Of a stretch of DNA of 64,000 bases, positions 1 through 64,000 are shown in pieces. The DNA is from Micromonospora inyonensis. GTDB taxonomy: Bacteria > Actinomycetota > Actinomycetes > Mycobacteriales > Micromonosporaceae. Position numbers and translations under genes: made by a program. Below the pieces are notes generated by a model. The model worked only from the letters and a program-made list of their open reading frames with translations. It was not told the origin of the DNA and made no database searches. Position 1 is the stretch's first letter, and each line of letters starts with the position of its first letter. Location of the stretch: assembly GCF_900091415.1 (NCBI RefSeq), contig NZ_FMHU01000002.1, forward strand, positions 2,108,001 to 2,172,000. Reading direction: 5' to 3'.

Positions 1-603
1 CTGGTACCAGTCGTCCAGGTCACCATTGAGCGTGTCGATGATCAGCTGCCACCGGTCCAGGTAGCCCCGGCGCAACGTCGGGATCGACTCGGCGAAGATG
101 GCGTTGATCTGGAGATAGTCCCGGTGCTGGTCGCCGCCGTCGACCGGCTCGGACTCCAGGTGGTCGAAGGTGGTCACCAGGGCGAACGGCAGGTCGAAGT
201 TGATGTGCGCGTTCACCCCCGCCGCCGCGGCCGGCAACGGCCGGACGTCCGGCCCCTGCATCCGCTCGAAGATGCACGCCCAGGCCTGGGGCGTGCACGG
301 GCTCGACTCGGTCCACAACCGCAATGCGTCGAAGTAGCGGGCGGCGAACTCCACGTCCAACCGGGACAGGAACACCGGGTCGGCGAAGCGGCCGTCGTAG
401 AGCCGCTCCAGCACCTTCCCGGTGATCGTCAGGTAGAGCCCGTTGAAATCCGCCAGGGGGCAGCTGGCCTGCAACGGCGGCAGCCGCACCAGGACGTCCT
501 GGAGCTTGGTCAGGTGGTCGACCACCGCCGGCACGTCGGCGGGGTGGTGGGCGAGCAGATCGGCGACGTCCTGGTGGACGGGCCCCCAGACCGCTTCGGT
601 CAT
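1..603 (-). CDS. DUF5995 family protein, C-terminus off the window
   Basis: An open minus-strand frame starts at the ATG at 603 (MTEAVWGPVHQ) and stays open to the window edge, giving 201 residues without a stop. The pattern LDVEFAARYFDALRLW followed by GVNAHINFDLPFALV is the signature of DUF5995, a family of uncharacterised, mainly actinobacterial proteins. The conserved N-x-H-I-N motif suggests a helical, possibly metal-binding protein, but no activity is known and I assign none. The C-terminal part is missing only because the window ends. Confidence 0.8.
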   Translation of the reverse strand, partial: MTEAVWGPVHQDVADLLAHHPADVPAVVDHLTKLQDVLVRLPPLQASCPLADFNGLYLTITGKVLERLYDGRFADPVFLSRLDVEFAARYFDALRLWTESSPCTPQAWACIFERMQGPDVRPLPAAAAGVNAHINFDLPFALVTTFDHLESEPVDGGDQHRDYLQINAIFAESIPTLRRGYLDRWQLIIDTLNGDLDDWYQ

Positions 604-728
604 GTCTTCCTCCCCTGTGGTCCCGGCGGCGCCCCGTGTCGCCGCCGGTGCACAGCGTGGCAGCCGGAGGGCGCCCGGAAATCAGTAGAACGACGTATCC
701 CGCTGCCGCCGGACCTTGGGCGCGCCCC

Positions 729-3623
729 TCAACGGGGCCGGTGCCGCAGGTGGATCGCGCTGGCCTGGACCCGGGTACGGACCTGGAGCTTGTCGAAGAT
801 GTGCGAGACGTGCACGCCGATGGTCCGCTCGCTGATGAACAGCCGTTGACCGATCTCCCGGTTGGTGAGCCCCTCGGCCACCAGCGCCAGGACCTCGCGC
901 TCGCGCGGGGTGAGCGCGGACAGCTCGTCAGGGGCTCCGCCGGCTTCCCCGGCGCGACCGCCGTCCTGGTCGGACGCCCCGTCCGGCACCGGCACCCGGG
1001 CACGGGCCGCCAGCGCGGCGATCTCCTCGCTCAACGGCCGCGCCCCCAGCCCCTGCGCCGTCTCGTACGCCTGGCGCAGCAGGGCGGCCGCGGTGGCGTC
1101 CCGGCCCCGCCGGGCGAGCAGCGCCTCGGCCTGCCGCAGCCGGGAGTAGGCGGCCGGGTAAGGATGCCTGCGCCGGTCCCAGACGTCGGCCGCCCGGGCC
1201 CAGAGGACCGGGTCGCCGGGGCCGTCGAGCCGCCCGACCTCGGCGGTGCAGAGGGCGAGGAAGGCGTCCACCACGTCCCGGACCGGCCGGGCCGCCTGGA
1301 CGCTGGCGCGGCGGACCCGGTTGGTGACCTCACGCAGCCGGCGCACCGCCGTCAGGTCGACCCGGCCGGTGCGGCTGGCGTACGCCTCGGCCTCCGCGCG
1401 CAGCCCGTGCCAGGCGAGGGTGGCCAGCAGGACCAGGTCGTCGGAGCGGGTCTCGGTCAGCCCGTGCGCGACGGCCTGGCGGGCTTCGTCGTGCCGGCCC
1501 TGCCACATGGCCAGCCCTGCCCGGAGCGTGAGCAACGGCAGGACGTGCCGGGCACCGCCACCGGCCAGCAGGGTGGTCACCGCCTCCAGGTCCCGGTCGG
1601 CGGCCCCGACCTCCCCGTACGCGACGGAGAGCCGGCAGCGGGCCAGCAGCAGCTCGGCGGCGTCGGCACCGGAGGGGCGGTGCCGCAACGCGTCGGCGAT
1701 GACCTTCTCCGCCTCGGCCCACTGTCCCACCCGGAACAGCCCGTTGGCGGCGACGGCCAGCAGGCGGGTCTCGAACGTCCGGCCCAGCCCCAGCTCGGTG
1801 ACGCGTTCGGCGCCCCGGCGGGCCACCACCACGCCTTCCTCGATCATGTTGAGCGGACCGGTCAGCAGCTCGGCGAGGTGCAGGTAGGCGAGGGCGACGT
1901 CCTCGGGCCGGCCGGAACGCTCGGCGGTCGCCAGTGCCTCGCGCATCACCGGCAGGCCGGCGTCCGGGTCCTCCAGGTACGCCTCGCTGAAACCGAGTGC
2001 GGCGCTGGCCAGCACCACCTCCGAGATGGAGCCCTCGACCGCTGCCGAACGCGCGAGCGCCTCCCGTGCGCGTCGGCCGGCCTCGGCGTACCGGCCGAGG
2101 TGCAGCAGCAGCTCGGCCAGGTGTGCGGCGGCGGTCGCCCGCTGGCGGGGGGTGCAGTCCGGGGCGGCCAGGGCGTGCTGGTACTCCGCCTCCGCCAGGG
2201 CGGAGCGCCCCGCGTGGGCGAGGTATCGCGCCCGACGGATGTGCAGGGCGCAGGTGGAGCCGCCAGCCAGGGTGGCCTGCTCCTCGAGCAGGGCCAGGGC
2301 CCGCGCGTGCTCGCCGCAGTGGTGGGCGGCCTCCGCCGCCTTCTCCAGCAGGGCCACCCGCTCCGGCCCGCCGAGACCGGTGTCGGCTGCCGCCGCCAGG
2401 GCGAGCGACCAGTGCCGGTGCGCCTCGGCGTAGCCGTGCAGCCGTTCGGCCTCCTCCGCCGCGGCCATCGCGGCCCGCAGCGCCCGCACCGGCTCCCCGG
2501 CCAGTCGCCAGTGGTGGGCCGACCGGGCGTGGCGCAGGGGTGCCGGCTCGGCGCCGAGCGCGTCGGCGTAACGCCGGTGCAGGGCACCCCGCTCGGCCGG
2601 GAGCAGTTCGTGCTCCAGCACCTCGGCGACCAGCCGGTGCCGGAGGTGGTACGCGTTGTCGGTGCAGACCAGCAGCCGGTGCGCGATGGCCGCGTGCACC
2701 GCCTCGATCAGCTGCTCGTCGGGGAGCCGGACCACCCGGGCGAGCAGGTCGTGCTCCACCGGTTCCACCCCGACGGCGATCGCCTGGACGACCTCGTGGG
2801 CGTGCGGGGGCAACGCGTCCACCCGGTCGAGGAAGATCTCCCGGAGGGTGTCGGAGAGCCCGTCCCGCCCGTCGCGCAGGTCTCGGGCCAGTTCCTCCAC
2901 CACGAACGGGTTGCCGCCGCTGCGTCTCCAGAGCTGCTCGGCGGCCTCCGGCGGCAGCGGCCGTCCGACGATCGCGGTGGCGAGCTGGTCGGTCCCGGCG
3001 CGGTCCAGCGGGGGGAGGTCGAGCACCCGCACCGACCGCAGCCGCCGCAGTTCGGTGAGGACCCGACGCAGCGGATGGGCGCCCTGCAACGCTTCGGCCC
3101 GGATCGCGGCGAGCACCGAGAGCTGCATGTCACCGAGCCCCGCCAGCAGGTAGAGCAGGAGCTGCCGGGTGCTGCGGTCGACCCACTGGAGGTCGTCCAG
3201 GACGAGCACCAGCGGGCGGCCCTGGGCGATCAGGTGCAACCCCCGGGAGACCCGCTCCAGCAGGGTGCCGGCACCCTCCCGGCCGGGGGTCTCGTCGGCG
3301 AACATGTTGAGCAGGTTGCGCACGGCCGAGCAGGTGCGGGCGTGGGACGCCTCGGCCTCGAAGCGGCGCAGCGCCTGGAGCAGCGGGTGCAGTGGGGAGG
3401 CGTCGCCGATGTCGAGGCAGCTTCCGGTGAGCACGACCGCTCCCGTCGCGCGCAGTCCGGCCGCCACCTCGCCGAGCAGCCGGCTCTTGCCCACCCCGCT
3501 CTCCCCGTTGACGAAGACCGCGGCGGTGTGGCCCTGCGGAACCCGGTCGAGCAGGGCGGCGCGCACCATCGCGACCGTGTCGGCACGGCCGACCAGCGGG
3601 GCGGCGTCCACATCGCTGGCCAT
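729..3623 (-). CDS. LAL-type LuxR family transcriptional regulator
   Basis: This 964-aa regulator has the large ATP-binding LuxR (LAL) layout. An N-terminal AAA/STAND ATPase carries Walker A GESGVGKSRLL (about residues 40-50) and Walker B LVLVLDDLQWVD. A long alpha-helical, TPR-like middle follows, then a C-terminal LuxR helix-turn-helix beginning LTPREREVLALVAEGLTNREIG. Members couple ATP and ligand or protein binding to activation of nearby or distant genes. The frame is open further upstream, but that part only mirrors the divergent cyclase gene. I chose ATG 3623; ATG 3659 is possible, and neither has a strong ribosome site. It is divergent from the cyclase gene with 187 bp between the starts, so shared control is plausible. 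Confidence 0.85.
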   Translation of the reverse strand: MASDVDAAPLVGRADTVAMVRAALLDRVPQGHTAAVFVNGESGVGKSRLLGEVAAGLRATGAVVLTGSCLDIGDASPLHPLLQALRRFEAEASHARTCSAVRNLLNMFADETPGREGAGTLLERVSRGLHLIAQGRPLVLVLDDLQWVDRSTRQLLLYLLAGLGDMQLSVLAAIRAEALQGAHPLRRVLTELRRLRSVRVLDLPPLDRAGTDQLATAIVGRPLPPEAAEQLWRRSGGNPFVVEELARDLRDGRDGLSDTLREIFLDRVDALPPHAHEVVQAIAVGVEPVEHDLLARVVRLPDEQLIEAVHAAIAHRLLVCTDNAYHLRHRLVAEVLEHELLPAERGALHRRYADALGAEPAPLRHARSAHHWRLAGEPVRALRAAMAAAEEAERLHGYAEAHRHWSLALAAAADTGLGGPERVALLEKAAEAAHHCGEHARALALLEEQATLAGGSTCALHIRRARYLAHAGRSALAEAEYQHALAAPDCTPRQRATAAAHLAELLLHLGRYAEAGRRAREALARSAAVEGSISEVVLASAALGFSEAYLEDPDAGLPVMREALATAERSGRPEDVALAYLHLAELLTGPLNMIEEGVVVARRGAERVTELGLGRTFETRLLAVAANGLFRVGQWAEAEKVIADALRHRPSGADAAELLLARCRLSVAYGEVGAADRDLEAVTTLLAGGGARHVLPLLTLRAGLAMWQGRHDEARQAVAHGLTETRSDDLVLLATLAWHGLRAEAEAYASRTGRVDLTAVRRLREVTNRVRRASVQAARPVRDVVDAFLALCTAEVGRLDGPGDPVLWARAADVWDRRRHPYPAAYSRLRQAEALLARRGRDATAAALLRQAYETAQGLGARPLSEEIAALAARARVPVPDGASDQDGGRAGEAGGAPDELSALTPREREVLALVAEGLTNREIGQRLFISERTIGVHVSHIFDKLQVRTRVQASAIHLRHRPR

Positions 3624-3810
3624 GGCAAGCAGCCTAATAGGGGCGGCTGGGGCGTTCATAAGGGTAAATCGGTCCTGTGGTACTCCTCGCGTCGAGATGG
3701 CGACGGAAAGTTGCCGGACGGCGACATACGTCGTTCGGCAGATCCGCCGTCGGTCCGGTGGTGCGAATCTCCGAGATGTCGTCCGGCACCACGGGGGAAA
3801 GGTGAACGCG

Positions 3811-5604
3811 ATGCAGGTCAGCAGAGTCACCCAGCCGGCATCGGCGATGGCCGCGACGCGGCACTGGCCGGTACCGGAGGAGCGGCGTACGGTCAGCGTC
3901 CTCTTCGTCGACATCGTCGGTTCGACCGCGCTGGTCGACCGGCTCGACCCGGAGGACGTCCGGGCCCTGCAACAGGAGTACTTCGGCACCGTCGCGGCGG
4001 TCCTGCGCCGGTGGAACGGGGTGGTCGAGAAGTACGTCGGCGACGCCGTCATGGCGTTGTTCGGCGGCGTCGAGTCCGACGGGTTCGACGCGTACCGGGC
4101 GGTGCGCGCGGGTCTGGAGATCCAGCGGGTCCTGGACGGGCGTCCGCTGGCCGGCGGGACGGTGGTGCGGCTGCGGGTCGGCGTCGCCACCGGCGAGGCC
4201 GTGGTCGACCTGGCCGCGGCGCGCGACGCCGGCCACGGCGCGGTCAGCGGCGCGGTGGTCACCCTGGCCGCCCGGCTCCAGGAACACGCTCCCCGGGGCA
4301 CGGTGATCGTCTGCGCGGCCACCCGGCGGGCCACCGCCGACCTGATCGACTACCGGGACCTGCCGCCGGCGACGATGGCCGGCAAGCCGCTGCCGGTCGC
4401 CGTCTGGCGGGCCGACGGCATCGCCCTGACCCGGCCGACCGGCGGTGACCTGCCGTTCATCGGCCGGCGACGGGAACTGGCCGCCCTGCGGGACCAGGTC
4501 GTCCGGGCGGTGCGGGAGCGGTCGGCGCGCTGGGTCTCGGTGGTGGGCCCGGACGGCATCGGCCGCAGCCGGTTGCTGGCGGAACTGGCCCGGACCGTAC
4601 GGCCGGTCGACGGGGTGCCGGTGCGCTGGTGCGGTGCGCAGTGCCCGCCGTACCCGGACGTCCCGACCGCTCCGCTCGCGGCGCTGCTGCGCGACCACAC
4701 CGGGATCACCCCCGGCGACGACCCGGCCGACGCCGGGAAGGCCGCGGGGCGGTGGCGGGAGGTGCTGCTCGCCGTCGCCGAGCGGACCCCGCTGGTGGTG
4801 GCGGTGGACGACGTGGACCGGGCGGCCCCCGAGATGCTCCTCTTCCTGCACGAGCTCTTCGCCGCGGCGACCGCGCGGGCGCTGCCGCTGGTCGTGGTGG
4901 TCACCCACCCTCCGGAGTGGGGTGATCTGCTCCCCCTCGGTCCGACCGACCGCCGGCACCGGCTGACCGTGCCGCCCCTGGGTACGGTCGACACCGGACG
5001 GCTGCTGCGCTACCTGCTCGGTGAGTCGGCGGCGGTGACCCGGCTGCTGCCCCTGGTCGCGGGGAACCCCGGCTACGCCCGGGCGTACGCCGCACAGGCC
5101 GGTGACGACGGCCACCCGTCCGGTGAGCCGCCGGTGCCGGAGGCGGTCCGCCGGATGGTCGCCCCCCGCCTCGACCGGCTCGACGGGACCGGACGGGCGG
5201 TGGTGATGGCCGGCGCGGCGCTCGGGGTGGTCACCGCCGAACGGCTCGCCCACCTGCTCGACGGGGATCCGGAGCAACTGCGGCCGGTGCTGCGGGCCCT
5301 GGCGGAACGGGGCCTGCTGGCGTGGCGCTCCGCCCGACACGGGTACGAGGTGGCGGACCGGACGCTGGCCCGGGTAGCGTACGAGCGGCTGCCGAGGGCC
5401 CTGCGCGCCGAGTTCTGCCGCCGGTCGGCGATCCCCGTCCCCGACGAGACACCCCGTCCGGTCCGGCTGGTCGGCACAACCGCACCGGCAGCCTCCGCGC
5501 CGGTCGCGGCGGTGCCCCCGGGGACGACCGTGCGGACGGCCCGGGCCCGGCCGGTGATGTCCGTGACGCCGGCCACCACCCCGCCACTGGCAGCCAGCGC
5601 CTGA
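3811..5604 (+). CDS. Class III adenylate cyclase domain fused to AAA-type ATPase-like domain
   Basis: The 597-aa protein starts at ATG 3811 behind GGGGGAAAGG (8-nt spacer). Residues about 20-190 form a class III nucleotidyl cyclase homology domain: VLFVDIVGSTAL has the first metal Asp, VVEKYVGDAVMALFGG the second, and RLRVGVATGEAV follows. It probably makes cAMP. A second domain beginning FIGRRRELAALRDQV resembles the AAA domain that follows such cyclases in LAL-like proteins. Its Walker A is GPDGIGRS, with Arg where Lys is expected, while the Walker B-like LVVAVDDVDRA is kept. ATP hydrolysis there is doubtful. The TPR tail typical of larger relatives is absent; the protein ends in an Ala/Pro-rich tail. 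Confidence 0.82.
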   Translation: MQVSRVTQPASAMAATRHWPVPEERRTVSVLFVDIVGSTALVDRLDPEDVRALQQEYFGTVAAVLRRWNGVVEKYVGDAVMALFGGVESDGFDAYRAVRAGLEIQRVLDGRPLAGGTVVRLRVGVATGEAVVDLAAARDAGHGAVSGAVVTLAARLQEHAPRGTVIVCAATRRATADLIDYRDLPPATMAGKPLPVAVWRADGIALTRPTGGDLPFIGRRRELAALRDQVVRAVRERSARWVSVVGPDGIGRSRLLAELARTVRPVDGVPVRWCGAQCPPYPDVPTAPLAALLRDHTGITPGDDPADAGKAAGRWREVLLAVAERTPLVVAVDDVDRAAPEMLLFLHELFAAATARALPLVVVVTHPPEWGDLLPLGPTDRRHRLTVPPLGTVDTGRLLRYLLGESAAVTRLLPLVAGNPGYARAYAAQAGDDGHPSGEPPVPEAVRRMVAPRLDRLDGTGRAVVMAGAALGVVTAERLAHLLDGDPEQLRPVLRALAERGLLAWRSARHGYEVADRTLARVAYERLPRALRAEFCRRSAIPVPDETPRPVRLVGTTAPAASAPVAAVPPGTTVRTARARPVMSVTPATTPPLAASA

Positions 5605-5638
5605 CCGGCACCGCCCACCGGCGGCGCCGGTCAGGCGC
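5597..5638. terminator. Bidirectional terminator hairpin between convergent genes
   Basis: Two perfect 13-bp arms (5597-5609 and 5626-5638, GCGCCTGACCGGC and its complement) flank a 16-nt loop. The stop codons of the cyclase gene (5602-5604) and of the convergent FAD oxidoreductase gene (5631-5633) both lie inside the arms. No U tract follows, which is usual for actinobacterial terminators. Confidence 0.75.
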
Positions 5639-7289
5639 GAGGCGTCCCGGTGCACTCCTCCGGCAGGGCGGTCCCCTCCGGCCAGCGCAGGTCGACACCC
5701 CGCCGGACCAGCGCGTCCTGGAAGTCCGCCAACAGCCCGGGCCGCTCCCGCACCGCGTGCGGGGCACTCCCGGTCGTCAGGCAGAACGCGGCGAGCGCCC
5801 CGGCCGCCTCACCGGTCGACCACTCGGCCGGGTGCACCCGGTAGCAGCCGTTCGTGACGTGGGTGGTGCCCAGGGCCTTGCCCGCCGCCACCACGTTGGT
5901 CACCCGCTGCGGCAGCAGCGCCCCCAGCGGGATCTCGAACGGGTGCGCCGCGACGTCCAGGTAGCCGTCCCCGCGGGTGCTCGGGTGCAGGTCGATGCGG
6001 TAGTGGCCGGTGCCGACCGTGTCCGGGTACCGCACCGCGCCGGCCGCGCCCCGCACCGCCACCGACAGGTCCTGCTCGGTGGGGGTGGTCACCGCGCACA
6101 ACCGGCGGGCCTCCCGGATGTACGGCGCCTGCGCCAGGCCGTCGGGCGTGCCGGTCACGTCGGGCCGCAGCCGCAGGCCCGGGTAACCGCGACCGCCGTC
6201 CGGCCGGGGCGCCTCGGTCTGCAACCAGTACAGGAAGGCGAGACTGAACTCCCGGGCCCGGCGCAGGTGCCACCCGGCGTCCGGCACGTCGAACAGCGGG
6301 CCGTCCAGGTAGTCGGTCATCGGCCAGTTCACGATGGTCACGTCGCTGGGCAGCAGCCCCGGGCGGAACGCCCGCCGGTCGAGGATCCGCCGGTAGGTCC
6401 ACAGCTCCGGGGCCCGCAGCGCCTCCTCCATGGACGCCGCCGCCTGTTCCGGGTTGGGGGTGAACCGGCCGGTGACCGGCCGGCCGGTGCGCGGGTCCGG
6501 GTAGCTCCAGCTGAACAGCCGGTCCGGCCAGCCCGGCGGGGTCAGCGTCCGCCACCGCCCGTAGCCGTCGGGCCGGTCCACGGTGTGGTCCCCGTCGACG
6601 TGCTCCAGCGCGAAGCAGACCGTGGCGGCCTGCATGTTGAGCGGGTCGGCCCGCTCGGGCGCGCTCGGTTCACCGGTCTGGTCCCGCGACTCGGTGCCGG
6701 TGCGGTACTCGATCCCGGCGAGCGGCAGCAGCTCGCCGGTCTCGCTCGCCTCCAGCACCAACCGGGCGCTGATCTCCCGTACCGTGCCGTCGGACAGTCG
6801 GACGCTCACCGCCCGGACGGAGTCGCCGTCGGTGTGCGCGGCCAGCAACTCGGCCTCGGTGTGCACGACCAGCCGGCCGGCCGCGCACCACGGGGCGATC
6901 ATGGCCCGGAGCACGGCCAGCGCGGCGCGCGGTTCGTGGCAGAGCGGGCTGACCCAGCCGTTGCCGGGGTTGAGCAGGGCACCGTCGGCGGCCTGGTCGA
7001 GCGCGTACCAGTCGCGGTAGTAGCCGCGTACCCCGCGCCGGAAGCACCGGTAGGTCGCCGTCGAGCCGGTGGTCTCGATCCACCGGTGCTCGTCCGGCGG
7101 CACCGCCTGTGAGGTGAGCTGGCCGCCGATCCACCGGTACGGCTCGACCACCACCACCCGGGCACCCCCCTCGCAGGCGGCCAGCGCGGCGGCGATGCCG
7201 CCCACACCGCCGCCGACGACGAGCACGTCGGTGGTCTCCCCGGTCGTCCTGCGGGCCCGGCGGGGAGCCGGGACGATCGTCGCGGTCAT
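5631..7289 (-). CDS. FAD-dependent oxidoreductase (FAD_oxidored family)
   Basis: 552 aa. The N-terminal Rossmann motif VLVVGGGVGGIAAALAA (about residues 22-38) followed by an E at the end of the second strand (VVVVEPYRWIGGQL) marks an FAD-binding fold. The protein body fits the FAD_oxidored family (PF12831), often misnamed xanthan lyase. Substrate is unknown. It is the last gene of the ten-gene operon, and its ATG shares one base with the GntR stop codon (TGATG). In this context an oxidation of a sugar or amino-sugar derivative is a reasonable guess, not shown by the sequence. The start is set by this overlap. Confidence 0.85.
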   Translation of the reverse strand: MTATIVPAPRRARRTTGETTDVLVVGGGVGGIAAALAACEGGARVVVVEPYRWIGGQLTSQAVPPDEHRWIETTGSTATYRCFRRGVRGYYRDWYALDQAADGALLNPGNGWVSPLCHEPRAALAVLRAMIAPWCAAGRLVVHTEAELLAAHTDGDSVRAVSVRLSDGTVREISARLVLEASETGELLPLAGIEYRTGTESRDQTGEPSAPERADPLNMQAATVCFALEHVDGDHTVDRPDGYGRWRTLTPPGWPDRLFSWSYPDPRTGRPVTGRFTPNPEQAAASMEEALRAPELWTYRRILDRRAFRPGLLPSDVTIVNWPMTDYLDGPLFDVPDAGWHLRRAREFSLAFLYWLQTEAPRPDGGRGYPGLRLRPDVTGTPDGLAQAPYIREARRLCAVTTPTEQDLSVAVRGAAGAVRYPDTVGTGHYRIDLHPSTRGDGYLDVAAHPFEIPLGALLPQRVTNVVAAGKALGTTHVTNGCYRVHPAEWSTGEAAGALAAFCLTTGSAPHAVRERPGLLADFQDALVRRGVDLRWPEGTALPEECTGTPRA

Positions 7290-7996
7290 CAGCCGTCGTC
7301 CCCGCGCCGGGCGGTCAGCGCGAAGTGGTAACGGTCGCCGCGGTAGTACGACACCGCCAACTCGACCGCTCTCCCCCGCCCGTCGAACCCGATCCGCCGC
7401 ACCTCCAGCAACGCGGCCACCGGCGGGATCTCCAGCAGCTCGCACTGGCGCGGGGTGGGCACCACCGCGGCGATCATCTGCTGGGCGACGACGACCTGGA
7501 CGTTATAGCGGTCGCGCATGGTCTCGTAGAGCGGGCCGTCGAGGTTCTCCACCAGCAGGCCGGGGAAGAGGTCCGCCGGCAGGTGCACCTCCTCCAGGCA
7601 CATCGGCGCGCCGTCGGCCATCCGCAGCCGCTCGACCCGGTAGAGCAGTGAGCCCTCCGGCAGGCCGAGCTCGTTGGCGAGGGCGTCCCGGGCAACCACC
7701 GCGTCGGCGTCGAGCATCTTGCTGCTCGGGGTCAGTCCCCGGGCCCGCATGTCCTCGGTGAACCCGCTCAGGCTGGTGCCCTTGGCGATGCGGGTGTCGG
7801 AGACGAAGGTGCCCTGGCCCCGGATCGTGTAGATCAGACCGTCGGTGGTGAGTTCCCGCAGCGCCTGTCGCAGCGTGGTCCGGCTGACGCCGAGTTCCTC
7901 GGCGAGGTCCCGCTCCCGGGGCAGGGCGGTGTGGGCCTTCATGTCCGCCACCCGGCTGCGCAGCACGGTCCGGATCTGGCTCAGTTTGGTGGTCAT
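7289..7996 (-). CDS. GntR family transcriptional regulator, HutC-like
   Basis: 235 aa. The N-terminal winged helix is seen in LPRERDLAEELGVSRTTLRQ and LTTDGLIYTIRGQGTFV. The C-terminal effector domain has the UTRA/HutC pattern (SLLYRVERLRMADGAPMCLEE, ending with AVSYYRGDRYHF). HutC-type GntR proteins bind sugar phosphates or similar ligands and usually repress the operon in which they lie. Its ATG overlaps the nanE stop by 4 nt. The probable operators are the pair of pseudopalindromes at 16124-16160 upstream of the operon's first gene. DasR and NagR are in this class, but which ligand this protein senses is not visible. Confidence 0.88.
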   Translation of the reverse strand: MTTKLSQIRTVLRSRVADMKAHTALPRERDLAEELGVSRTTLRQALRELTTDGLIYTIRGQGTFVSDTRIAKGTSLSGFTEDMRARGLTPSSKMLDADAVVARDALANELGLPEGSLLYRVERLRMADGAPMCLEEVHLPADLFPGLLVENLDGPLYETMRDRYNVQVVVAQQMIAAVVPTPRQCELLEIPPVAALLEVRRIGFDGRGRAVELAVSYYRGDRYHFALTARRGDDG

Positions 7997-8682
7997 CGTG
8001 ACTCCACGGGGGCATGCGGGCATGCGGACACGAACCGGCGGGTGGTGTCCACCGGGTCGGAGATGGCGGTGCCGACGACCACGGCCCACGCGCCCTCGTC
8101 GAAGGCGGCCGCGACCTGGGCAGGGGTACGGTACCGTCCCTCGGCGATCACCGGAACCGGACACCGCCGGCTGAGCGCGGCGACCAGGTCGACGTCCGGA
8201 CCGTCCGGGACCGTCGCGCCGGTGTAGCCGGCGAGGGTGGTCCCGACGAGGTCGGCTCCCGCGTCGACCGCGGCGAGGGCGGCGTCCACACTGTCCACGT
8301 CGGCCATGAACAGCGCCCCACCGGCGTGGGTGGCGGCGATCAGGTCGGCAAGGCTCTCCCCACCGGCCCGGGGCCGGCCGGTGGCGTCGGCGGCCACGAT
8401 CTGCGCGCCGGCCCCGGTCAACGCGACCACGTCCGCCCGGCCCGGGGTGATGTAGACCGGGCTGCCCGGGACCTTCCGCTTGACCAGCCCGACGACCGGC
8501 ACCCCGAGGGCGACCATTCCCCGCACGTGCGCCACCCCCTGACCGCGCAGCCCGGCCGCGCCGCCGAGAACCGCCGCGCTCGCCATCGCCATCATGTGCG
8601 CGGTGTCCAGGAACGGGCTCCGGGGGTCCTGCGCCTGGCACGAGACGACCAACCGTCCCCGGATGGCCTCGGCCACGTTCAT
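7993..8682 (-). CDS. nanE: N-acetylmannosamine-6-phosphate 2-epimerase
   Basis: 229 aa, the normal length for NanE. It should convert ManNAc-6-P to GlcNAc-6-P in the cytoplasm, the step that brings sialic acid or ManNAc carbon into GlcNAc metabolism. Family motifs are clear: VSCQAQDPRSPF at the N-terminus, VVGLVKRKV with the catalytic Lys, VGTTLAGYTG, and PVIAEGRYRTP with the conserved Glu. It lies between the kinase and gntR, overlapping both by 4 nt, so the three are translationally coupled. No sialic acid lyase (nanA) is seen in the window. Confidence 0.92.
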   Translation of the reverse strand: MNVAEAIRGRLVVSCQAQDPRSPFLDTAHMMAMASAAVLGGAAGLRGQGVAHVRGMVALGVPVVGLVKRKVPGSPVYITPGRADVVALTGAGAQIVAADATGRPRAGGESLADLIAATHAGGALFMADVDSVDAALAAVDAGADLVGTTLAGYTGATVPDGPDVDLVAALSRRCPVPVIAEGRYRTPAQVAAAFDEGAWAVVVGTAISDPVDTTRRFVSACPHAPVESR

Positions 8683-9644
8683 CGCTTTCCTGCCCTTTCC
8701 TCGATATCACAGTGGACGACCAGTCCGGTGAACAGCGTCCGCCCGGCGGGGCCGGCGCAGAGCGCCAGGGCACCCGCGAGCGGGTCGGCCGCCGCGCCGA
8801 CCGGACGGGCGCACGGCGCTCCGACGCGCAACGCGCGGGTGAAGGTCGGCAGCAGCAGATCGGCGGCGGCGAACACGCCACCGGTTCCGGCCACCGGCAC
8901 GTCCGCGCCGGCCAGACCGGCCTGGCGCAGCGCGGCCACCGCCGAGTCGGCCAGCAGCACGCCGGCCCGCCGCCAGACCGACCGGGAGTCCGGGTCGCCG
9001 GCCCGGGCCAGCTCCGCCACGGTGCCGGCGAACCCGGCGAGCCGCTCGGGGGTGGGCGGGCGCTCCCGCCAGCGGGCCGGCAGGGTCTCCACCGGACCGA
9101 AGGCGGCCACGGTCGCGTCGAGCAGCGCTCCCGCGCGGTCCCGGTCCCGTTGCCGCAGGGCCAACCGGAGCGCGGTCCGCCCGATCCAGTGGCCGGAGCC
9201 CCGGTCGCCCAGGGCGGCGCCCCAGCCGTCGACCCGGGCGGTCCGCCCGTCGGGCGCGGCGGCCAGCACCACCACACCGGTGCCGGCCGCGACCACCGCG
9301 CCGGGCACCGGTCCGAGGGCGCCGAGGTAGGCGGTGACGCTGTCGTCGGCGACGTCCAACGTCCCGCGCAGTCCCCGCTCCCGGAGCCGGGCGCGGAGGT
9401 CGTCGACCGGGGGTGACTGGCCGTTGAGCCCGGTCATGCCGAGCCCGACCGCGACCGGGCCGTCGGGCACCGGACCGAGGTCGGCCAGGGCCGCACCGAC
9501 CGCGTCGGCCACCCGTGCGGCGGGCTGTCCCGACCAGAACCCGGGGGTACGGCCATGGCCACTGCGCCCGTCGTGGCGGGCGAGGGCACGGCAACCGCCC
9601 TGCCCCAGGTCGACGCCGATCCGGACGGCCGGTGCGCCGCTCAC
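8679..9644 (-). CDS. BadF/BadG-type sugar kinase, probable N-acetylhexosamine kinase
   Basis: 321 aa, ASKHA-fold ATPase of the BadF/BadG/BcrA/BcrD group that includes eukaryotic-type GlcNAc kinases. Phosphate-1 loop is IGVDLGQGGCRA, phosphate-2 is AAGTGVVVLAA, and GDRGSGHWIGRTAL matches the kinase subgroup motif. Directly coupled to nanE, so its likely job is to phosphorylate imported N-acetylmannosamine or GlcNAc to the 6-phosphate. The start is GTG 9644, whose GTGA overlaps the stop of the upstream ABC ATPase gene. A non-acetylated substrate cannot be excluded. Confidence 0.82.
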   Translation of the reverse strand: MSGAPAVRIGVDLGQGGCRALARHDGRSGHGRTPGFWSGQPAARVADAVGAALADLGPVPDGPVAVGLGMTGLNGQSPPVDDLRARLRERGLRGTLDVADDSVTAYLGALGPVPGAVVAAGTGVVVLAAAPDGRTARVDGWGAALGDRGSGHWIGRTALRLALRQRDRDRAGALLDATVAAFGPVETLPARWRERPPTPERLAGFAGTVAELARAGDPDSRSVWRRAGVLLADSAVAALRQAGLAGADVPVAGTGGVFAAADLLLPTFTRALRVGAPCARPVGAAADPLAGALALCAGPAGRTLFTGLVVHCDIEERAGKR

Positions 9645-10666
9645 CGCGGCGGCTCCGGCGCGACGTCCGTCCGACCGGCCAGACTCGCCTCGGCGAAATG
9701 GCACGCGACCTTCCGTCCGGCGACCGATCGCAGCTCGGGGACGGCCTCGGCGCAGTACGGCTGGGCGAGCGGGCACCGGGTGCGGAACCGGCATCCCGAC
9801 GGCGGGGCGGCCGGTGAGGGCACCTCTCCGCGCAGCACGGTGCGTTCGGTCGGTGGGCCGGCCCAGGGGCGCGGCACCGGGGCCGCCGAGATCAGCGCCC
9901 GGGTGTACGGGTGGGCCGGTTCGTCGTAGACGGTGGCGGCCGGTCCGGTCTCCACGATCCGCCCCAGGTACATCACCGCGACGTCGTCGCTGACGTGGCG
10001 CACCACCGACAGGTCGTGCGCGATGAACAGGTAACCCAGCCCGAGGTCGTCGCGGAGGTCGGCCAGGAGGTTGAGCGTCTGTGCCTGGACCGAGACGTCC
10101 AGCGCGCTGACCGGCTCGTCGCAGACCACGATCCGCGGCGACAGGGCCAGGGCCCGGGCGATGCCGACCCGTTGCCGCTGGCCGCCGGAGAGCTGGTGCG
10201 GGTAGCGGCCGCCCAGCTCGGCGGCGAGGCCCACCCGGGCGAGGAGTTCGGCCGTGCGCTCGGCCCACCGGTCACGGGGCAGCAGCCCCCGGTGGGCCCG
10301 CCAGCCCTCGCTGACGATGAAGTCGACCGTCTTGCGGGGGTTCAGCGAGGAGTACGGGTCCTGGTAGACCATCTGGATCTCGCGGGTGAGGCGGCGACGC
10401 CGCGTCGTGTCGGCAGTGTCGATGCGTTCACCGCCGTACCAGATCTCGCCGCCGCTGGGGCGACGCAGGCCGACGATCGTGCGGGCCAGGCTGGACTTCC
10501 CGCAGCCGGACTCCCCGACCAGCCCCAGGGTGCGGCCGGTGGTCACGGTCAGGTCGAGGCTCTCGACGGCACCGATCGGCGGGGCCTTGTGCAGCAGCCC
10601 GCGCCGGCCGCCGGGGTAGGCGACCCGCAGTTGCCGGACCTCAAGCCGCGTCTGGGGTACGGACAC
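9641..10666 (-). CDS. Oligopeptide/dipeptide-type ABC transporter ATP-binding protein (OppF/DppF-like)
   Basis: 341 aa. Walker [16 protein letters not shown] signature LSGGQRQRV, Walker [13 protein letters not shown], and the C-terminal oligo_HPY extension ([12 protein letters not shown], then a Cys-rich segment [14 protein letters not shown]) typical of OppD/OppF. It pairs with the next gene to energise the importer. The start is GTG 10666 with GGAGG about 9 nt upstream, inside the 3' end of the partner gene (26-bp overlap). The substrate is inferred from the neighbours as an amino sugar or short glycan rather than a peptide. Confidence 0.9.
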
Positions 10667-11663
10667 CGGTCACCACCTCCTCGGCGTAGTGGCAGGCGGA
10701 GAGCTGGCCGGGGGTGATCTCCCGCAGCGCCGGCCGGTCGGTGCGGCACCGGGGCCGGGCCAGCGGGCAGCGGGGATGGAAGGCGCACCCGGCGGGCATC
10801 CGGTGCGGCGCGGGGGGCATGCCCTCGATCGGGGTCAGCCGGGCACCGGGGTGTTCCGGGGTGGGGATCGAATTCATCAACCCCCGGGTGTAGGGGTGGG
10901 CGGGGGTGTCGTAGACGGTACGCAGCGGGCCCGTCTCGACGACGGAACCGGCGTACATGACCGCGACCCGGTCGGCCACGTCGGCCACCACGCCGAGGTC
11001 GTGGGTGATCAGGATCATCGCCATCCCGTGGGCCCGGCGCAGGTCGCGCAGCAGGTCCATGATCTGCGCCTGCACCGTCACGTCCAGGGCGGTGGTCGGC
11101 TCGTCGGCGATCAGCAGCCGGGGACCGAGGGCGAGCGCCATGGCGATCACCACGCGCTGGCGCATCCCGCCGGAGAACTGGTGCGGGTAGTCCCGGGCGC
11201 GCTGGGCGGCGTGCGGGATGCCGACCTGTTCCAGGCCGGCGACCGCCCGGGCCCACGCCTCGCGGCGGGACACGCCGCGCCGTACCCGGAACAGCTCGGC
11301 GATCTGCTCGCCGACCCGCACCACCGGGTTGAGCGCGCTCAGCGAGTCCTGGAAGACCATGGCGAACTCGGTGCTGCACAGCTGGCGGGTGCGCCGTACC
11401 GGCCGGGCGGTCAGCTCCTCGCCGTCGTAGTGGATGGTGCCGCGGGCGATGGTGGCGCTGTGCCGGGGCAGCAGCGCCATCACCGCGCGGACGGTGACCG
11501 ACTTGCCGGACCCGGACTCACCCAGGATGGCCAGGGTCTCCCCGGCGTCCACGTGGAACGAGACGCCGTTGAGCACCGGGTGGGTGCCGAGCGGGCCGTC
11601 GAAGGAGACGACGAGGTCGTCGACGCTCAACAGCGGTTGCCGGGTGGGTGGTGGTGCCACCAT
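10641..11663 (-). CDS. Oligopeptide/dipeptide-type ABC transporter ATP-binding protein (OppD/DppD-like)
   Basis: 340 aa. Walker A GESGSGKSVTVR, signature FSGGMRQRV, Walker B LLIADEPTTALD, H-loop LITHDLGVVAD and the oligo_HPY tail with CAFHPRCPLARPRC, as expected for the first of the two ATPases in Dpp/Opp importers. It lies between the substrate-binding lipoprotein gene and the second ATPase gene. The Cys-rich tail may hold an Fe-S cluster, as known for some OppD/DppD proteins. Confidence 0.9.
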   Translation of the reverse strand: MVAPPPTRQPLLSVDDLVVSFDGPLGTHPVLNGVSFHVDAGETLAILGESGSGKSVTVRAVMALLPRHSATIARGTIHYDGEELTARPVRRTRQLCSTEFAMVFQDSLSALNPVVRVGEQIAELFRVRRGVSRREAWARAVAGLEQVGIPHAAQRARDYPHQFSGGMRQRVVIAMALALGPRLLIADEPTTALDVTVQAQIMDLLRDLRRAHGMAMILITHDLGVVADVADRVAVMYAGSVVETGPLRTVYDTPAHPYTRGLMNSIPTPEHPGARLTPIEGMPPAPHRMPAGCAFHPRCPLARPRCRTDRPALREITPGQLSACHYAEEVVTGVRTPDAA

Positions 11664-11688
11664 CGCAGGTCCTCCGGGTCCGGGCGGG

Positions 11689-13203
11689 TCAGCCGAGCGA
11701 GACGCCGGCGAAGTCGGGCAGGTCGTTCGGGGTGGGGGTGAAGCCCTGCACGCCCTTGCGCAGCACCACGTTGCCGCTGAGGTCGAGCGGGAAGATGCCC
11801 ACCGCGTCGGCCCAGACGATCTTTCCGGCCTGGGCGTAGAGCTCGGCGCGGCGGTCCTGGTCGAGTTCCCGGCGGGCCTCCAGCAGGATCTTGTCCAGCG
11901 CCGGGTTGGCGTACCCGTTGCGCTTGGCGGTGGAGAGGTAGAGCCGGGCCAGGGTGAAGTCGGCGTCCCCGGTGACCGTGCTGCCGGTGGTCATGGTGCT
12001 GTCCCAGTCGAGCTTGAGCAGCCGGTCGAGCCAGGTGGCCCGCTCCAGTTCCTGGGGCTTGACCACGATGCCGGCCTTGGCCCAGTCGCTGATCATCGCG
12101 TCGGCGAAGGAGTTGCCGTTGGTGCAGCAGCCGGTACTCCACATCATGGTGGTGGTGAAACCGTTCGGGAAGCCGGCCTCGGTGAGCAGTTGCTTCGCCC
12201 GGGCCGGGTCGTAGCCGTACGGGTTCTGCTTCGCCGCCCCGAACACCGCCTCGGGCAGCGGCCCGGCGGCGGGGGTGCCGGCCTGGTCGAAGAGGGACTT
12301 CCTGATGGTGTCGAGGTTCAGGGCGTGCCACATGGCCTGCCGGACCCGGGGGTCGGTGAACGGCTTCCGGGAGCTGTTGAACCAGATGTAGTAGTTGGCG
12401 TACGTGGGGAACGAGGTGACGGTGAGCCGGTCGTCGTCGCGCAGCCCGGTCAGCTGGTCCGGCGGCAGCCCCCAGGTGACGTCGATCTCGTCGTTCTCCA
12501 GCGCGGTCACCCGGCCGGAGATCTCCGGGATGTACCGGTAGGAGATCTTCTCCAGCTTCGGACGCTCGCCCCGGTACGCGTCGTTGCGCACCAGCTCGAC
12601 GCTCTGTCCGGCGGTGAACGAGGCGACCTTGAACGGGCCGGTGCCGTACGGGGCGGTGAAGAAGCTCTGGTCGCCGAGCTTGGCCGCCGGGGCGATCCAG
12701 ACCAGGGTGAGGTTGCTCAGCACGGTGCCGAGCGCCTCGCTGGTGCGGATGGTCAGGGTGCGCTCGTCCGGGGTCTCGATCGCGGCGACGGCGGCCCAGA
12801 GTCCGGCCAGCGGTCCCTTGCCGTCGATCAGGGCCTGCACGGACGCCTTGGCGTCGGCGCTGGTCAGTGGGGTGCCGTCGGCGAAGGTGACGCCGCTGCG
12901 CAGGGTGAACTGCCAGGTCAGCGGGTCCGGGTTGGTCCACTTCTCGGCGAGGTTCGGCACGATCTCACCGTCGCGGCGGGACACCAGGGTCTCGAAGGCC
13001 TCCTGCACGACGGTGAGGGTGGGCTGGTCGGCCGAGTTCGCGGCGTACGGGTTGAGCGAGACCACCGGGGTCGGGTTGGCCACCCGCAGGGTGGTCCGGC
13101 CGGCGGTGGTGTCGCCGCCGGTGTCGCTGTCGAAGGAGCAGGCGGTGAGGGCGAGGACGCTGGCGAGGGCCAGCGCGCCGAGGCGGGTCTTCGGGTTTCT
13201 CAT
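11689..13203 (-). CDS. Extracellular solute-binding lipoprotein, family 5
   Basis: 504 aa. The signal peptide MRNPKTRLGALALASVLA leads to the lipobox LTAC, so the mature protein is anchored to the outer face of the membrane by a lipidated Cys. The body fits SBP_bac_5: VVSLNPYAANSADQPTL near the start, NLAEKWTNPDPLTWQFTLR, and DPRVRQAMWHALN. Family 5 proteins deliver peptides, nickel or glycans to Dpp-type permeases. The neighbouring nanE and kinase genes point to amino sugars or sialylated material. It is the receptor of the importer coded in this operon. Confidence 0.9.
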   Translation of the reverse strand: MRNPKTRLGALALASVLALTACSFDSDTGGDTTAGRTTLRVANPTPVVSLNPYAANSADQPTLTVVQEAFETLVSRRDGEIVPNLAEKWTNPDPLTWQFTLRSGVTFADGTPLTSADAKASVQALIDGKGPLAGLWAAVAAIETPDERTLTIRTSEALGTVLSNLTLVWIAPAAKLGDQSFFTAPYGTGPFKVASFTAGQSVELVRNDAYRGERPKLEKISYRYIPEISGRVTALENDEIDVTWGLPPDQLTGLRDDDRLTVTSFPTYANYYIWFNSSRKPFTDPRVRQAMWHALNLDTIRKSLFDQAGTPAAGPLPEAVFGAAKQNPYGYDPARAKQLLTEAGFPNGFTTTMMWSTGCCTNGNSFADAMISDWAKAGIVVKPQELERATWLDRLLKLDWDSTMTTGSTVTGDADFTLARLYLSTAKRNGYANPALDKILLEARRELDQDRRAELYAQAGKIVWADAVGIFPLDLSGNVVLRKGVQGFTPTPNDLPDFAGVSLG

Positions 13204-13231
13204 GTGTCGTCCGTTCCGCTGGCGAGGGGGA

Positions 13232-14149
13232 TTACCGGGTGGAGAGGTTCGGGTCGGAGCGGTCCCGCAGTTCGTCGCCGAGCACGCCCGCGCAGACCAC
13301 GAAGAGCGCGAGGACCAGACCGGGCAGGGTGGCGATCCACCAGGCGCCGGCCAGGTGGTCCCGACCGTTGGCGATGGTGGTGCCCCAGCTCGGGGTGCCG
13401 GGCGGGATGCCGAGCGACAGGAAGCTCAGCGACGCCTCGGCGACGATGACGAAGCCCAGCTGGACGGTGGCCACGACGAGCACCGGGCTGAGCACCGCCG
13501 GCAGCACGCAGTGGCGCACGACGTGCCACGGCCCGGCGCCGAGCGTGCGCGCGGCGTTGGCGAAGTCGCGGGACCGGGTGGCGAGGGTCTGCGCCCGCGC
13601 CACCCGGGCGAAGACCGGCCAGGTGGTGATGGAGAGGGTGAGCACCACGTTGGTGACACTGGCGCCGAGCACACCGGCGACGAAGACGGCGAGCAGGATG
13701 GAGGGGAAGGCGAGCTGGATGTCGGCCAGCCGCATCACCACCGTGTCGACCACGCCGCCCCGGTAGCCGCAGAGCACGCCCAGCGCGGAACCGATCGTGC
13801 CGGCGATCAGCAGGGTGGCCGCGCCGACCAGCATGGACACCCGGGCGCCCTGCATGATCTGGGCGAGCAGGTCCCGGCCGACCTGGTCGGTGCCGAGCAG
13901 GGCGAGGCCGCCGTCGGCGAGCCGGCTGCCCGGCGGCAGCAGCCGGTCGGTGACCGAGGTGGCGATCGGGTCGTACCGCGCGACCATCGGCCCGAACACC
14001 CCGGCGACGAGGTACGCCGCGATGACGCCCAGCGGGATCCAGAGCCGCAGCCGGCGGCGACGGGCGGGGGGCGGCGTGCCGGTCGGGGTGGCCTCCGCCG
14101 CTGCGGGCGCCACGTCGGGCAGCGGGGTGCCGGGGACGGCGCCGGTCAT
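13232..14149 (-). CDS. Dipeptide-type ABC transporter permease (DppC-like)
   Basis: 305 aa with about six membrane segments, an N-terminal OppC_N region (IPLGVIAAYLVAGVFGPMVA) and a permease loop with ARTLGAGPWHVVRHCVLP that docks on the ATPases. ATG 14149 is preferred because GAGGAG lies 9 nt before it; the in-frame ATG at 14158 directly abuts that Shine-Dalgarno and is unlikely. Partner of the DppB-like gene, 13 bp upstream. Confidence 0.88.
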   Translation of the reverse strand: MTGAVPGTPLPDVAPAAAEATPTGTPPPARRRRLRLWIPLGVIAAYLVAGVFGPMVARYDPIATSVTDRLLPPGSRLADGGLALLGTDQVGRDLLAQIMQGARVSMLVGAATLLIAGTIGSALGVLCGYRGGVVDTVVMRLADIQLAFPSILLAVFVAGVLGASVTNVVLTLSITTWPVFARVARAQTLATRSRDFANAARTLGAGPWHVVRHCVLPAVLSPVLVVATVQLGFVIVAEASLSFLSLGIPPGTPSWGTTIANGRDHLAGAWWIATLPGLVLALFVVCAGVLGDELRDRSDPNLSTR

Positions 14150-14162
14150 GTCGACCATCTCC

Positions 14163-15086
14163 TCAGACGCTCTCGCGGACCCGGGGGTCCAGCCGGACGT
14201 ACAGCAGATCGACCACGAGGTTGATGACGATGAAGATGGCCGCGACCGTGATCACGCAGGCCTGCACGACGGAGTAGTCCCGGGCGGCGATCGCGTCGGT
14301 CATCAGCCGGCCCACACCGGGCCAGGCGAAGACGGTCTCCACGATCACCGCGCCGCCGAGCAGGCTGCCGAACTCCAGGCCGGCGACGGTGACCACCGGC
14401 AGCAACATGGTCCGCATCGCGTGGGAGCCGACCACCCGCCACTCGGACAGGCCCTTGGCCCGGGCGGTGACCACGTAGTCCTCGTGCAGCACGTCGAGCA
14501 GTCCGCTGCGGACCAGTCGCAGCACCACGCTGAGCAGTGGCAGGGCGAGGGTGACGGCGGGCATCACCATGGCGGCCGGCGAGGACGCCCCGGAGCTGGG
14601 CAGCAGGTGCAGGAACCGGGAGAAGACCAGGATCAGCATGATGCCGACCCAGAACGAGGGCAGCGACTGGGTGAGCATGGACAGCACGGAGACCGTCCGG
14701 TCGACGAGCCCGCCGGGACGGGTCGCGGCCAGCACGCCCAGGGCGAAGCCGAGCACCAGGGCGACGGCGAAGGCGGTGAGCGACAGTGCGGCCGTGGCGC
14801 TCAGGTGGCCGAGCACCAGGTCCGTCGCGCTGCCGCCGAGCCGGAAGGACTCGCCGAAGTCGAGCGCGGCGGCCCGCTGCAGGAACCGGACGTACTGCAC
14901 GGGCAGCGTGGCGTCCAGGCCGTACTCCCGACGAAGCGCGTCGACGGCCTCGGGATCGGCGTCCGGGCCGAGCACGGCGGTGGCCGGGTCTCCGTCGACC
15001 GCCCGCATGGCGAAGAACACCACGGTCGCGGCACCGAAGAGGACCAGCACCGAGATGGCGAGCCGGCGGATGGCGTAGCGCAGCAT
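14163..15086 (-). CDS. Dipeptide-type ABC transporter permease (DppB-like)
   Basis: 307 aa, six predicted membrane segments starting with RRLAISVLVLFGAATVVFFA. It has the DppB hallmarks DPATAVLGPDADPEAVDALR, the YGLDATLPVQYVRFL stretch, and the EAA loop ARAKGLSEWRVVGSHAMR. Forms the translocation channel with the DppC-like protein. It follows the Gfo/Idh/MocA gene by 9 bp and is cotranscribed with it. Confidence 0.88.
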   Translation of the reverse strand: MLRYAIRRLAISVLVLFGAATVVFFAMRAVDGDPATAVLGPDADPEAVDALRREYGLDATLPVQYVRFLQRAAALDFGESFRLGGSATDLVLGHLSATAALSLTAFAVALVLGFALGVLAATRPGGLVDRTVSVLSMLTQSLPSFWVGIMLILVFSRFLHLLPSSGASSPAAMVMPAVTLALPLLSVVLRLVRSGLLDVLHEDYVVTARAKGLSEWRVVGSHAMRTMLLPVVTVAGLEFGSLLGGAVIVETVFAWPGVGRLMTDAIAARDYSVVQACVITVAAIFIVINLVVDLLYVRLDPRVRESV

Positions 15087-15095
15087 GTCCGGTCC

Positions 15096-16091
15096 TCAGC
15101 CGGCGGACGGTGGTGTCGACGCCGGGTCGGTGGCGAGGGCCGCCTCGACACCCTCGACGATCGCGACGGCGGCCCGGCCCTCCTCGCCGCTGACCGGGGT
15201 GGGCCCGCCGGTCAGCGCGGCGTCCGCGAACGCCTCCAGCTGGGTACGCAGGTTGTACGCGCCGCCGGGGCCGCGACTGGGCCAGAAGTACGTGTCCAGG
15301 TAGCCGGCCGTGCCCGCGCGCTGGGCGTAGAGCAGGTCGTTGTGGGAGAGGTCCATCTCCAGCAGGCCGTGCTCGCCGACGATCCGCAGCCCCGCGTCGG
15401 CCCGGGAGGGACGGGAGTGCGGCAGCGTCCAGGTGTTCTCCATGGTGCCGATCGCGCCGTCGTCGAAGCGGACGGTCGCGTGCACGACGTCGTGGCTGGG
15501 CGAGAGGACCTTACGGCCGACCGCGCCGGTGACCTCGACCTCGCGGCCGGTGACGAACCGCAGCAGGTCGGCGTCGTGGATGCCGAGGAACCAGGCCACC
15601 GAGGTGCGGTCCCAGATGCCCGCGCCGACCGCCTGGGAGGTGCAGCGCCACACCTTGACGTGCCAGATCTCGCCGAGCTCACCGGAGCGCACGATCTCGC
15701 GCAGCCGGATGACCCGCGGGTCGAAGCGCAGGATGTGACCGATCATCAGGGCGTCGGGGTCGGGCCGACCGGCGAGGATCCGGTCGCAGCTGGCGGTGGA
15801 GAGCGCCATCGGCTTCTCCAGCAGCACCCGCCGGCCGGCGGCGAGCGCGGCGAGCGTCGCCTCCTCGTGCAGGTGGTCGGGGGTGCAGATGCTCACCGCG
15901 TCGACCTCGTCGAGCAGGTCCGTGACGTCCGGGACGGCTCGGACCCCGAGGGTGTCCACGGCCCAGTCGCGGTTGCGGGGTGCCGGATCGGCGACGGCGA
16001 CCAACTCGACCTGTCGCATCTCGCGCAGCGCGCGGGCGTGCAACTGGCCCTGGACACCGATTCCGACCACACCGATCCTGAGGCGGTCCAC
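15096..16091 (-). CDS. Gfo/Idh/MocA family NAD(P)-dependent oxidoreductase
   Basis: 331 aa, first gene of the operon. The Rossmann motif GVVGIGVQGQLHARAL and the EKPMA motif are typical of the glucose-fructose oxidoreductase/inositol dehydrogenase family, which oxidises or reduces sugars and sugar acids with NAD(P). GTG 16091 is chosen because GGGAGG sits 6 nt upstream; the frame is open to 16178, but that stretch contains the operators. The substrate is not visible. Together with the terminal FAD oxidoreductase it suggests that the imported sugar is redox-modified, beyond a plain sialic acid pathway. Confidence 0.86.
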   Translation of the reverse strand: MDRLRIGVVGIGVQGQLHARALREMRQVELVAVADPAPRNRDWAVDTLGVRAVPDVTDLLDEVDAVSICTPDHLHEEATLAALAAGRRVLLEKPMALSTASCDRILAGRPDPDALMIGHILRFDPRVIRLREIVRSGELGEIWHVKVWRCTSQAVGAGIWDRTSVAWFLGIHDADLLRFVTGREVEVTGAVGRKVLSPSHDVVHATVRFDDGAIGTMENTWTLPHSRPSRADAGLRIVGEHGLLEMDLSHNDLLYAQRAGTAGYLDTYFWPSRGPGGAYNLRTQLEAFADAALTGGPTPVSGEEGRAAVAIVEGVEAALATDPASTPPSAG

Positions 16092-16123
16092 GCCAAGCCT
16101 CCCATAGTTTCGCACCAGTCGAG

Positions 16124-16160
16124 AGCTAGGTATGCACCTAGCTGGCATAGTTGTACACCT
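16124..16160. promoter_or_regulatory. Two pseudopalindromic sites, probable GntR/HutC operators
   Basis: AGGTATGCACCT (16128-16139) and AGTTGTACACCT (16149-16160) are related 12-bp pseudopalindromes whose centres are 21 bp apart, two helical turns. Their inner octamers GTATGCAC and TTGTACAC each differ by one base from the HutC-type consensus GT-N-TA-N-AC. The first site is also nested in a perfect inverted repeat, AGCTAGGT (16124-16131) and ACCTAGCT (16136-16143). They lie 33-69 bp before the start of the operon that codes for the GntR protein, and could also act on the divergent Tat-protein gene. Confidence 0.6.
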
Positions 16161-16426
16161 GATCACGGCGCCTGACAAGACCCGAGATTCGCCTGCTCAG
16201 CGGCGCTTTCGAGCAGCCCGGGGCTGCCGTCGACCCGCGACGGAGCGGGGCATCGATGGCCTCGGAAGGCGCGCAGAAGTGGCGAGGGGCGGCGGTTCCC
16301 TCTGGTGTCGTGGCGATGCGCACCGCGGGTGGCAGCGGGCGGCGTGGGTGCCGGGACAGGCGGCCCGGTCGCGGTCGCGTTCGGACGGACGTTGACACCT
16401 CGGGTGGATACACACGAAGATGCCGT

Positions 16427-19400
16427 ATGACGTCGGTGCCGGGCTCGGTCCCCTTCACTTCCCGGGTCAACCGCCGCAGGTTCCTCCAGATGGCGGCCAC
16501 TGCCGGCGCGCTCGCTGTGGTGTCGGTCGCGCCGTCCGGCCCGCACCCGGAACTCCTCGCCGACGACGCGGTGGCCCGGACCTACCATCGTGTGTTGTTG
16601 CGCCATACCCGGTGGGCTGAGACGCAGTGGGACGCGACCGCCGGGCACTACCGGGCCACGAACTTCTCCTTCGCGGTGGTTCTCGGCAACGCGCTGGTGC
16701 TGACGCGCGGCACGTACGACGAGGCGCTGGCGGGCATCGACGCCGAGACCCTGAAGGCGCACACCGTGGCGACGCTGTCGCACTTCGCCGCGTCGAACCG
16801 GTTGACCGGTGGCACCGAGTGGGGCAAGACCCTCTACTTCGACAGCACATTCCAGCTGTACTTCCAACTTGCCGGCCGCCTGCTCTGGGACGACCTCGAC
16901 GCGACCACCCGGGCCAACCTGGACCAGCTCGCCCAGTTGCAGGCGGCTTACACCGCGTCCCTCGGCACCGGCGACGACCCGCGGTCACCGGGATGGACGA
17001 CGAACGGACTCGCCGGTGGCTGGGTCGGCGACACCAAGCTGGAGGAGATGGGCGTCCACGCGCAATCCCTCGCACCCGGCCTCGCCTGGGCACCCGACGC
17101 TCCGGACGCCGCGTCCTGGCGCACCCTGTTCGGCCAGTGGAGCCGGAACCAGACCAGCCTTCCGGTTGCCGACCTCGCGAATCCGACCATCGTCGACGGC
17201 GTCGCCGTGTCGGCGAACACCGCGCGGAACCTGTACGACACGTTCGTGGTCGAGAACCACGGCTCGTTCGGCCCGCACTACCAGTGCGAGCTGTGGCGGA
17301 CCTCCGCGCGCAACTGCGTACATTTCATGATCGCCGGGCAGCCGATGCCCGAGGTGACGAGAGCGCAACCCAACGGCGATCGGCTGTGGCGCAGCATCCT
17401 GTCGGTGATGAGTGACGCCGGCGAGCCGCTGATGCCGATGGTGAACGACCGCGAACACCTCTACGGCCGCGATGTCATCCCGCTCGCGTTCCTCGCCCAG
17501 GTGCTTGGCGACCGGAGCGCCGCCTGGGCGGAACAGGCGATGGCCGACCGGCTCGAGGCCTACCAGCAGTATCCGCCGCAGTACCGCATCACCAAGTTCT
17601 CCGGAGAGCCGAAGTACGAACCGGAGGCGCGGGCCGAGGTGGCGATCAGCTACCTGCTACACGAGTGGAGGGCGCGCAATGGCGAACCGGTTGTCCCGCT
17701 CAGCAGGGACGACGTGTTCGCGGCGGCCAGCGGCGTCACCGACTTCGGCACCGGCCCCGGCCTCCTGTCGCACCAGTCGAGGAACAGTTGGGCCGGTGCG
17801 GTCAGCAGAGCCGGCTATGTCAAGTTCGCCTGGCAGCCCGCCCACGACGACTGGTTGTTCCGTATCAGCGGCGCCACCCCGATGTTCCTGCCTAGCACCG
17901 CCGGCACCGTCCGCACGCGCAGCGTCGCGCTGTACACCGCGTTGCGCGACGGGTTCGACGGCAGCGCCACGGTGCTCGGCTTCGACACCGGCTGGGCCGG
18001 ATTCGCCACGCTGCCCGGCGGTTCGGTCGTCTATGCCACGAGTGGGGTCGCGGCCGGGGAGGGGCACCTCGAGGTCTACAACCTCACCATGCCGGGCGTC
18101 GCCGGCCTGGACGGCAGCCGGACCTACACCGCCGCAGAAGGAACGGTCACCGTCGCGTCGCAGGATTCGGGCGGTGCGACCCCACCACCGGGGGTTGCCC
18201 GCGTCGACACGGTCACCTTCCCCACGACGACCGCGCAGTGGGTTCGGATGCTCGGCGTCCAACCGGATCCGACCTATGGCTACTCGATCTTCGAATTCGA
18301 GGTGCGCGACGGCGAGACCGGCCCGAACCTGACGCTCGGTAAGCCCACCACCGCGTCGTCCGCCGACACGGGGCGCGGCGCCGCCCTCGCCACCGACGGC
18401 ACCATGACCACGCGCTGGGCGGTGTCCCGCGCCGACCGGCCGCGTGCCGAGAGTTGGCTCGCCGTCGACCTCGGCGGGCCCAGCACCTTCGATCGGGCGG
18501 TCATCTACTGGGAAGCCGCCTCCGGACGCCGTTACCGCGTACAGGTCTCCGACGACGGCGTCACCTGGCGCGACGTCGCCACGTACCCGCAGCCGAACCT
18601 CTCGAGCACCGGCGGTTGGCTCGACATCGACGGCCGCGCCAGCCTGGTGGTGCGGGGCCCGGTCAATCCGATCACCGTCGCCGGCAACGTCATCACCCTG
18701 TCCGACGGGCCCGCCGCACCGCTGCTCGTGGAGGGCCACCCCCGGCTCGATCCCGGCCGGACGCGGGCGGTGGCCGCGCAGCCCGCCCCGGCAACATCGC
18801 AGGCATCGGTACGGGCCAGCACCACCGAGGGCCATCTGAGCCTGTTCAACCTGTCGGGCTCCGCCGCCACCGCAACCGTCTCGTTGCCGCAGTCGCGGAC
18901 GAGCGTCCAGCTGTACGCGGGAGCCCAGACGGTCACCGCGACCGGCACCGACTACGCCGCCGTCCTGGAGGCGTCGAGCGCCGAGGTGCGGGCGCCACGG
19001 TTCACGATGCGGACAGCCGGCGGGGGCGAGCTGCCGGTGGGCCTGCACGCCGAGGTGATCGACGGGCAACGCCTCCGGCTCAGTGGCCCGGCCTGCCAGG
19101 TGCGCGTCAGCTCGGCGGCCGCACCGGGCGACACGGTCGTGGTCGTCGACGCGCAGCCGCGTGAGATCGTGCTACCGGACGCGCCGGCGTACCCGCTCAC
19201 CAACCTGGCGCTCGGCCGAGTCACCTTCCCGACCAGTCCGCTGCCGCCGGGGATGTCCGATCCCGGCGCGGCCGTGGATGGCCGACCGGAGACCGCTTGG
19301 ACGCCGGGGGTGGACGGACGGATGGTCGTCGACCTCGGCGAGCAGCAGGCGCTCGGGAGCATCGAGCTGGACTGGAACGGCGATCGATCACCAACCGTGG

Positions 19401-19567
19401 ACGTGGCGACCAGCACCGACGGCACCACCTACACCCACGCGGTACGACTGCCCGCCGGGCGCGATTCGGCGCTGCTCACTGGCGCAGCCCGCTACGTCGC
19501 GGTACGGGTCGCCGGTTGGCGGCCGGGTGATCCCTCGCTCCGCGGCCTGGTGATTTCGGCGACGTAG
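16427..19567 (+). CDS. Tat-exported F5/8-type (discoidin) domain protein, putative polysaccharide-active enzyme
   Basis: 1046 aa. A twin-arginine signal with NRRRFLQMAATAG and a hydrophobic stretch lies in the first 40 residues, so a folded and perhaps cofactor-bearing protein is exported. Residues about 40-500 are helix-rich and recall the alpha/alpha toroid of polysaccharide lyase-like proteins, including an NHGSFGPHYQ segment; this is a resemblance, not an assignment. An F5/8-type carbohydrate-binding region starts near residue 640 (NLTLGKPTTASSADTGRG), and a second one occupies the C-terminus (LTNLALGRVTFPTSP onward). The GAAG-like ribosome site is weak. Divergent from the amino-sugar operon, so it may release the sugars that operon imports. 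Confidence 0.7.
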   Translation: MTSVPGSVPFTSRVNRRRFLQMAATAGALAVVSVAPSGPHPELLADDAVARTYHRVLLRHTRWAETQWDATAGHYRATNFSFAVVLGNALVLTRGTYDEALAGIDAETLKAHTVATLSHFAASNRLTGGTEWGKTLYFDSTFQLYFQLAGRLLWDDLDATTRANLDQLAQLQAAYTASLGTGDDPRSPGWTTNGLAGGWVGDTKLEEMGVHAQSLAPGLAWAPDAPDAASWRTLFGQWSRNQTSLPVADLANPTIVDGVAVSANTARNLYDTFVVENHGSFGPHYQCELWRTSARNCVHFMIAGQPMPEVTRAQPNGDRLWRSILSVMSDAGEPLMPMVNDREHLYGRDVIPLAFLAQVLGDRSAAWAEQAMADRLEAYQQYPPQYRITKFSGEPKYEPEARAEVAISYLLHEWRARNGEPVVPLSRDDVFAAASGVTDFGTGPGLLSHQSRNSWAGAVSRAGYVKFAWQPAHDDWLFRISGATPMFLPSTAGTVRTRSVALYTALRDGFDGSATVLGFDTGWAGFATLPGGSVVYATSGVAAGEGHLEVYNLTMPGVAGLDGSRTYTAAEGTVTVASQDSGGATPPPGVARVDTVTFPTTTAQWVRMLGVQPDPTYGYSIFEFEVRDGETGPNLTLGKPTTASSADTGRGAALATDGTMTTRWAVSRADRPRAESWLAVDLGGPSTFDRAVIYWEAASGRRYRVQVSDDGVTWRDVATYPQPNLSSTGGWLDIDGRASLVVRGPVNPITVAGNVITLSDGPAAPLLVEGHPRLDPGRTRAVAAQPAPATSQASVRASTTEGHLSLFNLSGSAATATVSLPQSRTSVQLYAGAQTVTATGTDYAAVLEASSAEVRAPRFTMRTAGGGELPVGLHAEVIDGQRLRLSGPACQVRVSSAAAPGDTVVVVDAQPREIVLPDAPAYPLTNLALGRVTFPTSPLPPGMSDPGAAVDGRPETAWTPGVDGRMVVDLGEQQALGSIELDWNGDRSPTVDVATSTDGTTYTHAVRLPAGRDSALLTGAARYVAVRVAGWRPGDPSLRGLVISAT

Positions 19568-19588
19568 GGCGATTCCTGCCCTAGCCGA
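19556..19588. terminator. Terminator hairpin between convergent genes
   Basis: The inner stem TAGGGC/GCCCTA (19565-19570 and 19578-19583) is extended by an outer TCGGC/GCCGA pairing across a short bulge. As at 5.6 kb, the stop codons of both convergent genes lie in the arms. Confidence 0.6.
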
Positions 19589-20141
19589 GGAAGGCGTGCA
19601 CCCGGTCCCAGAGCCGGTCGGCGTCGGCCGGCGCGTACCCGGGCACGTCGGGATCGGTGAAGAAGTGGTCGGTGCCCGGATAGCGGTGCACCTCGACCTC
19701 AGCCCCGGCCGTGGCCATCGCCCGCCGCCAGGCGTCCACCTCGGCGGGCGGATCGTACGCGTCGGGGTCGGCGATGTGCAGCTGTACGGGCAGGCCGGCG
19801 CGGACCACCTCGGGCGAGCCACCGGTGCCGTGCAGGAGCAGCAACCCGGCACTGGCGGGCCGGTCGGCCAGCAGGGCCCCCGCCACCCCGGCTCCCATGG
19901 AGAGCCCGGCCAGCACCGTGTCGGGTGGCAGGTCCGCCACGGCGGCGCGGGCCCGCGCCAGGACGGTCCCGGTGCCGATCCGGCCGAACAGCGCGAAGCC
20001 CTCCTCGATGGTGTCGACGGCGGGCACCTCGTACAGATCAGGGGTGACGACCCGGTGCCCGGCGGCGCGGAGCCGGTCGGCGGCGGCCAGGACCGCCGGG
20101 CGGAGACCGTACACGGAGTGGAAGAGCAAGATGTGCCGCAT
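19581..20141 (-). CDS. Dienelactone hydrolase family protein
   Basis: 186 aa, a small alpha/beta hydrolase. The nucleophile elbow is LAGLSMGAGVAG with Ser, the acid segment is LHIADPDAYDPPAE, and the catalytic His lies in YPGTDHFF. This fits the DLH family (carboxymethylenebutenolidase-like), whose actinobacterial members are mostly of unknown substrate. It stands alone, convergent with the Tat-exported protein gene. The ATG at 20141 is the only start consistent with the N-terminal beta strand RHILLFHSVYG. Confidence 0.82.
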   Translation of the reverse strand: MRHILLFHSVYGLRPAVLAAADRLRAAGHRVVTPDLYEVPAVDTIEEGFALFGRIGTGTVLARARAAVADLPPDTVLAGLSMGAGVAGALLADRPASAGLLLLHGTGGSPEVVRAGLPVQLHIADPDAYDPPAEVDAWRRAMATAGAEVEVHRYPGTDHFFTDPDVPGYAPADADRLWDRVHAFLG

Positions 20142-20245
20142 CAGGTCATCGTGCCCCGCGCCCCGGCGGTCGCGCCGACAGCCAACCGCGACGCGCCGGC
20201 ATTCCCGCCCGGTCCAGATCGTCCGTCGATGCCGACCAGCCTCTG

Positions 20246-20266
20246 GACGTCAACCGGCTTGACGTC
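20246..20266 (-). terminator. Hairpin after the DUF6766 gene
   Basis: A perfect 8-bp inverted repeat, GACGTCAA and TTGACGTC, encloses a 5-nt loop (CCGGC) and overlaps the end of the minus-strand DUF6766 gene, where a terminator is expected. Confidence 0.6.
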
Positions 20267-20690
20267 ACGGGTGGTCCGGGTCCAGGCCGCGCTCGCGCAG
20301 CAGCGCGTCCAGCTTGGCCTCGATGCGCTCGTCTGACTCCCGGGACTGCGAGGAGCCCCAGTAGTAGAAGAGGGCCAGCCCGGCCGCCTGCCAGATCAGC
20401 TGGAGAAACTCGCTCTGCCAGTTCTCGAAGGTACTCGCGAGGAACTGGGGCAGGAACTCGCCCCAGGCGAACGACTCTCCGTGCTGACGGGCCTCGTTGC
20501 CCGCCACGGTCATCTGGAACAGGAACTGGCCGATCCAGGAGAAGACGAAGAGCGCGCCGGTGACCAGGGCGAAGCCGTACGCCCTGGGCCAGCGCGGTTT
20601 CCGGAAGGGCGGGTCCTTCCGGCGGGTGTCACCCGGACGGCCCATCGGGGTCGACCGGTCCGTGGTCGACGCCGCGCTCTCTCCCAACAT
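20265..20690 (-). CDS. DUF6766 family small membrane protein
   Basis: 141 aa. A first membrane segment (YGFALVTGALFVFSWIGQFL), a hydrophilic loop with NWQSEFLQLIWQ and a second short segment (AAGLALFYYWGSSQSR) fit the DUF6766 family of uncharacterised two-helix membrane proteins. ATG 20690 is chosen over 20729 because GGAGGGGGAG immediately precedes it. No function can be inferred; the neighbours are unrelated. Confidence 0.75.
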   Translation of the reverse strand: MLGESAASTTDRSTPMGRPGDTRRKDPPFRKPRWPRAYGFALVTGALFVFSWIGQFLFQMTVAGNEARQHGESFAWGEFLPQFLASTFENWQSEFLQLIWQAAGLALFYYWGSSQSRESDERIEAKLDALLRERGLDPDHP

Positions 20691-20867
20691 GTCTCCCCCT
20701 CCGCTGGACGACGCTGTCGTGACCACCATTGCCCCAGGTCAACCGGGCTGAAACCGACATTGGGGATGCGGCCTGCGGCCGGTGGGCCGCGTGGCGCGTC
20801 CCGTTAGGCTGGCGTCCGGGCGTGTCCCGCCGGTTCCGCCCGGCGTCCTGATGCTCGTGGAGGAACG

Positions 20868-21341
20868 GTGTCCGACAGCCCCCGGGCCGAACCCGACGTC
20901 GATCCACTCGGCCCGACCGTCCCGCCGGTGCGTCCGGCGGTGATGCTCGCGGCCGTCGCCGCGGGTGGCGTGGTCGGGGCGCTGGCCCGGGCCGGGGCAC
21001 TGGCCGTGTTCCCGTACCGGCCCACCACCTTCCCCTGGTCGACGTTCACCGTCAACGTGCTCGGTTGCCTGCTGATCGGCGTACTGATGGTGCTGCTCAC
21101 CCGGGTCTGGACGGATCGGCCGCTGCTGCGTCCGTTCCTCGGCGTCGGGGTGCTGGGCGGGTTCACCTCCTTCTCCACGTACGTGCTCGACGTGCAGCAG
21201 GCCGTCCGGGCTGGCGCGCCGGAGACGGCACTGGCCTACCTGGGTGCGACGGTGCTCACCGCGCTGGGCGCGGTCTGGCTCGGCGACGCGGCCACCGGGT
21301 GGCTGCTGGACCGGACGCGGGCGGGCGGGGCGGCCCGGTGA
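20868..21341 (+). CDS. crcB: Fluoride channel subunit CrcB/Fluc, first copy
   Basis: 157 aa with four membrane helices and the CrcB motifs GALARAGA, WSTFTVNVLGCLLIG and GVLGGFTSFSTYVLD. Fluc channels expel fluoride by passive export as dual-topology dimers. A 25-residue hydrophilic N-terminal extension precedes the first helix. Starts at GTG 20868 with GGAGG 5 nt upstream. The adjoining second copy suggests an obligate heterodimer of oppositely oriented subunits, as in many actinobacteria. No fluoride riboswitch was recognised in the short upstream region. Confidence 0.9.
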   Translation: MSDSPRAEPDVDPLGPTVPPVRPAVMLAAVAAGGVVGALARAGALAVFPYRPTTFPWSTFTVNVLGCLLIGVLMVLLTRVWTDRPLLRPFLGVGVLGGFTSFSTYVLDVQQAVRAGAPETALAYLGATVLTALGAVWLGDAATGWLLDRTRAGGAAR

Positions 21342-21700
21342 CCATGCTGCTGGTCGCGCTCGGCGCGGCCGTCGGTGCGCCGCTGCGCTACCTGACCGAC
21401 TGGGCGCTGCGGGCCCGGTTCGGCTCGGTGCTGCCCTGGGGGACACTCGCCGTGAACGTGGCCGGTTCGTTGCTGCTCGGCGTGGTACTCGCGGTGCCGG
21501 TCGGTCCGGCGGCGACCGCCGCGCTCGGCACCGGCCTCTGTGGTGCGCTGACCACCTGGTCCACGCTCTCGTACGAGACGCTGCGTCTGGGTCGCGACGG
21601 CCGGCGGGGGGCCGCGCTGGCCACCGTGCTGCTCAACGTGACCGCCGGACTCGGCGCGGCCTGGACGGGCCTGCTCCTGGCCCGGCTGGTCGCCGGTTGA
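21338..21700 (+). CDS. crcB: Fluoride channel subunit CrcB/Fluc, second copy
   Basis: 120 aa, four membrane helices, motifs GAPLRYLTDW, WGTLAVNVAGSLLLGV and GLCGALTTWSTLSYE. The GTG start overlaps the stop of the first copy (GTGA), giving stoichiometric expression of the presumed heterodimer; ATG 21344 is an alternative start two codons later. It lacks the long hydrophilic N-terminus of its partner, consistent with inserting in the opposite orientation. Confidence 0.88.
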   Translation: MTMLLVALGAAVGAPLRYLTDWALRARFGSVLPWGTLAVNVAGSLLLGVVLAVPVGPAATAALGTGLCGALTTWSTLSYETLRLGRDGRRGAALATVLLNVTAGLGAAWTGLLLARLVAG

Positions 21701-21879
21701 CGCGGGCCTCGCGTCGGCCCACTGTTGCCGCCCGTGCCCGCCGGGAATTCCGTTGCGGGCCGCGCCGGTGTGCCACCGAGGACGACCTCTCACTCGCCCT
21801 CGACGTCGGGTTCCGCCCGGCCGGGCCGTTCCGGGTCTGGCTGCGACCGGGAACCTGACCGAAACCGGGCACGTCGCTC

Positions 21880-21904
21880 GCCGGACCGGTGTGGACGGTC
21901 CGGC
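21880..21904. terminator. Terminator hairpin between crcB and the SDR pseudogene
   Basis: Perfect 9-bp arms GCCGGACCG and CGGTCCGGC with a 7-nt loop lie between convergent transcription units. The rest of the 223 bp between the crcB stop and the SDR end shows no supportable gene. Confidence 0.65.
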
Positions 21905-21923
21905 GGCGCCCGGTGGACGGTCG

Positions 21924-22785
21924 TCAGGTTCCGTCCCGGTCGCCCGGCGGGCCCGCCGCGGGCAATGTGCTGCGGTAGGGCGGCATGAAGCGCAGCCGGG
22001 GCATCTGGTCGGCCAGCACTCCGCCGTCCACCACCAGGTGGGTGCCCGTGACGTACCGGCCGGCGTCCGAGGCGAGCAGGAGCAGCGCACCCACGCAGTC
22101 GGCGGGGGTCCCGTACCCGCCGCGCAGCGGGGATGCGCTGCTCCCAGGCCGCCTCGAACGCGGCCCGGTTGAACGGGAACTCCCCGTCGATCGGCGTGTC
22201 GATCATGCCGGGGGCGATGGTGTTCGCGGTGATCCCGTGTGGGCCCAGTTCCGCGGCGAGCGACCGGGTGAGCAGTTCCACCGCACCCTTCGAAGCGTTG
22301 TAGTGGGCCAACCCGGCCTCGGCGACCAGGCCGTTCTTGGAGGAGATGTTGACGATCCGGCCGGACACGCCGTCGGCGATCATGTGCTCGGCGACCCGCT
22401 GGGCACAGAAGAAGACGGCGTCCACGTTGACCCGCATCAGCTCCCGCCAGCCGGCCACGGTGATCTCGTTGAAGTGCTCCAGCCGGGCGACCCCGGCGTT
22501 GTTGACCAGGATGTGCAGCGGGCCGTGGGCGGCCCGCAGGTCGTCCACCCAACCGGCGATCGCCTCGGTGTCGGCCAGGTCGAACGGGTGCCGGTGGGCG
22601 GCCCGACCGAAGCCGGTGACCTGCTCGGCGACCGGACCGAGGTCCACCCCGGGCCGGTCGACCAGGACCAGATCGGCCCCGGCGGCGGCCAGGCCGGCGG
22701 CGAACGCGGCCCCGAGTCCACGGGCCGCCCCGGTGACGACGGCGAGCCGCCCGGTGAGGTCGAACGAGGGCGGTACGGCGGTCAT
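21924..22785 (-). pseudogene. Short-chain dehydrogenase/reductase, frameshifted
   Basis: The first 218 residues are a classical SDR: cofactor motif VVTGAARGLGAAFA, ILVNNAGVA, the catalytic Ser in NISSKNG and the YNASK motif, up to EAAWEQRIP. There the frame breaks at a run of four G on the plus strand (22129-22132). Removing one base restores a normal SDR C-terminus (GGYGTPADCVGALLLLASD, then VVDGGVLADQMPRL) ending at the TGA at 21924-21926. The intact enzyme would be a sugar dehydrogenase in a fucose/rhamnose-type oxidative pathway. Either a genuine frameshift or a base-calling error. Its start overlaps the amidohydrolase stop (ATGA). Confidence 0.85.
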
Positions 22786-23085
22786 GCCAGCCCCAGCAGG
22801 TCGAGCGACGGACGGTGGATGAGCTGTTCGATCTGGTCGACGTCGAGCGGGTCCAGGCCCGGGATGCCGGGCACCCGGCCCACCCGGCGCAGCCCCTCGA
22901 CCGAGGCGTCGACGGTGGTGAACGGGTAGTCGCTGCCGAACAGCAGCTTGGGCCACACCCCGTAGTCCTGCACCAGGCGCAGGCTGTGCCAGAGCTGGAA
23001 CGGCCGGTAGTGCAGGGCGGAGACGTCGGCGTAGACGTGCCGGTGCTTGCGGATCACCGCGATGCACTCCCCCTCGTACGGGTCG
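22782..23085 (-). pseudogene. Amidohydrolase-2 family sugar lactonase, C-terminal fragment
   Basis: About 100 C-terminal residues of a TIM-barrel amidohydrolase remain: PYEGECIAVIRKHRHVYADV, then LLFGSDYPFTTVDAS with the conserved Asp, ending DLLGLA. The N-terminal two thirds, with the metal-binding HxH, are gone. At about 23085 the sequence changes abruptly into the plus-strand FAH gene, which is also missing its N-terminus. In related clusters this enzyme opens the aldonolactone made by the SDR; this copy cannot work. No start codon is available. Confidence 0.82.
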
Positions 23086-23486
23086 CCGGGTACGCGGTCA
23101 CCAACGACGTGACGGAGCGGGAGTACCAGTTCGCCGACCCGGGTGGGCAGTGGGCCAAGGGCAAGTCGTGCGAGACGTTCAACCCGCTCGGCCCGTGGCT
23201 GGTCACTCCGGACGAGGTGGGCGACCCGCAGGCGCTGCGACTGCGGTCCTGGGTCAACGGCGAGCCCCGGCAGGACTCCCGCACCGCCGACATGATCTTC
23301 CACGTGGCGTTCCTGATCTGGCACCTCTCCCAGTTCACCGTCCTCGAACCGGGGGACGTGCTGAACACCGGCACCCCGCAGGGCGTGGCGCTGTCCGGGC
23401 GGTTCCCGTACCTGGGCGCGGGGGACGTGATGGAGGTGGAAATCGAGGGACTGGGCCGGCAGCGCAACCTCCTCGTTCCGGCGTGA
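23079..23486 (+). pseudogene. Fumarylacetoacetate hydrolase family, C-terminal fragment
   Basis: The reading frame codes for the C-terminal half of an FAH-family protein: GYAVTNDVTEREYQ, GKSCETFNPLGPWLVTPDE, and TGTPQGVALSGRFPYLGAGD, ending at the TGA at 23484. The N-terminal half is absent; upstream sequence belongs to the antisense amidohydrolase fragment. Family members cleave 2,4-diketo-3-deoxy sugar acids or similar compounds, the last step of fucose/rhamnose-type oxidative routes. An in-frame open stretch extends upstream but is only antisense sequence. Confidence 0.82.
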
Positions 23487-24411
23487 GCGCGCCGGTCGGC
23501 TACCGCACGGCCACCCCGGAGGACCTGCCGTCGCTGCGGTCGACCTGGGCGGAGGCGTTCCCCGCCACGGACGTCACCGCGCTCTGGGCGACGGATCCGG
23601 GACGGTTCGCGCGGACCTTCGTCGCGGTGCGCGACGGCCGGGTGGTGGCCGCCGTGCACTACCTGCCGCGGCGGCTGCGCGCCGCCGACGGCACGGTCGA
23701 CCGGGTGGGCGGGGTGGCCAACGTGGCCACCCGCCCGGCGGAACGGGGGCAGGGCCACGTGCGACGGCTGCTGGAGCAGGCCCTCGCGGCGATGGACGTC
23801 GACGGGTGCGCCTGGGCACTGCTGTTCACCGGCACACCGGCCGTCTACCTGGGCAGCGGTTTCCGGACCTTCCGCCTCGGCTACCCCAGCGGCCGGCCGG
23901 CACCGCCGACCGTGCCGCCCCCGGGCTGGACGGTACGGCCGGGTTCCTGGGCGGACTGGCCGGACCTCGCGCCGCTGCACCGGGCGTTAACGCGCACCGC
24001 CCGCTCAGCACCGTCCGCGACGACCACGACTGGCGGCACCGGGTGCCGTCCTGGTACGCCCCGCCCACCGAACTGCTGGTCGCCCACCGGCACGGCGAGC
24101 CGGTGGGGTACCTGGTGCGGGAACGCTCCGCCGGGCTGGTCCGGGTGGTCGAGGTGGCCGGCGGGGTGGACGCGCTGCGGGCGCTGTTCGGCGTCGTCGC
24201 CACGACCGCGCACGCCGACCGGACGGTGCGGTGCGTGGCCCGGCTGCCCGCCGACCCGGTGGTCGGGGCGGCGTTGCCGTGGCTGCTGCGCGACCCGGTG
24301 CCCGAGGTCGACGAGACCGGCATGGTCCGCCCGGTGCGCGCCGACGCCGACCGGCTCGCCGCGACCACCGGCGCGCCGGGCGCGTTCCACTGGCCGGGGG
24401 ACTACCTGTGA
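23483..24411 (+). pseudogene. GNAT family acetyltransferase, frameshifted
   Basis: Starts at GTG 23483, overlapping the FAH stop (GTGA). The N-terminal GNAT domain is clear (VAAVHYLPRRLR, VANVATRPAERGQGHVRRLL, where RGQGH is the acetyl-CoA loop). Near 23988 the frame is lost in CGGGCGTTAACG; restoring one base continues with NAHRPLSTVRDDHDWR, ELLVAHRHGEPVGYLVRE and a C-terminus ending FHWPGDYL at 24411. Total length 929 nt is one short of a whole number of codons. The intact protein would be about 309 aa with a second, GNAT-like half. A real mutation or sequence error cannot be separated here. Confidence 0.82.
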
Positions 24412-25277
24412 GGGCTCCCGGGCGGCTGGTCGCCGAGCAGGTCACCCCGGTGGTCGCCGACCACGGCGAGGGACCGGTGTGGTGCCCGGACGACGACCGG
24501 CTGCGGTGGGTGGATCTGCTGGCCGGGGACGTGCTGGCCCTCGACCCGGCGACCGGCGTGGTCACCCGCCGGCACGTCGCCGGGGTGGTCGCCGCCATCC
24601 GGCCCCGGTCCGGCGGCGGTCTGGTCGCCGCCGTCGAACGGGGCTTCGCGCTGCTCACCGACGACACGGTGGAGCTGCTGCCGGAGATCTGGTCGGATCC
24701 GACGGTCCGGATGAACGACGGGGCCTGCGACCCGCTGGGCCGGTTCCACTGCGGGTCGATGGCGTACGACGCCGCACCCGGTCGGGCCGCGCTGTACCGG
24801 CTCGACCCGGACGGCACGGTGACCACCGTGTTGACCGGGGTGACGGTCTCCAACGGGCTCGCCTGGACCGCCGACGGCGGCACCGCCTACTACGTCGACT
24901 CGGCCCTGGGACGGGTGGACGCGTTCGACGTCGACCGCGCCTCCGGGGAGCTGACCGGCCGGCGGCCGGTCGTGGTGGTGCCGCCGGAACAGGGGGTGCC
25001 CGACGGGATCTGCGTCGACACCGCCGGTGGGATCTGGGTGGCGCTCTGGGACGGCGGGGCGGTGCACCGATACACCCCGGACGGCGACCTGTCCGCCGTG
25101 GTGGACGTGCCGACCCGCCGGCCGACCGCCTGCGCCTTCGGCGGCCCGGAGTACACCGACCTCTACGTCACCACGTCCCGCCAGGGGTCGCCGCCGGGCG
25201 ACCGGTCCCCGGCGGGGGCACTGTTCCGCCTCCGTCCACCGGTGCCCGGCTTCGCCGCCCACCCGTTCGCCGGGTGA
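24408..25277 (+). CDS. SMP-30/gluconolactonase family sugar lactonase
   Basis: 289 aa six-bladed beta-propeller. The divalent metal ligands expected in the family are all present: Glu in GEGPVWCPDD, Asn in VRMNDGACD, Asn in VSNGLAW and Asp in VPDGICVD. It should hydrolyse an aldonolactone to the acid. The GTG start overlaps the acetyltransferase stop (GTGA), so it belongs to the damaged sugar locus, and is the only member still intact. Without SDR, amidohydrolase and FAH function, its natural role here is uncertain. Confidence 0.85.
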   Translation: MRAPGRLVAEQVTPVVADHGEGPVWCPDDDRLRWVDLLAGDVLALDPATGVVTRRHVAGVVAAIRPRSGGGLVAAVERGFALLTDDTVELLPEIWSDPTVRMNDGACDPLGRFHCGSMAYDAAPGRAALYRLDPDGTVTTVLTGVTVSNGLAWTADGGTAYYVDSALGRVDAFDVDRASGELTGRRPVVVVPPEQGVPDGICVDTAGGIWVALWDGGAVHRYTPDGDLSAVVDVPTRRPTACAFGGPEYTDLYVTTSRQGSPPGDRSPAGALFRLRPPVPGFAAHPFAG

Positions 25278-25361
25278 CCCCGCCCGGGAGGCCACGGGGG
25301 TGGACGTCCCCGGCTGCGGCGGGGCGGAGCACGGCCCCGGCGTCACCGGCCGGGCGGGCAC

Positions 25362-25367
25362 TATCGT
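25362..25367 (+). promoter_or_regulatory. Probable -10 element of a leaderless esterase transcript
   Basis: TATCGT fits the actinobacterial TANNNT -10 pattern and ends 8 nt before the ATG at 25376. No Shine-Dalgarno sequence lies in between. This spacing is typical of leaderless mRNAs. Confidence 0.5.
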
Positions 25368-25375
25368 TGCCGGTC

Positions 25376-26170
25376 ATGGCCCTCATCCACTGCGACTTCC
25401 ACTCCGAGACGCTCGGCATGGGCACCTCGATGACGGTGCTCCTGCCGCAGCGGACGACGTCCCAGATCGGGCTGGCCGGCACCGCACCGGCCGGTGACCC
25501 GCCGGTGCTGTACCTGCTGCACGGGCTCAGCGACGACCACACCATCTGGCTGCGGCGCACCTCCATCGAACGGTACGTCGCCCCGCTGGGCCTCGCGGTG
25601 GTCATGCCCCGGGTCGACCGGAGCTTCTACACCGACGAGGAGCACGGCAACCGGTACTGGACCTTCCTCAGCGAGGAACTTCCCGAGGTCTGCCGGTCGT
25701 TCTTCCGGCTGTCCGACCGGCCCGCCGACACCTTCGTGGCCGGGCTCTCGATGGGCGGGTACGGCGCGGTCAAGTGGGCGCTGCGCCACCCGGACCGGTT
25801 CGCGGCCGCGGCCAGCCTGTCCGGGGCACTGGACATCGCCGGCCGCTCCCCCGGCACCGACGGCCACCCGGTCGACGCCCGGCTCTGGCACACCCTCTTC
25901 GGTGACCGGCCGGTGGTCGGCTCCCCGGACGACGTGCTGCACCTGCTGGACGCGGCGGCGGACCGGGTACGGCCACTGCCCCGGCTCTACGTCGCCTGCG
26001 GCACCGAGGACTTCCTCTACGACGACAGCGTGCGCTTCGTCGAGGCGGCCCGGAGGCGGGACGTGCCGGTGACCGTCCGGTTCGGACCGGGCGGTCATGA
26101 CTGGGCCTACTGGGACGAGTGGATCCGGGACGTCCTCGCCTGGCTGCCGTTGTCCCGGCACGCCGGCTGA
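25376..26170 (+). CDS. Esterase family alpha/beta hydrolase (esterase D/EstA-like)
   Basis: 264 aa. Nucleophile elbow VAGLSMGGYGAVKWAL with Ser, oxyanion segment YLLHGLSDDHTIWL, Asp in CGTEDFLYDD and His in GPGGHDWAYWDEW give the complete triad of the esterase D/S-formylglutathione hydrolase-like group, close to bacterial tributyrin esterases. Probably cytoplasmic, as no signal peptide is seen. ATG 25376 has no ribosome site and is likely leaderless. Convergent with the MauE-like remnant. Confidence 0.85.
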   Translation: MALIHCDFHSETLGMGTSMTVLLPQRTTSQIGLAGTAPAGDPPVLYLLHGLSDDHTIWLRRTSIERYVAPLGLAVVMPRVDRSFYTDEEHGNRYWTFLSEELPEVCRSFFRLSDRPADTFVAGLSMGGYGAVKWALRHPDRFAAAASLSGALDIAGRSPGTDGHPVDARLWHTLFGDRPVVGSPDDVLHLLDAAADRVRPLPRLYVACGTEDFLYDDSVRFVEAARRRDVPVTVRFGPGGHDWAYWDEWIRDVLAWLPLSRHAG

Positions 26171-26198
26171 CCACCGTCGGCGCCCGCGCGGGCCGGCT

Positions 26199-26945
26199 TC
26201 AGGCCGGGACGACGGTGAGCCGGCCACCGGTGGCCGGGGGCGTGCCGGCCAGGCTCAGCAGGGTCTGCCCGGTGGCGTCGTCGACCAGGGCGACGCGTAC
26301 CGCAGCCGGTTCCGGATCGGCCAGCGGCACGGCGAACACGGCGGTCGCCGGCCGGCCCTGGTAGCGCGCGGCGTGCGCGGCGAATCGCCAGCCGTCTTCG
26401 TCCCAGTGCTCGCGGACGTCGGACCGGAGCAGCGGGGCCACCCGTCGGTAGACGTCGCTGAGCTGGAGCTGCTGCACGCTGGCGAGCAGCGGCACACCGG
26501 ACCCGCCGCGTAGCGGGTGGGTCAGCCGGGCGCGCAACCGACGCAGTGGCAGCAGCCAGGTGGCGTCCAGCTCGGGTGAGAGCGCCACCACCACCGCCAG
26601 CTCGGCAAGCAGCACGGCGGTGCCGGCCGCCGGCCGGTCGGCGAGCGCGTCGAACCAGGCGGCGGTGCCGGTGAGGGCCAGCGCACCGGCGAGCACCAGT
26701 AGGCCGGCCCGGAACAGGCTGCGACCGGAGACGGGAGTCGGCTGGGCGCCGAGGCAGCCGCAGGAGGCCGTCGGCGCCACCCGCCGGGTGTAGCCGAGGT
26801 AGGCGAGGAAGCCGACGGCCAGCAGGGTCGCGGCCGTCGCCTCCAGCCGGGACACGGGGGGGCAGGAGGAGCAGTGCGCCCAGGGTCAGCTCGACCGCGC
26901 CGAGCAGCCGGTACGCGGGCAGGGCCCGACGCTCGCCGAGCGGCT
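26199..26945 (-). pseudogene. MauE-like membrane protein, frameshifted and 5'-truncated
   Basis: The main frame (26199-26855) codes for membrane helices and the motif TASCGCLG found in MauE/DoxX-like proteins linked to disulfide chemistry, followed by a hydrophilic domain. A run of seven G on the plus strand (26856-26862) shifts the frame; with six, LPPVSRLEATAATLL joins the preceding RALPAYRLLGAVELTLGALL, a normal MauE helix. Before that the homology stops near 26945, where the opposite-strand acyltransferase begins, so roughly the first 65 residues are missing. The apparent ATG at 26855 is probably not the ancestral start. Confidence 0.7.
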
Positions 26946-26949
26946 CGCG

Positions 26950-27831
26950 GTGCGGCCGGACGACGCCGCCGAGATCATGGCGGGCTGGCCCGACCCGGAC
27001 TCCCCACTGTGGACCCCGGAGCTGCGCTGGCTGCTCGACCGCTCGACCGCCCTGGTCCACGCCGATCTCGGCGGCCACGACTGGCTGTCGCCCGGTCCGG
27101 CCCTGCCGCGCGACCGGGGCCCCGCCTGGCGGCACCTCTACGTGTACGCGTACCTGGCCCTGGTCGACGTCGTCCGGGAGTACCACCGCGCCCACGGCAT
27201 CCCCGATGCCGTGTCGTGGGTGACCCTCGCGGACCTGGGCCGCAACCTCGCGATCGACCGGCGGATGCACCGCGAGGGCTGGCCGATCATGCAGAGCTGG
27301 CTGACCCTGCACACGCGCGGCGGCCTCTACGAACTCGGCCGGTTGCAGTACCAGCGCGGCGACACCACCCTCGGCCTGCACGTCCCCGAGGCGGGGCCGA
27401 TGACCCCGGAGGCGGTCGCGGCGTCGCTCGACGAGGCCCGCGCGTTCTTTCCGCGCCACTTTCCCGACGAGCACTACAGGACGTTCTCCTGCGGCTCGTG
27501 GCTGCTCGACCCGCAACTGCGGGAGTACCTGCCCGAGGACTCCAACATCCTCCGGTTCCAGCGGAGGTTCGAGCTGGAGCCCTACGAGGAGCCGGAAGGG
27601 ATGAACGCCGACGTCGAGGTGCTGCGGTTCGTGTTCCGGACCCTGACCACGCCGCTCGACCAGCCGTCGTGCCGCACCGTGCTCCAGCGCGCGGTCGTCG
27701 ACCACCTGAGAGCCGGCCGCCACTGGCACTGGCGCCGCGGCCGCTTCCCGATCAGCACCCCGGCCGGCGCTGACCGGACCGACGGCCTTGAGATAGGCGC
27801 GGCCCTGAACACGTGGCCGACGGGTAATTGA
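26950..27831 (+). CDS. Acyltransferase domain-containing protein (NAT_N/GNAT_C type)
   Basis: 293 aa from GTG 26950. It fits the actinobacterial acyltransferase family with an N-terminal helical domain (AWRHLYVYAYLALVDVVREY, SWVTLADLGRNLAIDRRM) and a GNAT-like C-terminal half (TLGLHVPEAGPMTPEAVAA, FSCGSWLLDPQLREYLP, SNILRFQRRFEL). The substrate is unknown. The frame continues upstream as TLAERLAVRPDDAAEI, which matches the family, so the true start codon may have been lost at the junction with the MauE remnant and only a few residues are missing. No ribosome site precedes GTG 26950. Confidence 0.72.
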   Translation: MRPDDAAEIMAGWPDPDSPLWTPELRWLLDRSTALVHADLGGHDWLSPGPALPRDRGPAWRHLYVYAYLALVDVVREYHRAHGIPDAVSWVTLADLGRNLAIDRRMHREGWPIMQSWLTLHTRGGLYELGRLQYQRGDTTLGLHVPEAGPMTPEAVAASLDEARAFFPRHFPDEHYRTFSCGSWLLDPQLREYLPEDSNILRFQRRFELEPYEEPEGMNADVEVLRFVFRTLTTPLDQPSCRTVLQRAVVDHLRAGRHWHWRRGRFPISTPAGADRTDGLEIGAALNTWPTGN

Positions 27832-27899
27832 CTGGCTGGCGGTACGACCGGGTTGATAGCGTGCCCCAGATCCGTGACCCGGCCGAGGAGGTGAGACCC

Positions 27900-27950
27900 G
27901 TGAACGCAGTTCGTACGTGGTGCTCTCTCCCGTTACGGACGGGCGGCTGA
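27900..27950 (+). CDS. Possible 16-aa leader peptide
   Basis: GTG 27900 opens MNAVRTWCSLPLRTGG followed by TGA, with a very good GAGGAGG ribosome site ending 8 nt upstream. It is 55 nt before the hydrolase ATG at 28006. GTTAC and GTAAC around the peptide's 3' end form a short inverted repeat. A well-initiated tiny ORF with a single Cys and Trp before an enzyme gene suggests a regulatory leader, but no attenuator pair was worked out. It could also be chance. Confidence 0.4.
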   Translation: MNAVRTWCSLPLRTGG

Positions 27951-28005
27951 GGTAACCGTCGCCGGGAGCGCCCATCAGGTTGGCACTCCCGAAAGGCACC
28001 AGACC

Positions 28006-28764
28006 ATGCATTCTGTACGTTTCACCGCTGAGACCTCGTCCGACGGTGTCATCGAACGCGACTTCCTCGTGGGGGAGATCCCGGGTGTGCTCTGGGCACC
28101 CGTATCCGGCGCCGATCACGCCCCGGTCGTGCTCATGGGGCACAACGGTGGCATGCACAAGAAGGCGTCGGGGCTCCGGGCCCGCGCCCTGCACACCGCG
28201 GCCACCTGGGGGTTCACCGTCGTCGCGATCGACGCGCCGGGACACGGCGATCGCCCGCGTACGGACTCCGACGAGCAGGCCCGCACGGAGATCCGGGAAG
28301 CCGTGACGGCAGGTGACACCCTGCGGTTCGCGACGGCCAGCGTCCGCTTCATGGCCTCGGTCGCGGAACGGGCGGTACCGGAATGGCAGGCGACGCTGGA
28401 CGCCCTACAGGCGTTGCCGCAGATCGGCCCGGACGCGCCGGTCGGCTACGGCGGGGGTGTCTCGATGGGCACGGCGATCGGGGTACGGCTGACCGCGGTC
28501 GAGCCCCGGATCACCGCGGCGATCTTCGGGGGTGGGTTCCCTGTGGAGGAACCGGTGATCGAGGCCGCGCGGCGGATCACCGTGCCGGTCCAGTTCCTGC
28601 TGCCGTGGGACGACGAGCACGCCGACCGTTCGTCCGGGCTCGCGTTGTTCGACGCGTTCGCCTCGACGGAGAAGACGTTGCACGCCAGACCGGGCGACCA
28701 CCGCAGCGTCCGGTGGGTCGGGGTGGACGATACGTTCCTGTCCCGCCACCTCGGCCGGGCCTGA
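28006..28764 (+). CDS. Alpha/beta hydrolase
   Basis: 252 aa. VLMGHNGGMHKKASGL forms the oxyanion region, IDAPGHGDRPRTD follows, the nucleophile lies in GGGVSMGTAIG, and the His is probably in GDHRSVRW. The fold resembles dienelactone hydrolase-like proteins and acyl-hydrolases of unknown substrate. ATG 28006 is the first Met in frame; CGAAAGG about 15 nt upstream is only a weak ribosome site. Upstream lies a 16-aa ORF with a strong ribosome site. Not linked by overlap to its neighbours. Confidence 0.78.
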   Translation: MHSVRFTAETSSDGVIERDFLVGEIPGVLWAPVSGADHAPVVLMGHNGGMHKKASGLRARALHTAATWGFTVVAIDAPGHGDRPRTDSDEQARTEIREAVTAGDTLRFATASVRFMASVAERAVPEWQATLDALQALPQIGPDAPVGYGGGVSMGTAIGVRLTAVEPRITAAIFGGGFPVEEPVIEAARRITVPVQFLLPWDDEHADRSSGLALFDAFASTEKTLHARPGDHRSVRWVGVDDTFLSRHLGRA

Positions 28765-28893
28765 CCTGACCGGTGCCGGCGTCCGGTGCGGAGCTGGACG
28801 CCGGCACCGGCGACAGGTGCGACAGGGCGCGACCCTTCGTGGTTCGCGCCGACACAGCCCGAGCCATCGGGGTCGAACCCTTTCTTTACATCG

Positions 28894-28909
28894 ATGCACG
28901 TGGTTGCAT
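28894..28909. promoter_or_regulatory. Inverted repeat next to the GH43 start, possible operator
   Basis: ATGCA (28894-28898) and TGCAT (28905-28909) form a perfect 5-bp repeat around CGTGGT, ending 6 nt before the GH43 ATG. The location would let a bound repressor block initiation. No regulator gene is adjacent. Confidence 0.35.
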
Positions 28910-28915
28910 TTCGGC

Positions 28916-30232
28916 ATGCGCCGACTCCTCGCCTGCCTGGTCGCCGCGCTCGCGGCCAGCCCCCTCGTCCTCAGCGCACAGCCGGTCGCCGCCGCGACCA
29001 CGGCACCAGCGCTGGTCATCGGCAGTGACTTCCCCGACCCCGACATCCTCAAGGTCGGCGACACCTACCACGCCTACTCGACCAACAACGGCAACGGCAA
29101 CGTCCCGGTGGCCACGGCGACCTCGCTGACCGGTCCCTGGACGCGACGGCCGGACGCCCTGCCCACCCTCGGCGCCTGGGCCAGCGGTGGACGCACCTGG
29201 GCCCCCGAGGTCTTCCGCCGCGCCGACGGCAGGTACGTGCTGTACTACACCGCGCTCAGCCGCAGCGTGGGCCGGCAGTGCATCGGCGCGGCCACGTCCA
29301 CCTCGCCGCTGGGTCCGTTCGCGCCGGTCGGCACCGGGCCCCTGATCTGCAACGGTGGCGAGGGCGGCGACATCGACGCGTCCAGCTTCGTCGACAGCAC
29401 CGGCCTGCGGTACCTCCTCTACAAGGACGACGGCAACGCGATCGGCCAACCGACGAGCCTCTGGCTCCAGCAGGTCGCCGCCGACGGGGTGACGTTGCAG
29501 GGCTCCCGGGTGGAACTGCTGCGCAGCGGTCGCCCGGAGGAGGCCGGGGTGATCGAGGCGCCCGTGCTGACCAAGGTCGGCAGCCGGTATGTGCTGTTCT
29601 ACTCGCTCGGCGGCTACGGCGGCGACGCCTACCAGACCAGCTACGCGACCTCGACCGCGCTGACCGGTCCGTACACCAAGGCCTACCGCTCGTTGCTGAC
29701 CACGGCCAGCCTGGACAACGCCGTCCGGGGCCCCGGCGGCGCCGACGTCGTCCGGGAGGCCGGCGGCGACCGGATCGTCTTCCACGGCTGGATCAACAAC
29801 AACACCGCCCGGGGAATGTTCGTGGCCGACCTCGGCTGGGCCGACGGCTACCCGGTCGTGCGGGGCAGCCGGGTGCGCTACGAGGCCGAGCGGGGCCGGC
29901 TGAACAACTGCGCTGTCCGTAGCACCACGACCGCCTCGCAGGGCCAGGCCGTGGCGTACATCGACCACGCCGACAGCTGGGTCGAGGTGACCGTGTTCGC
30001 TCCCCGCGCCGGCGGCTACACCGCGCACATCGCGTACGCCGCCGGCTACGGCGACGCCCAGCACACCCTCACCGTCAACGGCGGCGCCGCGCAGGTCGTC
30101 ACCTATCCGAACTCCGGCTGGGAGACCTGGCGGCAGGTCCGGGCCGACGTCACACTCAACGCCGGCTACAACACCCTCCGACTGACCCACCGCAGTCGCT
30201 GGGCGGAACTCGACTTCGTCGAGATCGCCTAG
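28916..30232 (+). CDS. Secreted glycoside hydrolase family 43 protein with C-terminal CBM35/CBM6-like domain
   Basis: 438 aa. A Sec signal peptide ends after SAQPVAAA. The five-bladed propeller starts with SDFPDPDILKVGDTYHAY, where the Asp of DPDI is the family's general base. WAPEVFRRADGRYVLYY has the conserved WAPEV, and AGVIEAPVLTKVGSRYVLF has the Glu acid. A carbohydrate-binding module follows (YEAERGRLNNCAVRST through WRQVRADVTLNAGYNTLRLT). Probably an arabinan- or xylan-side-chain hydrolase acting outside the cell. No transport genes adjoin it. Confidence 0.88.
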   Translation: MRRLLACLVAALAASPLVLSAQPVAAATTAPALVIGSDFPDPDILKVGDTYHAYSTNNGNGNVPVATATSLTGPWTRRPDALPTLGAWASGGRTWAPEVFRRADGRYVLYYTALSRSVGRQCIGAATSTSPLGPFAPVGTGPLICNGGEGGDIDASSFVDSTGLRYLLYKDDGNAIGQPTSLWLQQVAADGVTLQGSRVELLRSGRPEEAGVIEAPVLTKVGSRYVLFYSLGGYGGDAYQTSYATSTALTGPYTKAYRSLLTTASLDNAVRGPGGADVVREAGGDRIVFHGWINNNTARGMFVADLGWADGYPVVRGSRVRYEAERGRLNNCAVRSTTTASQGQAVAYIDHADSWVEVTVFAPRAGGYTAHIAYAAGYGDAQHTLTVNGGAAQVVTYPNSGWETWRQVRADVTLNAGYNTLRLTHRSRWAELDFVEIA

Positions 30233-30242
30233 GCTCCCCCGC

Positions 30243-30276
30243 CCCGGGTCGGCCGCACCGGTGGTCGGCCCGGGGC
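30243..30276. terminator. Terminator hairpin between GH43 and the condensation protein
   Basis: GCCCCGGG and CCCGGGGC form the outer stem, and the inner quasi-palindrome CCGCACCGGTGGTCGG extends it. It lies between convergent genes. Confidence 0.55.
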
Positions 30277-30294
30277 ACCGTCGGCGTCCGCGGG

Positions 30295-31902
30295 TCACGC
30301 CACCCCGGCGTCACCGGCGCGGGGCAGCGGGGCGTCCGGCGCGGCCAGCAACCGGCGCAGCAGCCGCTGGTAGCGGTCGAGCCAACCGGCTACGGTGCCG
30401 GCGTCGAACAGGTTCGCCGCGTACTCGATGAGCAGCGCCATCCCACCGTCGGGCAGCGGACGGAGCTGCCAGGTCAGGTCCCCCCGCGAGCCGGCCAGCA
30501 CGACGTCGCGGGCCGGGGCCGGTTCCAGGCCGGTCAGGTGCAGCACCGGGTCGGCCATGTCGAGCAGGTCGAAGTAGACGCGGCACGGGAAGTTGGTGAA
30601 CGCCTCGCCGAGCGCCGCGATCTGCACCACCGAGGGCACCGCCTGGCGGGCCAGGGCCTGCCAGGTCACCCCGGCCGTCCGCCGGACCAGTTCGTCGAAG
30701 GACGTCACGCCGACGACCGGGACGAGCAACAGGGCCGCCTGGGCGAAGACTCCCACCACCCGGTCGTACCGGGGATCGGTGCGGTTGGCCACCGAGGCGG
30801 CCAGGTTGACGGTCGGCGCACCGGTCAGGTCGTGCAGCAACCAGACGAAGGCCGCCGTGAACACCGCGTACGGGGTGGCGCCACGACGTACGCCGTATGC
30901 CGTCACCGCCGCGACGAGGTCGGGTGGGAAGGTGTGGTGGAGCACCCCACCGGGGTCGGTGGCGACGGGGACGCGCGGCCGGTCGGTGGGCAGCCGCATC
31001 GGGACGGTGCCGGCAGGAAGCTCGTCGACCCACTCCCGGAGCATTCGACGGGTCTCCGGCCGGGCCAGGTACTCCGCCTCCCACCGGCAGAAGTCGACGA
31101 ACTCGGCGGGCAGCGGCGGCAGGTCGGCGGGGCGACCGTTGACCGCCGCCCGGTAGAACTCCGCCAGGTCGTCCAACATCGGCTGGACCGACCAGCCGTC
31201 GACGAAGCCGTGGTGGATGGCGAGGGCGAACTCGTGCCAGCCGACGGGTGGCCCGGCCGGACCGTCGGTCGGCTGGAACAGCACCGCCCGGAACGCCGGT
31301 TCCCGCTCCAGGGCGAACGGGAGCGAGGCCCACTCGTCGACGACACGGTCGAGTTCGTCCACGGGTACCGTCCGTACCGGCAGCGGCACCGGCCGTGGCG
31401 CGAGCACCTGCTGCCACACCCCGTCGTCCCGGTCCGCGAACCGGGTCCGCAGGGCCGCGTGCCGGACGGTCAGGTCGGCCAGCGCCCGGCGCAGCGCCGT
31501 GACGTCGAGCGGACCGTGCAGCGTCAGCCGGAAGGCGACGGTGAGCACCTGCGGGAAGGAGGTCTCCCGGGTGATCTGGTACTGCCGGGCCTGGCCGATG
31601 CTGGTCGGCGCGGTCACCAGCACCGACCAGTCGTCCCCGCCCCCGTCCCCGGCACCGACGCTGGTGGGCATGGCGGCGTGGCCCGGCCCGGCGGCGCCGT
31701 CCGGCGCGGCGGACGCGCCGTCGGCGCGGAGTCGGTCCAGCAGCACCGGCTTGAGCCGACGCATGGCCGCGATCAGGTCCGCGTCGAGCGCGTCGGCGGG
31801 CGCGTCGTAGTCGAGCTGCCCGCCGCGTACGGCGAGCCGCACGTCCCGGAGGCGCAGCTCGCGCAGCAGGTCGTCCGGATCGGTCGACTCGGGTGCGGTC
31901 AC
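30295..31902 (-). CDS. Stand-alone NRPS condensation protein with TubC-type docking domain
   Basis: 535 aa. Residues 1-60 (LLRELRLRDVRLAVRGGQLD, then DADLIAAMRRLKPVLLDRLR) match the TubC N-terminal docking domain, which recognises the C-terminus of a preceding synthase. A full condensation domain follows with the catalytic motif HHGFVDG. There is no adenylation, carrier or thioesterase domain. The GTG start overlaps the stop of the megasynthase gene (GTGA), so it works as its partner. It probably releases the chain by joining it to a free amine or other nucleophile, or to an acceptor supplied in trans; hydrolytic release cannot be excluded. Confidence 0.88.
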   Translation of the reverse strand: MTAPESTDPDDLLRELRLRDVRLAVRGGQLDYDAPADALDADLIAAMRRLKPVLLDRLRADGASAAPDGAAGPGHAAMPTSVGAGDGGGDDWSVLVTAPTSIGQARQYQITRETSFPQVLTVAFRLTLHGPLDVTALRRALADLTVRHAALRTRFADRDDGVWQQVLAPRPVPLPVRTVPVDELDRVVDEWASLPFALEREPAFRAVLFQPTDGPAGPPVGWHEFALAIHHGFVDGWSVQPMLDDLAEFYRAAVNGRPADLPPLPAEFVDFCRWEAEYLARPETRRMLREWVDELPAGTVPMRLPTDRPRVPVATDPGGVLHHTFPPDLVAAVTAYGVRRGATPYAVFTAAFVWLLHDLTGAPTVNLAASVANRTDPRYDRVVGVFAQAALLLVPVVGVTSFDELVRRTAGVTWQALARQAVPSVVQIAALGEAFTNFPCRVYFDLLDMADPVLHLTGLEPAPARDVVLAGSRGDLTWQLRPLPDGGMALLIEYAANLFDAGTVAGWLDRYQRLLRRLLAAPDAPLPRAGDAGVA

Positions 31903-34900
31903 AACGTCCCCCTGATCCGGGCCGGCTGCGCGGCGGCCCCGGTCGGCTCCGCCCCCGTCTCGCGCAACCGCCGCGCCATCGCCCGTACCGTGGGCGCGCG
32001 CAGGAAGTCCAGCACCCCGATGGTCCCCCCGGTCTCCGCGCGGACCCGGTTGAGCAACCGCATCGCGGTCAGCGACGTGCCTCCCAGCGCGAAGAAGGTG
32101 GTCTCCACCCCGAGCGCGGGCAGGCCCAACTCGGCGCACCAGAGGTCGTGCAGCCGGCGTTCCAGGTCGTCTGCGGGCGGGGTGCCGGTGTCGGCCCACT
32201 CCGCCGACGTCCGGTCCGGCTCCGGCAACGCCGCCCGGTCGATCTTGCCGCTCTCCGTGGCCGGCAGCGCGGGCAGGATCGTCCACGCGGTCGGCACGAG
32301 GTAGTCCGGCAGGCGGGCGGCGAGCTGGCGGGCCAGTTCCGCCGGGTCCACCCCGGGACGGTCGGGAACCACGTACCCGGCCAGGTAGTGCCCGCCCGCA
32401 GGGTCGGCCCAGCCCCGCACCGCCGCGTCCCGTACCCCGTCGAGACGGCGCAGGTGGTGCTCGGGCTCGCCGGGCTCCGCCCGGAAGCCACGGATCTGCA
32501 CCTGGGCGTCGGCGCGGTGCAGGAACTCCAACTGCCCGTCGGGCCGCCACCGGAGCACGTCACCGGTGCGGAAGACCGGACCGTACTCGGGGTGGTGGAG
32601 GAAGCGGGCGGCCGTCTCCTCCGGCAGGTCCAGGTAGCCCCGGCCCAATTGCCGACCGCCGAGGTACGCCTCCCCGGGTACGCCGACCGGGGTCGGCCGG
32701 CCCTCGTCGTCGAGCACCCGGATCCAGGTGCCGGGCACGGGTCGGCCGATCGACGGCGGCTCGTCGGCGCCGGTGGAGCCGTCGAGGTGGACCCAGGTGG
32801 AGACGACGGTCGCCTCGGTCGGCCCGTACACGTTGGTGAGCGTGAACGGCAGGTCCGGCGCGGCCCCCCGGCGCAGCCGGTCGCCACCGACGACGAGGTG
32901 GCGCAGCGCCGGCCGGGGCCCGGCGGACCAGTCCAGGTCGAGCAGCAGTTCCCCCACCGGGGTCGGGAAGAACGCCACGGTGATGCCGTTGTCGACCAGC
33001 CAGTCCCGCAGGCGGACCGGGTCGAGGCGGGCCTCGTCGGGGACCACGTGCAGCGTTGCGCCCGCCCGCAGCGCCGGCCACACCTCCAGGCACGAGGCGT
33101 CGAAGCCGGGGCTACAGAACCAGCTCAGCCGGTCGTCGGCGGTGATGCCGAGGTCGCGGGTGTACCAGGTGACGGTGTTGCTGATCGCCCGGTGCGGGAT
33201 CACGCAGCCCTTGGGGCGTCCGGTGGAGCCGGAGGTGAACAGCACGTACGCCGGGTCGTCCGGCCCGACCACCACCGGATCGGCACCGCCGCCGTGGTCG
33301 GCACCGCCGGCCTCGTCGGCGGTGATCCGGTCCATGTGCAGGGTTCCCGCCGCGCCGGGCAGCGCGGGCAGGCCGGACCGGGACACCACCACGCGTGGCG
33401 CACCCTGCTCGACCACGTCGGCCAGCCGGGCGGTGGGCTGCTCGGGGGCCAGCGGTACGTAGGCCGCACCGGCCCGCAGCGCACCGAGCATCGCGGCGAC
33501 CGCGTCGGCGCTGCGGGGCAGGTGGATGCCGACGAGGTCGCCGGGGACGACGCCCGCCGCGCGCAGCGCCGCGGTCACCGCCTCCGCCCGGCGGCACAGC
33601 TGCGACCCGGTCAACCGCCCGTCCGGACCGACCACGGTGGCCCGGTCGGGACGCAGCAGGGCGGGTAGCGGCGTGTCGGCGCCGGGGGGTGGCGGGCCGC
33701 CGTCCTGCCAGGCCGGATCGGGCAGGGCGCCCTCGGCCGGGTCGACCGGCCCTCGGCGCGTCCGCCCGTTCGACCCGGCGGGATCGGCGTCCCCGTGATG
33801 CGTCCGCCCGTTCGACCCGGCGGGATCGGCGTCCCCGTGATGCGTCCGCCCGTTCGACCCGGCGGGATCGGCGTCCCCGTGATGCGTCCGCCCGTTCGAC
33901 CCGGCGGGATCGGCGTCCCCGCCGGTGGGATGGACCAGCGCGGCGAACGGTTCGTCCGGACGATGCGTGCCGGCCCGCAGCACCGCCACCAGCCGGTCGA
34001 GGAGACGTTGCGCGGTGCCGGGGTCGAACAGGTCGGTGGCGTAGTTGAGCTGGCAGCGCAGCGTGTCCCCGAGGTCGGTGACGAAGAGGGTGAGATCGAA
34101 CGGCGCCCGGCGGACGGCCGCGTCGAGCAGAGTGGACCGGACGTCGGGCAGGTCGAACGCGAAGGCCGGCTGGTTGTCGTACTCGATGACGACGTCGAAC
34201 AGCGGGTGTCGACCGGCCTCGGGTTCCACGCCCAGGGCCCGCGCGATGCGGCCGGCCGGCACGTCACGGTGGTCGTGCGCGTCGAGCAACGCGGTCCGGG
34301 CCGCCCGGACGACGTCGGCGAAACTCGCCCCGGGGGCCACCGACAGACGCAGCGGCAGCGTGGTGACGAACAGTCCGACGGCCTCCTGCGCAGCGGCGGG
34401 GCGGTGCGCGACCGGGGTGCCGAGCAGCACGTCGGGCTGACGGCCGTCGTCGGCGAGGACCGCCGCGAAACCGGCCAGCAGCACCATGAACGGGGTGGCC
34501 CGGTGCCGTCGGCCGGCGTCCCGCACCGCCCGGGCGAGCTGGGCGTCGAGTTCGACGCCGGCGACCGCGCCGGCACCGCTGGGGACGTCCGGACGCCGAC
34601 GGTCGGTCGGCAGCCCGAGCCCGGACGGACGTGACCCGAGCCGGTCCCGCCAGTACGCCGCCTGCGCGTCGACCACCTCCGGCGCGGGTTCCTCCGTGGG
34701 GATCGGCCACGGCGGGGGTGCGGGTAGCTCGGCGGGCCGGCCGGCCAGCGCCGCACGGTAGCCGGCGGCCACCTCCCGGGCCAGCACCTGGGCCGAGAGG
34801 GTGTCGATGACCAGGTGGTGCATACGGAACACGAGCAGGTGCAGCCCCTCGTCCACCCGGACCAGCCGGGGCGCGAACAGCGGGCCACCGGCCAGGTCGA

Positions 34901-37900
34901 ACCGGTGCCGGGTCTCCTCCTCGGCGATCTGCTCGGCGAGGCCGGCCACGTCCCGGCCGGTCGCCTCGTGCACCGGCAGTTCTACCGGGCCGGGCGAACG
35001 CGGCACCAGGCGCGGCTCGCCGTCGACCTCCCGGACCGTGGACCGCAGCGCCGGGTGTCGTCGGACGACGAGGGTCAGGGCGTCGCGCAGGGCGGGCACG
35101 TCGAGCGGACCGTCCAGGCGGACCACCAGGGACTCCGTGTAGGTGGGGCGACCGGGCAGGACCCGCTCGGCGAACCAGATCTCGCGCTGCGCCTCGGTCA
35201 GCGGGCTGGTCTCCTCCGCCGGCCGGTCGACCGTGCGCTCCGCCGCCGGCCCGTCGGGCGCCCCCGACCAGGGGGTCGGCTCCGGTCCCGCCGGACCGTT
35301 CAGGAGCGTGTGCAGCCGCTCGACACCGGGCAGACCGGCCAGCATCCGGCCCGGGGAGAGACCGAAGTCGACGAAGCAGCCGATCTCGTCCACGCCCAGC
35401 GCGGTGAGGCGTTCCACCAGCGACCGGGCCTCCTCCGGGCTGCCGATCAGCGCCCGGTCGGCGGTGTACCGGGCGTAGGCGCGGCGGAGCAGGTAGTCGA
35501 CGTCCTCCGGGGTGGTCGAGTCCAGGTCGATGGTGACACCGAGGCTGTTGGTCACCTGACCGAAGAGGGCCAGCGACGACCGGAGGTAGTCGCAGAACGG
35601 GCCGAACGCCTCCTCGCGGGCCCGGTCGCCGTCCTCGCCGAGGTAGGTGTGCAGCAGCAGGACGATCCGCCCGGCGTCCGGGTCCAGGCCGTGCTCGGCT
35701 CGGGTCGCCCGGTAGAGGGCGATGTTGGCGGCCAGTTGCGCCACGTCCTGGGACATCAGGTTGGTGATGATCCCGAGGTCGGCCGCCGCCGCCCGGCGGT
35801 AGCTGTCCGGGTTGCCCACCACGGCGGTGAACAGGGGCGGCATCGGCTGGACGGGGGGCGGGAAGAGCCGCACCTCGACCGGTTCGCCGTTGCCCGCGGT
35901 ACGGGTGACCGCCTGGCCCTGCCAGAGCCGGCGGATCTGGTCGAGGGACTCGTACATCGCCTCCCGGTGCCGTCCGTACGTCTGCGGGGCGAGCACGAAG
36001 TCGCGGGCGTGCCAGCCGCTGGCGCAGCCGATGCCCACCCGCCCGCGCGACAGGTTGTCCACCACCGACCACTCCTCGGCGACCCGGATCGGGTCGTGCA
36101 GCGGGAGGACGGCGCATCCCGCGTGGATGCGGACCCGGCTGGTACGCGCGGCGACGGCGGCGGCCAGCACCGACGGGTTGGGGAAGATGCCGCCGAACGA
36201 GTCGAAGTGCCGCTCGGGCAGCCACACCGCGTACAGGCCGTGGGTGTCGGCGAAGGTCGCCGCGTCGAGTACGGCGTCGTAGCGGTCCTGGACGTTCTCC
36301 TGCGGGTAGTCGCCGAAGAAGTACAGGCTGACGTCGACCCGCGCCGCCGCCCGTGCACGCACCGGGGACGGCACGACGGCCGGTCCCCGCCCGTTGGCGA
36401 CCGCCGCGCCAGGCGCGGACGGCACGGCGGGAACGGACGGCACGGCAGGAACGGACGGCACGGCGGGAACGGACGGCACGGCAGGAACGGACGGCGGGCC
36501 GGGCAGGAATCCCCCGGCGCGCAGGGCGAGCAGGCTGTCCCGGACGGCCTCGACGATCCGGTCGACGTCGGCGTCGGTGTGCGCGTCGGAGAGGAAGAAG
36601 TTGCGCCACTCCCAGACGTGCACACCGGCCAGCACCAGGTGGTGGAAGAGCAGATCCAGGTTGACCTCGGAGGCGAAGCGGAACAGCGACCCGAAGCGGT
36701 GCACCCGCAGCGGGAAGCCCTCCTCGGCGCAGAACGTGTTCACGGCGTCGGCGAGCCGCTCGGTGCGGCGGTTCAGCCCGTCCTGGAGCGCCGGACCCCG
36801 GTCGCGCAGTTCGGTGAGCACCGCCCGGGCCGCCACCATCGAGAGCGGATGCTGGATGTACGTGCCACCGAAGAAGGTGGTGTCCTGCGGCGGGTAGCTG
36901 TCGTCGCCGTAGCGCCAGAAGCCGCCGTCGACCCAGTCCATGATGTCCGCGCGGCCGGCCACCGCGCCGACCGGATACCCGCCACCGATCACCTTGCCGT
37001 ACGTGGCGAGGTCGGCGCGGACGCCGAAGACGCCCTGCGCGCCCTGCGGGTGCGGACGGAAGCCGGTGAGCATCTCGTCGAAGAGCAGGACCATGCCGTG
37101 CCGGTCGCAGGCGGCGCGCAGCGCGTGGAGGAACTCCGCCGGCTGGCGGTCCGGGTGCCGGCTCTGCACCGGTTCGACGACCACGGCGGCGATCCGGTCG
37201 GCGGACCGCTCGATCGCCGCCAGGCTCTGCGGGTCGTCGTACGGCAAGACCAGGACGTCGGTGACCGCCGAGTCCGGGATGCCGGCCGAGACCGGCACGG
37301 TGCGCCAGGCGTCGCCGTCGCGCACCCCACGGCCCAGCACCGGGTCGATGTGGCCGTGGTACGACCCGGTGAACATGACGATCAGCGGCCGACCGGTGTA
37401 CGCACGGGCCAGCCGGAAGGCCGCCGAGTTGGCCTCGGTGCCGGTGGTGGCGAAGGCGGCCCGGTCCATGCCGGTCAGCTCGCAGAGCAGTTCGGCCGCC
37501 TCACCGGTCTCCTCCCCCCGGGGACCGAGCCGCAGCCCGCCGTCGAGGTGCTCGGCGATCGCCCGGGTGAGGAAGTCCGGCTCGTGACCGAAGAGCAGGG
37601 CCCCGAAGCCCATGGTGATGTCGACGTAGCTGTTGCCGTCGACGTCCTCCAGGTGGGCGCCCCGGGCTCGTCGCGCGGCCAGCGGGTAGAGCAGTTCCTT
37701 GGTGGCGCGGCGGAAACCGACGACGGCCCGGCTGTCGGCCAGCCGCCGCCGGTGCCGCTGGGCCAGCGCCTTGGAGGTCGGGGTCCGCGCGGTGTAGCGA
37801 CGGACCAGGTCGGCGAAGTGCTCCTGCTGACGAGGGTCGAGGCGGCCACCTCCCAGCCCGGCGCCGACCCGGGTGGGCCGGGGGCCGACCTGGGCCGGCA

Positions 37901-40900
37901 CCGTCGCCGGGTCGGTCCGGGCCGAGGAAGCCGGCGCGGAGCTGCCCCCGGACGCCGACCCGACACCCCCGGGCACGGCCGGCGCGGGTACCACCGACGC
38001 GGGCACGGCCGGCGCGGCGGGCACCGACGGGTCGGGCGCGGGGGCGGGCGGCGGGACGGCGGCCAGCGCGGAGAGTTGGCGGGCCATCAGGTCGGTGAAC
38101 TGCCCCATCAACGCGAGTTGACCCCGGAGCAGCTCACCGGCGACGGGATCCCCGGCCACCGGGGCACCGGTCGACGGGGGTACCGGAAGGGCCGCCGACC
38201 CCGGACCGGTGGCCGGGGCTCCGGTGGACCCCTCCGGCACCTCGCCGAGCACGGGCGGCACCACGCCGGACAACGCCGGCGCCCCCACCGGCGCGGCGGG
38301 CCCGGGCGGCACGACGGCGGGCGCGAAAGGCACGGCGGGCGCGAGAGGCACGGCGGCGCGGTCGGGGACGGTCCCCGCACCGGACGGAACGGCCGTCCCC
38401 GGGGCGGCACCACCGGCCACCGCGACGGTCGGCGCAGCGACCTCGGCGGGCATCCCGTCGGCAGCGGGCAGCGCGGCGGCGACCGGCGCGCCCAGCGCGG
38501 CGAGCCGCTCCGGTGCCGCCCGCTCGACGATCGCCGCCGTCAGGCGGCTCGGGCTGTCGAGTTCCTCGAACAGTTCCCGCATCGGGACCCGGATACCGAA
38601 GGTCGTCTCCAGCTCCCGCAGCAGGTTGATCATCAACAGCGAGTCGGCACCGAGGTCGAAGAAGGGCGTCTCCTCCGGTACCCGGTCGACGTCGGTGCCG
38701 AGCTGCTCGGCGGTCAGCTCCCGCACCCGGCGCAGGACGAGCGGGGTGGCGGAAGCCGGGGTGGCGGCCGGGGACATGACGGGACCTCCTGGGACCGGGG
38801 GGTCGGACGGGGCGGACGGCACCGGGCGGGGGACGGCGGCCCAGTGCCGGGTCCGCTGGAACGGGTACGTGGGCAGGGGCACCCGGCGGCCGGTCGGCGC
38901 CAGCGCCGCCCAGTCGACCTCGACGCCCCGGCAGAACAACTCGGCCAACGCGGCCAGCACCTCGGCGGCCCGGTCGGTGCGGCCCCGCTGCACGGGGATC
39001 CACCGGGTCTGCGGCCACTGCCGGCCGAGCATGGCCAGCAGCGCCTCCGGACCCAGCTCCACGAACGTGGTGCAGCCGTCGGCGACCAGTCCCGCGACAC
39101 CCGCGCCGAAGTCCGACCGCTCGCGGGTGTGGCGCCGGACGTGCGTGGCGTCCGGCAGCGTTCCGGGGGCCAGGCGTGCGCCGCCGAGCCCGGTGACGAG
39201 CGGGATCCGCAGCGGTCGCCAGTCGAGGGTGGCGGCGTGCGCCGCGAGATCGTCGAGGACCGGTTCCAGGAACGCGGAGTGGAACGCCCGGTCGGTCGGC
39301 AGCGGTCGGTGCCGGAGGCCGGCGTCGTCGAGCTGCCGCCCGAAGTGGCGCACGGCCGAGGGCGGTCCGGCCACCACGTGCCGGCGCGGCCCGTTGGACA
39401 CGGTCAGCTCGACCTCGGGTGCCCGGCGCAGCAACGGTTCCAGTTCGGCCTCGTCGGCCAGGACGGCGAGCGCCGCGCCCGGTGGCGTACCGCGCTGGAT
39501 CAGCTCGCCGCGCACGGCCGCGAGGTGCAGGCCGTCCTCGACGGAGAGCGCACCGGCCAGGCAGAGTGCGGCGTACTCCCCCGCGCTCTGTCCGATCACG
39601 ACGTCGGGGCGGACGCCGACCGACTCCAGCAGTCGGGCCTGCGCCACCTGGAGGGCGAACAGGGCCGGCTGCACGGTGGCGGTGCTCCACTCGTGCGTCG
39701 CGCCACGCAGCGCCGCCAGCAGGTCGATGCCCCAGTCCTGCCGGTACCGGGCGGCGCAGGTCTCCAGCACCTCACGGGCCGGCTCGTAGGCCAGCAGTCC
39801 GACCGCCGCCGCACGCAGGTCGACCCCCTGCCCGGTGCAGGCGAGGACGACCGGCCCGGGTCCACCGTCGGGGACCACGCCCGCGACCGGGGCGGCCGGG
39901 CTGCCCGCCTCGTCCGGCCGGCTCCGCAGCACCGCCGCCGCCTCGGCCGGGCCGGCCGCCCAGGCCACCAGCCGGTGACGTCGTCGCTGCCGGCCCGCGC
40001 CGAGCGTGACCAGCACGTCCTCGGGGCGCGGCGGGTCGGTGGCGAGCCGGTCGGCCATCCGCTCGGCCAGCGCGGCCAGCGCGGCGGGTGTCTGCGCGGT
40101 CAGTGGCACGACGGTGGGCGCGGCGGGACCGGGGACGGTCGACGGCGCGGGGGCGGCCGGGGGCTCCTCCACCACCACGTGGGCGTTGGTGCCGCCGACA
40201 CCGAGGGACGAGACCCCGGCCCGGCGCGGGCCGGGCACCGGCCACGGCTGGACGGACGTGGGCAGCTGGAACGGCCCGTCGGCCAGGCGGAGTTCGGGGT
40301 TGGGGCGGCGCAGGTTGGCCACCGGTGGGATCCGACCGTGCCGGACCGCCAGCGCCGCCTTGATCAGCCCGGCCATGCCGGCGGCGGTGTCCAGGTGGCC
40401 GATGTTCGCCTTCACCGCGCCGAGCGGCAGCGGGGCGGGACGGTCGGCGAAGACCGTCCGCAGGGCCGCCACCTCGATCGGGTCGCCGATCCGGGTGCCG
40501 GTGCCGTGGGTCTCCAGGTAGCCGATCGACGCGGCGGGCACGCCCGCCACGGCCAGGGCGTCCCGGATCACCCCGGCGTGACCGTCGGCCGTGGGCGCGG
40601 TGTAGCCGCTCTTGGCGGCCCCGTCGTTGTTGACCGCCGAGCCGAGGATCACCGCGTGCACGGTGTCGCCGTCGGCGATCGCGTCGTCGAGGCGCTTGAG
40701 CAGGACGGCCGCGACCCCGTTGCCCCCGACCGTGCCGTCGGCGTCGGCGTCGAAGGCCCGGCAGACGCCGGTGCGGGAGAGGATCGACCCCTCCGCGTGC
40801 CGGTAGCCGGCCACCCGGGGCACATGCAGCGCGGCCGCGCCGGCCAGCGCCAGGTCGGACTCCCCGGCCAGCAGCGACCGTACGGCCAGGTGCACCGCGA

Positions 40901-43900
40901 CCAGCGAGGTGGAGCAGGCCGTCTGCACGCTCAGCGCCGGCCCGGTCAGCCCCAGCCGGTACGCCACCCGGGTGGCCAGGAAGTCGGGCTGGTTGCCGAT
41001 GGTCACCTGCAACGCGGTGAGGTGGGCGACCGGGTCCGTGCCGGCGAGCTGTTCCAGCAGGTAGGAGCGGAGCGAGTAGAGGTGCATGCCGGAGCCGGCG
41101 AAGACCCCGACCCGTCGTCGCGTGCCGGCGTACCCGGCGTCCTCCAGCGCCTCCTGGCAGACCTCGAGGAAGATCCGCTGCTGCGGGTCGGTCAGCGTCG
41201 CCTCGCGCGGGGCGATGCCGAACGCCTCGGCGTCGAAGCTCTCGATGTCGTCGAGCGCGCCGCTGACCGGGACGAACTCCCCGTCGTCGACGAGGGCGGC
41301 GGGCCAGCCGGCGGCGAGCAGTTCGGCGCGGTCGAACCGGCGCACGTCGACCTGCCCGGCGAGCAGGTTGCGCCAGTACCGGTCGGCGGTGTCGGCGCCG
41401 GGCAGACGCAACGCCATGCCGACGATCGCGATCCGCCCGTCGCCCGGGGCCCGTGCGCCGGTGGCGCCGCCGGTCGGGGCCGCCGATCCGGCCAGCAGGT
41501 CCACCAGGTACGCCACCAGCGCGGCCGGTGTGCCGTGGGTGAACAGGGCGGTCTGCGGGAAGCGCGTGTCCAGTGCCTGTTGCAGCAGGGTGTGCAGGCG
41601 CAGCAGGCGTACCGAGTCGAGGCCGGCGTCGTGGAACGCCGTACGGTCCTCGATTCCGGCGGGCAACGCCTGGCGCAGCACCTCCCGGACGGTGCGGGCC
41701 ACGGTCAGCGGGTCCCGGGCCGGTGCGCCGGAGGCCGGAGCCGACCGGGGCTGGGGTTCGGACGACGCCGCCGGGGCCGGCGCGGAGGGTCGGGCCGGGA
41801 CGGGCGGCGGTGACGGTGCGGCGGGGGTGGCCGCCGCGGACCGGGCCTCCGGCAGCGGCCGGCTCTCCGGGTCACCGGCCGCTGCCGCCGGCGCTTGCGG
41901 GTCGTCCGGCGCCACCAGCGCCGGAGTCCCGAACACGTCCACCGGGGCCGGTGCGGGGGTCCCCGACCCGTCCACCGGATCCGGCGCGGTGACCGCCTCC
42001 AACGGCCGGACGGGTCGCACCAGGTGCCGGACGCGCGGCGCGTCCGGGTCGATGCCGGCGAGGAGGTGCCCCGGCGGCAGGCGCAGCGCCACCCGGGTCA
42101 GCGCGAGTCCCTCGGTGGCGGAGAGGGTCCGCAGATGGCGGCGGGTGGCCTGCTCGACGCCGCCCCGGGTGGCGCTCATCCCGACGCCGCGCCACATTCC
42201 CCAGCTCACGCACTGCACGGGCCGTTCGGTGCCCAGGTGCGCGCAGAGCGCCTCGAGGAAGGCGTTGCCGGCCGCGTAGCCGCCCGTGCCGACCACCGGC
42301 ACCAGCGCCAGCAGGGACGAGAACGCCACCAGACGGGCCCCCGGCCGGTGCCGCAGCAGGCGGGCCACCTGTACCGAACCGTCCACCTTGGCCGCCGCGC
42401 CGGCACGCCACCGGCGGGGATCGATCTCGGTCAGCGGGGCCTGGTGGTAGTCACCGGCGAGGTGCAGCACCCCGTCCAACGGCGCCTGCCACTCCCGCTC
42501 GGCGACGTCGACCGCGGCCCGCAGGGCAGCACCGTCGGTGACGTCGGCAACGTCGTAGCGCACCCGTCCCGTGCCGCCCGCGAGGTCCGCCACGGCGGCG
42601 GAGACCTGCGCCGCCGGCTTCCGGCCGACCACGAGCAGGTGCAGGTCGAGGTCGGCGGCGAGCCGGCCCAGCACGGCCCGGGACACTCCGCCGAGGCCGC
42701 CGGTGACGAGCCAGCGGGTGCCCGGCGGGACCACCGGCCCGTCACCGGTGGTGACGTCGGGAGCGTCGACCCGGTGCAGGGTGCGGACAAGCGGGCCGTC
42801 CCGCCAGGCCACGACGTTCTCCCGGTGCCGCCAACCGGTCGCCGCCGCGAGGACGGCGGCGTCGGCGGTCACGTCCGGGCCGGGCAGGTCGAGGTGCCAG
42901 GTGCGGACGTCGGGGTGCTCGACGCCGAAGGTCTCGCCGAGGCTGGCCGTGAGCGCGGCCGGATAGCAGCCCGGTTCGTCGCCCCGGATGCGGTACAGGC
43001 CCCGGCTGACGGTCAGCAGGGTGCCCGTCCAGCCGACCTCGGCAAGCGTCCGGATCAGGTGCAGAAGGTGGGTGCCGCAGGTCTCGACGGCGGCGTCGAC
43101 GGCCGCCGCGTCGTCCGGGTCGGGGGCCGGCAGGTAGCTGGGGGCGAAGACGACCAGCGCGGGCGTCCGGTCCGGTGCGACGAGCGCGTCGCGCAGACTG
43201 GCGGGGCCGCCGTCCGCCTCCGGCGGGCCCGTCGGCGCGCCGTCCCCGGCGGCGGTCAGGCCGTCGACGAGCACGACGTCGGGCAGCGCGTCGCGCAGCG
43301 CCGTGGCGAGTCCGAGCCGGTCGGTGACCACGAGCACCGGTCCGGGTGGCGGGTCGACGCTCATCGTCCGGGGTGCCCAGGCCGGGCGGTGCAGGCAGTC
43401 GGGGATGGTGTCCGGGCCCGCCTCCAGCAGGTCGGCACGGCGTTCCGCGGCGGCGTACCCGCCGTCGAGCAGGCGGGCCCGCATGCTGCTGCGCTGGATC
43501 TTGCCGCTGGTGGTCTTCTCGAACCGGTCGCGCTCGACGGGGACCAGGCGGGCGGTGGCGATCTGCATCCGGTCGGCCAGGCGGCGGCGGACCCGGGTCA
43601 GCAGGGCCGTGTCCGGTTCGCCCTCGGCGACGAGGAGCACCACGATCTGCTCGGTGCCGTCGGCGTCCGGCGCGCCGACCGCCGCGACGAAGCTCGCCGC
43701 GACACCGTCGACGTCGCCCACCACGTCCTCGATGTCGTGGCAGAAGTAGTGAACGCCGTTGACGATGATGACCTCTTTACCGCGCCCGGTGATGGTCAGC
43801 CGGCCGTCGGCCAGGAAGGCGAGGTCGCCGGTGTCGAACCAGTCGCCGTCGGGGAAGGCCGCCCGGTTGGCCTCGTCGTTGCCGAGGTAGCCCGGGGTGA

Positions 43901-45575
43901 CCCGCACCGACCGGACCTGGAGCCGGCCGATGTGCCGGTCCGGCAGGGCGGTGGTGCCGTCCGGGGCGGTGATCCGGAACTGCGCGCCGGGGGCGGCGGG
44001 GCCCATGCTGAGGAAGCCGGTGACGCCGGGACCCGGGGCGTCGCGCAGGGTCACCCGGATGCCGTCGGCGGCGAGTTCCACGTGCTGTACCGCCGAGGCG
44101 ACGGCCGGCTGGTAGCTGATCGCCGTACAGGTCTCGGCCATTCCCCAGGCCAGCAGCAGGGCGTCCGGTTCGATGCCGAAGCCGCGCACGTCGGCCAGGA
44201 ACTGCCGGGCCACCGGTACGGTGCACTGCTCACCGGCGTTGACCAGGCTCCGGACGTGCCGCAGGTCCCAGGTGCTCTCCGGCCGCGTCCGCAGCGCCTC
44301 GGAGACGAGCTTGTACCCGAAGTTCGGTGACCAGCTGTGCTGGATCCGGTGGCGCTCCAGCAGGTCGAGCCAGAGCAGCGGGTCGGCGAGCACCAGGGCG
44401 GTGGCGACGTGGGTGGTGCCGCAGCCGAGCACGACCGGGCCGATGTGCATCATGACGATCCCGGCCACGTGGTCCAGCGGCAGCCAGTTGAGCACCTCGT
44501 CCCCGGCGCGCATCCGGCCGACCTGCCGGGCGCCCCGGGCGTAGTCGACGATGCCCCGGTGGGTCATCGGGATGACCTTCGACCGGCTGGTGCTGCCGGA
44601 GGAGAGTTGGAGCATCGCCACGTCCCGCGGTTCCGGCCGGTGCAGGTCGGCGGCGGGCGGATGGTCGCGGCAGTCGGCGACGTCGAGCACCCGCATCCCG
44701 TCCAGGCCGTGCCGGTCGGCGTACCGCGTCAGCGCGGCCACGGTGCCGTCCCCGGAGAGCACCGGGGGCCGGTCCAGGCCGCGCCAGGCGTGCTCCAGCT
44801 TGTCCAACGTGGCGTTGCGGTCGGTGTAGCCGGGGGCCTGGGCGACCGCCACGGCGTGCAGGCCGCCGATCAGGCAGGCCCAGAGCGCGACGCAGTGGTC
44901 GAGCAGGGAGGGCATGTGCAGGATCACCGGGTCGCCGGCGGCCAGGCCGGCGGCGCGCAGGCCGGTCAGCGTCCGTCGGGCGGCGGCGAGCAGGTCGGGG
45001 TACGGCAGCAACCGGGTGCCGTCCTCCTCGACGACCCGCAGGCCCCGGGTGGGCCACTGTTCCGCGACCCGGACCAGGGCCTCGGGCAGCGTCTCCGGGT
45101 CGTCGGGGTGGGCGATGGTCGCCGGGCCCTCGGCGACGGCCGGTGGTCCGTCCGGTGGTGGCGGGGTGTCCGGTGCGGTGGCGTGGGACGCGGTGGGCGT
45201 CGTCGCCCACCGGGCGGGGAGGTCGATCAGGTCGGCCAGGTGTCGCCGCTCCGCCGTCGCCGCCGCCGGCCGGACCGGGGCCCCGACGGTGCCGGCGACC
45301 GGCAGCGCCGCCAGCGCGGCCCCGTCCGGGGTGCCGTCGGCGGTGCGGGGGATGCCGGAGACCACGGCCACGGTCACCGGCGGTGCGGCCCGCTCCCGCC
45401 GGGCCACGGCGACCGCCTCGGCGGCCCGCCGGGCCCGGAGCGGGGGCACCGTGGCGGCGGGCACCACGTAGGCGATCCGCCGGACGCGTCCGTCGTGAGC
45501 GGTCCGGTCGAGCACGGCGGCATCGACGATCTCGGCGCGGCCGGTCAGGGCCCCGATCAGGTCGTCCACGGTCAT
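31899..45575 (-). CDS. Hybrid polyketide/non-ribosomal peptide megasynthase (AL-KR-ACP-KS-AT-ACP-AMT-LLM-C-A-PCP)
   Basis: 4558 aa; ATG 45575 has GAGGAG upstream and overlaps the MFS stop (ATGA). Domains in order: acyl-AMP ligase about 160-705 (SSGSTSRSKVIPMTH, TTSGKIQRS); ketoreductase 720-1180 (TGGLGGVSR, Ser, GGYAAGN); ACP Ser near 1321; KS 1385-1810 (TACSTS, HGTGT, NIGHLD); AT 1895-2235 (GQSAGEYAA, RAFHS suggests malonyl); ACP Ser near 2312; Ala/Pro linker; class III aminotransferase 2575-3010 (PLP Lys in TYGKVIGGG); luciferase-like monooxygenase 3075-3425; C 3450-3880 (HHLVIDT); A 3960-4440 (FTSGSTGRPKG, NVYGPTE); PCP Ser near 4502. The chain is started, reduced, extended once, beta-aminated, probably alpha-hydroxylated, then joined to one amino acid. 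Residues 1-110 resemble a loose ligase lid. Confidence 0.92.
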   Translation of the reverse strand: MTVDDLIGALTGRAEIVDAAVLDRTAHDGRVRRIAYVVPAATVPPLRARRAAEAVAVARRERAAPPVTVAVVSGIPRTADGTPDGAALAALPVAGTVGAPVRPAAATAERRHLADLIDLPARWATTPTASHATAPDTPPPPDGPPAVAEGPATIAHPDDPETLPEALVRVAEQWPTRGLRVVEEDGTRLLPYPDLLAAARRTLTGLRAAGLAAGDPVILHMPSLLDHCVALWACLIGGLHAVAVAQAPGYTDRNATLDKLEHAWRGLDRPPVLSGDGTVAALTRYADRHGLDGMRVLDVADCRDHPPAADLHRPEPRDVAMLQLSSGSTSRSKVIPMTHRGIVDYARGARQVGRMRAGDEVLNWLPLDHVAGIVMMHIGPVVLGCGTTHVATALVLADPLLWLDLLERHRIQHSWSPNFGYKLVSEALRTRPESTWDLRHVRSLVNAGEQCTVPVARQFLADVRGFGIEPDALLLAWGMAETCTAISYQPAVASAVQHVELAADGIRVTLRDAPGPGVTGFLSMGPAAPGAQFRITAPDGTTALPDRHIGRLQVRSVRVTPGYLGNDEANRAAFPDGDWFDTGDLAFLADGRLTITGRGKEVIIVNGVHYFCHDIEDVVGDVDGVAASFVAAVGAPDADGTEQIVVLLVAEGEPDTALLTRVRRRLADRMQIATARLVPVERDRFEKTTSGKIQRSSMRARLLDGGYAAAERRADLLEAGPDTIPDCLHRPAWAPRTMSVDPPPGPVLVVTDRLGLATALRDALPDVVLVDGLTAAGDGAPTGPPEADGGPASLRDALVAPDRTPALVVFAPSYLPAPDPDDAAAVDAAVETCGTHLLHLIRTLAEVGWTGTLLTVSRGLYRIRGDEPGCYPAALTASLGETFGVEHPDVRTWHLDLPGPDVTADAAVLAAATGWRHRENVVAWRDGPLVRTLHRVDAPDVTTGDGPVVPPGTRWLVTGGLGGVSRAVLGRLAADLDLHLLVVGRKPAAQVSAAVADLAGGTGRVRYDVADVTDGAALRAAVDVAEREWQAPLDGVLHLAGDYHQAPLTEIDPRRWRAGAAAKVDGSVQVARLLRHRPGARLVAFSSLLALVPVVGTGGYAAGNAFLEALCAHLGTERPVQCVSWGMWRGVGMSATRGGVEQATRRHLRTLSATEGLALTRVALRLPPGHLLAGIDPDAPRVRHLVRPVRPLEAVTAPDPVDGSGTPAPAPVDVFGTPALVAPDDPQAPAAAAGDPESRPLPEARSAAATPAAPSPPPVPARPSAPAPAASSEPQPRSAPASGAPARDPLTVARTVREVLRQALPAGIEDRTAFHDAGLDSVRLLRLHTLLQQALDTRFPQTALFTHGTPAALVAYLVDLLAGSAAPTGGATGARAPGDGRIAIVGMALRLPGADTADRYWRNLLAGQVDVRRFDRAELLAAGWPAALVDDGEFVPVSGALDDIESFDAEAFGIAPREATLTDPQQRIFLEVCQEALEDAGYAGTRRRVGVFAGSGMHLYSLRSYLLEQLAGTDPVAHLTALQVTIGNQPDFLATRVAYRLGLTGPALSVQTACSTSLVAVHLAVRSLLAGESDLALAGAAALHVPRVAGYRHAEGSILSRTGVCRAFDADADGTVGGNGVAAVLLKRLDDAIADGDTVHAVILGSAVNNDGAAKSGYTAPTADGHAGVIRDALAVAGVPAASIGYLETHGTGTRIGDPIEVAALRTVFADRPAPLPLGAVKANIGHLDTAAGMAGLIKAALAVRHGRIPPVANLRRPNPELRLADGPFQLPTSVQPWPVPGPRRAGVSSLGVGGTNAHVVVEEPPAAPAPSTVPGPAAPTVVPLTAQTPAALAALAERMADRLATDPPRPEDVLVTLGAGRQRRRHRLVAWAAGPAEAAAVLRSRPDEAGSPAAPVAGVVPDGGPGPVVLACTGQGVDLRAAAVGLLAYEPAREVLETCAARYRQDWGIDLLAALRGATHEWSTATVQPALFALQVAQARLLESVGVRPDVVIGQSAGEYAALCLAGALSVEDGLHLAAVRGELIQRGTPPGAALAVLADEAELEPLLRRAPEVELTVSNGPRRHVVAGPPSAVRHFGRQLDDAGLRHRPLPTDRAFHSAFLEPVLDDLAAHAATLDWRPLRIPLVTGLGGARLAPGTLPDATHVRRHTRERSDFGAGVAGLVADGCTTFVELGPEALLAMLGRQWPQTRWIPVQRGRTDRAAEVLAALAELFCRGVEVDWAALAPTGRRVPLPTYPFQRTRHWAAVPRPVPSAPSDPPVPGGPVMSPAATPASATPLVLRRVRELTAEQLGTDVDRVPEETPFFDLGADSLLMINLLRELETTFGIRVPMRELFEELDSPSRLTAAIVERAAPERLAALGAPVAAALPAADGMPAEVAAPTVAVAGGAAPGTAVPSGAGTVPDRAAVPLAPAVPFAPAVVPPGPAAPVGAPALSGVVPPVLGEVPEGSTGAPATGPGSAALPVPPSTGAPVAGDPVAGELLRGQLALMGQFTDLMARQLSALAAVPPPAPAPDPSVPAAPAVPASVVPAPAVPGGVGSASGGSSAPASSARTDPATVPAQVGPRPTRVGAGLGGGRLDPRQQEHFADLVRRYTARTPTSKALAQRHRRRLADSRAVVGFRRATKELLYPLAARRARGAHLEDVDGNSYVDITMGFGALLFGHEPDFLTRAIAEHLDGGLRLGPRGEETGEAAELLCELTGMDRAAFATTGTEANSAAFRLARAYTGRPLIVMFTGSYHGHIDPVLGRGVRDGDAWRTVPVSAGIPDSAVTDVLVLPYDDPQSLAAIERSADRIAAVVVEPVQSRHPDRQPAEFLHALRAACDRHGMVLLFDEMLTGFRPHPQGAQGVFGVRADLATYGKVIGGGYPVGAVAGRADIMDWVDGGFWRYGDDSYPPQDTTFFGGTYIQHPLSMVAARAVLTELRDRGPALQDGLNRRTERLADAVNTFCAEEGFPLRVHRFGSLFRFASEVNLDLLFHHLVLAGVHVWEWRNFFLSDAHTDADVDRIVEAVRDSLLALRAGGFLPGPPSVPAVPSVPAVPSVPAVPSVPAVPSAPGAAVANGRGPAVVPSPVRARAAARVDVSLYFFGDYPQENVQDRYDAVLDAATFADTHGLYAVWLPERHFDSFGGIFPNPSVLAAAVAARTSRVRIHAGCAVLPLHDPIRVAEEWSVVDNLSRGRVGIGCASGWHARDFVLAPQTYGRHREAMYESLDQIRRLWQGQAVTRTAGNGEPVEVRLFPPPVQPMPPLFTAVVGNPDSYRRAAAADLGIITNLMSQDVAQLAANIALYRATRAEHGLDPDAGRIVLLLHTYLGEDGDRAREEAFGPFCDYLRSSLALFGQVTNSLGVTIDLDSTTPEDVDYLLRRAYARYTADRALIGSPEEARSLVERLTALGVDEIGCFVDFGLSPGRMLAGLPGVERLHTLLNGPAGPEPTPWSGAPDGPAAERTVDRPAEETSPLTEAQREIWFAERVLPGRPTYTESLVVRLDGPLDVPALRDALTLVVRRHPALRSTVREVDGEPRLVPRSPGPVELPVHEATGRDVAGLAEQIAEEETRHRFDLAGGPLFAPRLVRVDEGLHLLVFRMHHLVIDTLSAQVLAREVAAGYRAALAGRPAELPAPPPWPIPTEEPAPEVVDAQAAYWRDRLGSRPSGLGLPTDRRRPDVPSGAGAVAGVELDAQLARAVRDAGRRHRATPFMVLLAGFAAVLADDGRQPDVLLGTPVAHRPAAAQEAVGLFVTTLPLRLSVAPGASFADVVRAARTALLDAHDHRDVPAGRIARALGVEPEAGRHPLFDVVIEYDNQPAFAFDLPDVRSTLLDAAVRRAPFDLTLFVTDLGDTLRCQLNYATDLFDPGTAQRLLDRLVAVLRAGTHRPDEPFAALVHPTGGDADPAGSNGRTHHGDADPAGSNGRTHHGDADPAGSNGRTHHGDADPAGSNGRTRRGPVDPAEGALPDPAWQDGGPPPPGADTPLPALLRPDRATVVGPDGRLTGSQLCRRAEAVTAALRAAGVVPGDLVGIHLPRSADAVAAMLGALRAGAAYVPLAPEQPTARLADVVEQGAPRVVVSRSGLPALPGAAGTLHMDRITADEAGGADHGGGADPVVVGPDDPAYVLFTSGSTGRPKGCVIPHRAISNTVTWYTRDLGITADDRLSWFCSPGFDASCLEVWPALRAGATLHVVPDEARLDPVRLRDWLVDNGITVAFFPTPVGELLLDLDWSAGPRPALRHLVVGGDRLRRGAAPDLPFTLTNVYGPTEATVVSTWVHLDGSTGADEPPSIGRPVPGTWIRVLDDEGRPTPVGVPGEAYLGGRQLGRGYLDLPEETAARFLHHPEYGPVFRTGDVLRWRPDGQLEFLHRADAQVQIRGFRAEPGEPEHHLRRLDGVRDAAVRGWADPAGGHYLAGYVVPDRPGVDPAELARQLAARLPDYLVPTAWTILPALPATESGKIDRAALPEPDRTSAEWADTGTPPADDLERRLHDLWCAELGLPALGVETTFFALGGTSLTAMRLLNRVRAETGGTIGVLDFLRAPTVRAMARRLRETGAEPTGAAAQPARIRGTL
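33758..33920. repeat. Perfect 42-bp tandem repeat, 3.9 units, in the C-A linker
   Basis: Units at 33758, 33800, 33842 and 33884 are identical over their length (the fourth lacks 5 bp). On the coding strand each codes for the 14 residues DADPAGSNGRTHHG. The lack of any difference points to recent expansion and to likely length variation between strains. Confidence 0.92.
36421..36492. repeat. Four 18-bp repeats in the AMT-LLM linker
   Basis: GGCACGGCRGGAACGGAC occurs four times in a row, with R alternating G, A, G, A. The array is therefore also two 36-bp units. It codes for PSVPAV repeats, a Pro/Val/Ala spacer between the aminotransferase and the monooxygenase. Confidence 0.9.
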
Positions 45576-46942
45576 CGTCCACTCTCCTCGACCGGGTTCG
45601 TCACGGCGACGGTCGGGCCGGTGGCCACGGGCACGGTGCCGCCGTTCGTGGCGGTGGGACGGGCGCGGTGGCGAAGCGCGCCGGCCAGGGCGACCGCGAC
45701 GGCCAGGGCGACCACGGTGCCGTGCATGGCCGCCGCCACCGGCAGCGGTCGCCACAGTTCGAGCAGGCCGGCGGCGAGCAGCATGCCCACGCCCAGTCCC
45801 CCGTTCTCGGCCATCGCGGTCGCGCCGAAGAAGTACCCACGCCGCGGGTCGGGTTCGGCCTGGAGCCGGGTGGTGTAGCTGATCTCGGTGAAGCCGTCGG
45901 CGGCGCCGGCGACCAGCGCCACCGCGAACACCCAGTAGCCGGGCAGGTCGACGAAGGCCGCGACGAAGGCGGTCGACATCACGCAGGTGCCGACGATGAA
46001 GGCCAGTTCGCTGCGGCGCGGGTCGTCCAGCCCCGGTCCCCGCCGGTTGAGCCGCTTGACCAGCTGGTGGGCGGTGAGCAGGCCGACGGCCCAGACGGCG
46101 AAGAAGTTGCCCACGAAGGCAGCCGGATCCTCCGGTCGCACCTGGGTCGCGTAGATCGGCAGGCCGACGTTGTGGGAGGCGGACCCGAGCGCGTCGGCGG
46201 CACGGACCACCACGATGACCAGGACGGCCGGCGCGGCCAACAGCGCGGCGAGCGCCAGCCGGCGTCGCCGCCGGCCGTCCGGGCGGTCGGCGGCGTCGGT
46301 CACCGGCTCGCCCGACCGGTCGGCGGCGTCGGTCACCGACCCGGCCGGGCGGGTCCGGTGGTTCGGGAACGGCAACGGCAGCGCGGCCAGCAGCAGGCCG
46401 GAGAAGAGGAACGTCCCCGCGTCCACCAGGAACGCCGCCCGGTAGCCCAGCCAGCCGACCAGCAGGCCACCGGCGGCGAAGCCGAGCGTCATCGCGACGG
46501 CCCGGCCGGTGACCAGCAGTCCGTTGGCGGTGACCCGGTCGGGACCGGGGACCAGGTCGGGGACGCTGCTGCGCAGCAGCACCGAGGAGGTGGTGCCGAG
46601 CAGCCCGCCGGCCACCGCGACGACCGGGAGCAGGCCCAGGCGGACCGAGGCGGGGCTGACCGCCAGCGCGACGAGCGCGGCGGCCTGGGGCAGGTCGCAG
46701 GCGACCATCACCGGGCGACGCGGCAGTCGGGACGCGACGGTGCCCCCGGTCAGGCCGGCGAGGAAGCCGGCGGCCAGTCGCAGGGCCATGAAGGCGCCGG
46801 TCTGCAGGGCGCTGCCGGTGGCCTGGTAGACGAAGAGGTTGAGCGCCACCATGTTGAGGTAGCTGCCGAACGCCGAGACCGAGGTGCCGACGACGAGCAG
46901 CCGGAACAGCACCAGGTGTCGGGGGGTACGGGTCTCCGGCAT
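45572..46942 (-). CDS. Major facilitator superfamily exporter
   Basis: 456 aa with about 12 membrane helices in two halves (LLVVGTSVSAFGSYLNMVAL at the start, GGTVASRLPRRPVMVAC as the loop 2-3 motif) and a long, charged central loop with the duplicated segment VTDAADR. It resembles MFS_3/enterobactin exporter-type proteins. The ATGA overlap with the megasynthase makes product export or self-protection its likely role. ATG 46942 starts the first helix region; an in-frame ATG at 47026 would add 28 mostly polar residues. Neither has a clear ribosome site. Confidence 0.85.
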   Translation of the reverse strand: MPETRTPRHLVLFRLLVVGTSVSAFGSYLNMVALNLFVYQATGSALQTGAFMALRLAAGFLAGLTGGTVASRLPRRPVMVACDLPQAAALVALAVSPASVRLGLLPVVAVAGGLLGTTSSVLLRSSVPDLVPGPDRVTANGLLVTGRAVAMTLGFAAGGLLVGWLGYRAAFLVDAGTFLFSGLLLAALPLPFPNHRTRPAGSVTDAADRSGEPVTDAADRPDGRRRRRLALAALLAAPAVLVIVVVRAADALGSASHNVGLPIYATQVRPEDPAAFVGNFFAVWAVGLLTAHQLVKRLNRRGPGLDDPRRSELAFIVGTCVMSTAFVAAFVDLPGYWVFAVALVAGAADGFTEISYTTRLQAEPDPRRGYFFGATAMAENGGLGVGMLLAAGLLELWRPLPVAAAMHGTVVALAVAVALAGALRHRARPTATNGGTVPVATGPTVAVTNPVEESGR

Positions 46943-47335
46943 CAGGCGTGCCGCCCGGCGGGTGCCGGCCGGCGTGCGGCTGCGGTGCGGCGGAGAGATT
47001 CCACGTGTTCCACCCCGTATCGACATCAGGGACGGCCACTGACGGCCGTCGATCATGCGGATCCGCAACAGTCTGCCGAAAAGGACCAGTCGTGGCCAGC
47101 GGAAGCCGGGGGGTAACTTTGCGTGACCGTCACGGCGGGCGGAACGGCTGTCGTGGGGCGTACCGGCCGGGTCGCGGCGCTGTCTCCTGTGGAGGCACGC
47201 AACAGGAAACACCTACCCGAAGCATCCGCGCTGCTCAATGCTGGTAACCACCAGATCGGACGCCCGATCCACCGGGCTCCGGCGACGCGGGTGGACGCCC
47301 GCGTCGGGATCCCCCACCACGGCAAGGAGAAACCC
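46943..47335. other. Divergent intergenic region, promoter zone of the biosynthetic operon
   Basis: 393 bp separate the exporter gene (minus) from the SH3-like protein gene (plus). The promoters of both units must lie here. Apart from the AAGGAGA ribosome site at 47324-47330 for the plus-strand gene, I see no convincing operator, riboswitch or small gene. Open frames crossing it are shadows. Confidence 0.5.
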
Positions 47336-47680
47336 ATGCCCGAGAACCGCACCACCCGTCACCTCGTCCGGATCGCGCTGGCCACCGGAACCGCCGGCGC
47401 CCTCCTGCTGACCGGCACCCCGGCCTCCGCCGCCGGCCCCTACATCAGCTCCAACTCCGGCGGCGCGAACATCCGCAGCTGCCCCAACACCGGCTGCACC
47501 TCCAACGGCTACTACGGCAACGGCACCGGGGTCACCATGGTCTGCTACACCGACGCCCAGTGGGTCTACCCGCCCAGCTCGAACTACGCCTCCAACCGGT
47601 GGTTAAAGGTGAACAGCCCGACCACGGGTTACATCCACTCCTCGCTGGTCGCGAACCAGGTCTCCACCCCCCGCTGCTAG
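47336..47680 (+). CDS. Small secreted SH3b-like protein
   Basis: 114 aa. A Sec signal (RIALATGTAGALLLTGTPASAAG) is followed by about 80 residues with SGGANIRSCPNTGCTSNGYY, CYTDAQWVYP and WLKVNSPTTGYIHSSLV, the pattern of bacterial SH3-like domains that bind cell wall. It has four Cys in the mature part, so two disulfides are likely. ATG 47336 follows AAGGAGA with a 5-nt spacer. It stands alone; a link to the neighbouring synthase is not evident. Confidence 0.82.
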   Translation: MPENRTTRHLVRIALATGTAGALLLTGTPASAAGPYISSNSGGANIRSCPNTGCTSNGYYGNGTGVTMVCYTDAQWVYPPSSNYASNRWLKVNSPTTGYIHSSLVANQVSTPRC

Positions 47681-47718
47681 TGACGGCCCGGGTGCCCGGC
47701 GTCCGCTGTGGACGATCG

Positions 47719-47748
47719 GGCATCCGTCCGGGTCGTACGCCGGATGCC
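47719..47748. terminator. Hairpin after the SH3-like gene
   Basis: Perfect 8-bp arms GGCATCCG and CGGATGCC with a 14-nt loop lie 39 bp after the stop codon and before the next promoter-like sequence. Confidence 0.5.
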
Positions 47749-47763
47749 GCGTACCGGTGTCGT

Positions 47764-47769
47764 TGGTAC
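47764..47769 (+). promoter_or_regulatory. Probable -10 element for a leaderless unit
   Basis: TACGGT (TANNNT) ends 9 nt before the ATG at 47779, with no ribosome site between them. Confidence 0.45.
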
Positions 47770-47778
47770 GGTCGGGCC

Positions 47779-47856
47779 ATGCGTCGCCCCGCAGCCGCCC
47801 GGTGGGCCGCCGTCGTCCGTCTCCGCTCGGGCCCGGACCGGCGACCGTGGCGGTGA
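47779..47856 (+). CDS. Possible 25-aa upstream ORF coupled to the XRE gene
   Basis: ATG 47779 encodes an Arg-rich 25-residue peptide beginning MRRPAAARWAAVVRLR. Its TGA (47854-47856) overlaps the GTG at 47853 of the regulator gene in a GTGA arrangement. The regulator has no ribosome site of its own, so translation could depend on this ORF. The peptide has no recognisable family. Confidence 0.4.
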   Translation: MRRPAAARWAAVVRLRSGPDRRPWR

Positions 47857-48650
47857 CCGAACCGCCGCACGACGGCACGGGCCGCCCCGAGAGCCTCGGG
47901 GAGTGCCTGCGCCGCCACCGGCAGGCCGCGAAGCTGTCCCTGGCCGACCTGGCGAAGCGGGTCAACTACAGCCGGGGATACCTCAGCAAGGTGGAGACCG
48001 GCCGGGCGCCGGGCAACCTCGCGTTGGCCCTGCGCTGCGACCAGGCCCTGGCGACCGGCGGTGTGCTGGCCGCTCTCGCGCGACACGCGTCCCCGGCGGT
48101 ACCACCCGCCGGGGCGGACCGGTTGCCGTCCGGCCGGACGCGGCCCGGCCACGCGGAGGGTGGGACGGCACGGGACCGGCCCGGCGTCGAGGCCGTCCTG
48201 CCGACGTCGGTGCCGCTGCCACCGGGCCTGGCCAGCGGGGTCGCCTTCATGCTCGCCCTGGACGCCACGCACGGTGCCCTCCGCCGGGTGGCCAGCGCCG
48301 ACCTCCCACCCGAGCACCGGTACGACGCGGCCAACCGGGCGGTCCACGACGCCGCGCTGTACGTCGCCCGCGAGCAGTTGCTCGTCTCCGCGACCGTGCC
48401 GGTGGTGACCGCCGGTGAGGCCGCGTTCCTGCGGCTCGTCGCGATCCGGGACGCGATCAGGACGGGCGCCGTCCTCTCCGGCCCGGAGTACCACGCCGCC
48501 TACCACCCCTTCGCCGAGTCGCTCTGGACGTTCCGGATGGCGCTGCGGCAGGAGTTCGGGCAGGAGCCGGTGACCCCCGCGCTCCTCGACCGGATCGACT
48601 GGTCCGATCGGGAACGCTGCGCCGACTGCGGTGCCGCCGTGTCCCACTGA
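47853..48650 (+). CDS. XRE family helix-turn-helix regulator
   Basis: 265 aa from GTG 47853. The N-terminal HTH is LGECLRRHRQAAKLSLADLA and YSRGYLSKVETGRAPGNLAL. The remaining 190 residues are helical and end with a short C-A-D-C pair (RCADCGAAV) that might bind metal; I do not recognise the domain. GTG 47847 is also possible, but the GTGA overlap with the 25-aa ORF favours 47853. Related proteins act as regulators of secondary metabolism or development, but the target is unknown. It lies 0.9 kb from the megasynthase operon promoter region, so a role there is possible. Confidence 0.7.
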   Translation: MTEPPHDGTGRPESLGECLRRHRQAAKLSLADLAKRVNYSRGYLSKVETGRAPGNLALALRCDQALATGGVLAALARHASPAVPPAGADRLPSGRTRPGHAEGGTARDRPGVEAVLPTSVPLPPGLASGVAFMLALDATHGALRRVASADLPPEHRYDAANRAVHDAALYVAREQLLVSATVPVVTAGEAAFLRLVAIRDAIRTGAVLSGPEYHAAYHPFAESLWTFRMALRQEFGQEPVTPALLDRIDWSDRERCADCGAAVSH

Positions 48651-48841
48651 CCGGCACCGCCCGCACGCCTGACGTCCGTTCCTCGCGGAGGTGGCGTTCA
48701 CCCCCGTCAGGACAGGCGCGATCCATCCCGCAGGGTGACCGCGCCGGCGCGCTGCGTCCATCGCCGATCTGCTTGCCTCGATCAGCCACACTCGTCCGGT
48801 GTCCCCTTTCGCCTGCGAGCTGACCCGGGAGTGGGCTGGTC

Positions 48842-49144
48842 ATGTGGCTGATCTGGCTGACCGGCGGCGTGCTGCTGGTCGCGGCGGGTGTCGCGGCCAC
48901 GCTGGTACCCCGCTTGCACACACGGGAACGGGACCGCCGGGTCGCCTGGTCGGCGGCGCGGGCGGCGATCGACAGTGCGGCGGTCAGCCGGGACGCGGCT
49001 CCGCACCGGGTGGTCGAGGCGGAGCAGCTGATGAGCCGCGCCGAGCTGATCGCCGCCGAGGGCGGTGGCCCGGACGCGGCCCGGCTCGCGGCCGGGTACG
49101 CCGAACAGGCCGACCGGTTGTGGCGGGCGGGTCACGATGACTGA
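48842..49144 (+). CDS. Small membrane-anchored protein of unknown function
   Basis: 100 aa: one N-terminal membrane helix (MWLIWLTGGVLLVAAGVAAT) and a helical cytoplasmic part, AWSAARAAIDSAAVSRDAA and so on, likely coiled coil. First of three genes that overlap each other; the next gene starts 8 nt before its stop. GGGAG upstream of the ATG supports the start. No family recognised. The 191 bp before it carry nothing I can support. Confidence 0.65.
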   Translation: MWLIWLTGGVLLVAAGVAATLVPRLHTRERDRRVAWSAARAAIDSAAVSRDAAPHRVVEAEQLMSRAELIAAEGGGPDAARLAAGYAEQADRLWRAGHDD

Positions 49145-50501
49145 ACGGACGCTGCGCCGCCGCCTCGAAGCGGTTCGCTGGGTGGCTCTCGGGCTGGCCG
49201 TGCTGGTGCTGGTGGTCTTCCTGGTCGCCCAGCGGCAGAGCATCGACGTCAGCTACGGCCGATCCCCCGCCTCGGCCGCCGTGCCGGAGGGGTCGGCCGG
49301 CGAGTTGACCGACACGACGGTGCCGTCGGTGGCCGTTATGGACGCCATGGTCGCCGCCGCGCCGGTGGTGCGGCTCCCCGGTTCGGTGGCGTCCTGGGAC
49401 GAGCAGCGGGTCCGCGAGGCGATCGGCGGCCGGGACGTCCGCATCCTCGTCGCGCCGCCCGGCCTCGACGAGGCCGAACGGGACCGGATCCGGGATGTGG
49501 AGGACGCCACGGTCCGGGTGATCGGTCTCCAGGTCAGCGGGGGCATCTACCAGGCCACCGCCGACACGCTGCCCAGCTGGCGGGCCCAGTTCGCCACCGG
49601 GGACGTGACCGGCCTGCTGGTGACGCTGATCGCCGCGCTCGGGGACGCACCCACACCGCCGGACCACGACGGGTTGCGGTGGCGTGAGCCGGGCGCGGCC
49701 GAACTCGCCACGGTCACCGCCGACCTGCGCGCCACCGGGCGACACGTGGCGGACGGCGCGACGCTGACCGCCGTGCCGGCCAGGACGGCGGCCAGCGCCT
49801 TCCCCGACGGCGACGCGCTGTACGTCGCGCTTCCCCGGCAACCGCGGGGCGAGCCCGTCCCCCGGTACGGGCCCACGCTGGCCCGGGTCTTCCCGGGCCG
49901 GCCGGTCGTGGTGCTCTACGGCGCGTGGATCGAGTACCACGGGCCGCACGGCGAGGAGTTCGCCGAGGTGACCGGGGCGAGCTTCTACGGCCAGTTCGGC
50001 GACCGGCTCAGCCGTTACGAGTATCCGCAGGACAACGTGCTCAACGCCTACCTGGCCCGGGTGACCGACGTGCGGTACGCGGGGTTGTTCGAACGGCCCC
50101 TGCCGTACCGGCCGGTGGATCCCCTGCGGGTGGCGCTGCCGGCGCTGCCCTGGCTCTTCGCCGGCTGTGTCGTGGTGTTCCTCGCCCTGTCCACGCGGTC
50201 GCTGTGGCGCGGGGTCGGCCGGGCCGGCGCGGTGCGGGGGCCGGGGACGACGGCCCGACTGGCCGGACTGACCGCGTTGGCCGTGGAGATGTCCCTGTTG
50301 ACCGACCGGCGCAGCGACCCCGGGCTGACCCGGGGCGTGGCGAAGCTCCAGGCGGCCCGGGCCGCGCTGGACGAGGGACTGCCCGACCCGCACGTCCGGG
50401 CCCTGCTCACCGACGCCGAGGCAGAACTGGACGACACCGCCCGCACCATGGGCGTCGCCGGTTACCGGCCGACGTTCTACCTGCGGGAGAGGCTGTCGTG
50501 A
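49137..50501 (+). CDS. Membrane protein with large extracytoplasmic domain, unknown function
   Basis: 454 aa. TM helix one is WVALGLAVLVLVVFLVAQ (about residues 15-32); TM helix two is LPALPWLFAGCVVVFLALS (about 340-360). Between them lie some 300 residues outside the membrane; behind TM2 is a helical cytoplasmic tail. The same two-helix plan occurs in the next gene. The extracytoplasmic part (VRILVAPPGLDEAERDRIRD, RVFPGRPVVVLYGAWIEYHG) has an alpha/beta look but no motif I can name. ATG 49137 overlaps the previous stop. Confidence 0.65.
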   Translation: MTERTLRRRLEAVRWVALGLAVLVLVVFLVAQRQSIDVSYGRSPASAAVPEGSAGELTDTTVPSVAVMDAMVAAAPVVRLPGSVASWDEQRVREAIGGRDVRILVAPPGLDEAERDRIRDVEDATVRVIGLQVSGGIYQATADTLPSWRAQFATGDVTGLLVTLIAALGDAPTPPDHDGLRWREPGAAELATVTADLRATGRHVADGATLTAVPARTAASAFPDGDALYVALPRQPRGEPVPRYGPTLARVFPGRPVVVLYGAWIEYHGPHGEEFAEVTGASFYGQFGDRLSRYEYPQDNVLNAYLARVTDVRYAGLFERPLPYRPVDPLRVALPALPWLFAGCVVVFLALSTRSLWRGVGRAGAVRGPGTTARLAGLTALAVEMSLLTDRRSDPGLTRGVAKLQAARAALDEGLPDPHVRALLTDAEAELDDTARTMGVAGYRPTFYLRERLS

Positions 50502-51643
50502 CCGGGCCGGAGCAGGCACGCGACCCGAAGCGACGCGACGCCGAGCGGACGGCCCCGGGGCGGCAGGACCCGCAGAGGGCACGGGAGCCGCTGACCGCCC
50601 GGGTGGCGCGGTTCCTCGGCGCCCCGTTCGGTCTGGGCGTACTGGCCTGCCTGGCGTTGGCCGGCTGGGCGCTGTGGACGGGCGGGATCACCGACGGTCC
50701 GGTCGCCCGCGACGTGCGCTCCTCCTCGGTCCACGTCGCCCCCGGCGTCGACCTGGACGAGGCGGCGGCGGAACGGATCATCGGCAACCGCCGGCTGGTC
50801 GTGCTGCTGCTGGAGCCGGGGGCGGACCTGCGGGAGGGCTGTCAGAACGTCGAACGGGCCGCCGACGGCACGGTGGTGCTGGTGCTCAGCCGCGAGGACG
50901 ACGAGTACGACACCTACGGTTGTGCGCTGCTGCCCGGACGCGACGACGGGAACTTCGGCCGGGCCTTCGTGGCGGAGATGACCATCAGCAACGGCATCGA
51001 CGGCTTCGTCGACCGCCCGTTGGAGGCGCTGAAGGTGGTCACGGTCAACTACGACCGGCTGGTGAAGGCGGGCACCGTGCCGGACGGCACCCGGACCATC
51101 AGCCCGTCCCTGCCCCGCTACCTGGTCGCGGTGGCGGCCGTGCTGGCCGTCCTCGTCGGCTCGGCGCTGGTCTACGCGACGGGCCTGCGGGCCGGCCGGC
51201 TCGCCGCCGACCGCCGTCGTCTGCGCGACGCCCACGCCGACCGCCGCAGCGCGTTGAGCGCGGCCACCGCCGTCCTGGCGCAGCAGGTCATCGACCTCGA
51301 CCAGCGGTACGCCCGGATGAAGCCGACGGCCATCGCCGGCGACGCCGACCACAAGGCGTTCGTCCGCGACTATCCGGCACTGGTCAGCGACTACACCGAC
51401 CTGCTCGACACGGTGACGCCGGGGCGCGACCGGGACGACACCGACCTGGTTGGATTGATCCAGCGGGTGGAGTCACTGAGCCGCCGGGCCGACCAGTTGG
51501 CCCGGACGGCCCGGATGGCCCGGCCCCGGTCCGGGACGGGTGCGGCCGACCGCTCGGAGCCGGCCGGAAACCGTTCGGCGGCCCGGTCCGGCGCCGGACA
51601 CAATGAGCGCCATGCGGAGATCGACGAGGCGCCTCCTCGGTGA
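50498..51643 (+). CDS. Membrane protein with extracytoplasmic domain and cytoplasmic coiled-coil tail, unknown function
   Basis: 381 aa. TM1 is GLGVLACLALAGWALWTGG (about residues 46-64), TM2 is YLVAVAAVLAVLVGSALVY (about 207-226). The external domain has two Cys (EGCQNVERAADGT and TYGCALLPG) likely bonded. The tail after TM2 is helical and charged. The GTG start overlaps the previous stop (GTGA). Same topology as its neighbour, so the two probably form a complex with the small anchored protein. No family recognised. Confidence 0.65.
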   Translation: MTGPEQARDPKRRDAERTAPGRQDPQRAREPLTARVARFLGAPFGLGVLACLALAGWALWTGGITDGPVARDVRSSSVHVAPGVDLDEAAAERIIGNRRLVVLLLEPGADLREGCQNVERAADGTVVLVLSREDDEYDTYGCALLPGRDDGNFGRAFVAEMTISNGIDGFVDRPLEALKVVTVNYDRLVKAGTVPDGTRTISPSLPRYLVAVAAVLAVLVGSALVYATGLRAGRLAADRRRLRDAHADRRSALSAATAVLAQQVIDLDQRYARMKPTAIAGDADHKAFVRDYPALVSDYTDLLDTVTPGRDRDDTDLVGLIQRVESLSRRADQLARTARMARPRSGTGAADRSEPAGNRSAARSGAGHNERHAEIDEAPPR

Positions 51644-52062
51644 ACTGGACGTCCTGCCGTACCCGGAACGGATGGCGACCCTGGCCCGCCGGGCGCGGGA
51701 ACTCGCGGCCACCGGCGACCTGCCCGACGTCCTGACCGATCTGCGCGCGGGGCCGCGGTTCCTGGCGCTCACCGCCGCCAAGGTCGTCGGCGACCGGGAG
51801 ACGGTACGGACGATGACCGCCGACCCGCAGCGGACGATCCGCGCGGTCGCGGTGAAGGCCGCGGTCCGCGCCGGCTGGCTCTCCGCCGACGACCTGCGTC
51901 ACCTGACGCACGACGCGCCGGCCGACCTGCGTCACCTGGTCTACCGGTCGCTGCGGTGGGGGCGGCGTCCCGCCCTCGCCGACCACCTGGTCGACCGGGT
52001 ACGGGAGACCTTCGGCACCGCCGAGGTGGTCGCCCTGCTCCCGGCCTGCGGCGCGGACCAGG
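51603..52062 (+). pseudogene. HEAT-like repeat protein, 3'-truncated
   Basis: ATG 51603 lies inside the end of the previous gene. About 150 residues show helical repeats (VLTDLRAGPRFLALTAAKVV, RTIRAVAVKAAVRAGWLSAD, LRHLVYRSLRWGRRPALADH) as in HEAT-type proteins of actinobacteria, which are normally much longer. At about 52062 the sequence changes: the open frame continues to 52226 only by reading a foreign segment out of frame. The GC content drops at the same point. The C-terminal bulk is lost. Confidence 0.6.
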
Positions 52063-52242
52063 TTGGCGATTGGGTTCGGCGCGGCGGCTGGTTCTGCCGC
52101 GTGGGCTACCGTTTCCGAGGTGATGCCGGTCACTGCGAAGCCTCTCGTGGGGACTTTCCTCGCAATCGGAGCGGCTACCGGCGCGCTGAGGGCCTTGAAG
52201 AAGAAGGTGGACGAGGAGAGAAGTAAGCATGAAGATCAGTAG
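52063..52242 (+). pseudogene. 3' fragment of a small membrane protein gene
   Basis: In a frame different from the HEAT-like gene, the segment reads AIGFGAAAGSAAWATVSEVM, then PLVGTFLAIGAATGALRALK and a charged tail ending at TAG 52240-52242. That looks like the C-terminus of a small membrane protein. Its 5' end is missing at the junction. Confidence 0.45.
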
Positions 52243-52370
52243 CAAGGTCGAACCGCTCACGCGTAACGCGATCCACGCGGCGGTACAGCAGGATCTCTCC
52301 AAGTTCGACGCGGCCCTACAGGCGTTCCCGAACGAAGAGGTAGCGCAAAAGGCGATAGAACTCGCCCTAG
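52229..52370 (+). pseudogene. 5' fragment of a small gene of unknown function
   Basis: ATG 52229, behind GAGGAGAGAAGTAAGC, opens MKISSKVEPLTRNAIHAAV and then QQDLSKFDAALQAFPNEEVA, a plausible helical protein start overlapping the preceding fragment. Codon use is less GC-rich than the surroundings. The coding character ends near 52370. From there to 52524 I see only non-coding sequence, with TTGTCATGAGGGACATCTG (52378-52396) possibly part of an old IS end. Confidence 0.45.
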
Positions 52371-52524
52371 GTCACGCAACTTGTCATGAGGGACATCTGT
52401 CAGGGCAGGCCGCGCGTGAGACGCACCGCAAGGGCAGAGCAACCACAGTTGACTCGCCGACCCCACCCAACGTGCAACCCGCCGTGACCAGCAACTCCCC
52501 CGACAACTCAGTGGCCCGGCTTTC

Positions 52525-52568
52525 CTGTCCGCTGCCCGGCTCTCATGAAGGGTGCCGGGCAGCGACAG
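52525..52568 (-). terminator. Terminator of the XRE-DUF397 operon
   Basis: CTGTC-C-GCTGCCCGGC pairs with GCCGGGCAGC-GACAG with one bulged base; it lies 17 bp after the DUF397 stop. Confidence 0.7.
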
Positions 52569-52584
52569 GGCCAGGTGCGAGGGA

Positions 52585-52779
52585 TCACGCCCGCCTGAGC
52601 GTGTGCAGGAAATCGCTCCACGCCTCGACAGCGAAAGCGAGGGTCGGGCCGGTGGGGTCCTTGGAGTCACGGACGCCCACCTCGTCGCTGATGAACCGCA
52701 CCTCGACGCAGTTGGCGTTGTCAGCGCTTCGGGAAGACTTGAACCAGCCCCGGTCGGGGCCCTCGGTGGGGGTGCTCAC
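52585..52779 (-). CDS. DUF397 domain protein
   Basis: 64 aa with the DUF397 signature WFKSSRSADNANCVEVRF and VGVRDSKDPTGPTLAF. These tiny proteins are coded next to XRE-DUF5753 regulators throughout actinomycetes and act as their partners, in some cases in a toxin-antitoxin-like manner. GTG 52779 follows GGAGATGTGAC and begins 2 nt after the XRE stop codon. Confidence 0.93.
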   Translation of the reverse strand: MSTPTEGPDRGWFKSSRSADNANCVEVRFISDEVGVRDSKDPTGPTLAFAVEAWSDFLHTLRRA

Positions 52780-52780
52780 G

Positions 52781-53686
52781 TCACATCTCCTTGGCGATCC
52801 GGCGGATCAGGTCGAGCGAGTCGTCCGAGCCTAACGCGAGTTCACGGGTCTCGGCGAAGGTCACCACGTAGTCGTTCACGCGGAGAGACTGGTCGATGAT
52901 GTCGATGGAGGTCAGGATCTCCTGCCAGACCAGGTCGGGCAGCCGGGGTGACGGGAAGGACAACACCTGGAACGGGCCGCCGAACGCGGGGTGGGCTCCG
53001 ACGCTGAACGGCAGCACCCGGATCTCGATCTGCTCGGGCCGCTCGGTGGCCAGCCGGACGAGGTGGTCGAGCTGGGCGCGCATCACCACCGGCCCACCGA
53101 CCTGTTGACGTAGCGCTCCCTCTCCGAGCAGGACGCTGAGTCGCAGCGGGTGCTCACCGTCCAGTCGCTCCTGTCGCGCCAGTCGCACGGCAACGCGCCG
53201 GTCCACCTCGGTCAGCCGGATCGTGGTGGTGCCGCCCCGGATCACCGCACGGGCGTACTCCTCGGTCTGCAACAGCCCGATGATTACTTCAGGGTGATAG
53301 CTGCGGATATGCTCGGCGCCGGCCTCGTAGCCGAGGAAGCGCAGGAACTCCGCCGGAAAGAGCTGTGCGTACTCCTGCCACCAACCACGCCGGGCCGCAC
53401 CGGCCCGCAGCTCCTCCAGCTCGGCCGCCTCGTCGGGCTCGAACTCGTACGCGGCGACGATCTGCGCCAACCGCTTGGCGGGCAGCTTGACCCGCCCGCT
53501 CTCCACACCGGAGACGTACGCCTGGATGATGCCGATGGCGCGACCGGCCGCCGCTGCCGTGAGGCCGACCTCCTCGCGCCGCTGGCGCAGCCGTAGACCC
53601 AGCTCCCATGCCTGCACCACTGGTGAGGACGCGAGCTGCGCGAGCCCTCGACCCGCATTGGACGGTTCCGGGGAAGCAACGGACAT
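52781..53686 (-). CDS. XRE family regulator with DUF5753 domain
   Basis: 301 aa. HTH: LGLRLRQRREEVGLTAAAAG and AYVSGVESGRVKLPAKRLAQ. The remaining 190 residues are the DUF5753 ligand-like domain (RSYHPEVIIGLLQTEEYARA, VVMRAQLDHLVRLATERPEQ, VLPFSVGAHPAFGGPFQVL). ATG 53686 has AGGAGG 6 nt upstream; the longer open frame is not needed. Pairs with the DUF397 gene downstream in the same operon. Confidence 0.92.
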   Translation of the reverse strand: MSVASPEPSNAGRGLAQLASSPVVQAWELGLRLRQRREEVGLTAAAAGRAIGIIQAYVSGVESGRVKLPAKRLAQIVAAYEFEPDEAAELEELRAGAARRGWWQEYAQLFPAEFLRFLGYEAGAEHIRSYHPEVIIGLLQTEEYARAVIRGGTTTIRLTEVDRRVAVRLARQERLDGEHPLRLSVLLGEGALRQQVGGPVVMRAQLDHLVRLATERPEQIEIRVLPFSVGAHPAFGGPFQVLSFPSPRLPDLVWQEILTSIDIIDQSLRVNDYVVTFAETRELALGSDDSLDLIRRIAKEM

Positions 53687-53807
53687 GAGTCCTCCTACGC
53701 TCGACCGATCGCATGAAGTATCCACCCCGCCACCCTTGATATCAAACGCGACACCATGCATCCTCAGTAAGTCGTCGGGCATCCAAAGCACTTCAGGGAG
53801 TGATCAC

Positions 53808-54146
53808 GTGGAGCTTCAGGGGCGGTTGGTGTACCAGGAGCAGGAGGAGCGGTACGCGTTCTCGCTGTGTCGGGTGGTCGACGCGGGCACCTTCGACCAG
53901 TCGTACGACCTGCTCGGGGTCGTCCAGGTGGCGGTGGACCGGCGCGGGCCGGAGCGGCTGGCCCCCGGGCTACGGCCGTGGGCGCTGACCACCCTCGCCG
54001 CCGGCGGCTACGGGTTCGGCCGTTTCTACGCGGCGTTCACCACCCTCGACGAGGACGACGAGCCCTACCGGCCCGTCACCGAGGAGTACGTCGACTGGTC
54101 CGGCACCGAGGTCCTCGTACCCGCCGGGTCACCCGCACCGCGATGA
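53808..54146 (+). CDS. Small protein of unknown function
   Basis: 112 aa from GTG 53808 with GGGAG 9 nt upstream. It reads VELQGRLVYQEQEERYAFSL and ends near a VDWSGTEVLVPAG segment. I do not recognise a family. It is divergent from the XRE gene. The last residues lie close to the edge of the tnpB fragment at 54161, so the C-terminus could be altered. Confidence 0.55.
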   Translation: MELQGRLVYQEQEERYAFSLCRVVDAGTFDQSYDLLGVVQVAVDRRGPERLAPGLRPWALTTLAAGGYGFGRFYAAFTTLDEDDEPYRPVTEEYVDWSGTEVLVPAGSPAPR

Positions 54147-54160
54147 TCGCGGACGGCCGG

Positions 54161-54383
54161 CTCCAACTGTCGCCGCAACTCCGACCACGCCGCGTCCGAG
54201 ATCGCTCGGGCAAGGCTGTGATTGCGGACCATGTTGCGGACCGACAGGTCCTCGATGACCACCGTTTGGTTCTCGCGGATGATCCTCGTGGACAGCTTGT
54301 GCAGGTGATCCCGCCGCCGGTCGGCGATCCGGGCGTGCACCCGGGCCACCTTGAGCCGCGCCTTGGCCCGATTGTTGGAGCCC
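54161..54383 (-). pseudogene. Internal fragment of tnpB
   Basis: These 223 bp match 60481-60703, inside the intact tnpB, with a single difference (54181 against 60501). They code for the middle of TnpB including the second RuvC motif VVIEDLSVRN, but neither end of the gene nor of the element is present. The junctions on both sides are abrupt. Confidence 0.92.
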
Positions 54384-54408
54384 ACGCGGCGCACCCCGAC
54401 CGCCCGGA

Positions 54409-54672
54409 TCACCGGATCGGCGACGAACGGGAGCCGCCCGGGGTCACCGGGCTGCCGCCGTCCCCTTGCCCGGGTCCGAAGGCCACGAGGGCGGTGAGTT
54501 CCTCGGTGACCTCCTCGAACCGGTGCTTCTCCCCCGCCGGGACGAACACCACGCTGCCGGGGCCGACGTCGACCGCCTACGTGCCGAGGCTGAGGTGGGG
54601 CACCCGTAGGTGCTCCACGTACGTGGCACCGGCGTCGACGCGGTGCCGACCGGCCTCGGCGATCACTCTCAT
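54409..54672 (-). pseudogene. Cupin domain protein with internal deletion
   Basis: ATG 54672 begins MRVIAEAGRHRVDAGATYVE and continues to LSLGT, where TAG stops it at codon 32. Directly afterwards, in the same frame, the other end of a cupin appears: VDVGPGSVVFVPAGEKHRFE. About 35-40 codons with the first metal-binding motif are missing between LSLGT and VDVGPGS. A non-functional remnant, bordered on the left by the tnpB fragment. Confidence 0.72.
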
Positions 54673-54729
54673 CCTGTCCCGCCCCCGTGGACCGTTTCCC
54701 CTGCCTCCGTCGCCGGTCTCTCCTCCCGG

Positions 54730-55428
54730 TCACCGGAGAGCCGGCGCAGCCGGGCGGAGGACGGTGAACACCGCGCCGGCCGGGTCGGCGAGCGCGGCGA
54801 CCCGCCCGGTCGGGACGTCGCGGGGTGGCGCCAGGAGTCGCCCGCCGAGTCGGGGCGCCCGTTCGGCGACGTCGTCCGGATCGGACACCGCGAAGTAGAC
54901 CATCCAGCCGGTGGGCAGCACGGTGGCCAGCGGCGCGGGCAGCGCCAGCCGGCCGGCGACCGGACGGCCGTCGCCGGTGAGCAGCACGTACGAGTCGTCG
55001 GGCGCACCGGGCGGTACGGTGGCGCGCAGCCCCAGACCGTCGGCGTGGAACCGGTCGGCGTCGCCGGGGGCGACCGTCATGTACTCGTACCAGCAGGGTC
55101 GGCCCGGCCCGGGGGCCACGGCGGTCGCACCGGAGCCCAACCGGAAGCAGCCACCGAGGGGGTCGTGAACGTCGTCGCCGTGCAGGCGGGCTCCGGCGCT
55201 GGTCGCCGCGGCCCGGACCGTTGCGGGGTCGTCGGCGGCGAAGACGGTCCACCAGCGGGCCGGCGCGGGGCCGGCGCGCAGTTCCGCGGCGGGTAGGCCG
55301 TCGGCGAGCGCGGCGGTGTCGGCGTACGTCCAACCGAGCAGGTCGGTGTAGAAGGGACGGACGGCGTCGACGTCGGTGGTGACGAGTTCGACACGGTCCG
55401 GTACCGCCGGGGTGGTGGATGTGCTCAC
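54730..55428 (-). CDS. VOC family (glyoxalase/bleomycin resistance-like) protein
   Basis: 232 aa with two vicinal oxygen chelate domains: DRVELVTTDVDAVRPFYTDL opens the first and GRPCWYEYMTVAPGDADRFH the second, ending VAALADPAGAVFTVLRP. Tandem VOC proteins of this kind are common in actinobacteria and mostly of unknown substrate. GTG 55428 is preferred because GGGAG lies 6 nt upstream; the in-frame ATG at 55458 would add ten residues and may already be IS110 sequence. Confidence 0.82.
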   Translation of the reverse strand: MSTSTTPAVPDRVELVTTDVDAVRPFYTDLLGWTYADTAALADGLPAAELRAGPAPARWWTVFAADDPATVRAAATSAGARLHGDDVHDPLGGCFRLGSGATAVAPGPGRPCWYEYMTVAPGDADRFHADGLGLRATVPPGAPDDSYVLLTGDGRPVAGRLALPAPLATVLPTGWMVYFAVSDPDDVAERAPRLGGRLLAPPRDVPTGRVAALADPAGAVFTVLRPAAPALR

Positions 55429-55459
55429 CTGGGTCTCCCGATCAGACGGTGTGGTCATG

Positions 55460-55768
55460 TAAGGAACTCCGGTGCTTGATCAGCCCGGTGGTCCTGGGAT
55501 TGCATGAGCATCCCGGTTGGTCCGGTGGGTGGCGACGAGTTGGGGTCTGAGGGAGAGCCTCGTACCGCTGATTGCCACCGCTGGTCTGGCCACGGATGCC
55601 CCGGATGAGGGAAGTGGGCCGGCCCTGCGAGGCCGGGCCCGGTTGCAGCACATGAGTGGGAGCCGTCGTCGGAGGGCTCTGCCTCCTTGGGACCGTGGCT
55701 GTCGTGCGGTGTTGACCTGCGCGGATCGCCGGAGCAGGTAGATGGTCTATGTGCCTGGGAGGCGGTAA
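55460..55768 (+). ncRNA. Candidate bridge RNA region of the IS110 element
   Basis: The roughly 310 bp before the transposase start hold no gene but several strong hairpins, for example GGGCCGGCC against GGCCGGGCCC around 55617-55640. In IS110-group elements the non-coding left end codes for a bridge RNA that guides donor and target recognition. The position, length and structure fit; the binding loops were not resolved. Confidence 0.5.
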
Positions 55769-57226
55769 GTGCAGCGCAGGTTGGTCGGTATCGATTTGGG
55801 GATCGCGTCGGCGCACACGGTACGGGTGCGTGACGAGGCCGGACGGGAGGTGTGCCGGCGGCGGTGCGAGCCGACGGTGGAGAGCCTGACCGCGATCGAG
55901 TCCGCGGCGTTGGCCGGCGCTGCGACGGGGACGCGGTTGGAGGTGGTGATCGAGCCGACCGGGCCGGCGTGGCTGCCGATCGCGGTGTTCTTCACCGCTC
56001 GGGGGCATCTGGTGTTCCGGGTGTCGAGTGCGAAGGCGGCGGATCTGCGCCGGTTCCTGTCGCGGCATGCGAAGTCCAACGGCATCGACGCGGATACCCT
56101 GGCCCGCCTGCCGTTGATCGACCCGGACGGGCTACGGCCCCTCGAACTGCCGGGCGCGGCCGCGGCGGCGTTGGACCGGCGGGTGCGCGCGTGTGACCGG
56201 CTGACCATGGCCGCATCCGAGCACAAGGTGCGGATCAAGGATCTGGTCCGGCAGGTCATGCCGTGCACCCCGCTGACCGGTGATCTGGGCAAGGCCGATC
56301 TGGCGGTGCTGGAACGCTACGCCGACCCGCGTGCCCTGCTGCGGCTGGGCCGGGCCCGGCTGACCGCGCTGATCGTCAAGGCCTCCCACAACCACCAAGG
56401 AGCGGCACGCGCCGAGCAGTGGCTGGCCGCCGCCCAAGCGGCGGTCGACCTCTACGGTGATCACCCGGCGGTCGCGTTCACCGACCTGGCCGCCGAGATC
56501 GCCACCGAGGTCCGGCTACTACGCGCCATCGCCACCGAGCTGGCCGCGCACGCGGCCGAGCGGGAGACCTGCTACCGGTGGGTCGACCCGATGCAACTGG
56601 CCCGTAGCCTGCCCGGCCTGGCCGAGGTCGGCGGACCGGCGATGACCGCGGTCATCGGTGACGCCGCCCGGTTCCCCACCGCGGCGCACTTCAAGTCCTA
56701 CTTGGGGCTGGCGCCGCGCGCGTCAGAGACCGGTGACACCGACCGCAAGGGCCAGCCGATGTCCAAGGCCGGCTCCCGGCTGGCCCGGGCCACTCTGATC
56801 CGGGCCGCGGACTGGGCCCGCAAGCAGGACCCGCAGCTCGCGCGCGTCTACCACCAGCAGATGGTCGAACGCGGTGCCGAACACCTCAAGGCCAGCTGTG
56901 TGGTCGCGGCCCGGCTCGCCGAACGGCTCTGGACCGTGATGCGCCGCCGCATGCCGTATGTCATCTGCGACGTCGACGGCACCCCGGTCACCCCACAGCA
57001 GGCGAAACAGATCATCGCGCAGCAGTGGACCGTGACCGAGGAGATCCGCCGCAGGCGGCGCAGCAACAAGCGCAGGGCGGGGAAGGCCCCTCACCAAGTC
57101 CTCACGGGACATGATCGAAAAGACGCTCGAAGCGTACGAACGAGGCGACCTTCCCCACCCGAATCCTCCGCGACACCGTCACGGACCGTCAAGCAACCCG
57201 CCGTCTTGACAACCGATCCTCGATAG
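55769..57226 (+). CDS. IS110 family transposase
   Basis: 485 aa. The N-terminal RuvC-like DEDD domain begins RRLVGIDLGIASAHTVRV (first Asp), with EPTGPAWLPIA as the next acidic motif. The C-terminal Transposase_20 domain is LPGLAEVGGPAMTAVIGDA and FKSYLGLAPRASETG, with the Ser-rich segment QPMSKAGSRLARATL. Longer at the C-terminus than most relatives by about 50 Arg/Ser/Pro-rich residues. Starts at GTG 55769 with GGGAGG 6 nt upstream. It appears intact. Confidence 0.9.
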   Translation: MQRRLVGIDLGIASAHTVRVRDEAGREVCRRRCEPTVESLTAIESAALAGAATGTRLEVVIEPTGPAWLPIAVFFTARGHLVFRVSSAKAADLRRFLSRHAKSNGIDADTLARLPLIDPDGLRPLELPGAAAAALDRRVRACDRLTMAASEHKVRIKDLVRQVMPCTPLTGDLGKADLAVLERYADPRALLRLGRARLTALIVKASHNHQGAARAEQWLAAAQAAVDLYGDHPAVAFTDLAAEIATEVRLLRAIATELAAHAAERETCYRWVDPMQLARSLPGLAEVGGPAMTAVIGDAARFPTAAHFKSYLGLAPRASETGDTDRKGQPMSKAGSRLARATLIRAADWARKQDPQLARVYHQQMVERGAEHLKASCVVAARLAERLWTVMRRRMPYVICDVDGTPVTPQQAKQIIAQQWTVTEEIRRRRRSNKRRAGKAPHQVLTGHDRKDARSVRTRRPSPPESSATPSRTVKQPAVLTTDPR

Positions 57227-57230
57227 GGAA

Positions 57231-59189
57231 TCAGTGGTCGGGATGTCGTACCACGACGTCCACGGCCGTGGGGGTATGCCGCTCGTCACGGACCCGGTCG
57301 AGCAGGAGGTCCAGCGGGACCGGACGGCCCAGGTGGAAGCCCTGCCCGGAGTCGACCCCGAGCTGGCGCAGCGCGGGCACCAGTCCGGCGTGCTCCACCG
57401 ACTCGGCGACCGTCCGCATGCCCAGCCCGTGCGCGGCCCGCACCACGGCGTCGATGAGCACCGGGTCGGCACCGCCCCGGTCGGCGTGGCGGACGAAGTC
57501 ACCGGCGATCTTCACCGTGCTGAACGGCAGGTGCTTGAGGTACGCGAAGGAACCGAACCCGGCTCCGAAGTCGTCCAGGCTCAGCCGGCAACCGGCGTCG
57601 CGCAGGGTGCCGGCGAGGTTGCGGACCGCTGCCACGTTGGTGATCGCGGCGGTCTCGGTCACCTCCAGGCCCAGGCGGTCGGCGTCGACACCGACCGCGC
57701 GCAGCCGCTCCACCACCCAGTCGCCGAACCCGGGCGACTCCATCGACCGGGCGGAGATGTTCACGTCGAAGCGCATGCCGGCGGCCGAGACGGCGGGGTC
57801 GGCCAATGCCGAGGTAGCCGTGGTGACCACCCACCGGTCGAGGTCACCGATGAGGTCGTCGCGTTCCACGGTGGGCAGGAAGTCGCCGGGGGTCAGCGGT
57901 GGCTGCCGTCCGTCGCGGAGCCGGATGAGCAGTTCGTGGCTGATCACCTCGCCGGTGAGCAGGTCGATGATCGGCTGGGCGTCGAGCTGCATCCGCTGCT
58001 GGTCGAGGGCGCTGCGCACCCGCGTCACCACGTTGACCCGCTGCACCGCGTGCCGGTAGTGCTCGGGCAGGTAGAGCCGGGCCCGGTTGCGCCCGGCGTT
58101 CTTCGCCTCGTACAGCGCGAGGTCGGCGTGGGCGAGCGCCGCGTCCCGGGTGTCGCCGGGCTCCAGCGAGGCGGCCCCGACGCTGAGGGTGACCCGCAGC
58201 CCCGCCCCGGCCAGCGGTACGGGCGTCCGCGCGGCGACGTCGCAGAGGGTCTCGGCGACGGTGAGGGCGTCACCGGCCGCCGTGTCGGGCAGGACGACGG
58301 CGAACTCGTCGCCGCCCAGGCGACCCAGTACCGTGCCGACGGGCAGGTGCCGCACGAGCAGCCGGGCGAGCACCCGCAGCACGTCGTCGCCGACACCGTG
58401 CCCGTGGACGTCGTTGATGTCCTTGAAGTTGTCGATGTCGATCAGCAGCAGGGCCCCCGGCGGGCCGCCGTCCCGGGCGAGCAGATTGTCGAGGCGGGCC
58501 AGCAGCGCCCGCCGGTTGGGCAGGTCGGTCAACGGGTCGCGCTCGGCCAGGCGGGTCAGCTCGTCCTGGACCCGTCGCATGTCGGTGATGTCGTGGGCGG
58601 TGCCGAGGACGCGGAGCGGGGCCCCGGAGGCGTCGGGGAAGACCTCGCCGTAGCACTCGAAGACGCGCAGGGTGGTGTGGTCGGCGAGGTACATGCGGTG
58701 GGTGTAGGAGAAGGGCCCGCCGTCGCGCAGCGCCGTCGCCAGGGTCTGCTCGATCAGACCGACGTCCTCGGGGTGCAGCAACTGCCGGTACGACGGGTAG
58801 TCCAGTTCGGTGCCCGGCGGGTAGCCGAACATCTGCAGCAGCACGTCGGACCAGACGACCGAGTCGGAGGCGATGTCCCACTCCCAGGTGCCCACCTTGG
58901 CGAGCTGCTCGATGTGGGCCAGGCGCCACCGGTAGTTACGGCCCGCCTCGCGCTCCCGGCGTTCGGCGCTGACGTCGCGCCACTCGTAGAGGCTCACGGG
59001 CTGCCCGTCGTGGTCGACGCGGTGGCAGCGCACCTCCAGCCAGCGGGTGGCCCCGTCCGGCTGCGGCCAGGGCACCTCGACCGGTGGGCCGTCCGCCCCG
59101 ACCTCGGCCAGCGGCAGGTCGTGGAGCCGTACCCCCAGACGGCGGGCGGCCGGGTTGGACCAGAGGCAGCGACCGTCAGCGGTGAGCAT
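57231..59189 (-). CDS. PAS-GGDEF-EAL protein (c-di-GMP turnover), 5' end interrupted
   Basis: 652 aa from ATG 59189. PAS domains span about residues 1-220 (VGTWEWDIASDSVVWSDVLL). The GGDEF domain has an intact LGRLGGDEFAVVLP. The EAL domain has HELLIRLRDG in place of the ELL/EAL core, plus VNISARSM, EVTETAAI and LDDFGAGFGSF. Both cyclase and phosphodiesterase activities are possible. The ATG lies at the very edge of the TnpB element and has no ribosome site, and the first PAS domain looks shortened. A matching start (GTG 61521, NLPAVAADMASTAMTEV) lies beyond the insertion, so the gene is probably split. Confidence 0.8.
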   Translation of the reverse strand: MLTADGRCLWSNPAARRLGVRLHDLPLAEVGADGPPVEVPWPQPDGATRWLEVRCHRVDHDGQPVSLYEWRDVSAERREREAGRNYRWRLAHIEQLAKVGTWEWDIASDSVVWSDVLLQMFGYPPGTELDYPSYRQLLHPEDVGLIEQTLATALRDGGPFSYTHRMYLADHTTLRVFECYGEVFPDASGAPLRVLGTAHDITDMRRVQDELTRLAERDPLTDLPNRRALLARLDNLLARDGGPPGALLLIDIDNFKDINDVHGHGVGDDVLRVLARLLVRHLPVGTVLGRLGGDEFAVVLPDTAAGDALTVAETLCDVAARTPVPLAGAGLRVTLSVGAASLEPGDTRDAALAHADLALYEAKNAGRNRARLYLPEHYRHAVQRVNVVTRVRSALDQQRMQLDAQPIIDLLTGEVISHELLIRLRDGRQPPLTPGDFLPTVERDDLIGDLDRWVVTTATSALADPAVSAAGMRFDVNISARSMESPGFGDWVVERLRAVGVDADRLGLEVTETAAITNVAAVRNLAGTLRDAGCRLSLDDFGAGFGSFAYLKHLPFSTVKIAGDFVRHADRGGADPVLIDAVVRAAHGLGMRTVAESVEHAGLVPALRQLGVDSGQGFHLGRPVPLDLLLDRVRDERHTPTAVDVVVRHPDH

Positions 59190-59212
59190 CTTGACATCCT
59201 CCCCACGGCTAA

Positions 59213-60181
59213 GAGGTCGCGCGGAATGGTGGGTTGATCGGCGCGCCTGAACGGATGCAGGCACAGAACTGGTGATCATGAAGTTGCTGACGCTCCGTGA
59301 TCACGGGAGGTTCTGTGCCTGCCATCCCAGCATGGCTGATCGAGCCGTTGTGGGTCCAGTTCGCCGCGCTGCTCCCCGATCGGCCGACCTACCAACCGAC
59401 ACATCCGCTGGGCTGTCACCGCAAGCGGATCGATGACCGCATCGTGTTCGACAAGCTGGTCCAGGTGTTGCGGTTCGGCTGCGCCTACGAGGCGATCGCC
59501 GATGCCACCTGTTCGGCCACCACGATCCGCGGCCGCCGTGACGAGTGGATAGAGCTTGGGGTGTTCGCCCAGCTCAAACAGATCGCCCTGGACGCCTACG
59601 ACCGGCTCGTCGGCCTGGTCCTCGACGACATCGCCGTGGACGGCTGCATCACCAAGGCTCCCGGCGGCGGCGAGGCCGCCGGACGCTCACCGGTCGACCG
59701 GGGCAAGCAGGGCATGAAACGCTCGTTGATGGTCGACGGCTACGGCATCCCCCTCGGCCGGGTCCTGGCCGGCGCGAACCGACACGACTCACCCCTGCTC
59801 GGCCCCACCCTCGACCACCTCGACGACCTCGGCCCACTACCCCAGGCCATCACGGTGCACCTCGACGCCGGATACGACTCCCAGGTCACCCGCGCCCTGC
59901 TGGCCGAGCGCGGCCTGACCGGTGAGATCGCCCACAAGGGCGACAAGGCGCCCATCCAGGCGAGCCAACGGTGGCACGTCGAACGGACGAACAGCTGGCA
60001 CAACGCGTTCAACCGGCTGCAACGCTGCTACGAACGAACAGAGAAGGTCATCGACGCCTTCTTCGACCTCGCCGACGCGATCATCACCGTCCGCAGCCTC
60101 ATCCGGCGTGCATGGACCCTCTACCGGTGGAACAACCGACCCGCCCGCCGCCGATGATCAACAACCATTCCGCGCGACCTC
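59213..60181 (+). mobile_element. IS5-family insertion sequence
   Basis: 969 bp with perfect 18-bp terminal inverted repeats (GAGGTCGCGCGGAATGGT at 59213-59230 and its complement at 60164-60181) and a 3-bp target duplication TAA (59210-59212 and 60182-60184). It contains one transposase gene. It sits in the loop of the right-end hairpin of the TnpB element. Confidence 0.9.
59315..60157 (+). CDS. IS5 family transposase
   Basis: 280 aa. The N-terminal DUF4096-type region (PLWVQFAALLPDRPTYQPTH, DKLVQVLRFGCAYEAIAD) is followed by the DDE domain: VLDDIAVDGCITKAPGGGEA (first Asp), ITVHLDAGYDSQVTR (second Asp) and QASQRWHVERTNSWHNAFN with the Glu of the catalytic triad. GTG 59315 is preferred because GGGAGG lies 4 nt upstream; GTG 59297 is an alternative. 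All catalytic residues are present, so the element may be active. Confidence 0.88.
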   Translation: MPAIPAWLIEPLWVQFAALLPDRPTYQPTHPLGCHRKRIDDRIVFDKLVQVLRFGCAYEAIADATCSATTIRGRRDEWIELGVFAQLKQIALDAYDRLVGLVLDDIAVDGCITKAPGGGEAAGRSPVDRGKQGMKRSLMVDGYGIPLGRVLAGANRHDSPLLGPTLDHLDDLGPLPQAITVHLDAGYDSQVTRALLAERGLTGEIAHKGDKAPIQASQRWHVERTNSWHNAFNRLQRCYERTEKVIDAFFDLADAIITVRSLIRRAWTLYRWNNRPARRR

Positions 60182-60300
60182 TAAAGCCGGGGGATTCCAA
60201 CCTCACGGTTGGATCTTCCTGTTTCATCGACGGTCGCCTTCCCGCGCTAGACGCGGGACGGTCTCACACCATCTCCGCAGGCTGACACGGCGAGCCCCGC
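60182..60300 (-). ncRNA. Candidate omega RNA region at the tnpB 3' end
   Basis: TnpB proteins use an RNA transcribed from the 3' end of tnpB through the right end of the element, whose guide is the sequence just outside. Here the region after the tnpB stop contains a CCAACCTCACGGTTGG hairpin and half of the end hairpin. The IS5 insertion at 60181 then cuts it from the natural flank. Identification is by position and structure only. Confidence 0.4.
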
Positions 60301-61389
60301 CGCCAAAATCGCCTTCGCCGCATTCACATCCCGGTCGTGGGTCGCGCCGCAGCGACACACCCACCCCCGGACGCTCAACGGCAGCTTCTCCACAACCACG
60401 CCGCACGCCGAGCACGTCTTGCTGCTCGGATAGAACCGGTCGATCGCGATGACCGTGCGTCCGTACCAGTCGGCCTTGTACTCCAACTGTCGCCGCAACT
60501 GCGACCACGCCGCGTCCGAGATCGCTCGGGCAAGGCTGTGATTGCGGACCATGTTGCGGACCGACAGGTCCTCGATGACCACCGTTTGGTTCTCGCGGAT
60601 GATCCTCGTGGACAGCTTGTGCAGGTGATCCCGCCGCCGGTCGGCGATCCGGGCGTGCACCCGGGCCACCTTGAGCCGCGCCTTGGCCCGATTGTTGGAG
60701 CCCTTCGCCGTGCGGGCCAACCGCCGCTGCGCCACGGCCAGCCGCTCCCGATCCCGCTGCTCGTGCCGCGGATTGGTGACCTTCTCCCCGGTGGAAAGGG
60801 TGACCAGCGAGGTGATCCCAGCGTCGATCCCGACCGCCCGGGTTGCCGGCGGCAGAGCCACGATGGTCTCTTCCACCAGGATCGAGATGTGCCAGCGGTT
60901 CGCCGCGTCGCGGGACACCGTGACCGTGGACGGTTGAGCGCCCTCGGGCAGGGGCCGGGACCACACGATGTCCAGCGGGACGTCCGTCTTCGCCAGTGTG
61001 ATCTGCCCGTCGCGGAACGAGAACCCTGACGTGGTGAACGTGGCTGACGCCTTCGACGTGCGCTTGGACGTGAACGTCGGATACGTCGCCCGCTTCGCCC
61101 AGAAGTTCACGTACGCCTGCTGAAGGTGCTGCAACGACTGCTGAAGTGCCACGTTCGACACCTCGTACAGCCAAGCCGTGTCGGGCTCGTTCTTCCATAC
61201 GGTGAGCATCCGGCAGGTTTCGGCGAACGTGACCCGCCGCTGTTCCTGTGTCCAGGCGCGGGACCGCTCGGCCAGCGCCCGGTTGTAGACGTAGCGCACG
61301 CAGCCGAACGTCCGGTTCAGCAGCTCCCGCTGCTGGTCGGTGGGGTAGAAGCGGAACCTGTACGCCCGCTTCACCACTCGACTCGACAT
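60247..61389 (-). CDS. tnpB: RNA-guided endonuclease TnpB
   Basis: 380 aa, usual TnpB length. The N-terminal helix-turn-helix/WED part starts VKRAYRFRFYPTDQQRELLN. The RuvC motifs are AVGIDAGITSLVTLS (Asp), VVIEDLSVRNM (Glu) and CGATHDRDVNAAKAIL (Asp). A zinc ribbon is formed by CSACG and CRCGA. All catalytic and metal residues are present, so the nuclease itself looks functional. ATG 61389 is clear. An internal 223-bp copy lies at 54161-54383. Confidence 0.93.
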   Translation of the reverse strand: MSSRVVKRAYRFRFYPTDQQRELLNRTFGCVRYVYNRALAERSRAWTQEQRRVTFAETCRMLTVWKNEPDTAWLYEVSNVALQQSLQHLQQAYVNFWAKRATYPTFTSKRTSKASATFTTSGFSFRDGQITLAKTDVPLDIVWSRPLPEGAQPSTVTVSRDAANRWHISILVEETIVALPPATRAVGIDAGITSLVTLSTGEKVTNPRHEQRDRERLAVAQRRLARTAKGSNNRAKARLKVARVHARIADRRRDHLHKLSTRIIRENQTVVIEDLSVRNMVRNHSLARAISDAAWSQLRRQLEYKADWYGRTVIAIDRFYPSSKTCSACGVVVEKLPLSVRGWVCRCGATHDRDVNAAKAILAAGLAVSACGDGVRPSRV

Positions 61390-61452
61390 ACTGAAATACT
61401 AGCACACTACCGTTTCAGTCGATGCGCTAACCCCACGGCTGAAGCCGGGGGC

Positions 61453-61521
61453 TTGCGCGCTACGCACTTCGGTCATGGCGGTGGAGGCCATGTCGGCCGC
61501 GACCGCCGGCAGATTGCTCAC
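61453..61521 (-). pseudogene. Probable 5' piece of the split GGDEF/EAL gene
   Basis: GTG 61521, behind GGGGTGG, opens NLPAVAADMASTAMTEVRSA and runs directly into the left end of the TnpB element. It lies on the same strand as the GGDEF/EAL gene at 57231-59189, which begins without a proper start at the other end of the insertion. The two pieces do not join in frame by simple removal of the element, so a small loss at the insertion is also needed. Confidence 0.5.
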
Positions 61522-61600
61522 CTGGTGACCACCCCGTTCCCTCGCCGCCACGTCGTGCCCCGTGATACCGGCGCATTGTCGTCCTGTCGAGACGCGGAGT

Positions 61601-61837
61601 CTACCCACGGGCGCGACGGTCGTGTGTCACGATGCCCGCCGTCCGTGGCGACGCGTCACTGTGCCGCACGATGCCGTAGTCGTCGCCGGGGAAGCTGCCG
61701 GTCCCACCGGTTCCGAGCAGGGCGCTCTGCCCGGAGTCGGCGTACCAGGTTCCGGTGATGTCGGTGCAGTGCCCGGCGGTGAGGAAGTAGTGGGTGTCAC
61801 CACCCGACTCGCACTCGACGCGGACCGTGCCGCCGAG
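61601..61837 (-). pseudogene. Streptogrisin-like S1 serine protease fragment
   Basis: 79 codons read GGTVRVECESGGDTHYFLTA followed by GHCTD (catalytic His) and SFPGDDYGIVRHSD (catalytic Asp), clear chymotrypsin-fold S1E protease sequence. The frame ends at TAG 61601-61603 before the Ser motif, and the signal peptide, propeptide and start are absent: upstream the same frame runs into the stop of the epimerase gene. Truncated at both ends and not functional. Confidence 0.78.
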
Positions 61838-62752
61838 TCACCGGCCGAGCCGGGCCAGGTAGTCGTCGAAGGACCGGCTCGGCCGGTACCCCCGGGCGCG
61901 GGCCCGCCCGGTGTCGAGGACCACGCCCCGGGCCAGCTGGTCGACGGCGTACCGGGTAAGCACCGGCGGGCGACGGGTCAATCGGGCCACGCCGGTCGCC
62001 AGGGACGCGGCGGCGGTCGCCACGGACGCCGGCAGGTGCGCCAACCGCGCCGGGCTGCCGATCGCCGCGAGCACCCCACGCAGGACCGCGTCGCGCGAGT
62101 ACGGCCGGTCGTCGGCGACGTTGTACGCCCCTGCCGGCCAGGCGGACGCGGCCAGGCAGGCGTCCGCGAGGTTCTCCACGGCGGTGAGACTCAGCAACAC
62201 GTCCGGGCCGGGCACCGGCAGCCACCGCCCGCGACGGGCGGCGAGGAGCCGGGGCAGCAGGTGCGGGTCGCCCGGCCCGTAGACCGCCCGGGGACGCAAC
62301 ACCACCGCCCCGGCCGCCAGGGCGAGCCGTTCCCCGGCAGCCTTGGTACGCCCGTACGCGGTGAGCTGCCCGTCGACCGGATGGTCCTCGCGGACCGGCC
62401 CCGCTCCTCCTGGCCGGTACACGCTGGCGCTGCTCACCCAGACCAGCGGGCGGTCACCGGCGGCGTCGATCAGCCGGGCCGTGCCGTCCACGTTGACCGC
62501 CCGGTAGACGCGCTCGGCCGCCCGGCCCGGCACCGGGTCACCGACCGCCGCGGCGAGGTGCACCACCAGGTCGACCCCGGCCAGGTCGGGGGTCTCGTGG
62601 GCGGCGTCCCACGGCACGTGCCGGCCCACCGGCCCCGGACGCCGGCCGAGGCACCGCACCCGGGCTCCGGCCGCCGCGGCGGCCCGGGCCACCGCGGCGC
62701 CGCAGAATCCGCTCGCCCCGGTGACCGCCACCCGCACGCCGGAGAGGCTCAC
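61838..62752 (-). CDS. NAD-dependent epimerase/dehydratase family protein
   Basis: 304 aa extended SDR. Cofactor motif VAVTGASGFCGAAVARAA, DLVVHLAAAVGDP, the Ser in VWVSSASVYR and the YGRTKAAGE catalytic Tyr and Lys, then VLRPRAVYGPGD. It could act on a nucleotide sugar, sterol or polyketide substrate. GTG 62752 overlaps the P450 stop (GTGA), so the two enzymes are made together and may act on the same small molecule. Confidence 0.86.
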   Translation of the reverse strand: MSLSGVRVAVTGASGFCGAAVARAAAAAGARVRCLGRRPGPVGRHVPWDAAHETPDLAGVDLVVHLAAAVGDPVPGRAAERVYRAVNVDGTARLIDAAGDRPLVWVSSASVYRPGGAGPVREDHPVDGQLTAYGRTKAAGERLALAAGAVVLRPRAVYGPGDPHLLPRLLAARRGRWLPVPGPDVLLSLTAVENLADACLAASAWPAGAYNVADDRPYSRDAVLRGVLAAIGSPARLAHLPASVATAAASLATGVARLTRRPPVLTRYAVDQLARGVVLDTGRARARGYRPSRSFDDYLARLGR

Positions 62753-63852
62753 CGGCCGGCCCTGACCACCAGACGGGCCCAGCCGGGCAGCGCCGCCCGC
62801 CCGTCGGCGCGGGCCGAGACCACCACCGGCCGGTACGGCGCCAGGGCGGCGAGCACGTCGACGAGTTGTGCCCGGGCCAGCCGGGCACCGGGACAGGAGT
62901 GCGCCCCCGCACCGAAGACCAACCGCGCGGTCCGCGTCGGCGCGGGCACGGCACGGTCCGGCCCGGACCGGTGCGCCCCGGCGGCGTGCCGGGCGACCAG
63001 CAGCAGCCGGTCCCCGGGTCGGACCGGGCACCCGGCCACCGTGCCGGCACCGGCGGCCACCCGGGGCAGTAGCGGACTCGGCGCGGTGACCCGCAACAGC
63101 TCGTCGACGAGGGTGTCGCGGGTGGCGGCGTCCCCGGCGGCATCCCACAGCCGGTCGTCGGCGCACCAGGCCACCGCCCGGGGGATGCCGGCCACGGTGG
63201 TGTTGACCGCCGCGACGGCCAGCATCCCGGCCAGCGCGGCCCGCTGCGTGGGCAGGCCGAGCAGCTCGGCCAGGTCGGTGACGGCGCGATGGGCGACGCG
63301 GGCGCGTCCGGGCCGGCGTGGGCCGGGTAGCTGCTCGGCCGCGGCCGTGGCGGCGGCGTGCCGGGCGGCGGCGGCCAGGGCGACCGGATCGACATCCACC
63401 CCGAGCAGCGCCGCCGTGGTCGCCCCGGCCAGCTCGGCCACCACCGGCACCAGGTCCACCGCCGCGCCGCCGCGCAGCGGGGCCAGGCGTTGCCGCAGCA
63501 CCGCCGTCCAGACCGGACGCAGTTCGGCGACACCGGCCGGACCGAGCCGGTCGGCGAGCGAGCGGCGGGTCTGCCGGTGCCCGACGCCCTCCTGGTCGAA
63601 GAGGAGACCGTCGGTGCCGAGCCGACGGGCGGTCCCGCCGACGGTGCCGGTGGCGAGCCGGTCCAGCGGAACCCGGGTCAACGCCTCGACGTAGCCGTCC
63701 GGGTCGTGCACCAGCACGGTCCGCCCGAGCCGCAACGCCGGCCAGCGGCGGGTCGCGGCGAGCAGGGTGAACAGCACCGGGTAGCGGCGCAGGTAGACAC
63801 GGCGGTCCCGGCGACGTCCCCGGGCCGGCGTGCGGTGGCGCCGGTCAGCCAC
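62749..63852 (-). CDS. Cytochrome P450
   Basis: 367 aa. The heme-binding loop FGAGAHSCPGARLARAQL has the Cys ligand, and DELLRVTAPSPLLPR contains the ExxR motif. The I-helix threonine region is atypical (AVAAVNTTVAGIPRA). Slightly short for a P450. GTG 63852 overlaps the end of the upstream gene. It is coupled to an epimerase gene, suggesting a small oxidative pathway, perhaps of a terpenoid or pigment, which is only a guess. Confidence 0.88.
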   Translation of the reverse strand: MADRRHRTPARGRRRDRRVYLRRYPVLFTLLAATRRWPALRLGRTVLVHDPDGYVEALTRVPLDRLATGTVGGTARRLGTDGLLFDQEGVGHRQTRRSLADRLGPAGVAELRPVWTAVLRQRLAPLRGGAAVDLVPVVAELAGATTAALLGVDVDPVALAAAARHAAATAAAEQLPGPRRPGRARVAHRAVTDLAELLGLPTQRAALAGMLAVAAVNTTVAGIPRAVAWCADDRLWDAAGDAATRDTLVDELLRVTAPSPLLPRVAAGAGTVAGCPVRPGDRLLLVARHAAGAHRSGPDRAVPAPTRTARLVFGAGAHSCPGARLARAQLVDVLAALAPYRPVVVSARADGRAALPGWARLVVRAGR

Positions 63853-64000
63853 GACGGTACCGTCCGGTCGGAACGGGTTCGGCCAGACGCGCCGCGGCCA
63901 ACGCCGCAGCGGCGACCCGGTCCGGTTTGCGGGACCGGCCGGAGGTCGGCACCGGCGCGACGACCAGCGTGTCGGGGCGGGCCGCGCCCATCCGGGCCAG
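63845..64000 (-). CDS. C-terminal end of a gene that runs off the window
   Basis: 51 residues in frame to the window edge, beginning LARMGAARPDTLVVAPVPTS and ending with PTGRYRRG; its stop (63845-63847) overlaps the P450 start. Too little is visible to name a family. It is the upstream member of the P450-epimerase operon. Confidence 0.5.
   Translation of the reverse strand: MARMGAARPDTLVVAPVPTSGRSRKPDRVAAAALAAARLAEPVPTGRYRRG

What the first reader, a model, noticed from the sequence alone, without database searches (positions are those of the whole stretch)
31899..45575. A one-protein assembly line with microginin-like logic and a ketoreductase in its loading module
The order acyl-AMP ligase, KR, ACP, KS, AT, ACP, class III aminotransferase, luciferase-like monooxygenase, C, A, PCP is read directly from the motifs. 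Established knowledge: in microginin-type pathways an aminotransferase acts on the beta-keto intermediate and a monooxygenase hydroxylates the alpha carbon, giving a 3-amino-2-hydroxy acid typical of metalloprotease inhibitors. Inference: this actinobacterial enzyme makes a related aminoacyl peptide. The KR between ligase and first ACP is unusual. It recalls the reductive loading module of rapamycin (ligase-ER-ACP) and the A-KR-T modules of depsipeptides, so the starter may be a keto acid reduced before extension. I know of no described pathway with exactly this order.
Basis: partly seen in the sequence, partly recalled or inferred. Interest (0 to 1): 0.9.

Follow-up and report, generated by a model that had tools for sequence, protein, structure and literature searches.

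The report
Keto-acid-primed microginin-like assembly line
A giant actinobacterial enzyme appears to start from a keto acid, reduce it, lengthen it by one unit, add an amino and a hydroxyl group and join it to an amino acid, so it may make a protease-inhibitor-like peptide whose identity is not known.

Summary
ORF 31899-45575 (minus strand, 4558 aa) carries eleven domains in the stated order, and 28 of 46 database hits share it (23 with every domain detected). One label is wrong. The first domain is not a fatty acyl-AMP ligase: by sequence it is an alpha-keto-acid-type adenylation domain of the StsA/McyG/antimycin-AntC kind, with both published StsA hallmarks in 29 of 29 family members. A KR beside such a domain is expected: it is an A-KR-T initiation module. 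Best reading: keto acid loaded and reduced to a hydroxy acid, one malonyl extension, beta-amination, alpha-hydroxylation, one amino acid, then release by a separate or fused terminal C domain. The predicted residue is a 3-amino-2,4-dihydroxy acid. The unit looks like a three-gene operon: MFS exporter, synthase, lone C. The logic is partly known: antimycin (A-KR-T then KS-AT), microginin (aminotransferase, hydroxylase), and cyanobacterial Athmu lines (keto-A-KR loading, aminotransferase, oxygenase). I found no description of this single-extension actinobacterial version in ten literature searches. Two sister architectures turned up: one without KR and AMT, one without a loading domain. Product, starter and stereochemistry are not shown.

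The parts
31899..45575 (-). megasynthase, 4558 aa: A(keto)-KR-ACP-KS-AT-ACP-AMT-LLM-C-A-PCP
43461..45083 (-). A1, alpha-keto-acid-type adenylation domain (residues 165-705)
   Evidence: PDB search: McyG 4r0m 326 bits, StsA 6ulx 324 bits, FAAL 3pbk 145 bits; hallmark residues
42741..43424 (-). KR structural (N-terminal) half, residues 718-945
   Evidence: position before the KR; PDB matches to KR chains reach into it; no Pfam hit of its own
41976..42740 (-). KR catalytic half, residues 946-1200
   Evidence: PF08659; catalytic K/S/Y/N
41502..41723 (-). ACP1 (residues 1285-1358)
   Evidence: PF00550, three stretches in the protein; sequence GLDSV; bounds set by eye
40026..41453 (-). ketosynthase (residues 1375-1850)
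   Evidence: active-site TACSTS
38826..39863 (-). acyltransferase (residues 1905-2250), RAFH motif
   Evidence: that this motif means malonyl is recalled
38520..38753 (-). ACP2 (residues 2275-2352)
36516..37808 (-). class III aminotransferase (residues 2590-3020), PLP lysine in ATYGKVIGG
   Evidence: the lysine's role is recalled
35301..36344 (-). luciferase-like monooxygenase (residues 3078-3425)
   Evidence: TIGR04020
33936..35228 (-). condensation domain, HHLVIDT motif (residues 3450-3880)
32226..33683 (-). A2, amino-acid adenylation domain (residues 3965-4450), 10-residue code read as DALFVGVVVK
   Evidence: the code positions are recalled from GrsA
31941..32168 (-). PCP (residues 4470-4545)
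   Evidence: bounds set by eye
30295..31902 (-). lone C protein, 535 aa, TubC_N docking domain plus C domain (HHGFVDG); its start overlaps the stop of the megasynthase
   Evidence: a related terminal C is fused to the synthase in 4 of 8 genomes
45572..46942 (-). MFS exporter; its stop overlaps the ATG of the megasynthase (its own start codon is a guess)
   Evidence: sequence; present upstream in 8 of 8 genomes

Best explanation
This is a one-protein PKS-NRPS line started by an A-KR-T keto-acid module. A1 activates an alpha-keto acid from primary metabolism and loads it on ACP1. The KR reduces it to an alpha-hydroxyacyl thioester. KS-AT-ACP2 adds one malonyl unit. The aminotransferase turns the beta-keto into a beta-amino group and the luciferase-like monooxygenase hydroxylates the alpha carbon. 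This gives a 3-amino-2,4-dihydroxyacyl unit, which C-A2-PCP couples to one amino acid. The lone (or fused) terminal C domain then releases the chain onto an amine, an amino acid or an internal nucleophile, and the MFS protein exports it. Shown here: domains, order, residues, gene overlaps, conservation. Inferred: the operon and every chemical step. Not resolved: which keto acid, which amino acid, what the terminal C transfers to.
For: A1 matches McyG and StsA at 326 and 324 bits and a FAAL at 145. It has a hydrophobic residue where amino-acid A domains have Asp235 and Gly-Met where they have Gly-Pro, the StsA hallmarks (PMC11253843, passages), in 29 of 29 family members. KR tetrad: K 29, Y 29, N 29, S 27 (T 2) of 29; no type-A Trp and no type-B LDD in the family rows. 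Family KRs (19 rows) fall with 12 A-KR-T KRs on one side of a branch of SH-aLRT 99, away from 31 PKS KRs. AntC does the same two steps (A2-KR-T2 on pyruvate, then AntD KS-AT-ACP; PMC3869250 passages), and a locus with antimycin-type genes came up as a relative (L066). AMT keeps its lysine in 27 of 29. Athmu lines pair AMT and oxygenase to give 3-amino-2-hydroxy (PMC13252402 passages). In 8 genomes, 13-26 kb past the synthase, domain queries found no A, carrier or AntD-like TE, only the lone C in 4 and, in G176, weak AMT- and LLM-like hits far off.
Against: By pairwise PDB search the KR scores higher to PKS beta-KRs (Lsd14, 85 bits) than to the StsA KR (56.5 bits). McyG, the other top A1 match, was solved with L-Phe-AMP, so the clade is not strictly keto-acid. 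In 6 of 14 sister (Type II) A1 domains the hydrophobic hallmark is Ser. In two family members (P0011, P0013) the AMT has lost its N-terminal part and the lysine, so beta-amination is not universal. A free gamma-hydroxyl could lactonise on ACP2 before condensation. No product is known.
Confidence: 0.7

Rival explanations
1. A1 loads an alpha-hydroxy or aryl-propanoid acid as such, and the KR is idle in the cis role or works on another intermediate (for example in trans on a beta-keto chain).
For: McyG, an equally good A1 match, was solved with L-Phe-AMP; Type II relatives carry the same kind of A1 without any KR found, so this A1 type does not need one; KR scores highest to beta-KRs in PDB.
Against: KR tetrad conserved in 27-29 of 29; KR sits before ACP1, not between AT and ACP2; KR and A1 occur together in all 10 AMT loci with a keto-type A1 and neither was found in 44.
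Confidence: 0.15
2. The luciferase-like monooxygenase does something other than alpha-hydroxylation (for example N-oxidation or Baeyer-Villiger insertion).
For: The model name (TIGR04020) gives no reaction; Type II lines keep the LLM without AMT.
Against: Its place next to the aminotransferase is that of the oxygenase credited with 3-amino-2-hydroxy formation in Athmu lines.
Confidence: 0.2
3. The chain leaves early as a 3-amino-2-hydroxy-gamma-butyrolactone because the gamma-hydroxyl attacks the ACP2 thioester; the downstream NRPS part acts on little or nothing.
For: Chemistry only: a 4-hydroxyacyl thioester is set up for five-ring closure (inference).
Against: C-A-PCP and terminal C are conserved with active-site motifs; a C hit follows the PCP in 65 of 68 loci tested.
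Confidence: 0.1
4. One reading: a fatty acyl-AMP ligase starts the line and the KR is a stray insertion.
For: NCBIfam lists fatty-acyl ligases among its matches.
Against: The two that match in the A1 region (PRK07768, PRK09192) are below their cut-offs (304.7 of 572; 270.2 of 600); FAAL 3pbk has Asp and Gly-Leu where this family has Val and Gly-Met.
Confidence: 0.04

Closest known systems
Antimycin AntC module 2 plus AntD (A2-KR-T2, then KS-AT-ACP-TE)
   Same: keto-acid A domain, KR, carrier, then one KS-AT-ACP extension of the hydroxyacyl unit; KRs of this type fall on the same side of the tree
   Different: in antimycin it is an internal module after C domains; no AMT, no LLM; release by TE (PMC3869250 passages)
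Cyanobacterial Athmu lines (floridanemamide, pahayokolide-like, portoamide)
   Same: keto-acid A with KR in the loading module, PKS, aminotransferase, oxygenase, NRPS (PMC13252402 passages)
   Different: there two beta-ketoreducing KR domains add further steps, so the amine is far from the starter hydroxyl; many NRPS residues; TE in its figure legend; local isopropylmalate genes; other phylum. Here one extension puts amine next to the starter hydroxyl. I did not align its sequences
Microginin mic line
   Same: KS-AT-ACP followed by aminotransferase (PMC12250027 passages) and monooxygenase (recalled); 3-amino-2-hydroxy acid then amino acids
   Different: FAAL loads octanoate, two to six NRPS modules, thioesterase (PMC12250027 passages); no loading KR (recalled)
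StsA A-KR-T initiation module (cereulide-type)
   Same: A1 sequence and hallmark residues; A-KR-T order
   Different: NRPS without PKS, AMT or LLM (recalled); KR only weakly alike (56.5 bits)
McyG A-PCP of microcystin
   Same: A1 sequence (326 bits); 6 of 9 pocket positions equal
   Different: solved as an A-T didomain, no KR between

Membership tests
A-KR-T keto-acid module | A domain of keto-acid type (no Asp235 equivalent, Gly-Met not Gly-Pro) | tested here: met
   29 of 29; criteria from PMC11253843 passages
A-KR-T keto-acid module | KR between A and carrier with intact catalytic residues | tested here: met
A-KR-T keto-acid module | KR groups with alpha-keto-reducing KRs rather than PKS beta-KRs | tested here: inconclusive
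   tree says yes (99), pairwise PDB search says no; no KR of proven alpha-keto activity was in the tree by name
A-KR-T keto-acid module | activates and reduces a keto acid | not testable with these tools
   needs enzyme assay
Microginin-type beta-amino-alpha-hydroxy PKS | KS-AT-ACP followed by GSA-type aminotransferase with PLP lysine | tested here: met
Microginin-type beta-amino-alpha-hydroxy PKS | LLM monooxygenase next to AMT | tested here: met
   TIGR04020 454.6 bits
Microginin-type beta-amino-alpha-hydroxy PKS | fatty acyl-AMP ligase start | tested here: not met
Athmu-type line | keto-A-KR loading with AMT and oxygenase | tested here: met
   definition from PMC13252402 passages
Athmu-type line | further beta-reducing PKS modules before AMT | tested here: not met
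   only one KS-AT in the protein
Fatty acyl-AMP ligase | FAAL-like sequence and pocket residues | tested here: not met
Antimycin-type cluster | AntC with two C-A modules, 3-aminosalicylate genes, TE | tested here: not met
   synthase has another order and no TE; no such genes among the 18 other neighbours scanned

The most novel reading that the evidence does not exclude
A conserved actinobacterial family makes peptides headed by a contiguous hydroxy-amino-hydroxy (3-amino-2,4-dihydroxy) acid, by aminating directly beside a reduced keto-acid starter, and ends without a thioesterase on a coupled terminal C domain. I know of no described bacterial line that makes this residue in this way (recall, plus the paper searches listed).
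Probability: 0.45. Interest if true: 0.65.

Novelty: new variant of a known kind. Interest (0 to 1): 0.5.

Why it matters
Alpha-hydroxy-beta-amino acids are the zinc-binding head of bestatin- and microginin-like peptidase inhibitors (recalled). A compact three-gene unit that predicts a more hydroxylated head is a cheap target for heterologous expression, and the three sister architectures (keto-A plus KR plus AMT; keto-A alone; no loading domain) form a natural series to test what loading, reduction and amination each contribute. The third form occurs in dozens of Streptomyces records with no product that I could find.

Tried and rejected
FAAL start: rejected on PDB match and hallmark residues. 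KR as a remnant: rejected on its conserved tetrad. Product identification: ten paper searches were made; aimed at a product or cluster of this kind, 30, 34 and 44 at keto-acid A-KR modules, McyG and AntC. None listed a characterised cluster with this order; I saw listings and starts of abstracts, and opened five papers (PMC11253843, PMC3869250, PMC6117356 and PMC12250027 by passages; PMC13252402 by abstract, outline and passages). The library holds open-licence PMC papers only, and MIBiG and antiSMASH are not on hand. A homologue search with the loading module alone (best 120 of 130 shown) gave other A-KR-T proteins, among them Sorangium and Streptomyces, but none whose listed name gives a product. 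N-terminal 169 residues against PDB: nothing. Amino-acid prediction of A2: the code DALFVGVVVK is near no code I recall with certainty, so no residue is claimed. No structure prediction was run: Pfam and NCBIfam scores settle the KR and LLM identity.

Rows dropped: KR tree, 19 family rows used, the other family rows left out to thin it; KS+LLM tree, 8 P rows and 3 loci left out, and four rows labelled Type III there (L072, L076, L078, L121) are contigs cut before or inside the loading module, so their label means 'not seen'; A1 tree, 9 rows left out. The trees are quick searches with SH-aLRT only.

Full report
What is there. The frame 31899-45575 (minus) encodes 4558 aa. Its ATG overlaps the stop of an MFS gene upstream and its stop overlaps the GTG of a 535-aa gene downstream, so three genes are probably read as one operon (sequence; ORFs; Pfam). 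Pfam and NCBIfam give A-KR-ACP-KS-AT-ACP-AMT-LLM-C-A-PCP. The downstream protein is a TubC_N docking domain plus a C domain with HHGFVDG. Of the 18 other neighbour genes scanned, none matched a carrier, C, A, KS or PF00975 thioesterase model; one, at 21790-22785, is a short-chain dehydrogenase.

It is a family. A search with residues 600-1350 gave 46 proteins; 28 (P0001-P0028) map to the same order. All eleven domains were picked up in 23; BLAST did not pick up ACP1 in 4 (P0021, P0022, P0023, P0027), P0024 ends after C, and the KR structural half was not picked up in 8. In 12 of the 28 an extra C domain is fused at the C-terminus. Names given by the sources include Micromonospora, Winogradskya, Symbioplanes, Actinosynnema, Actinokineospora, Saccharothrix, Amycolatopsis, Kitasatospora and Streptomyces. 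In the window's own family, 39 of 354 genomes hold a relative of A1 at E <= 1e-90, and 11 genomes (the window's own among them) hold one that is at least 65% identical. In a class-wide sample 9 of 394 genomes, the own one included, hold such a relative at E <= 1e-90; these were not sorted by architecture.

Neighbourhood. I read 8 of those 11 genomes (of the other three, one was fetched as a cut contig and two were not fetched). The MFS gene lies upstream in 8 of 8 (alone showed 7, because one gene was split between two stretches) and the synthase is in 8 of 8. The lone C protein is separate in 4 and a related C is fused in the other 4. No other gene cluster is shared by more than three of the eight. 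With the domain queries and one antimycin-type TE as query, no A, carrier, KS or TE hit was found in the 13 to 26 kb past the synthase in any of the eight; beyond the lone C there were only a second, weak MFS hit in G214 and a weak LLM hit in G176. On the upstream side G176 has a weak aminotransferase hit and G156 has another PKS-NRPS on the other strand. So no special starter gene is shared, and the keto acid should come from primary metabolism (inference), and release should fall to the terminal C (inference).

The first domain. Against solved structures A1 scores 326 bits to McyG, 324 to StsA and 145 to the best true FAAL. StsA, a keto-acid A domain, has Ile in place of Asp235 and Gly-Met in place of Gly-Pro (review PMC11253843, passages). 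The family has Val and Gly-Met in 29 of 29; the FAAL has Asp and Gly-Leu. Pocket positions agree with McyG at 6 of 9. This is a keto-acid-type adenylation domain by sequence; its substrate is untested. In the sister Type II lines Gly-Met is kept in 14 of 14, but 6 of 14 have Ser where the family has Val.

The KR. K, Y and N are kept in 29 of 29, S in 27 (Thr in 2); no type-A Trp and no type-B LDD appears in the family rows (the motif rules are recalled). In a tree of 62 KRs, 19 family and 12 A-KR-T rows lie on one side of a branch of support 99 and 31 PKS rows on the other; all rows came from searches with this protein, so the PKS sample is not a neutral one. Against this reading, the pairwise PDB search ranks a PKS beta-KR (85 bits) above the StsA KR (56.5 bits). 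The nearest characterised kind is antimycin AntC, whose A2-KR-T2 loads pyruvate, reduces it and passes it to the KS-AT-ACP of AntD (PMC3869250, passages). A relative found here (L066) has antimycin-type neighbours: KS-AT-ACP-TE, zinc reductase, AMP ligase, ACP, a PapA-like acyltransferase; that it is an antimycin cluster is inference.

The tailoring pair. The aminotransferase is of the glutamate-semialdehyde kind with its lysine, and the LLM is of the MupA/Atu3671 family. In cyanobacterial Athmu lines a keto-acid A domain with a loading KR, PKS modules, an aminotransferase and a monooxygenase are reported to give a 3-amino-2-hydroxy acid with a starter hydroxyl (PMC13252402, a 2026 preprint; abstract, outline and passages). 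That is the closest logic I found. The difference is spacing: here one extension only, so amine and starter hydroxyl are neighbours.

Relatives that differ. Of 20 stretches fetched, 14 are a sister form A1-ACP-KS-AT-ACP-LLM-C-A-PCP-C in which no KR or AMT was found (ACP1 was not picked up in every one, and L057 is cut at the end of its stretch), two are stand-alone A-KR proteins, two are NRPS-type C-A-KR-T, one is the family cut at a contig end and one is flank only. An AMT-based scan kept the best 80 of 171 loci; of the 55 with at least 9 kb before the AMT, 10 have A1 and KR, in 44 neither was found, and one (cyanobacterial, ligase at 26%) has a ligase without KR. Most of the 44 are Streptomyces. 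I called genes in 7 such loci: 5 show a gene of about 1100 aa followed by one of about 2400-2600 aa, two are split otherwise. Pfam on L082 gives KS-AT-ACP and AMT-LLM-C-A-PCP with two C domains, and the gene before is an MFS gene in L082 and L117. A C hit follows the PCP in 65 of 68 loci where it could be looked for; the misses are L073, L123 and L150, though one search lists a C after the PCP in L073 and L123. In the KS+LLM tree the forms are largely apart, but the branch that sets off Type II has support of only 47, four cut contigs and L080 break the labels, and the root is a midpoint. In P0011 and P0013 the AMT has lost part of its N-terminus and the lysine.

Judgement. The finding is real and its order is right. 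Its loading ligase is mislabelled, and this removes most of the stated oddity. What is left is a conserved actinobacterial variant, undescribed as far as I could search, that joins two known modules and should yield an unusual amino-diol acid. The lack of a description rests on ten searches of open-licence papers and not on MIBiG.

Noticed in passing
L051-L058, L061-L065, L067: Sister lines with the same kind of A1 but no KR or AMT found, ending in a C domain: A1-ACP-KS-AT-ACP-LLM-C-A-PCP-C (14 loci).
   Followed up: partly
L082, L117, L147 and other Streptomyces loci: KS-AT-ACP and AMT-LLM-C-A-PCP-C without a loading domain in reach, after an MFS gene where checked (L082, L117); many Streptomyces records.
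   Followed up: partly
proteins P0011 and P0013: Aminotransferase domain has lost its N-terminal part and the PLP lysine while the rest of the line is kept.
   Followed up: partly
window 33758-33921: A 42-bp unit repeated 3.9 times with 100% identity in the C-A2 linker of the synthase.
   Followed up: no
L059 and L060: Stand-alone A-KR proteins (ACP seen in L060); in L060 beside a PF00797 N-acetyltransferase-like gene, an O-methyltransferase, a P450 and an EryCIII-like glycosyltransferase.
   Followed up: partly
L079: A 5.4-kb contig from an Archangium MAG carries AMT-LLM-C-A at 67% AMT identity; a myxobacterial copy or a mis-binned contig.
   Followed up: no
window 55769-57226 and 59315-60157: IS110-type and IS4/5-type transposase genes on the plus strand, upstream of the synthase genes.
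   Followed up: no
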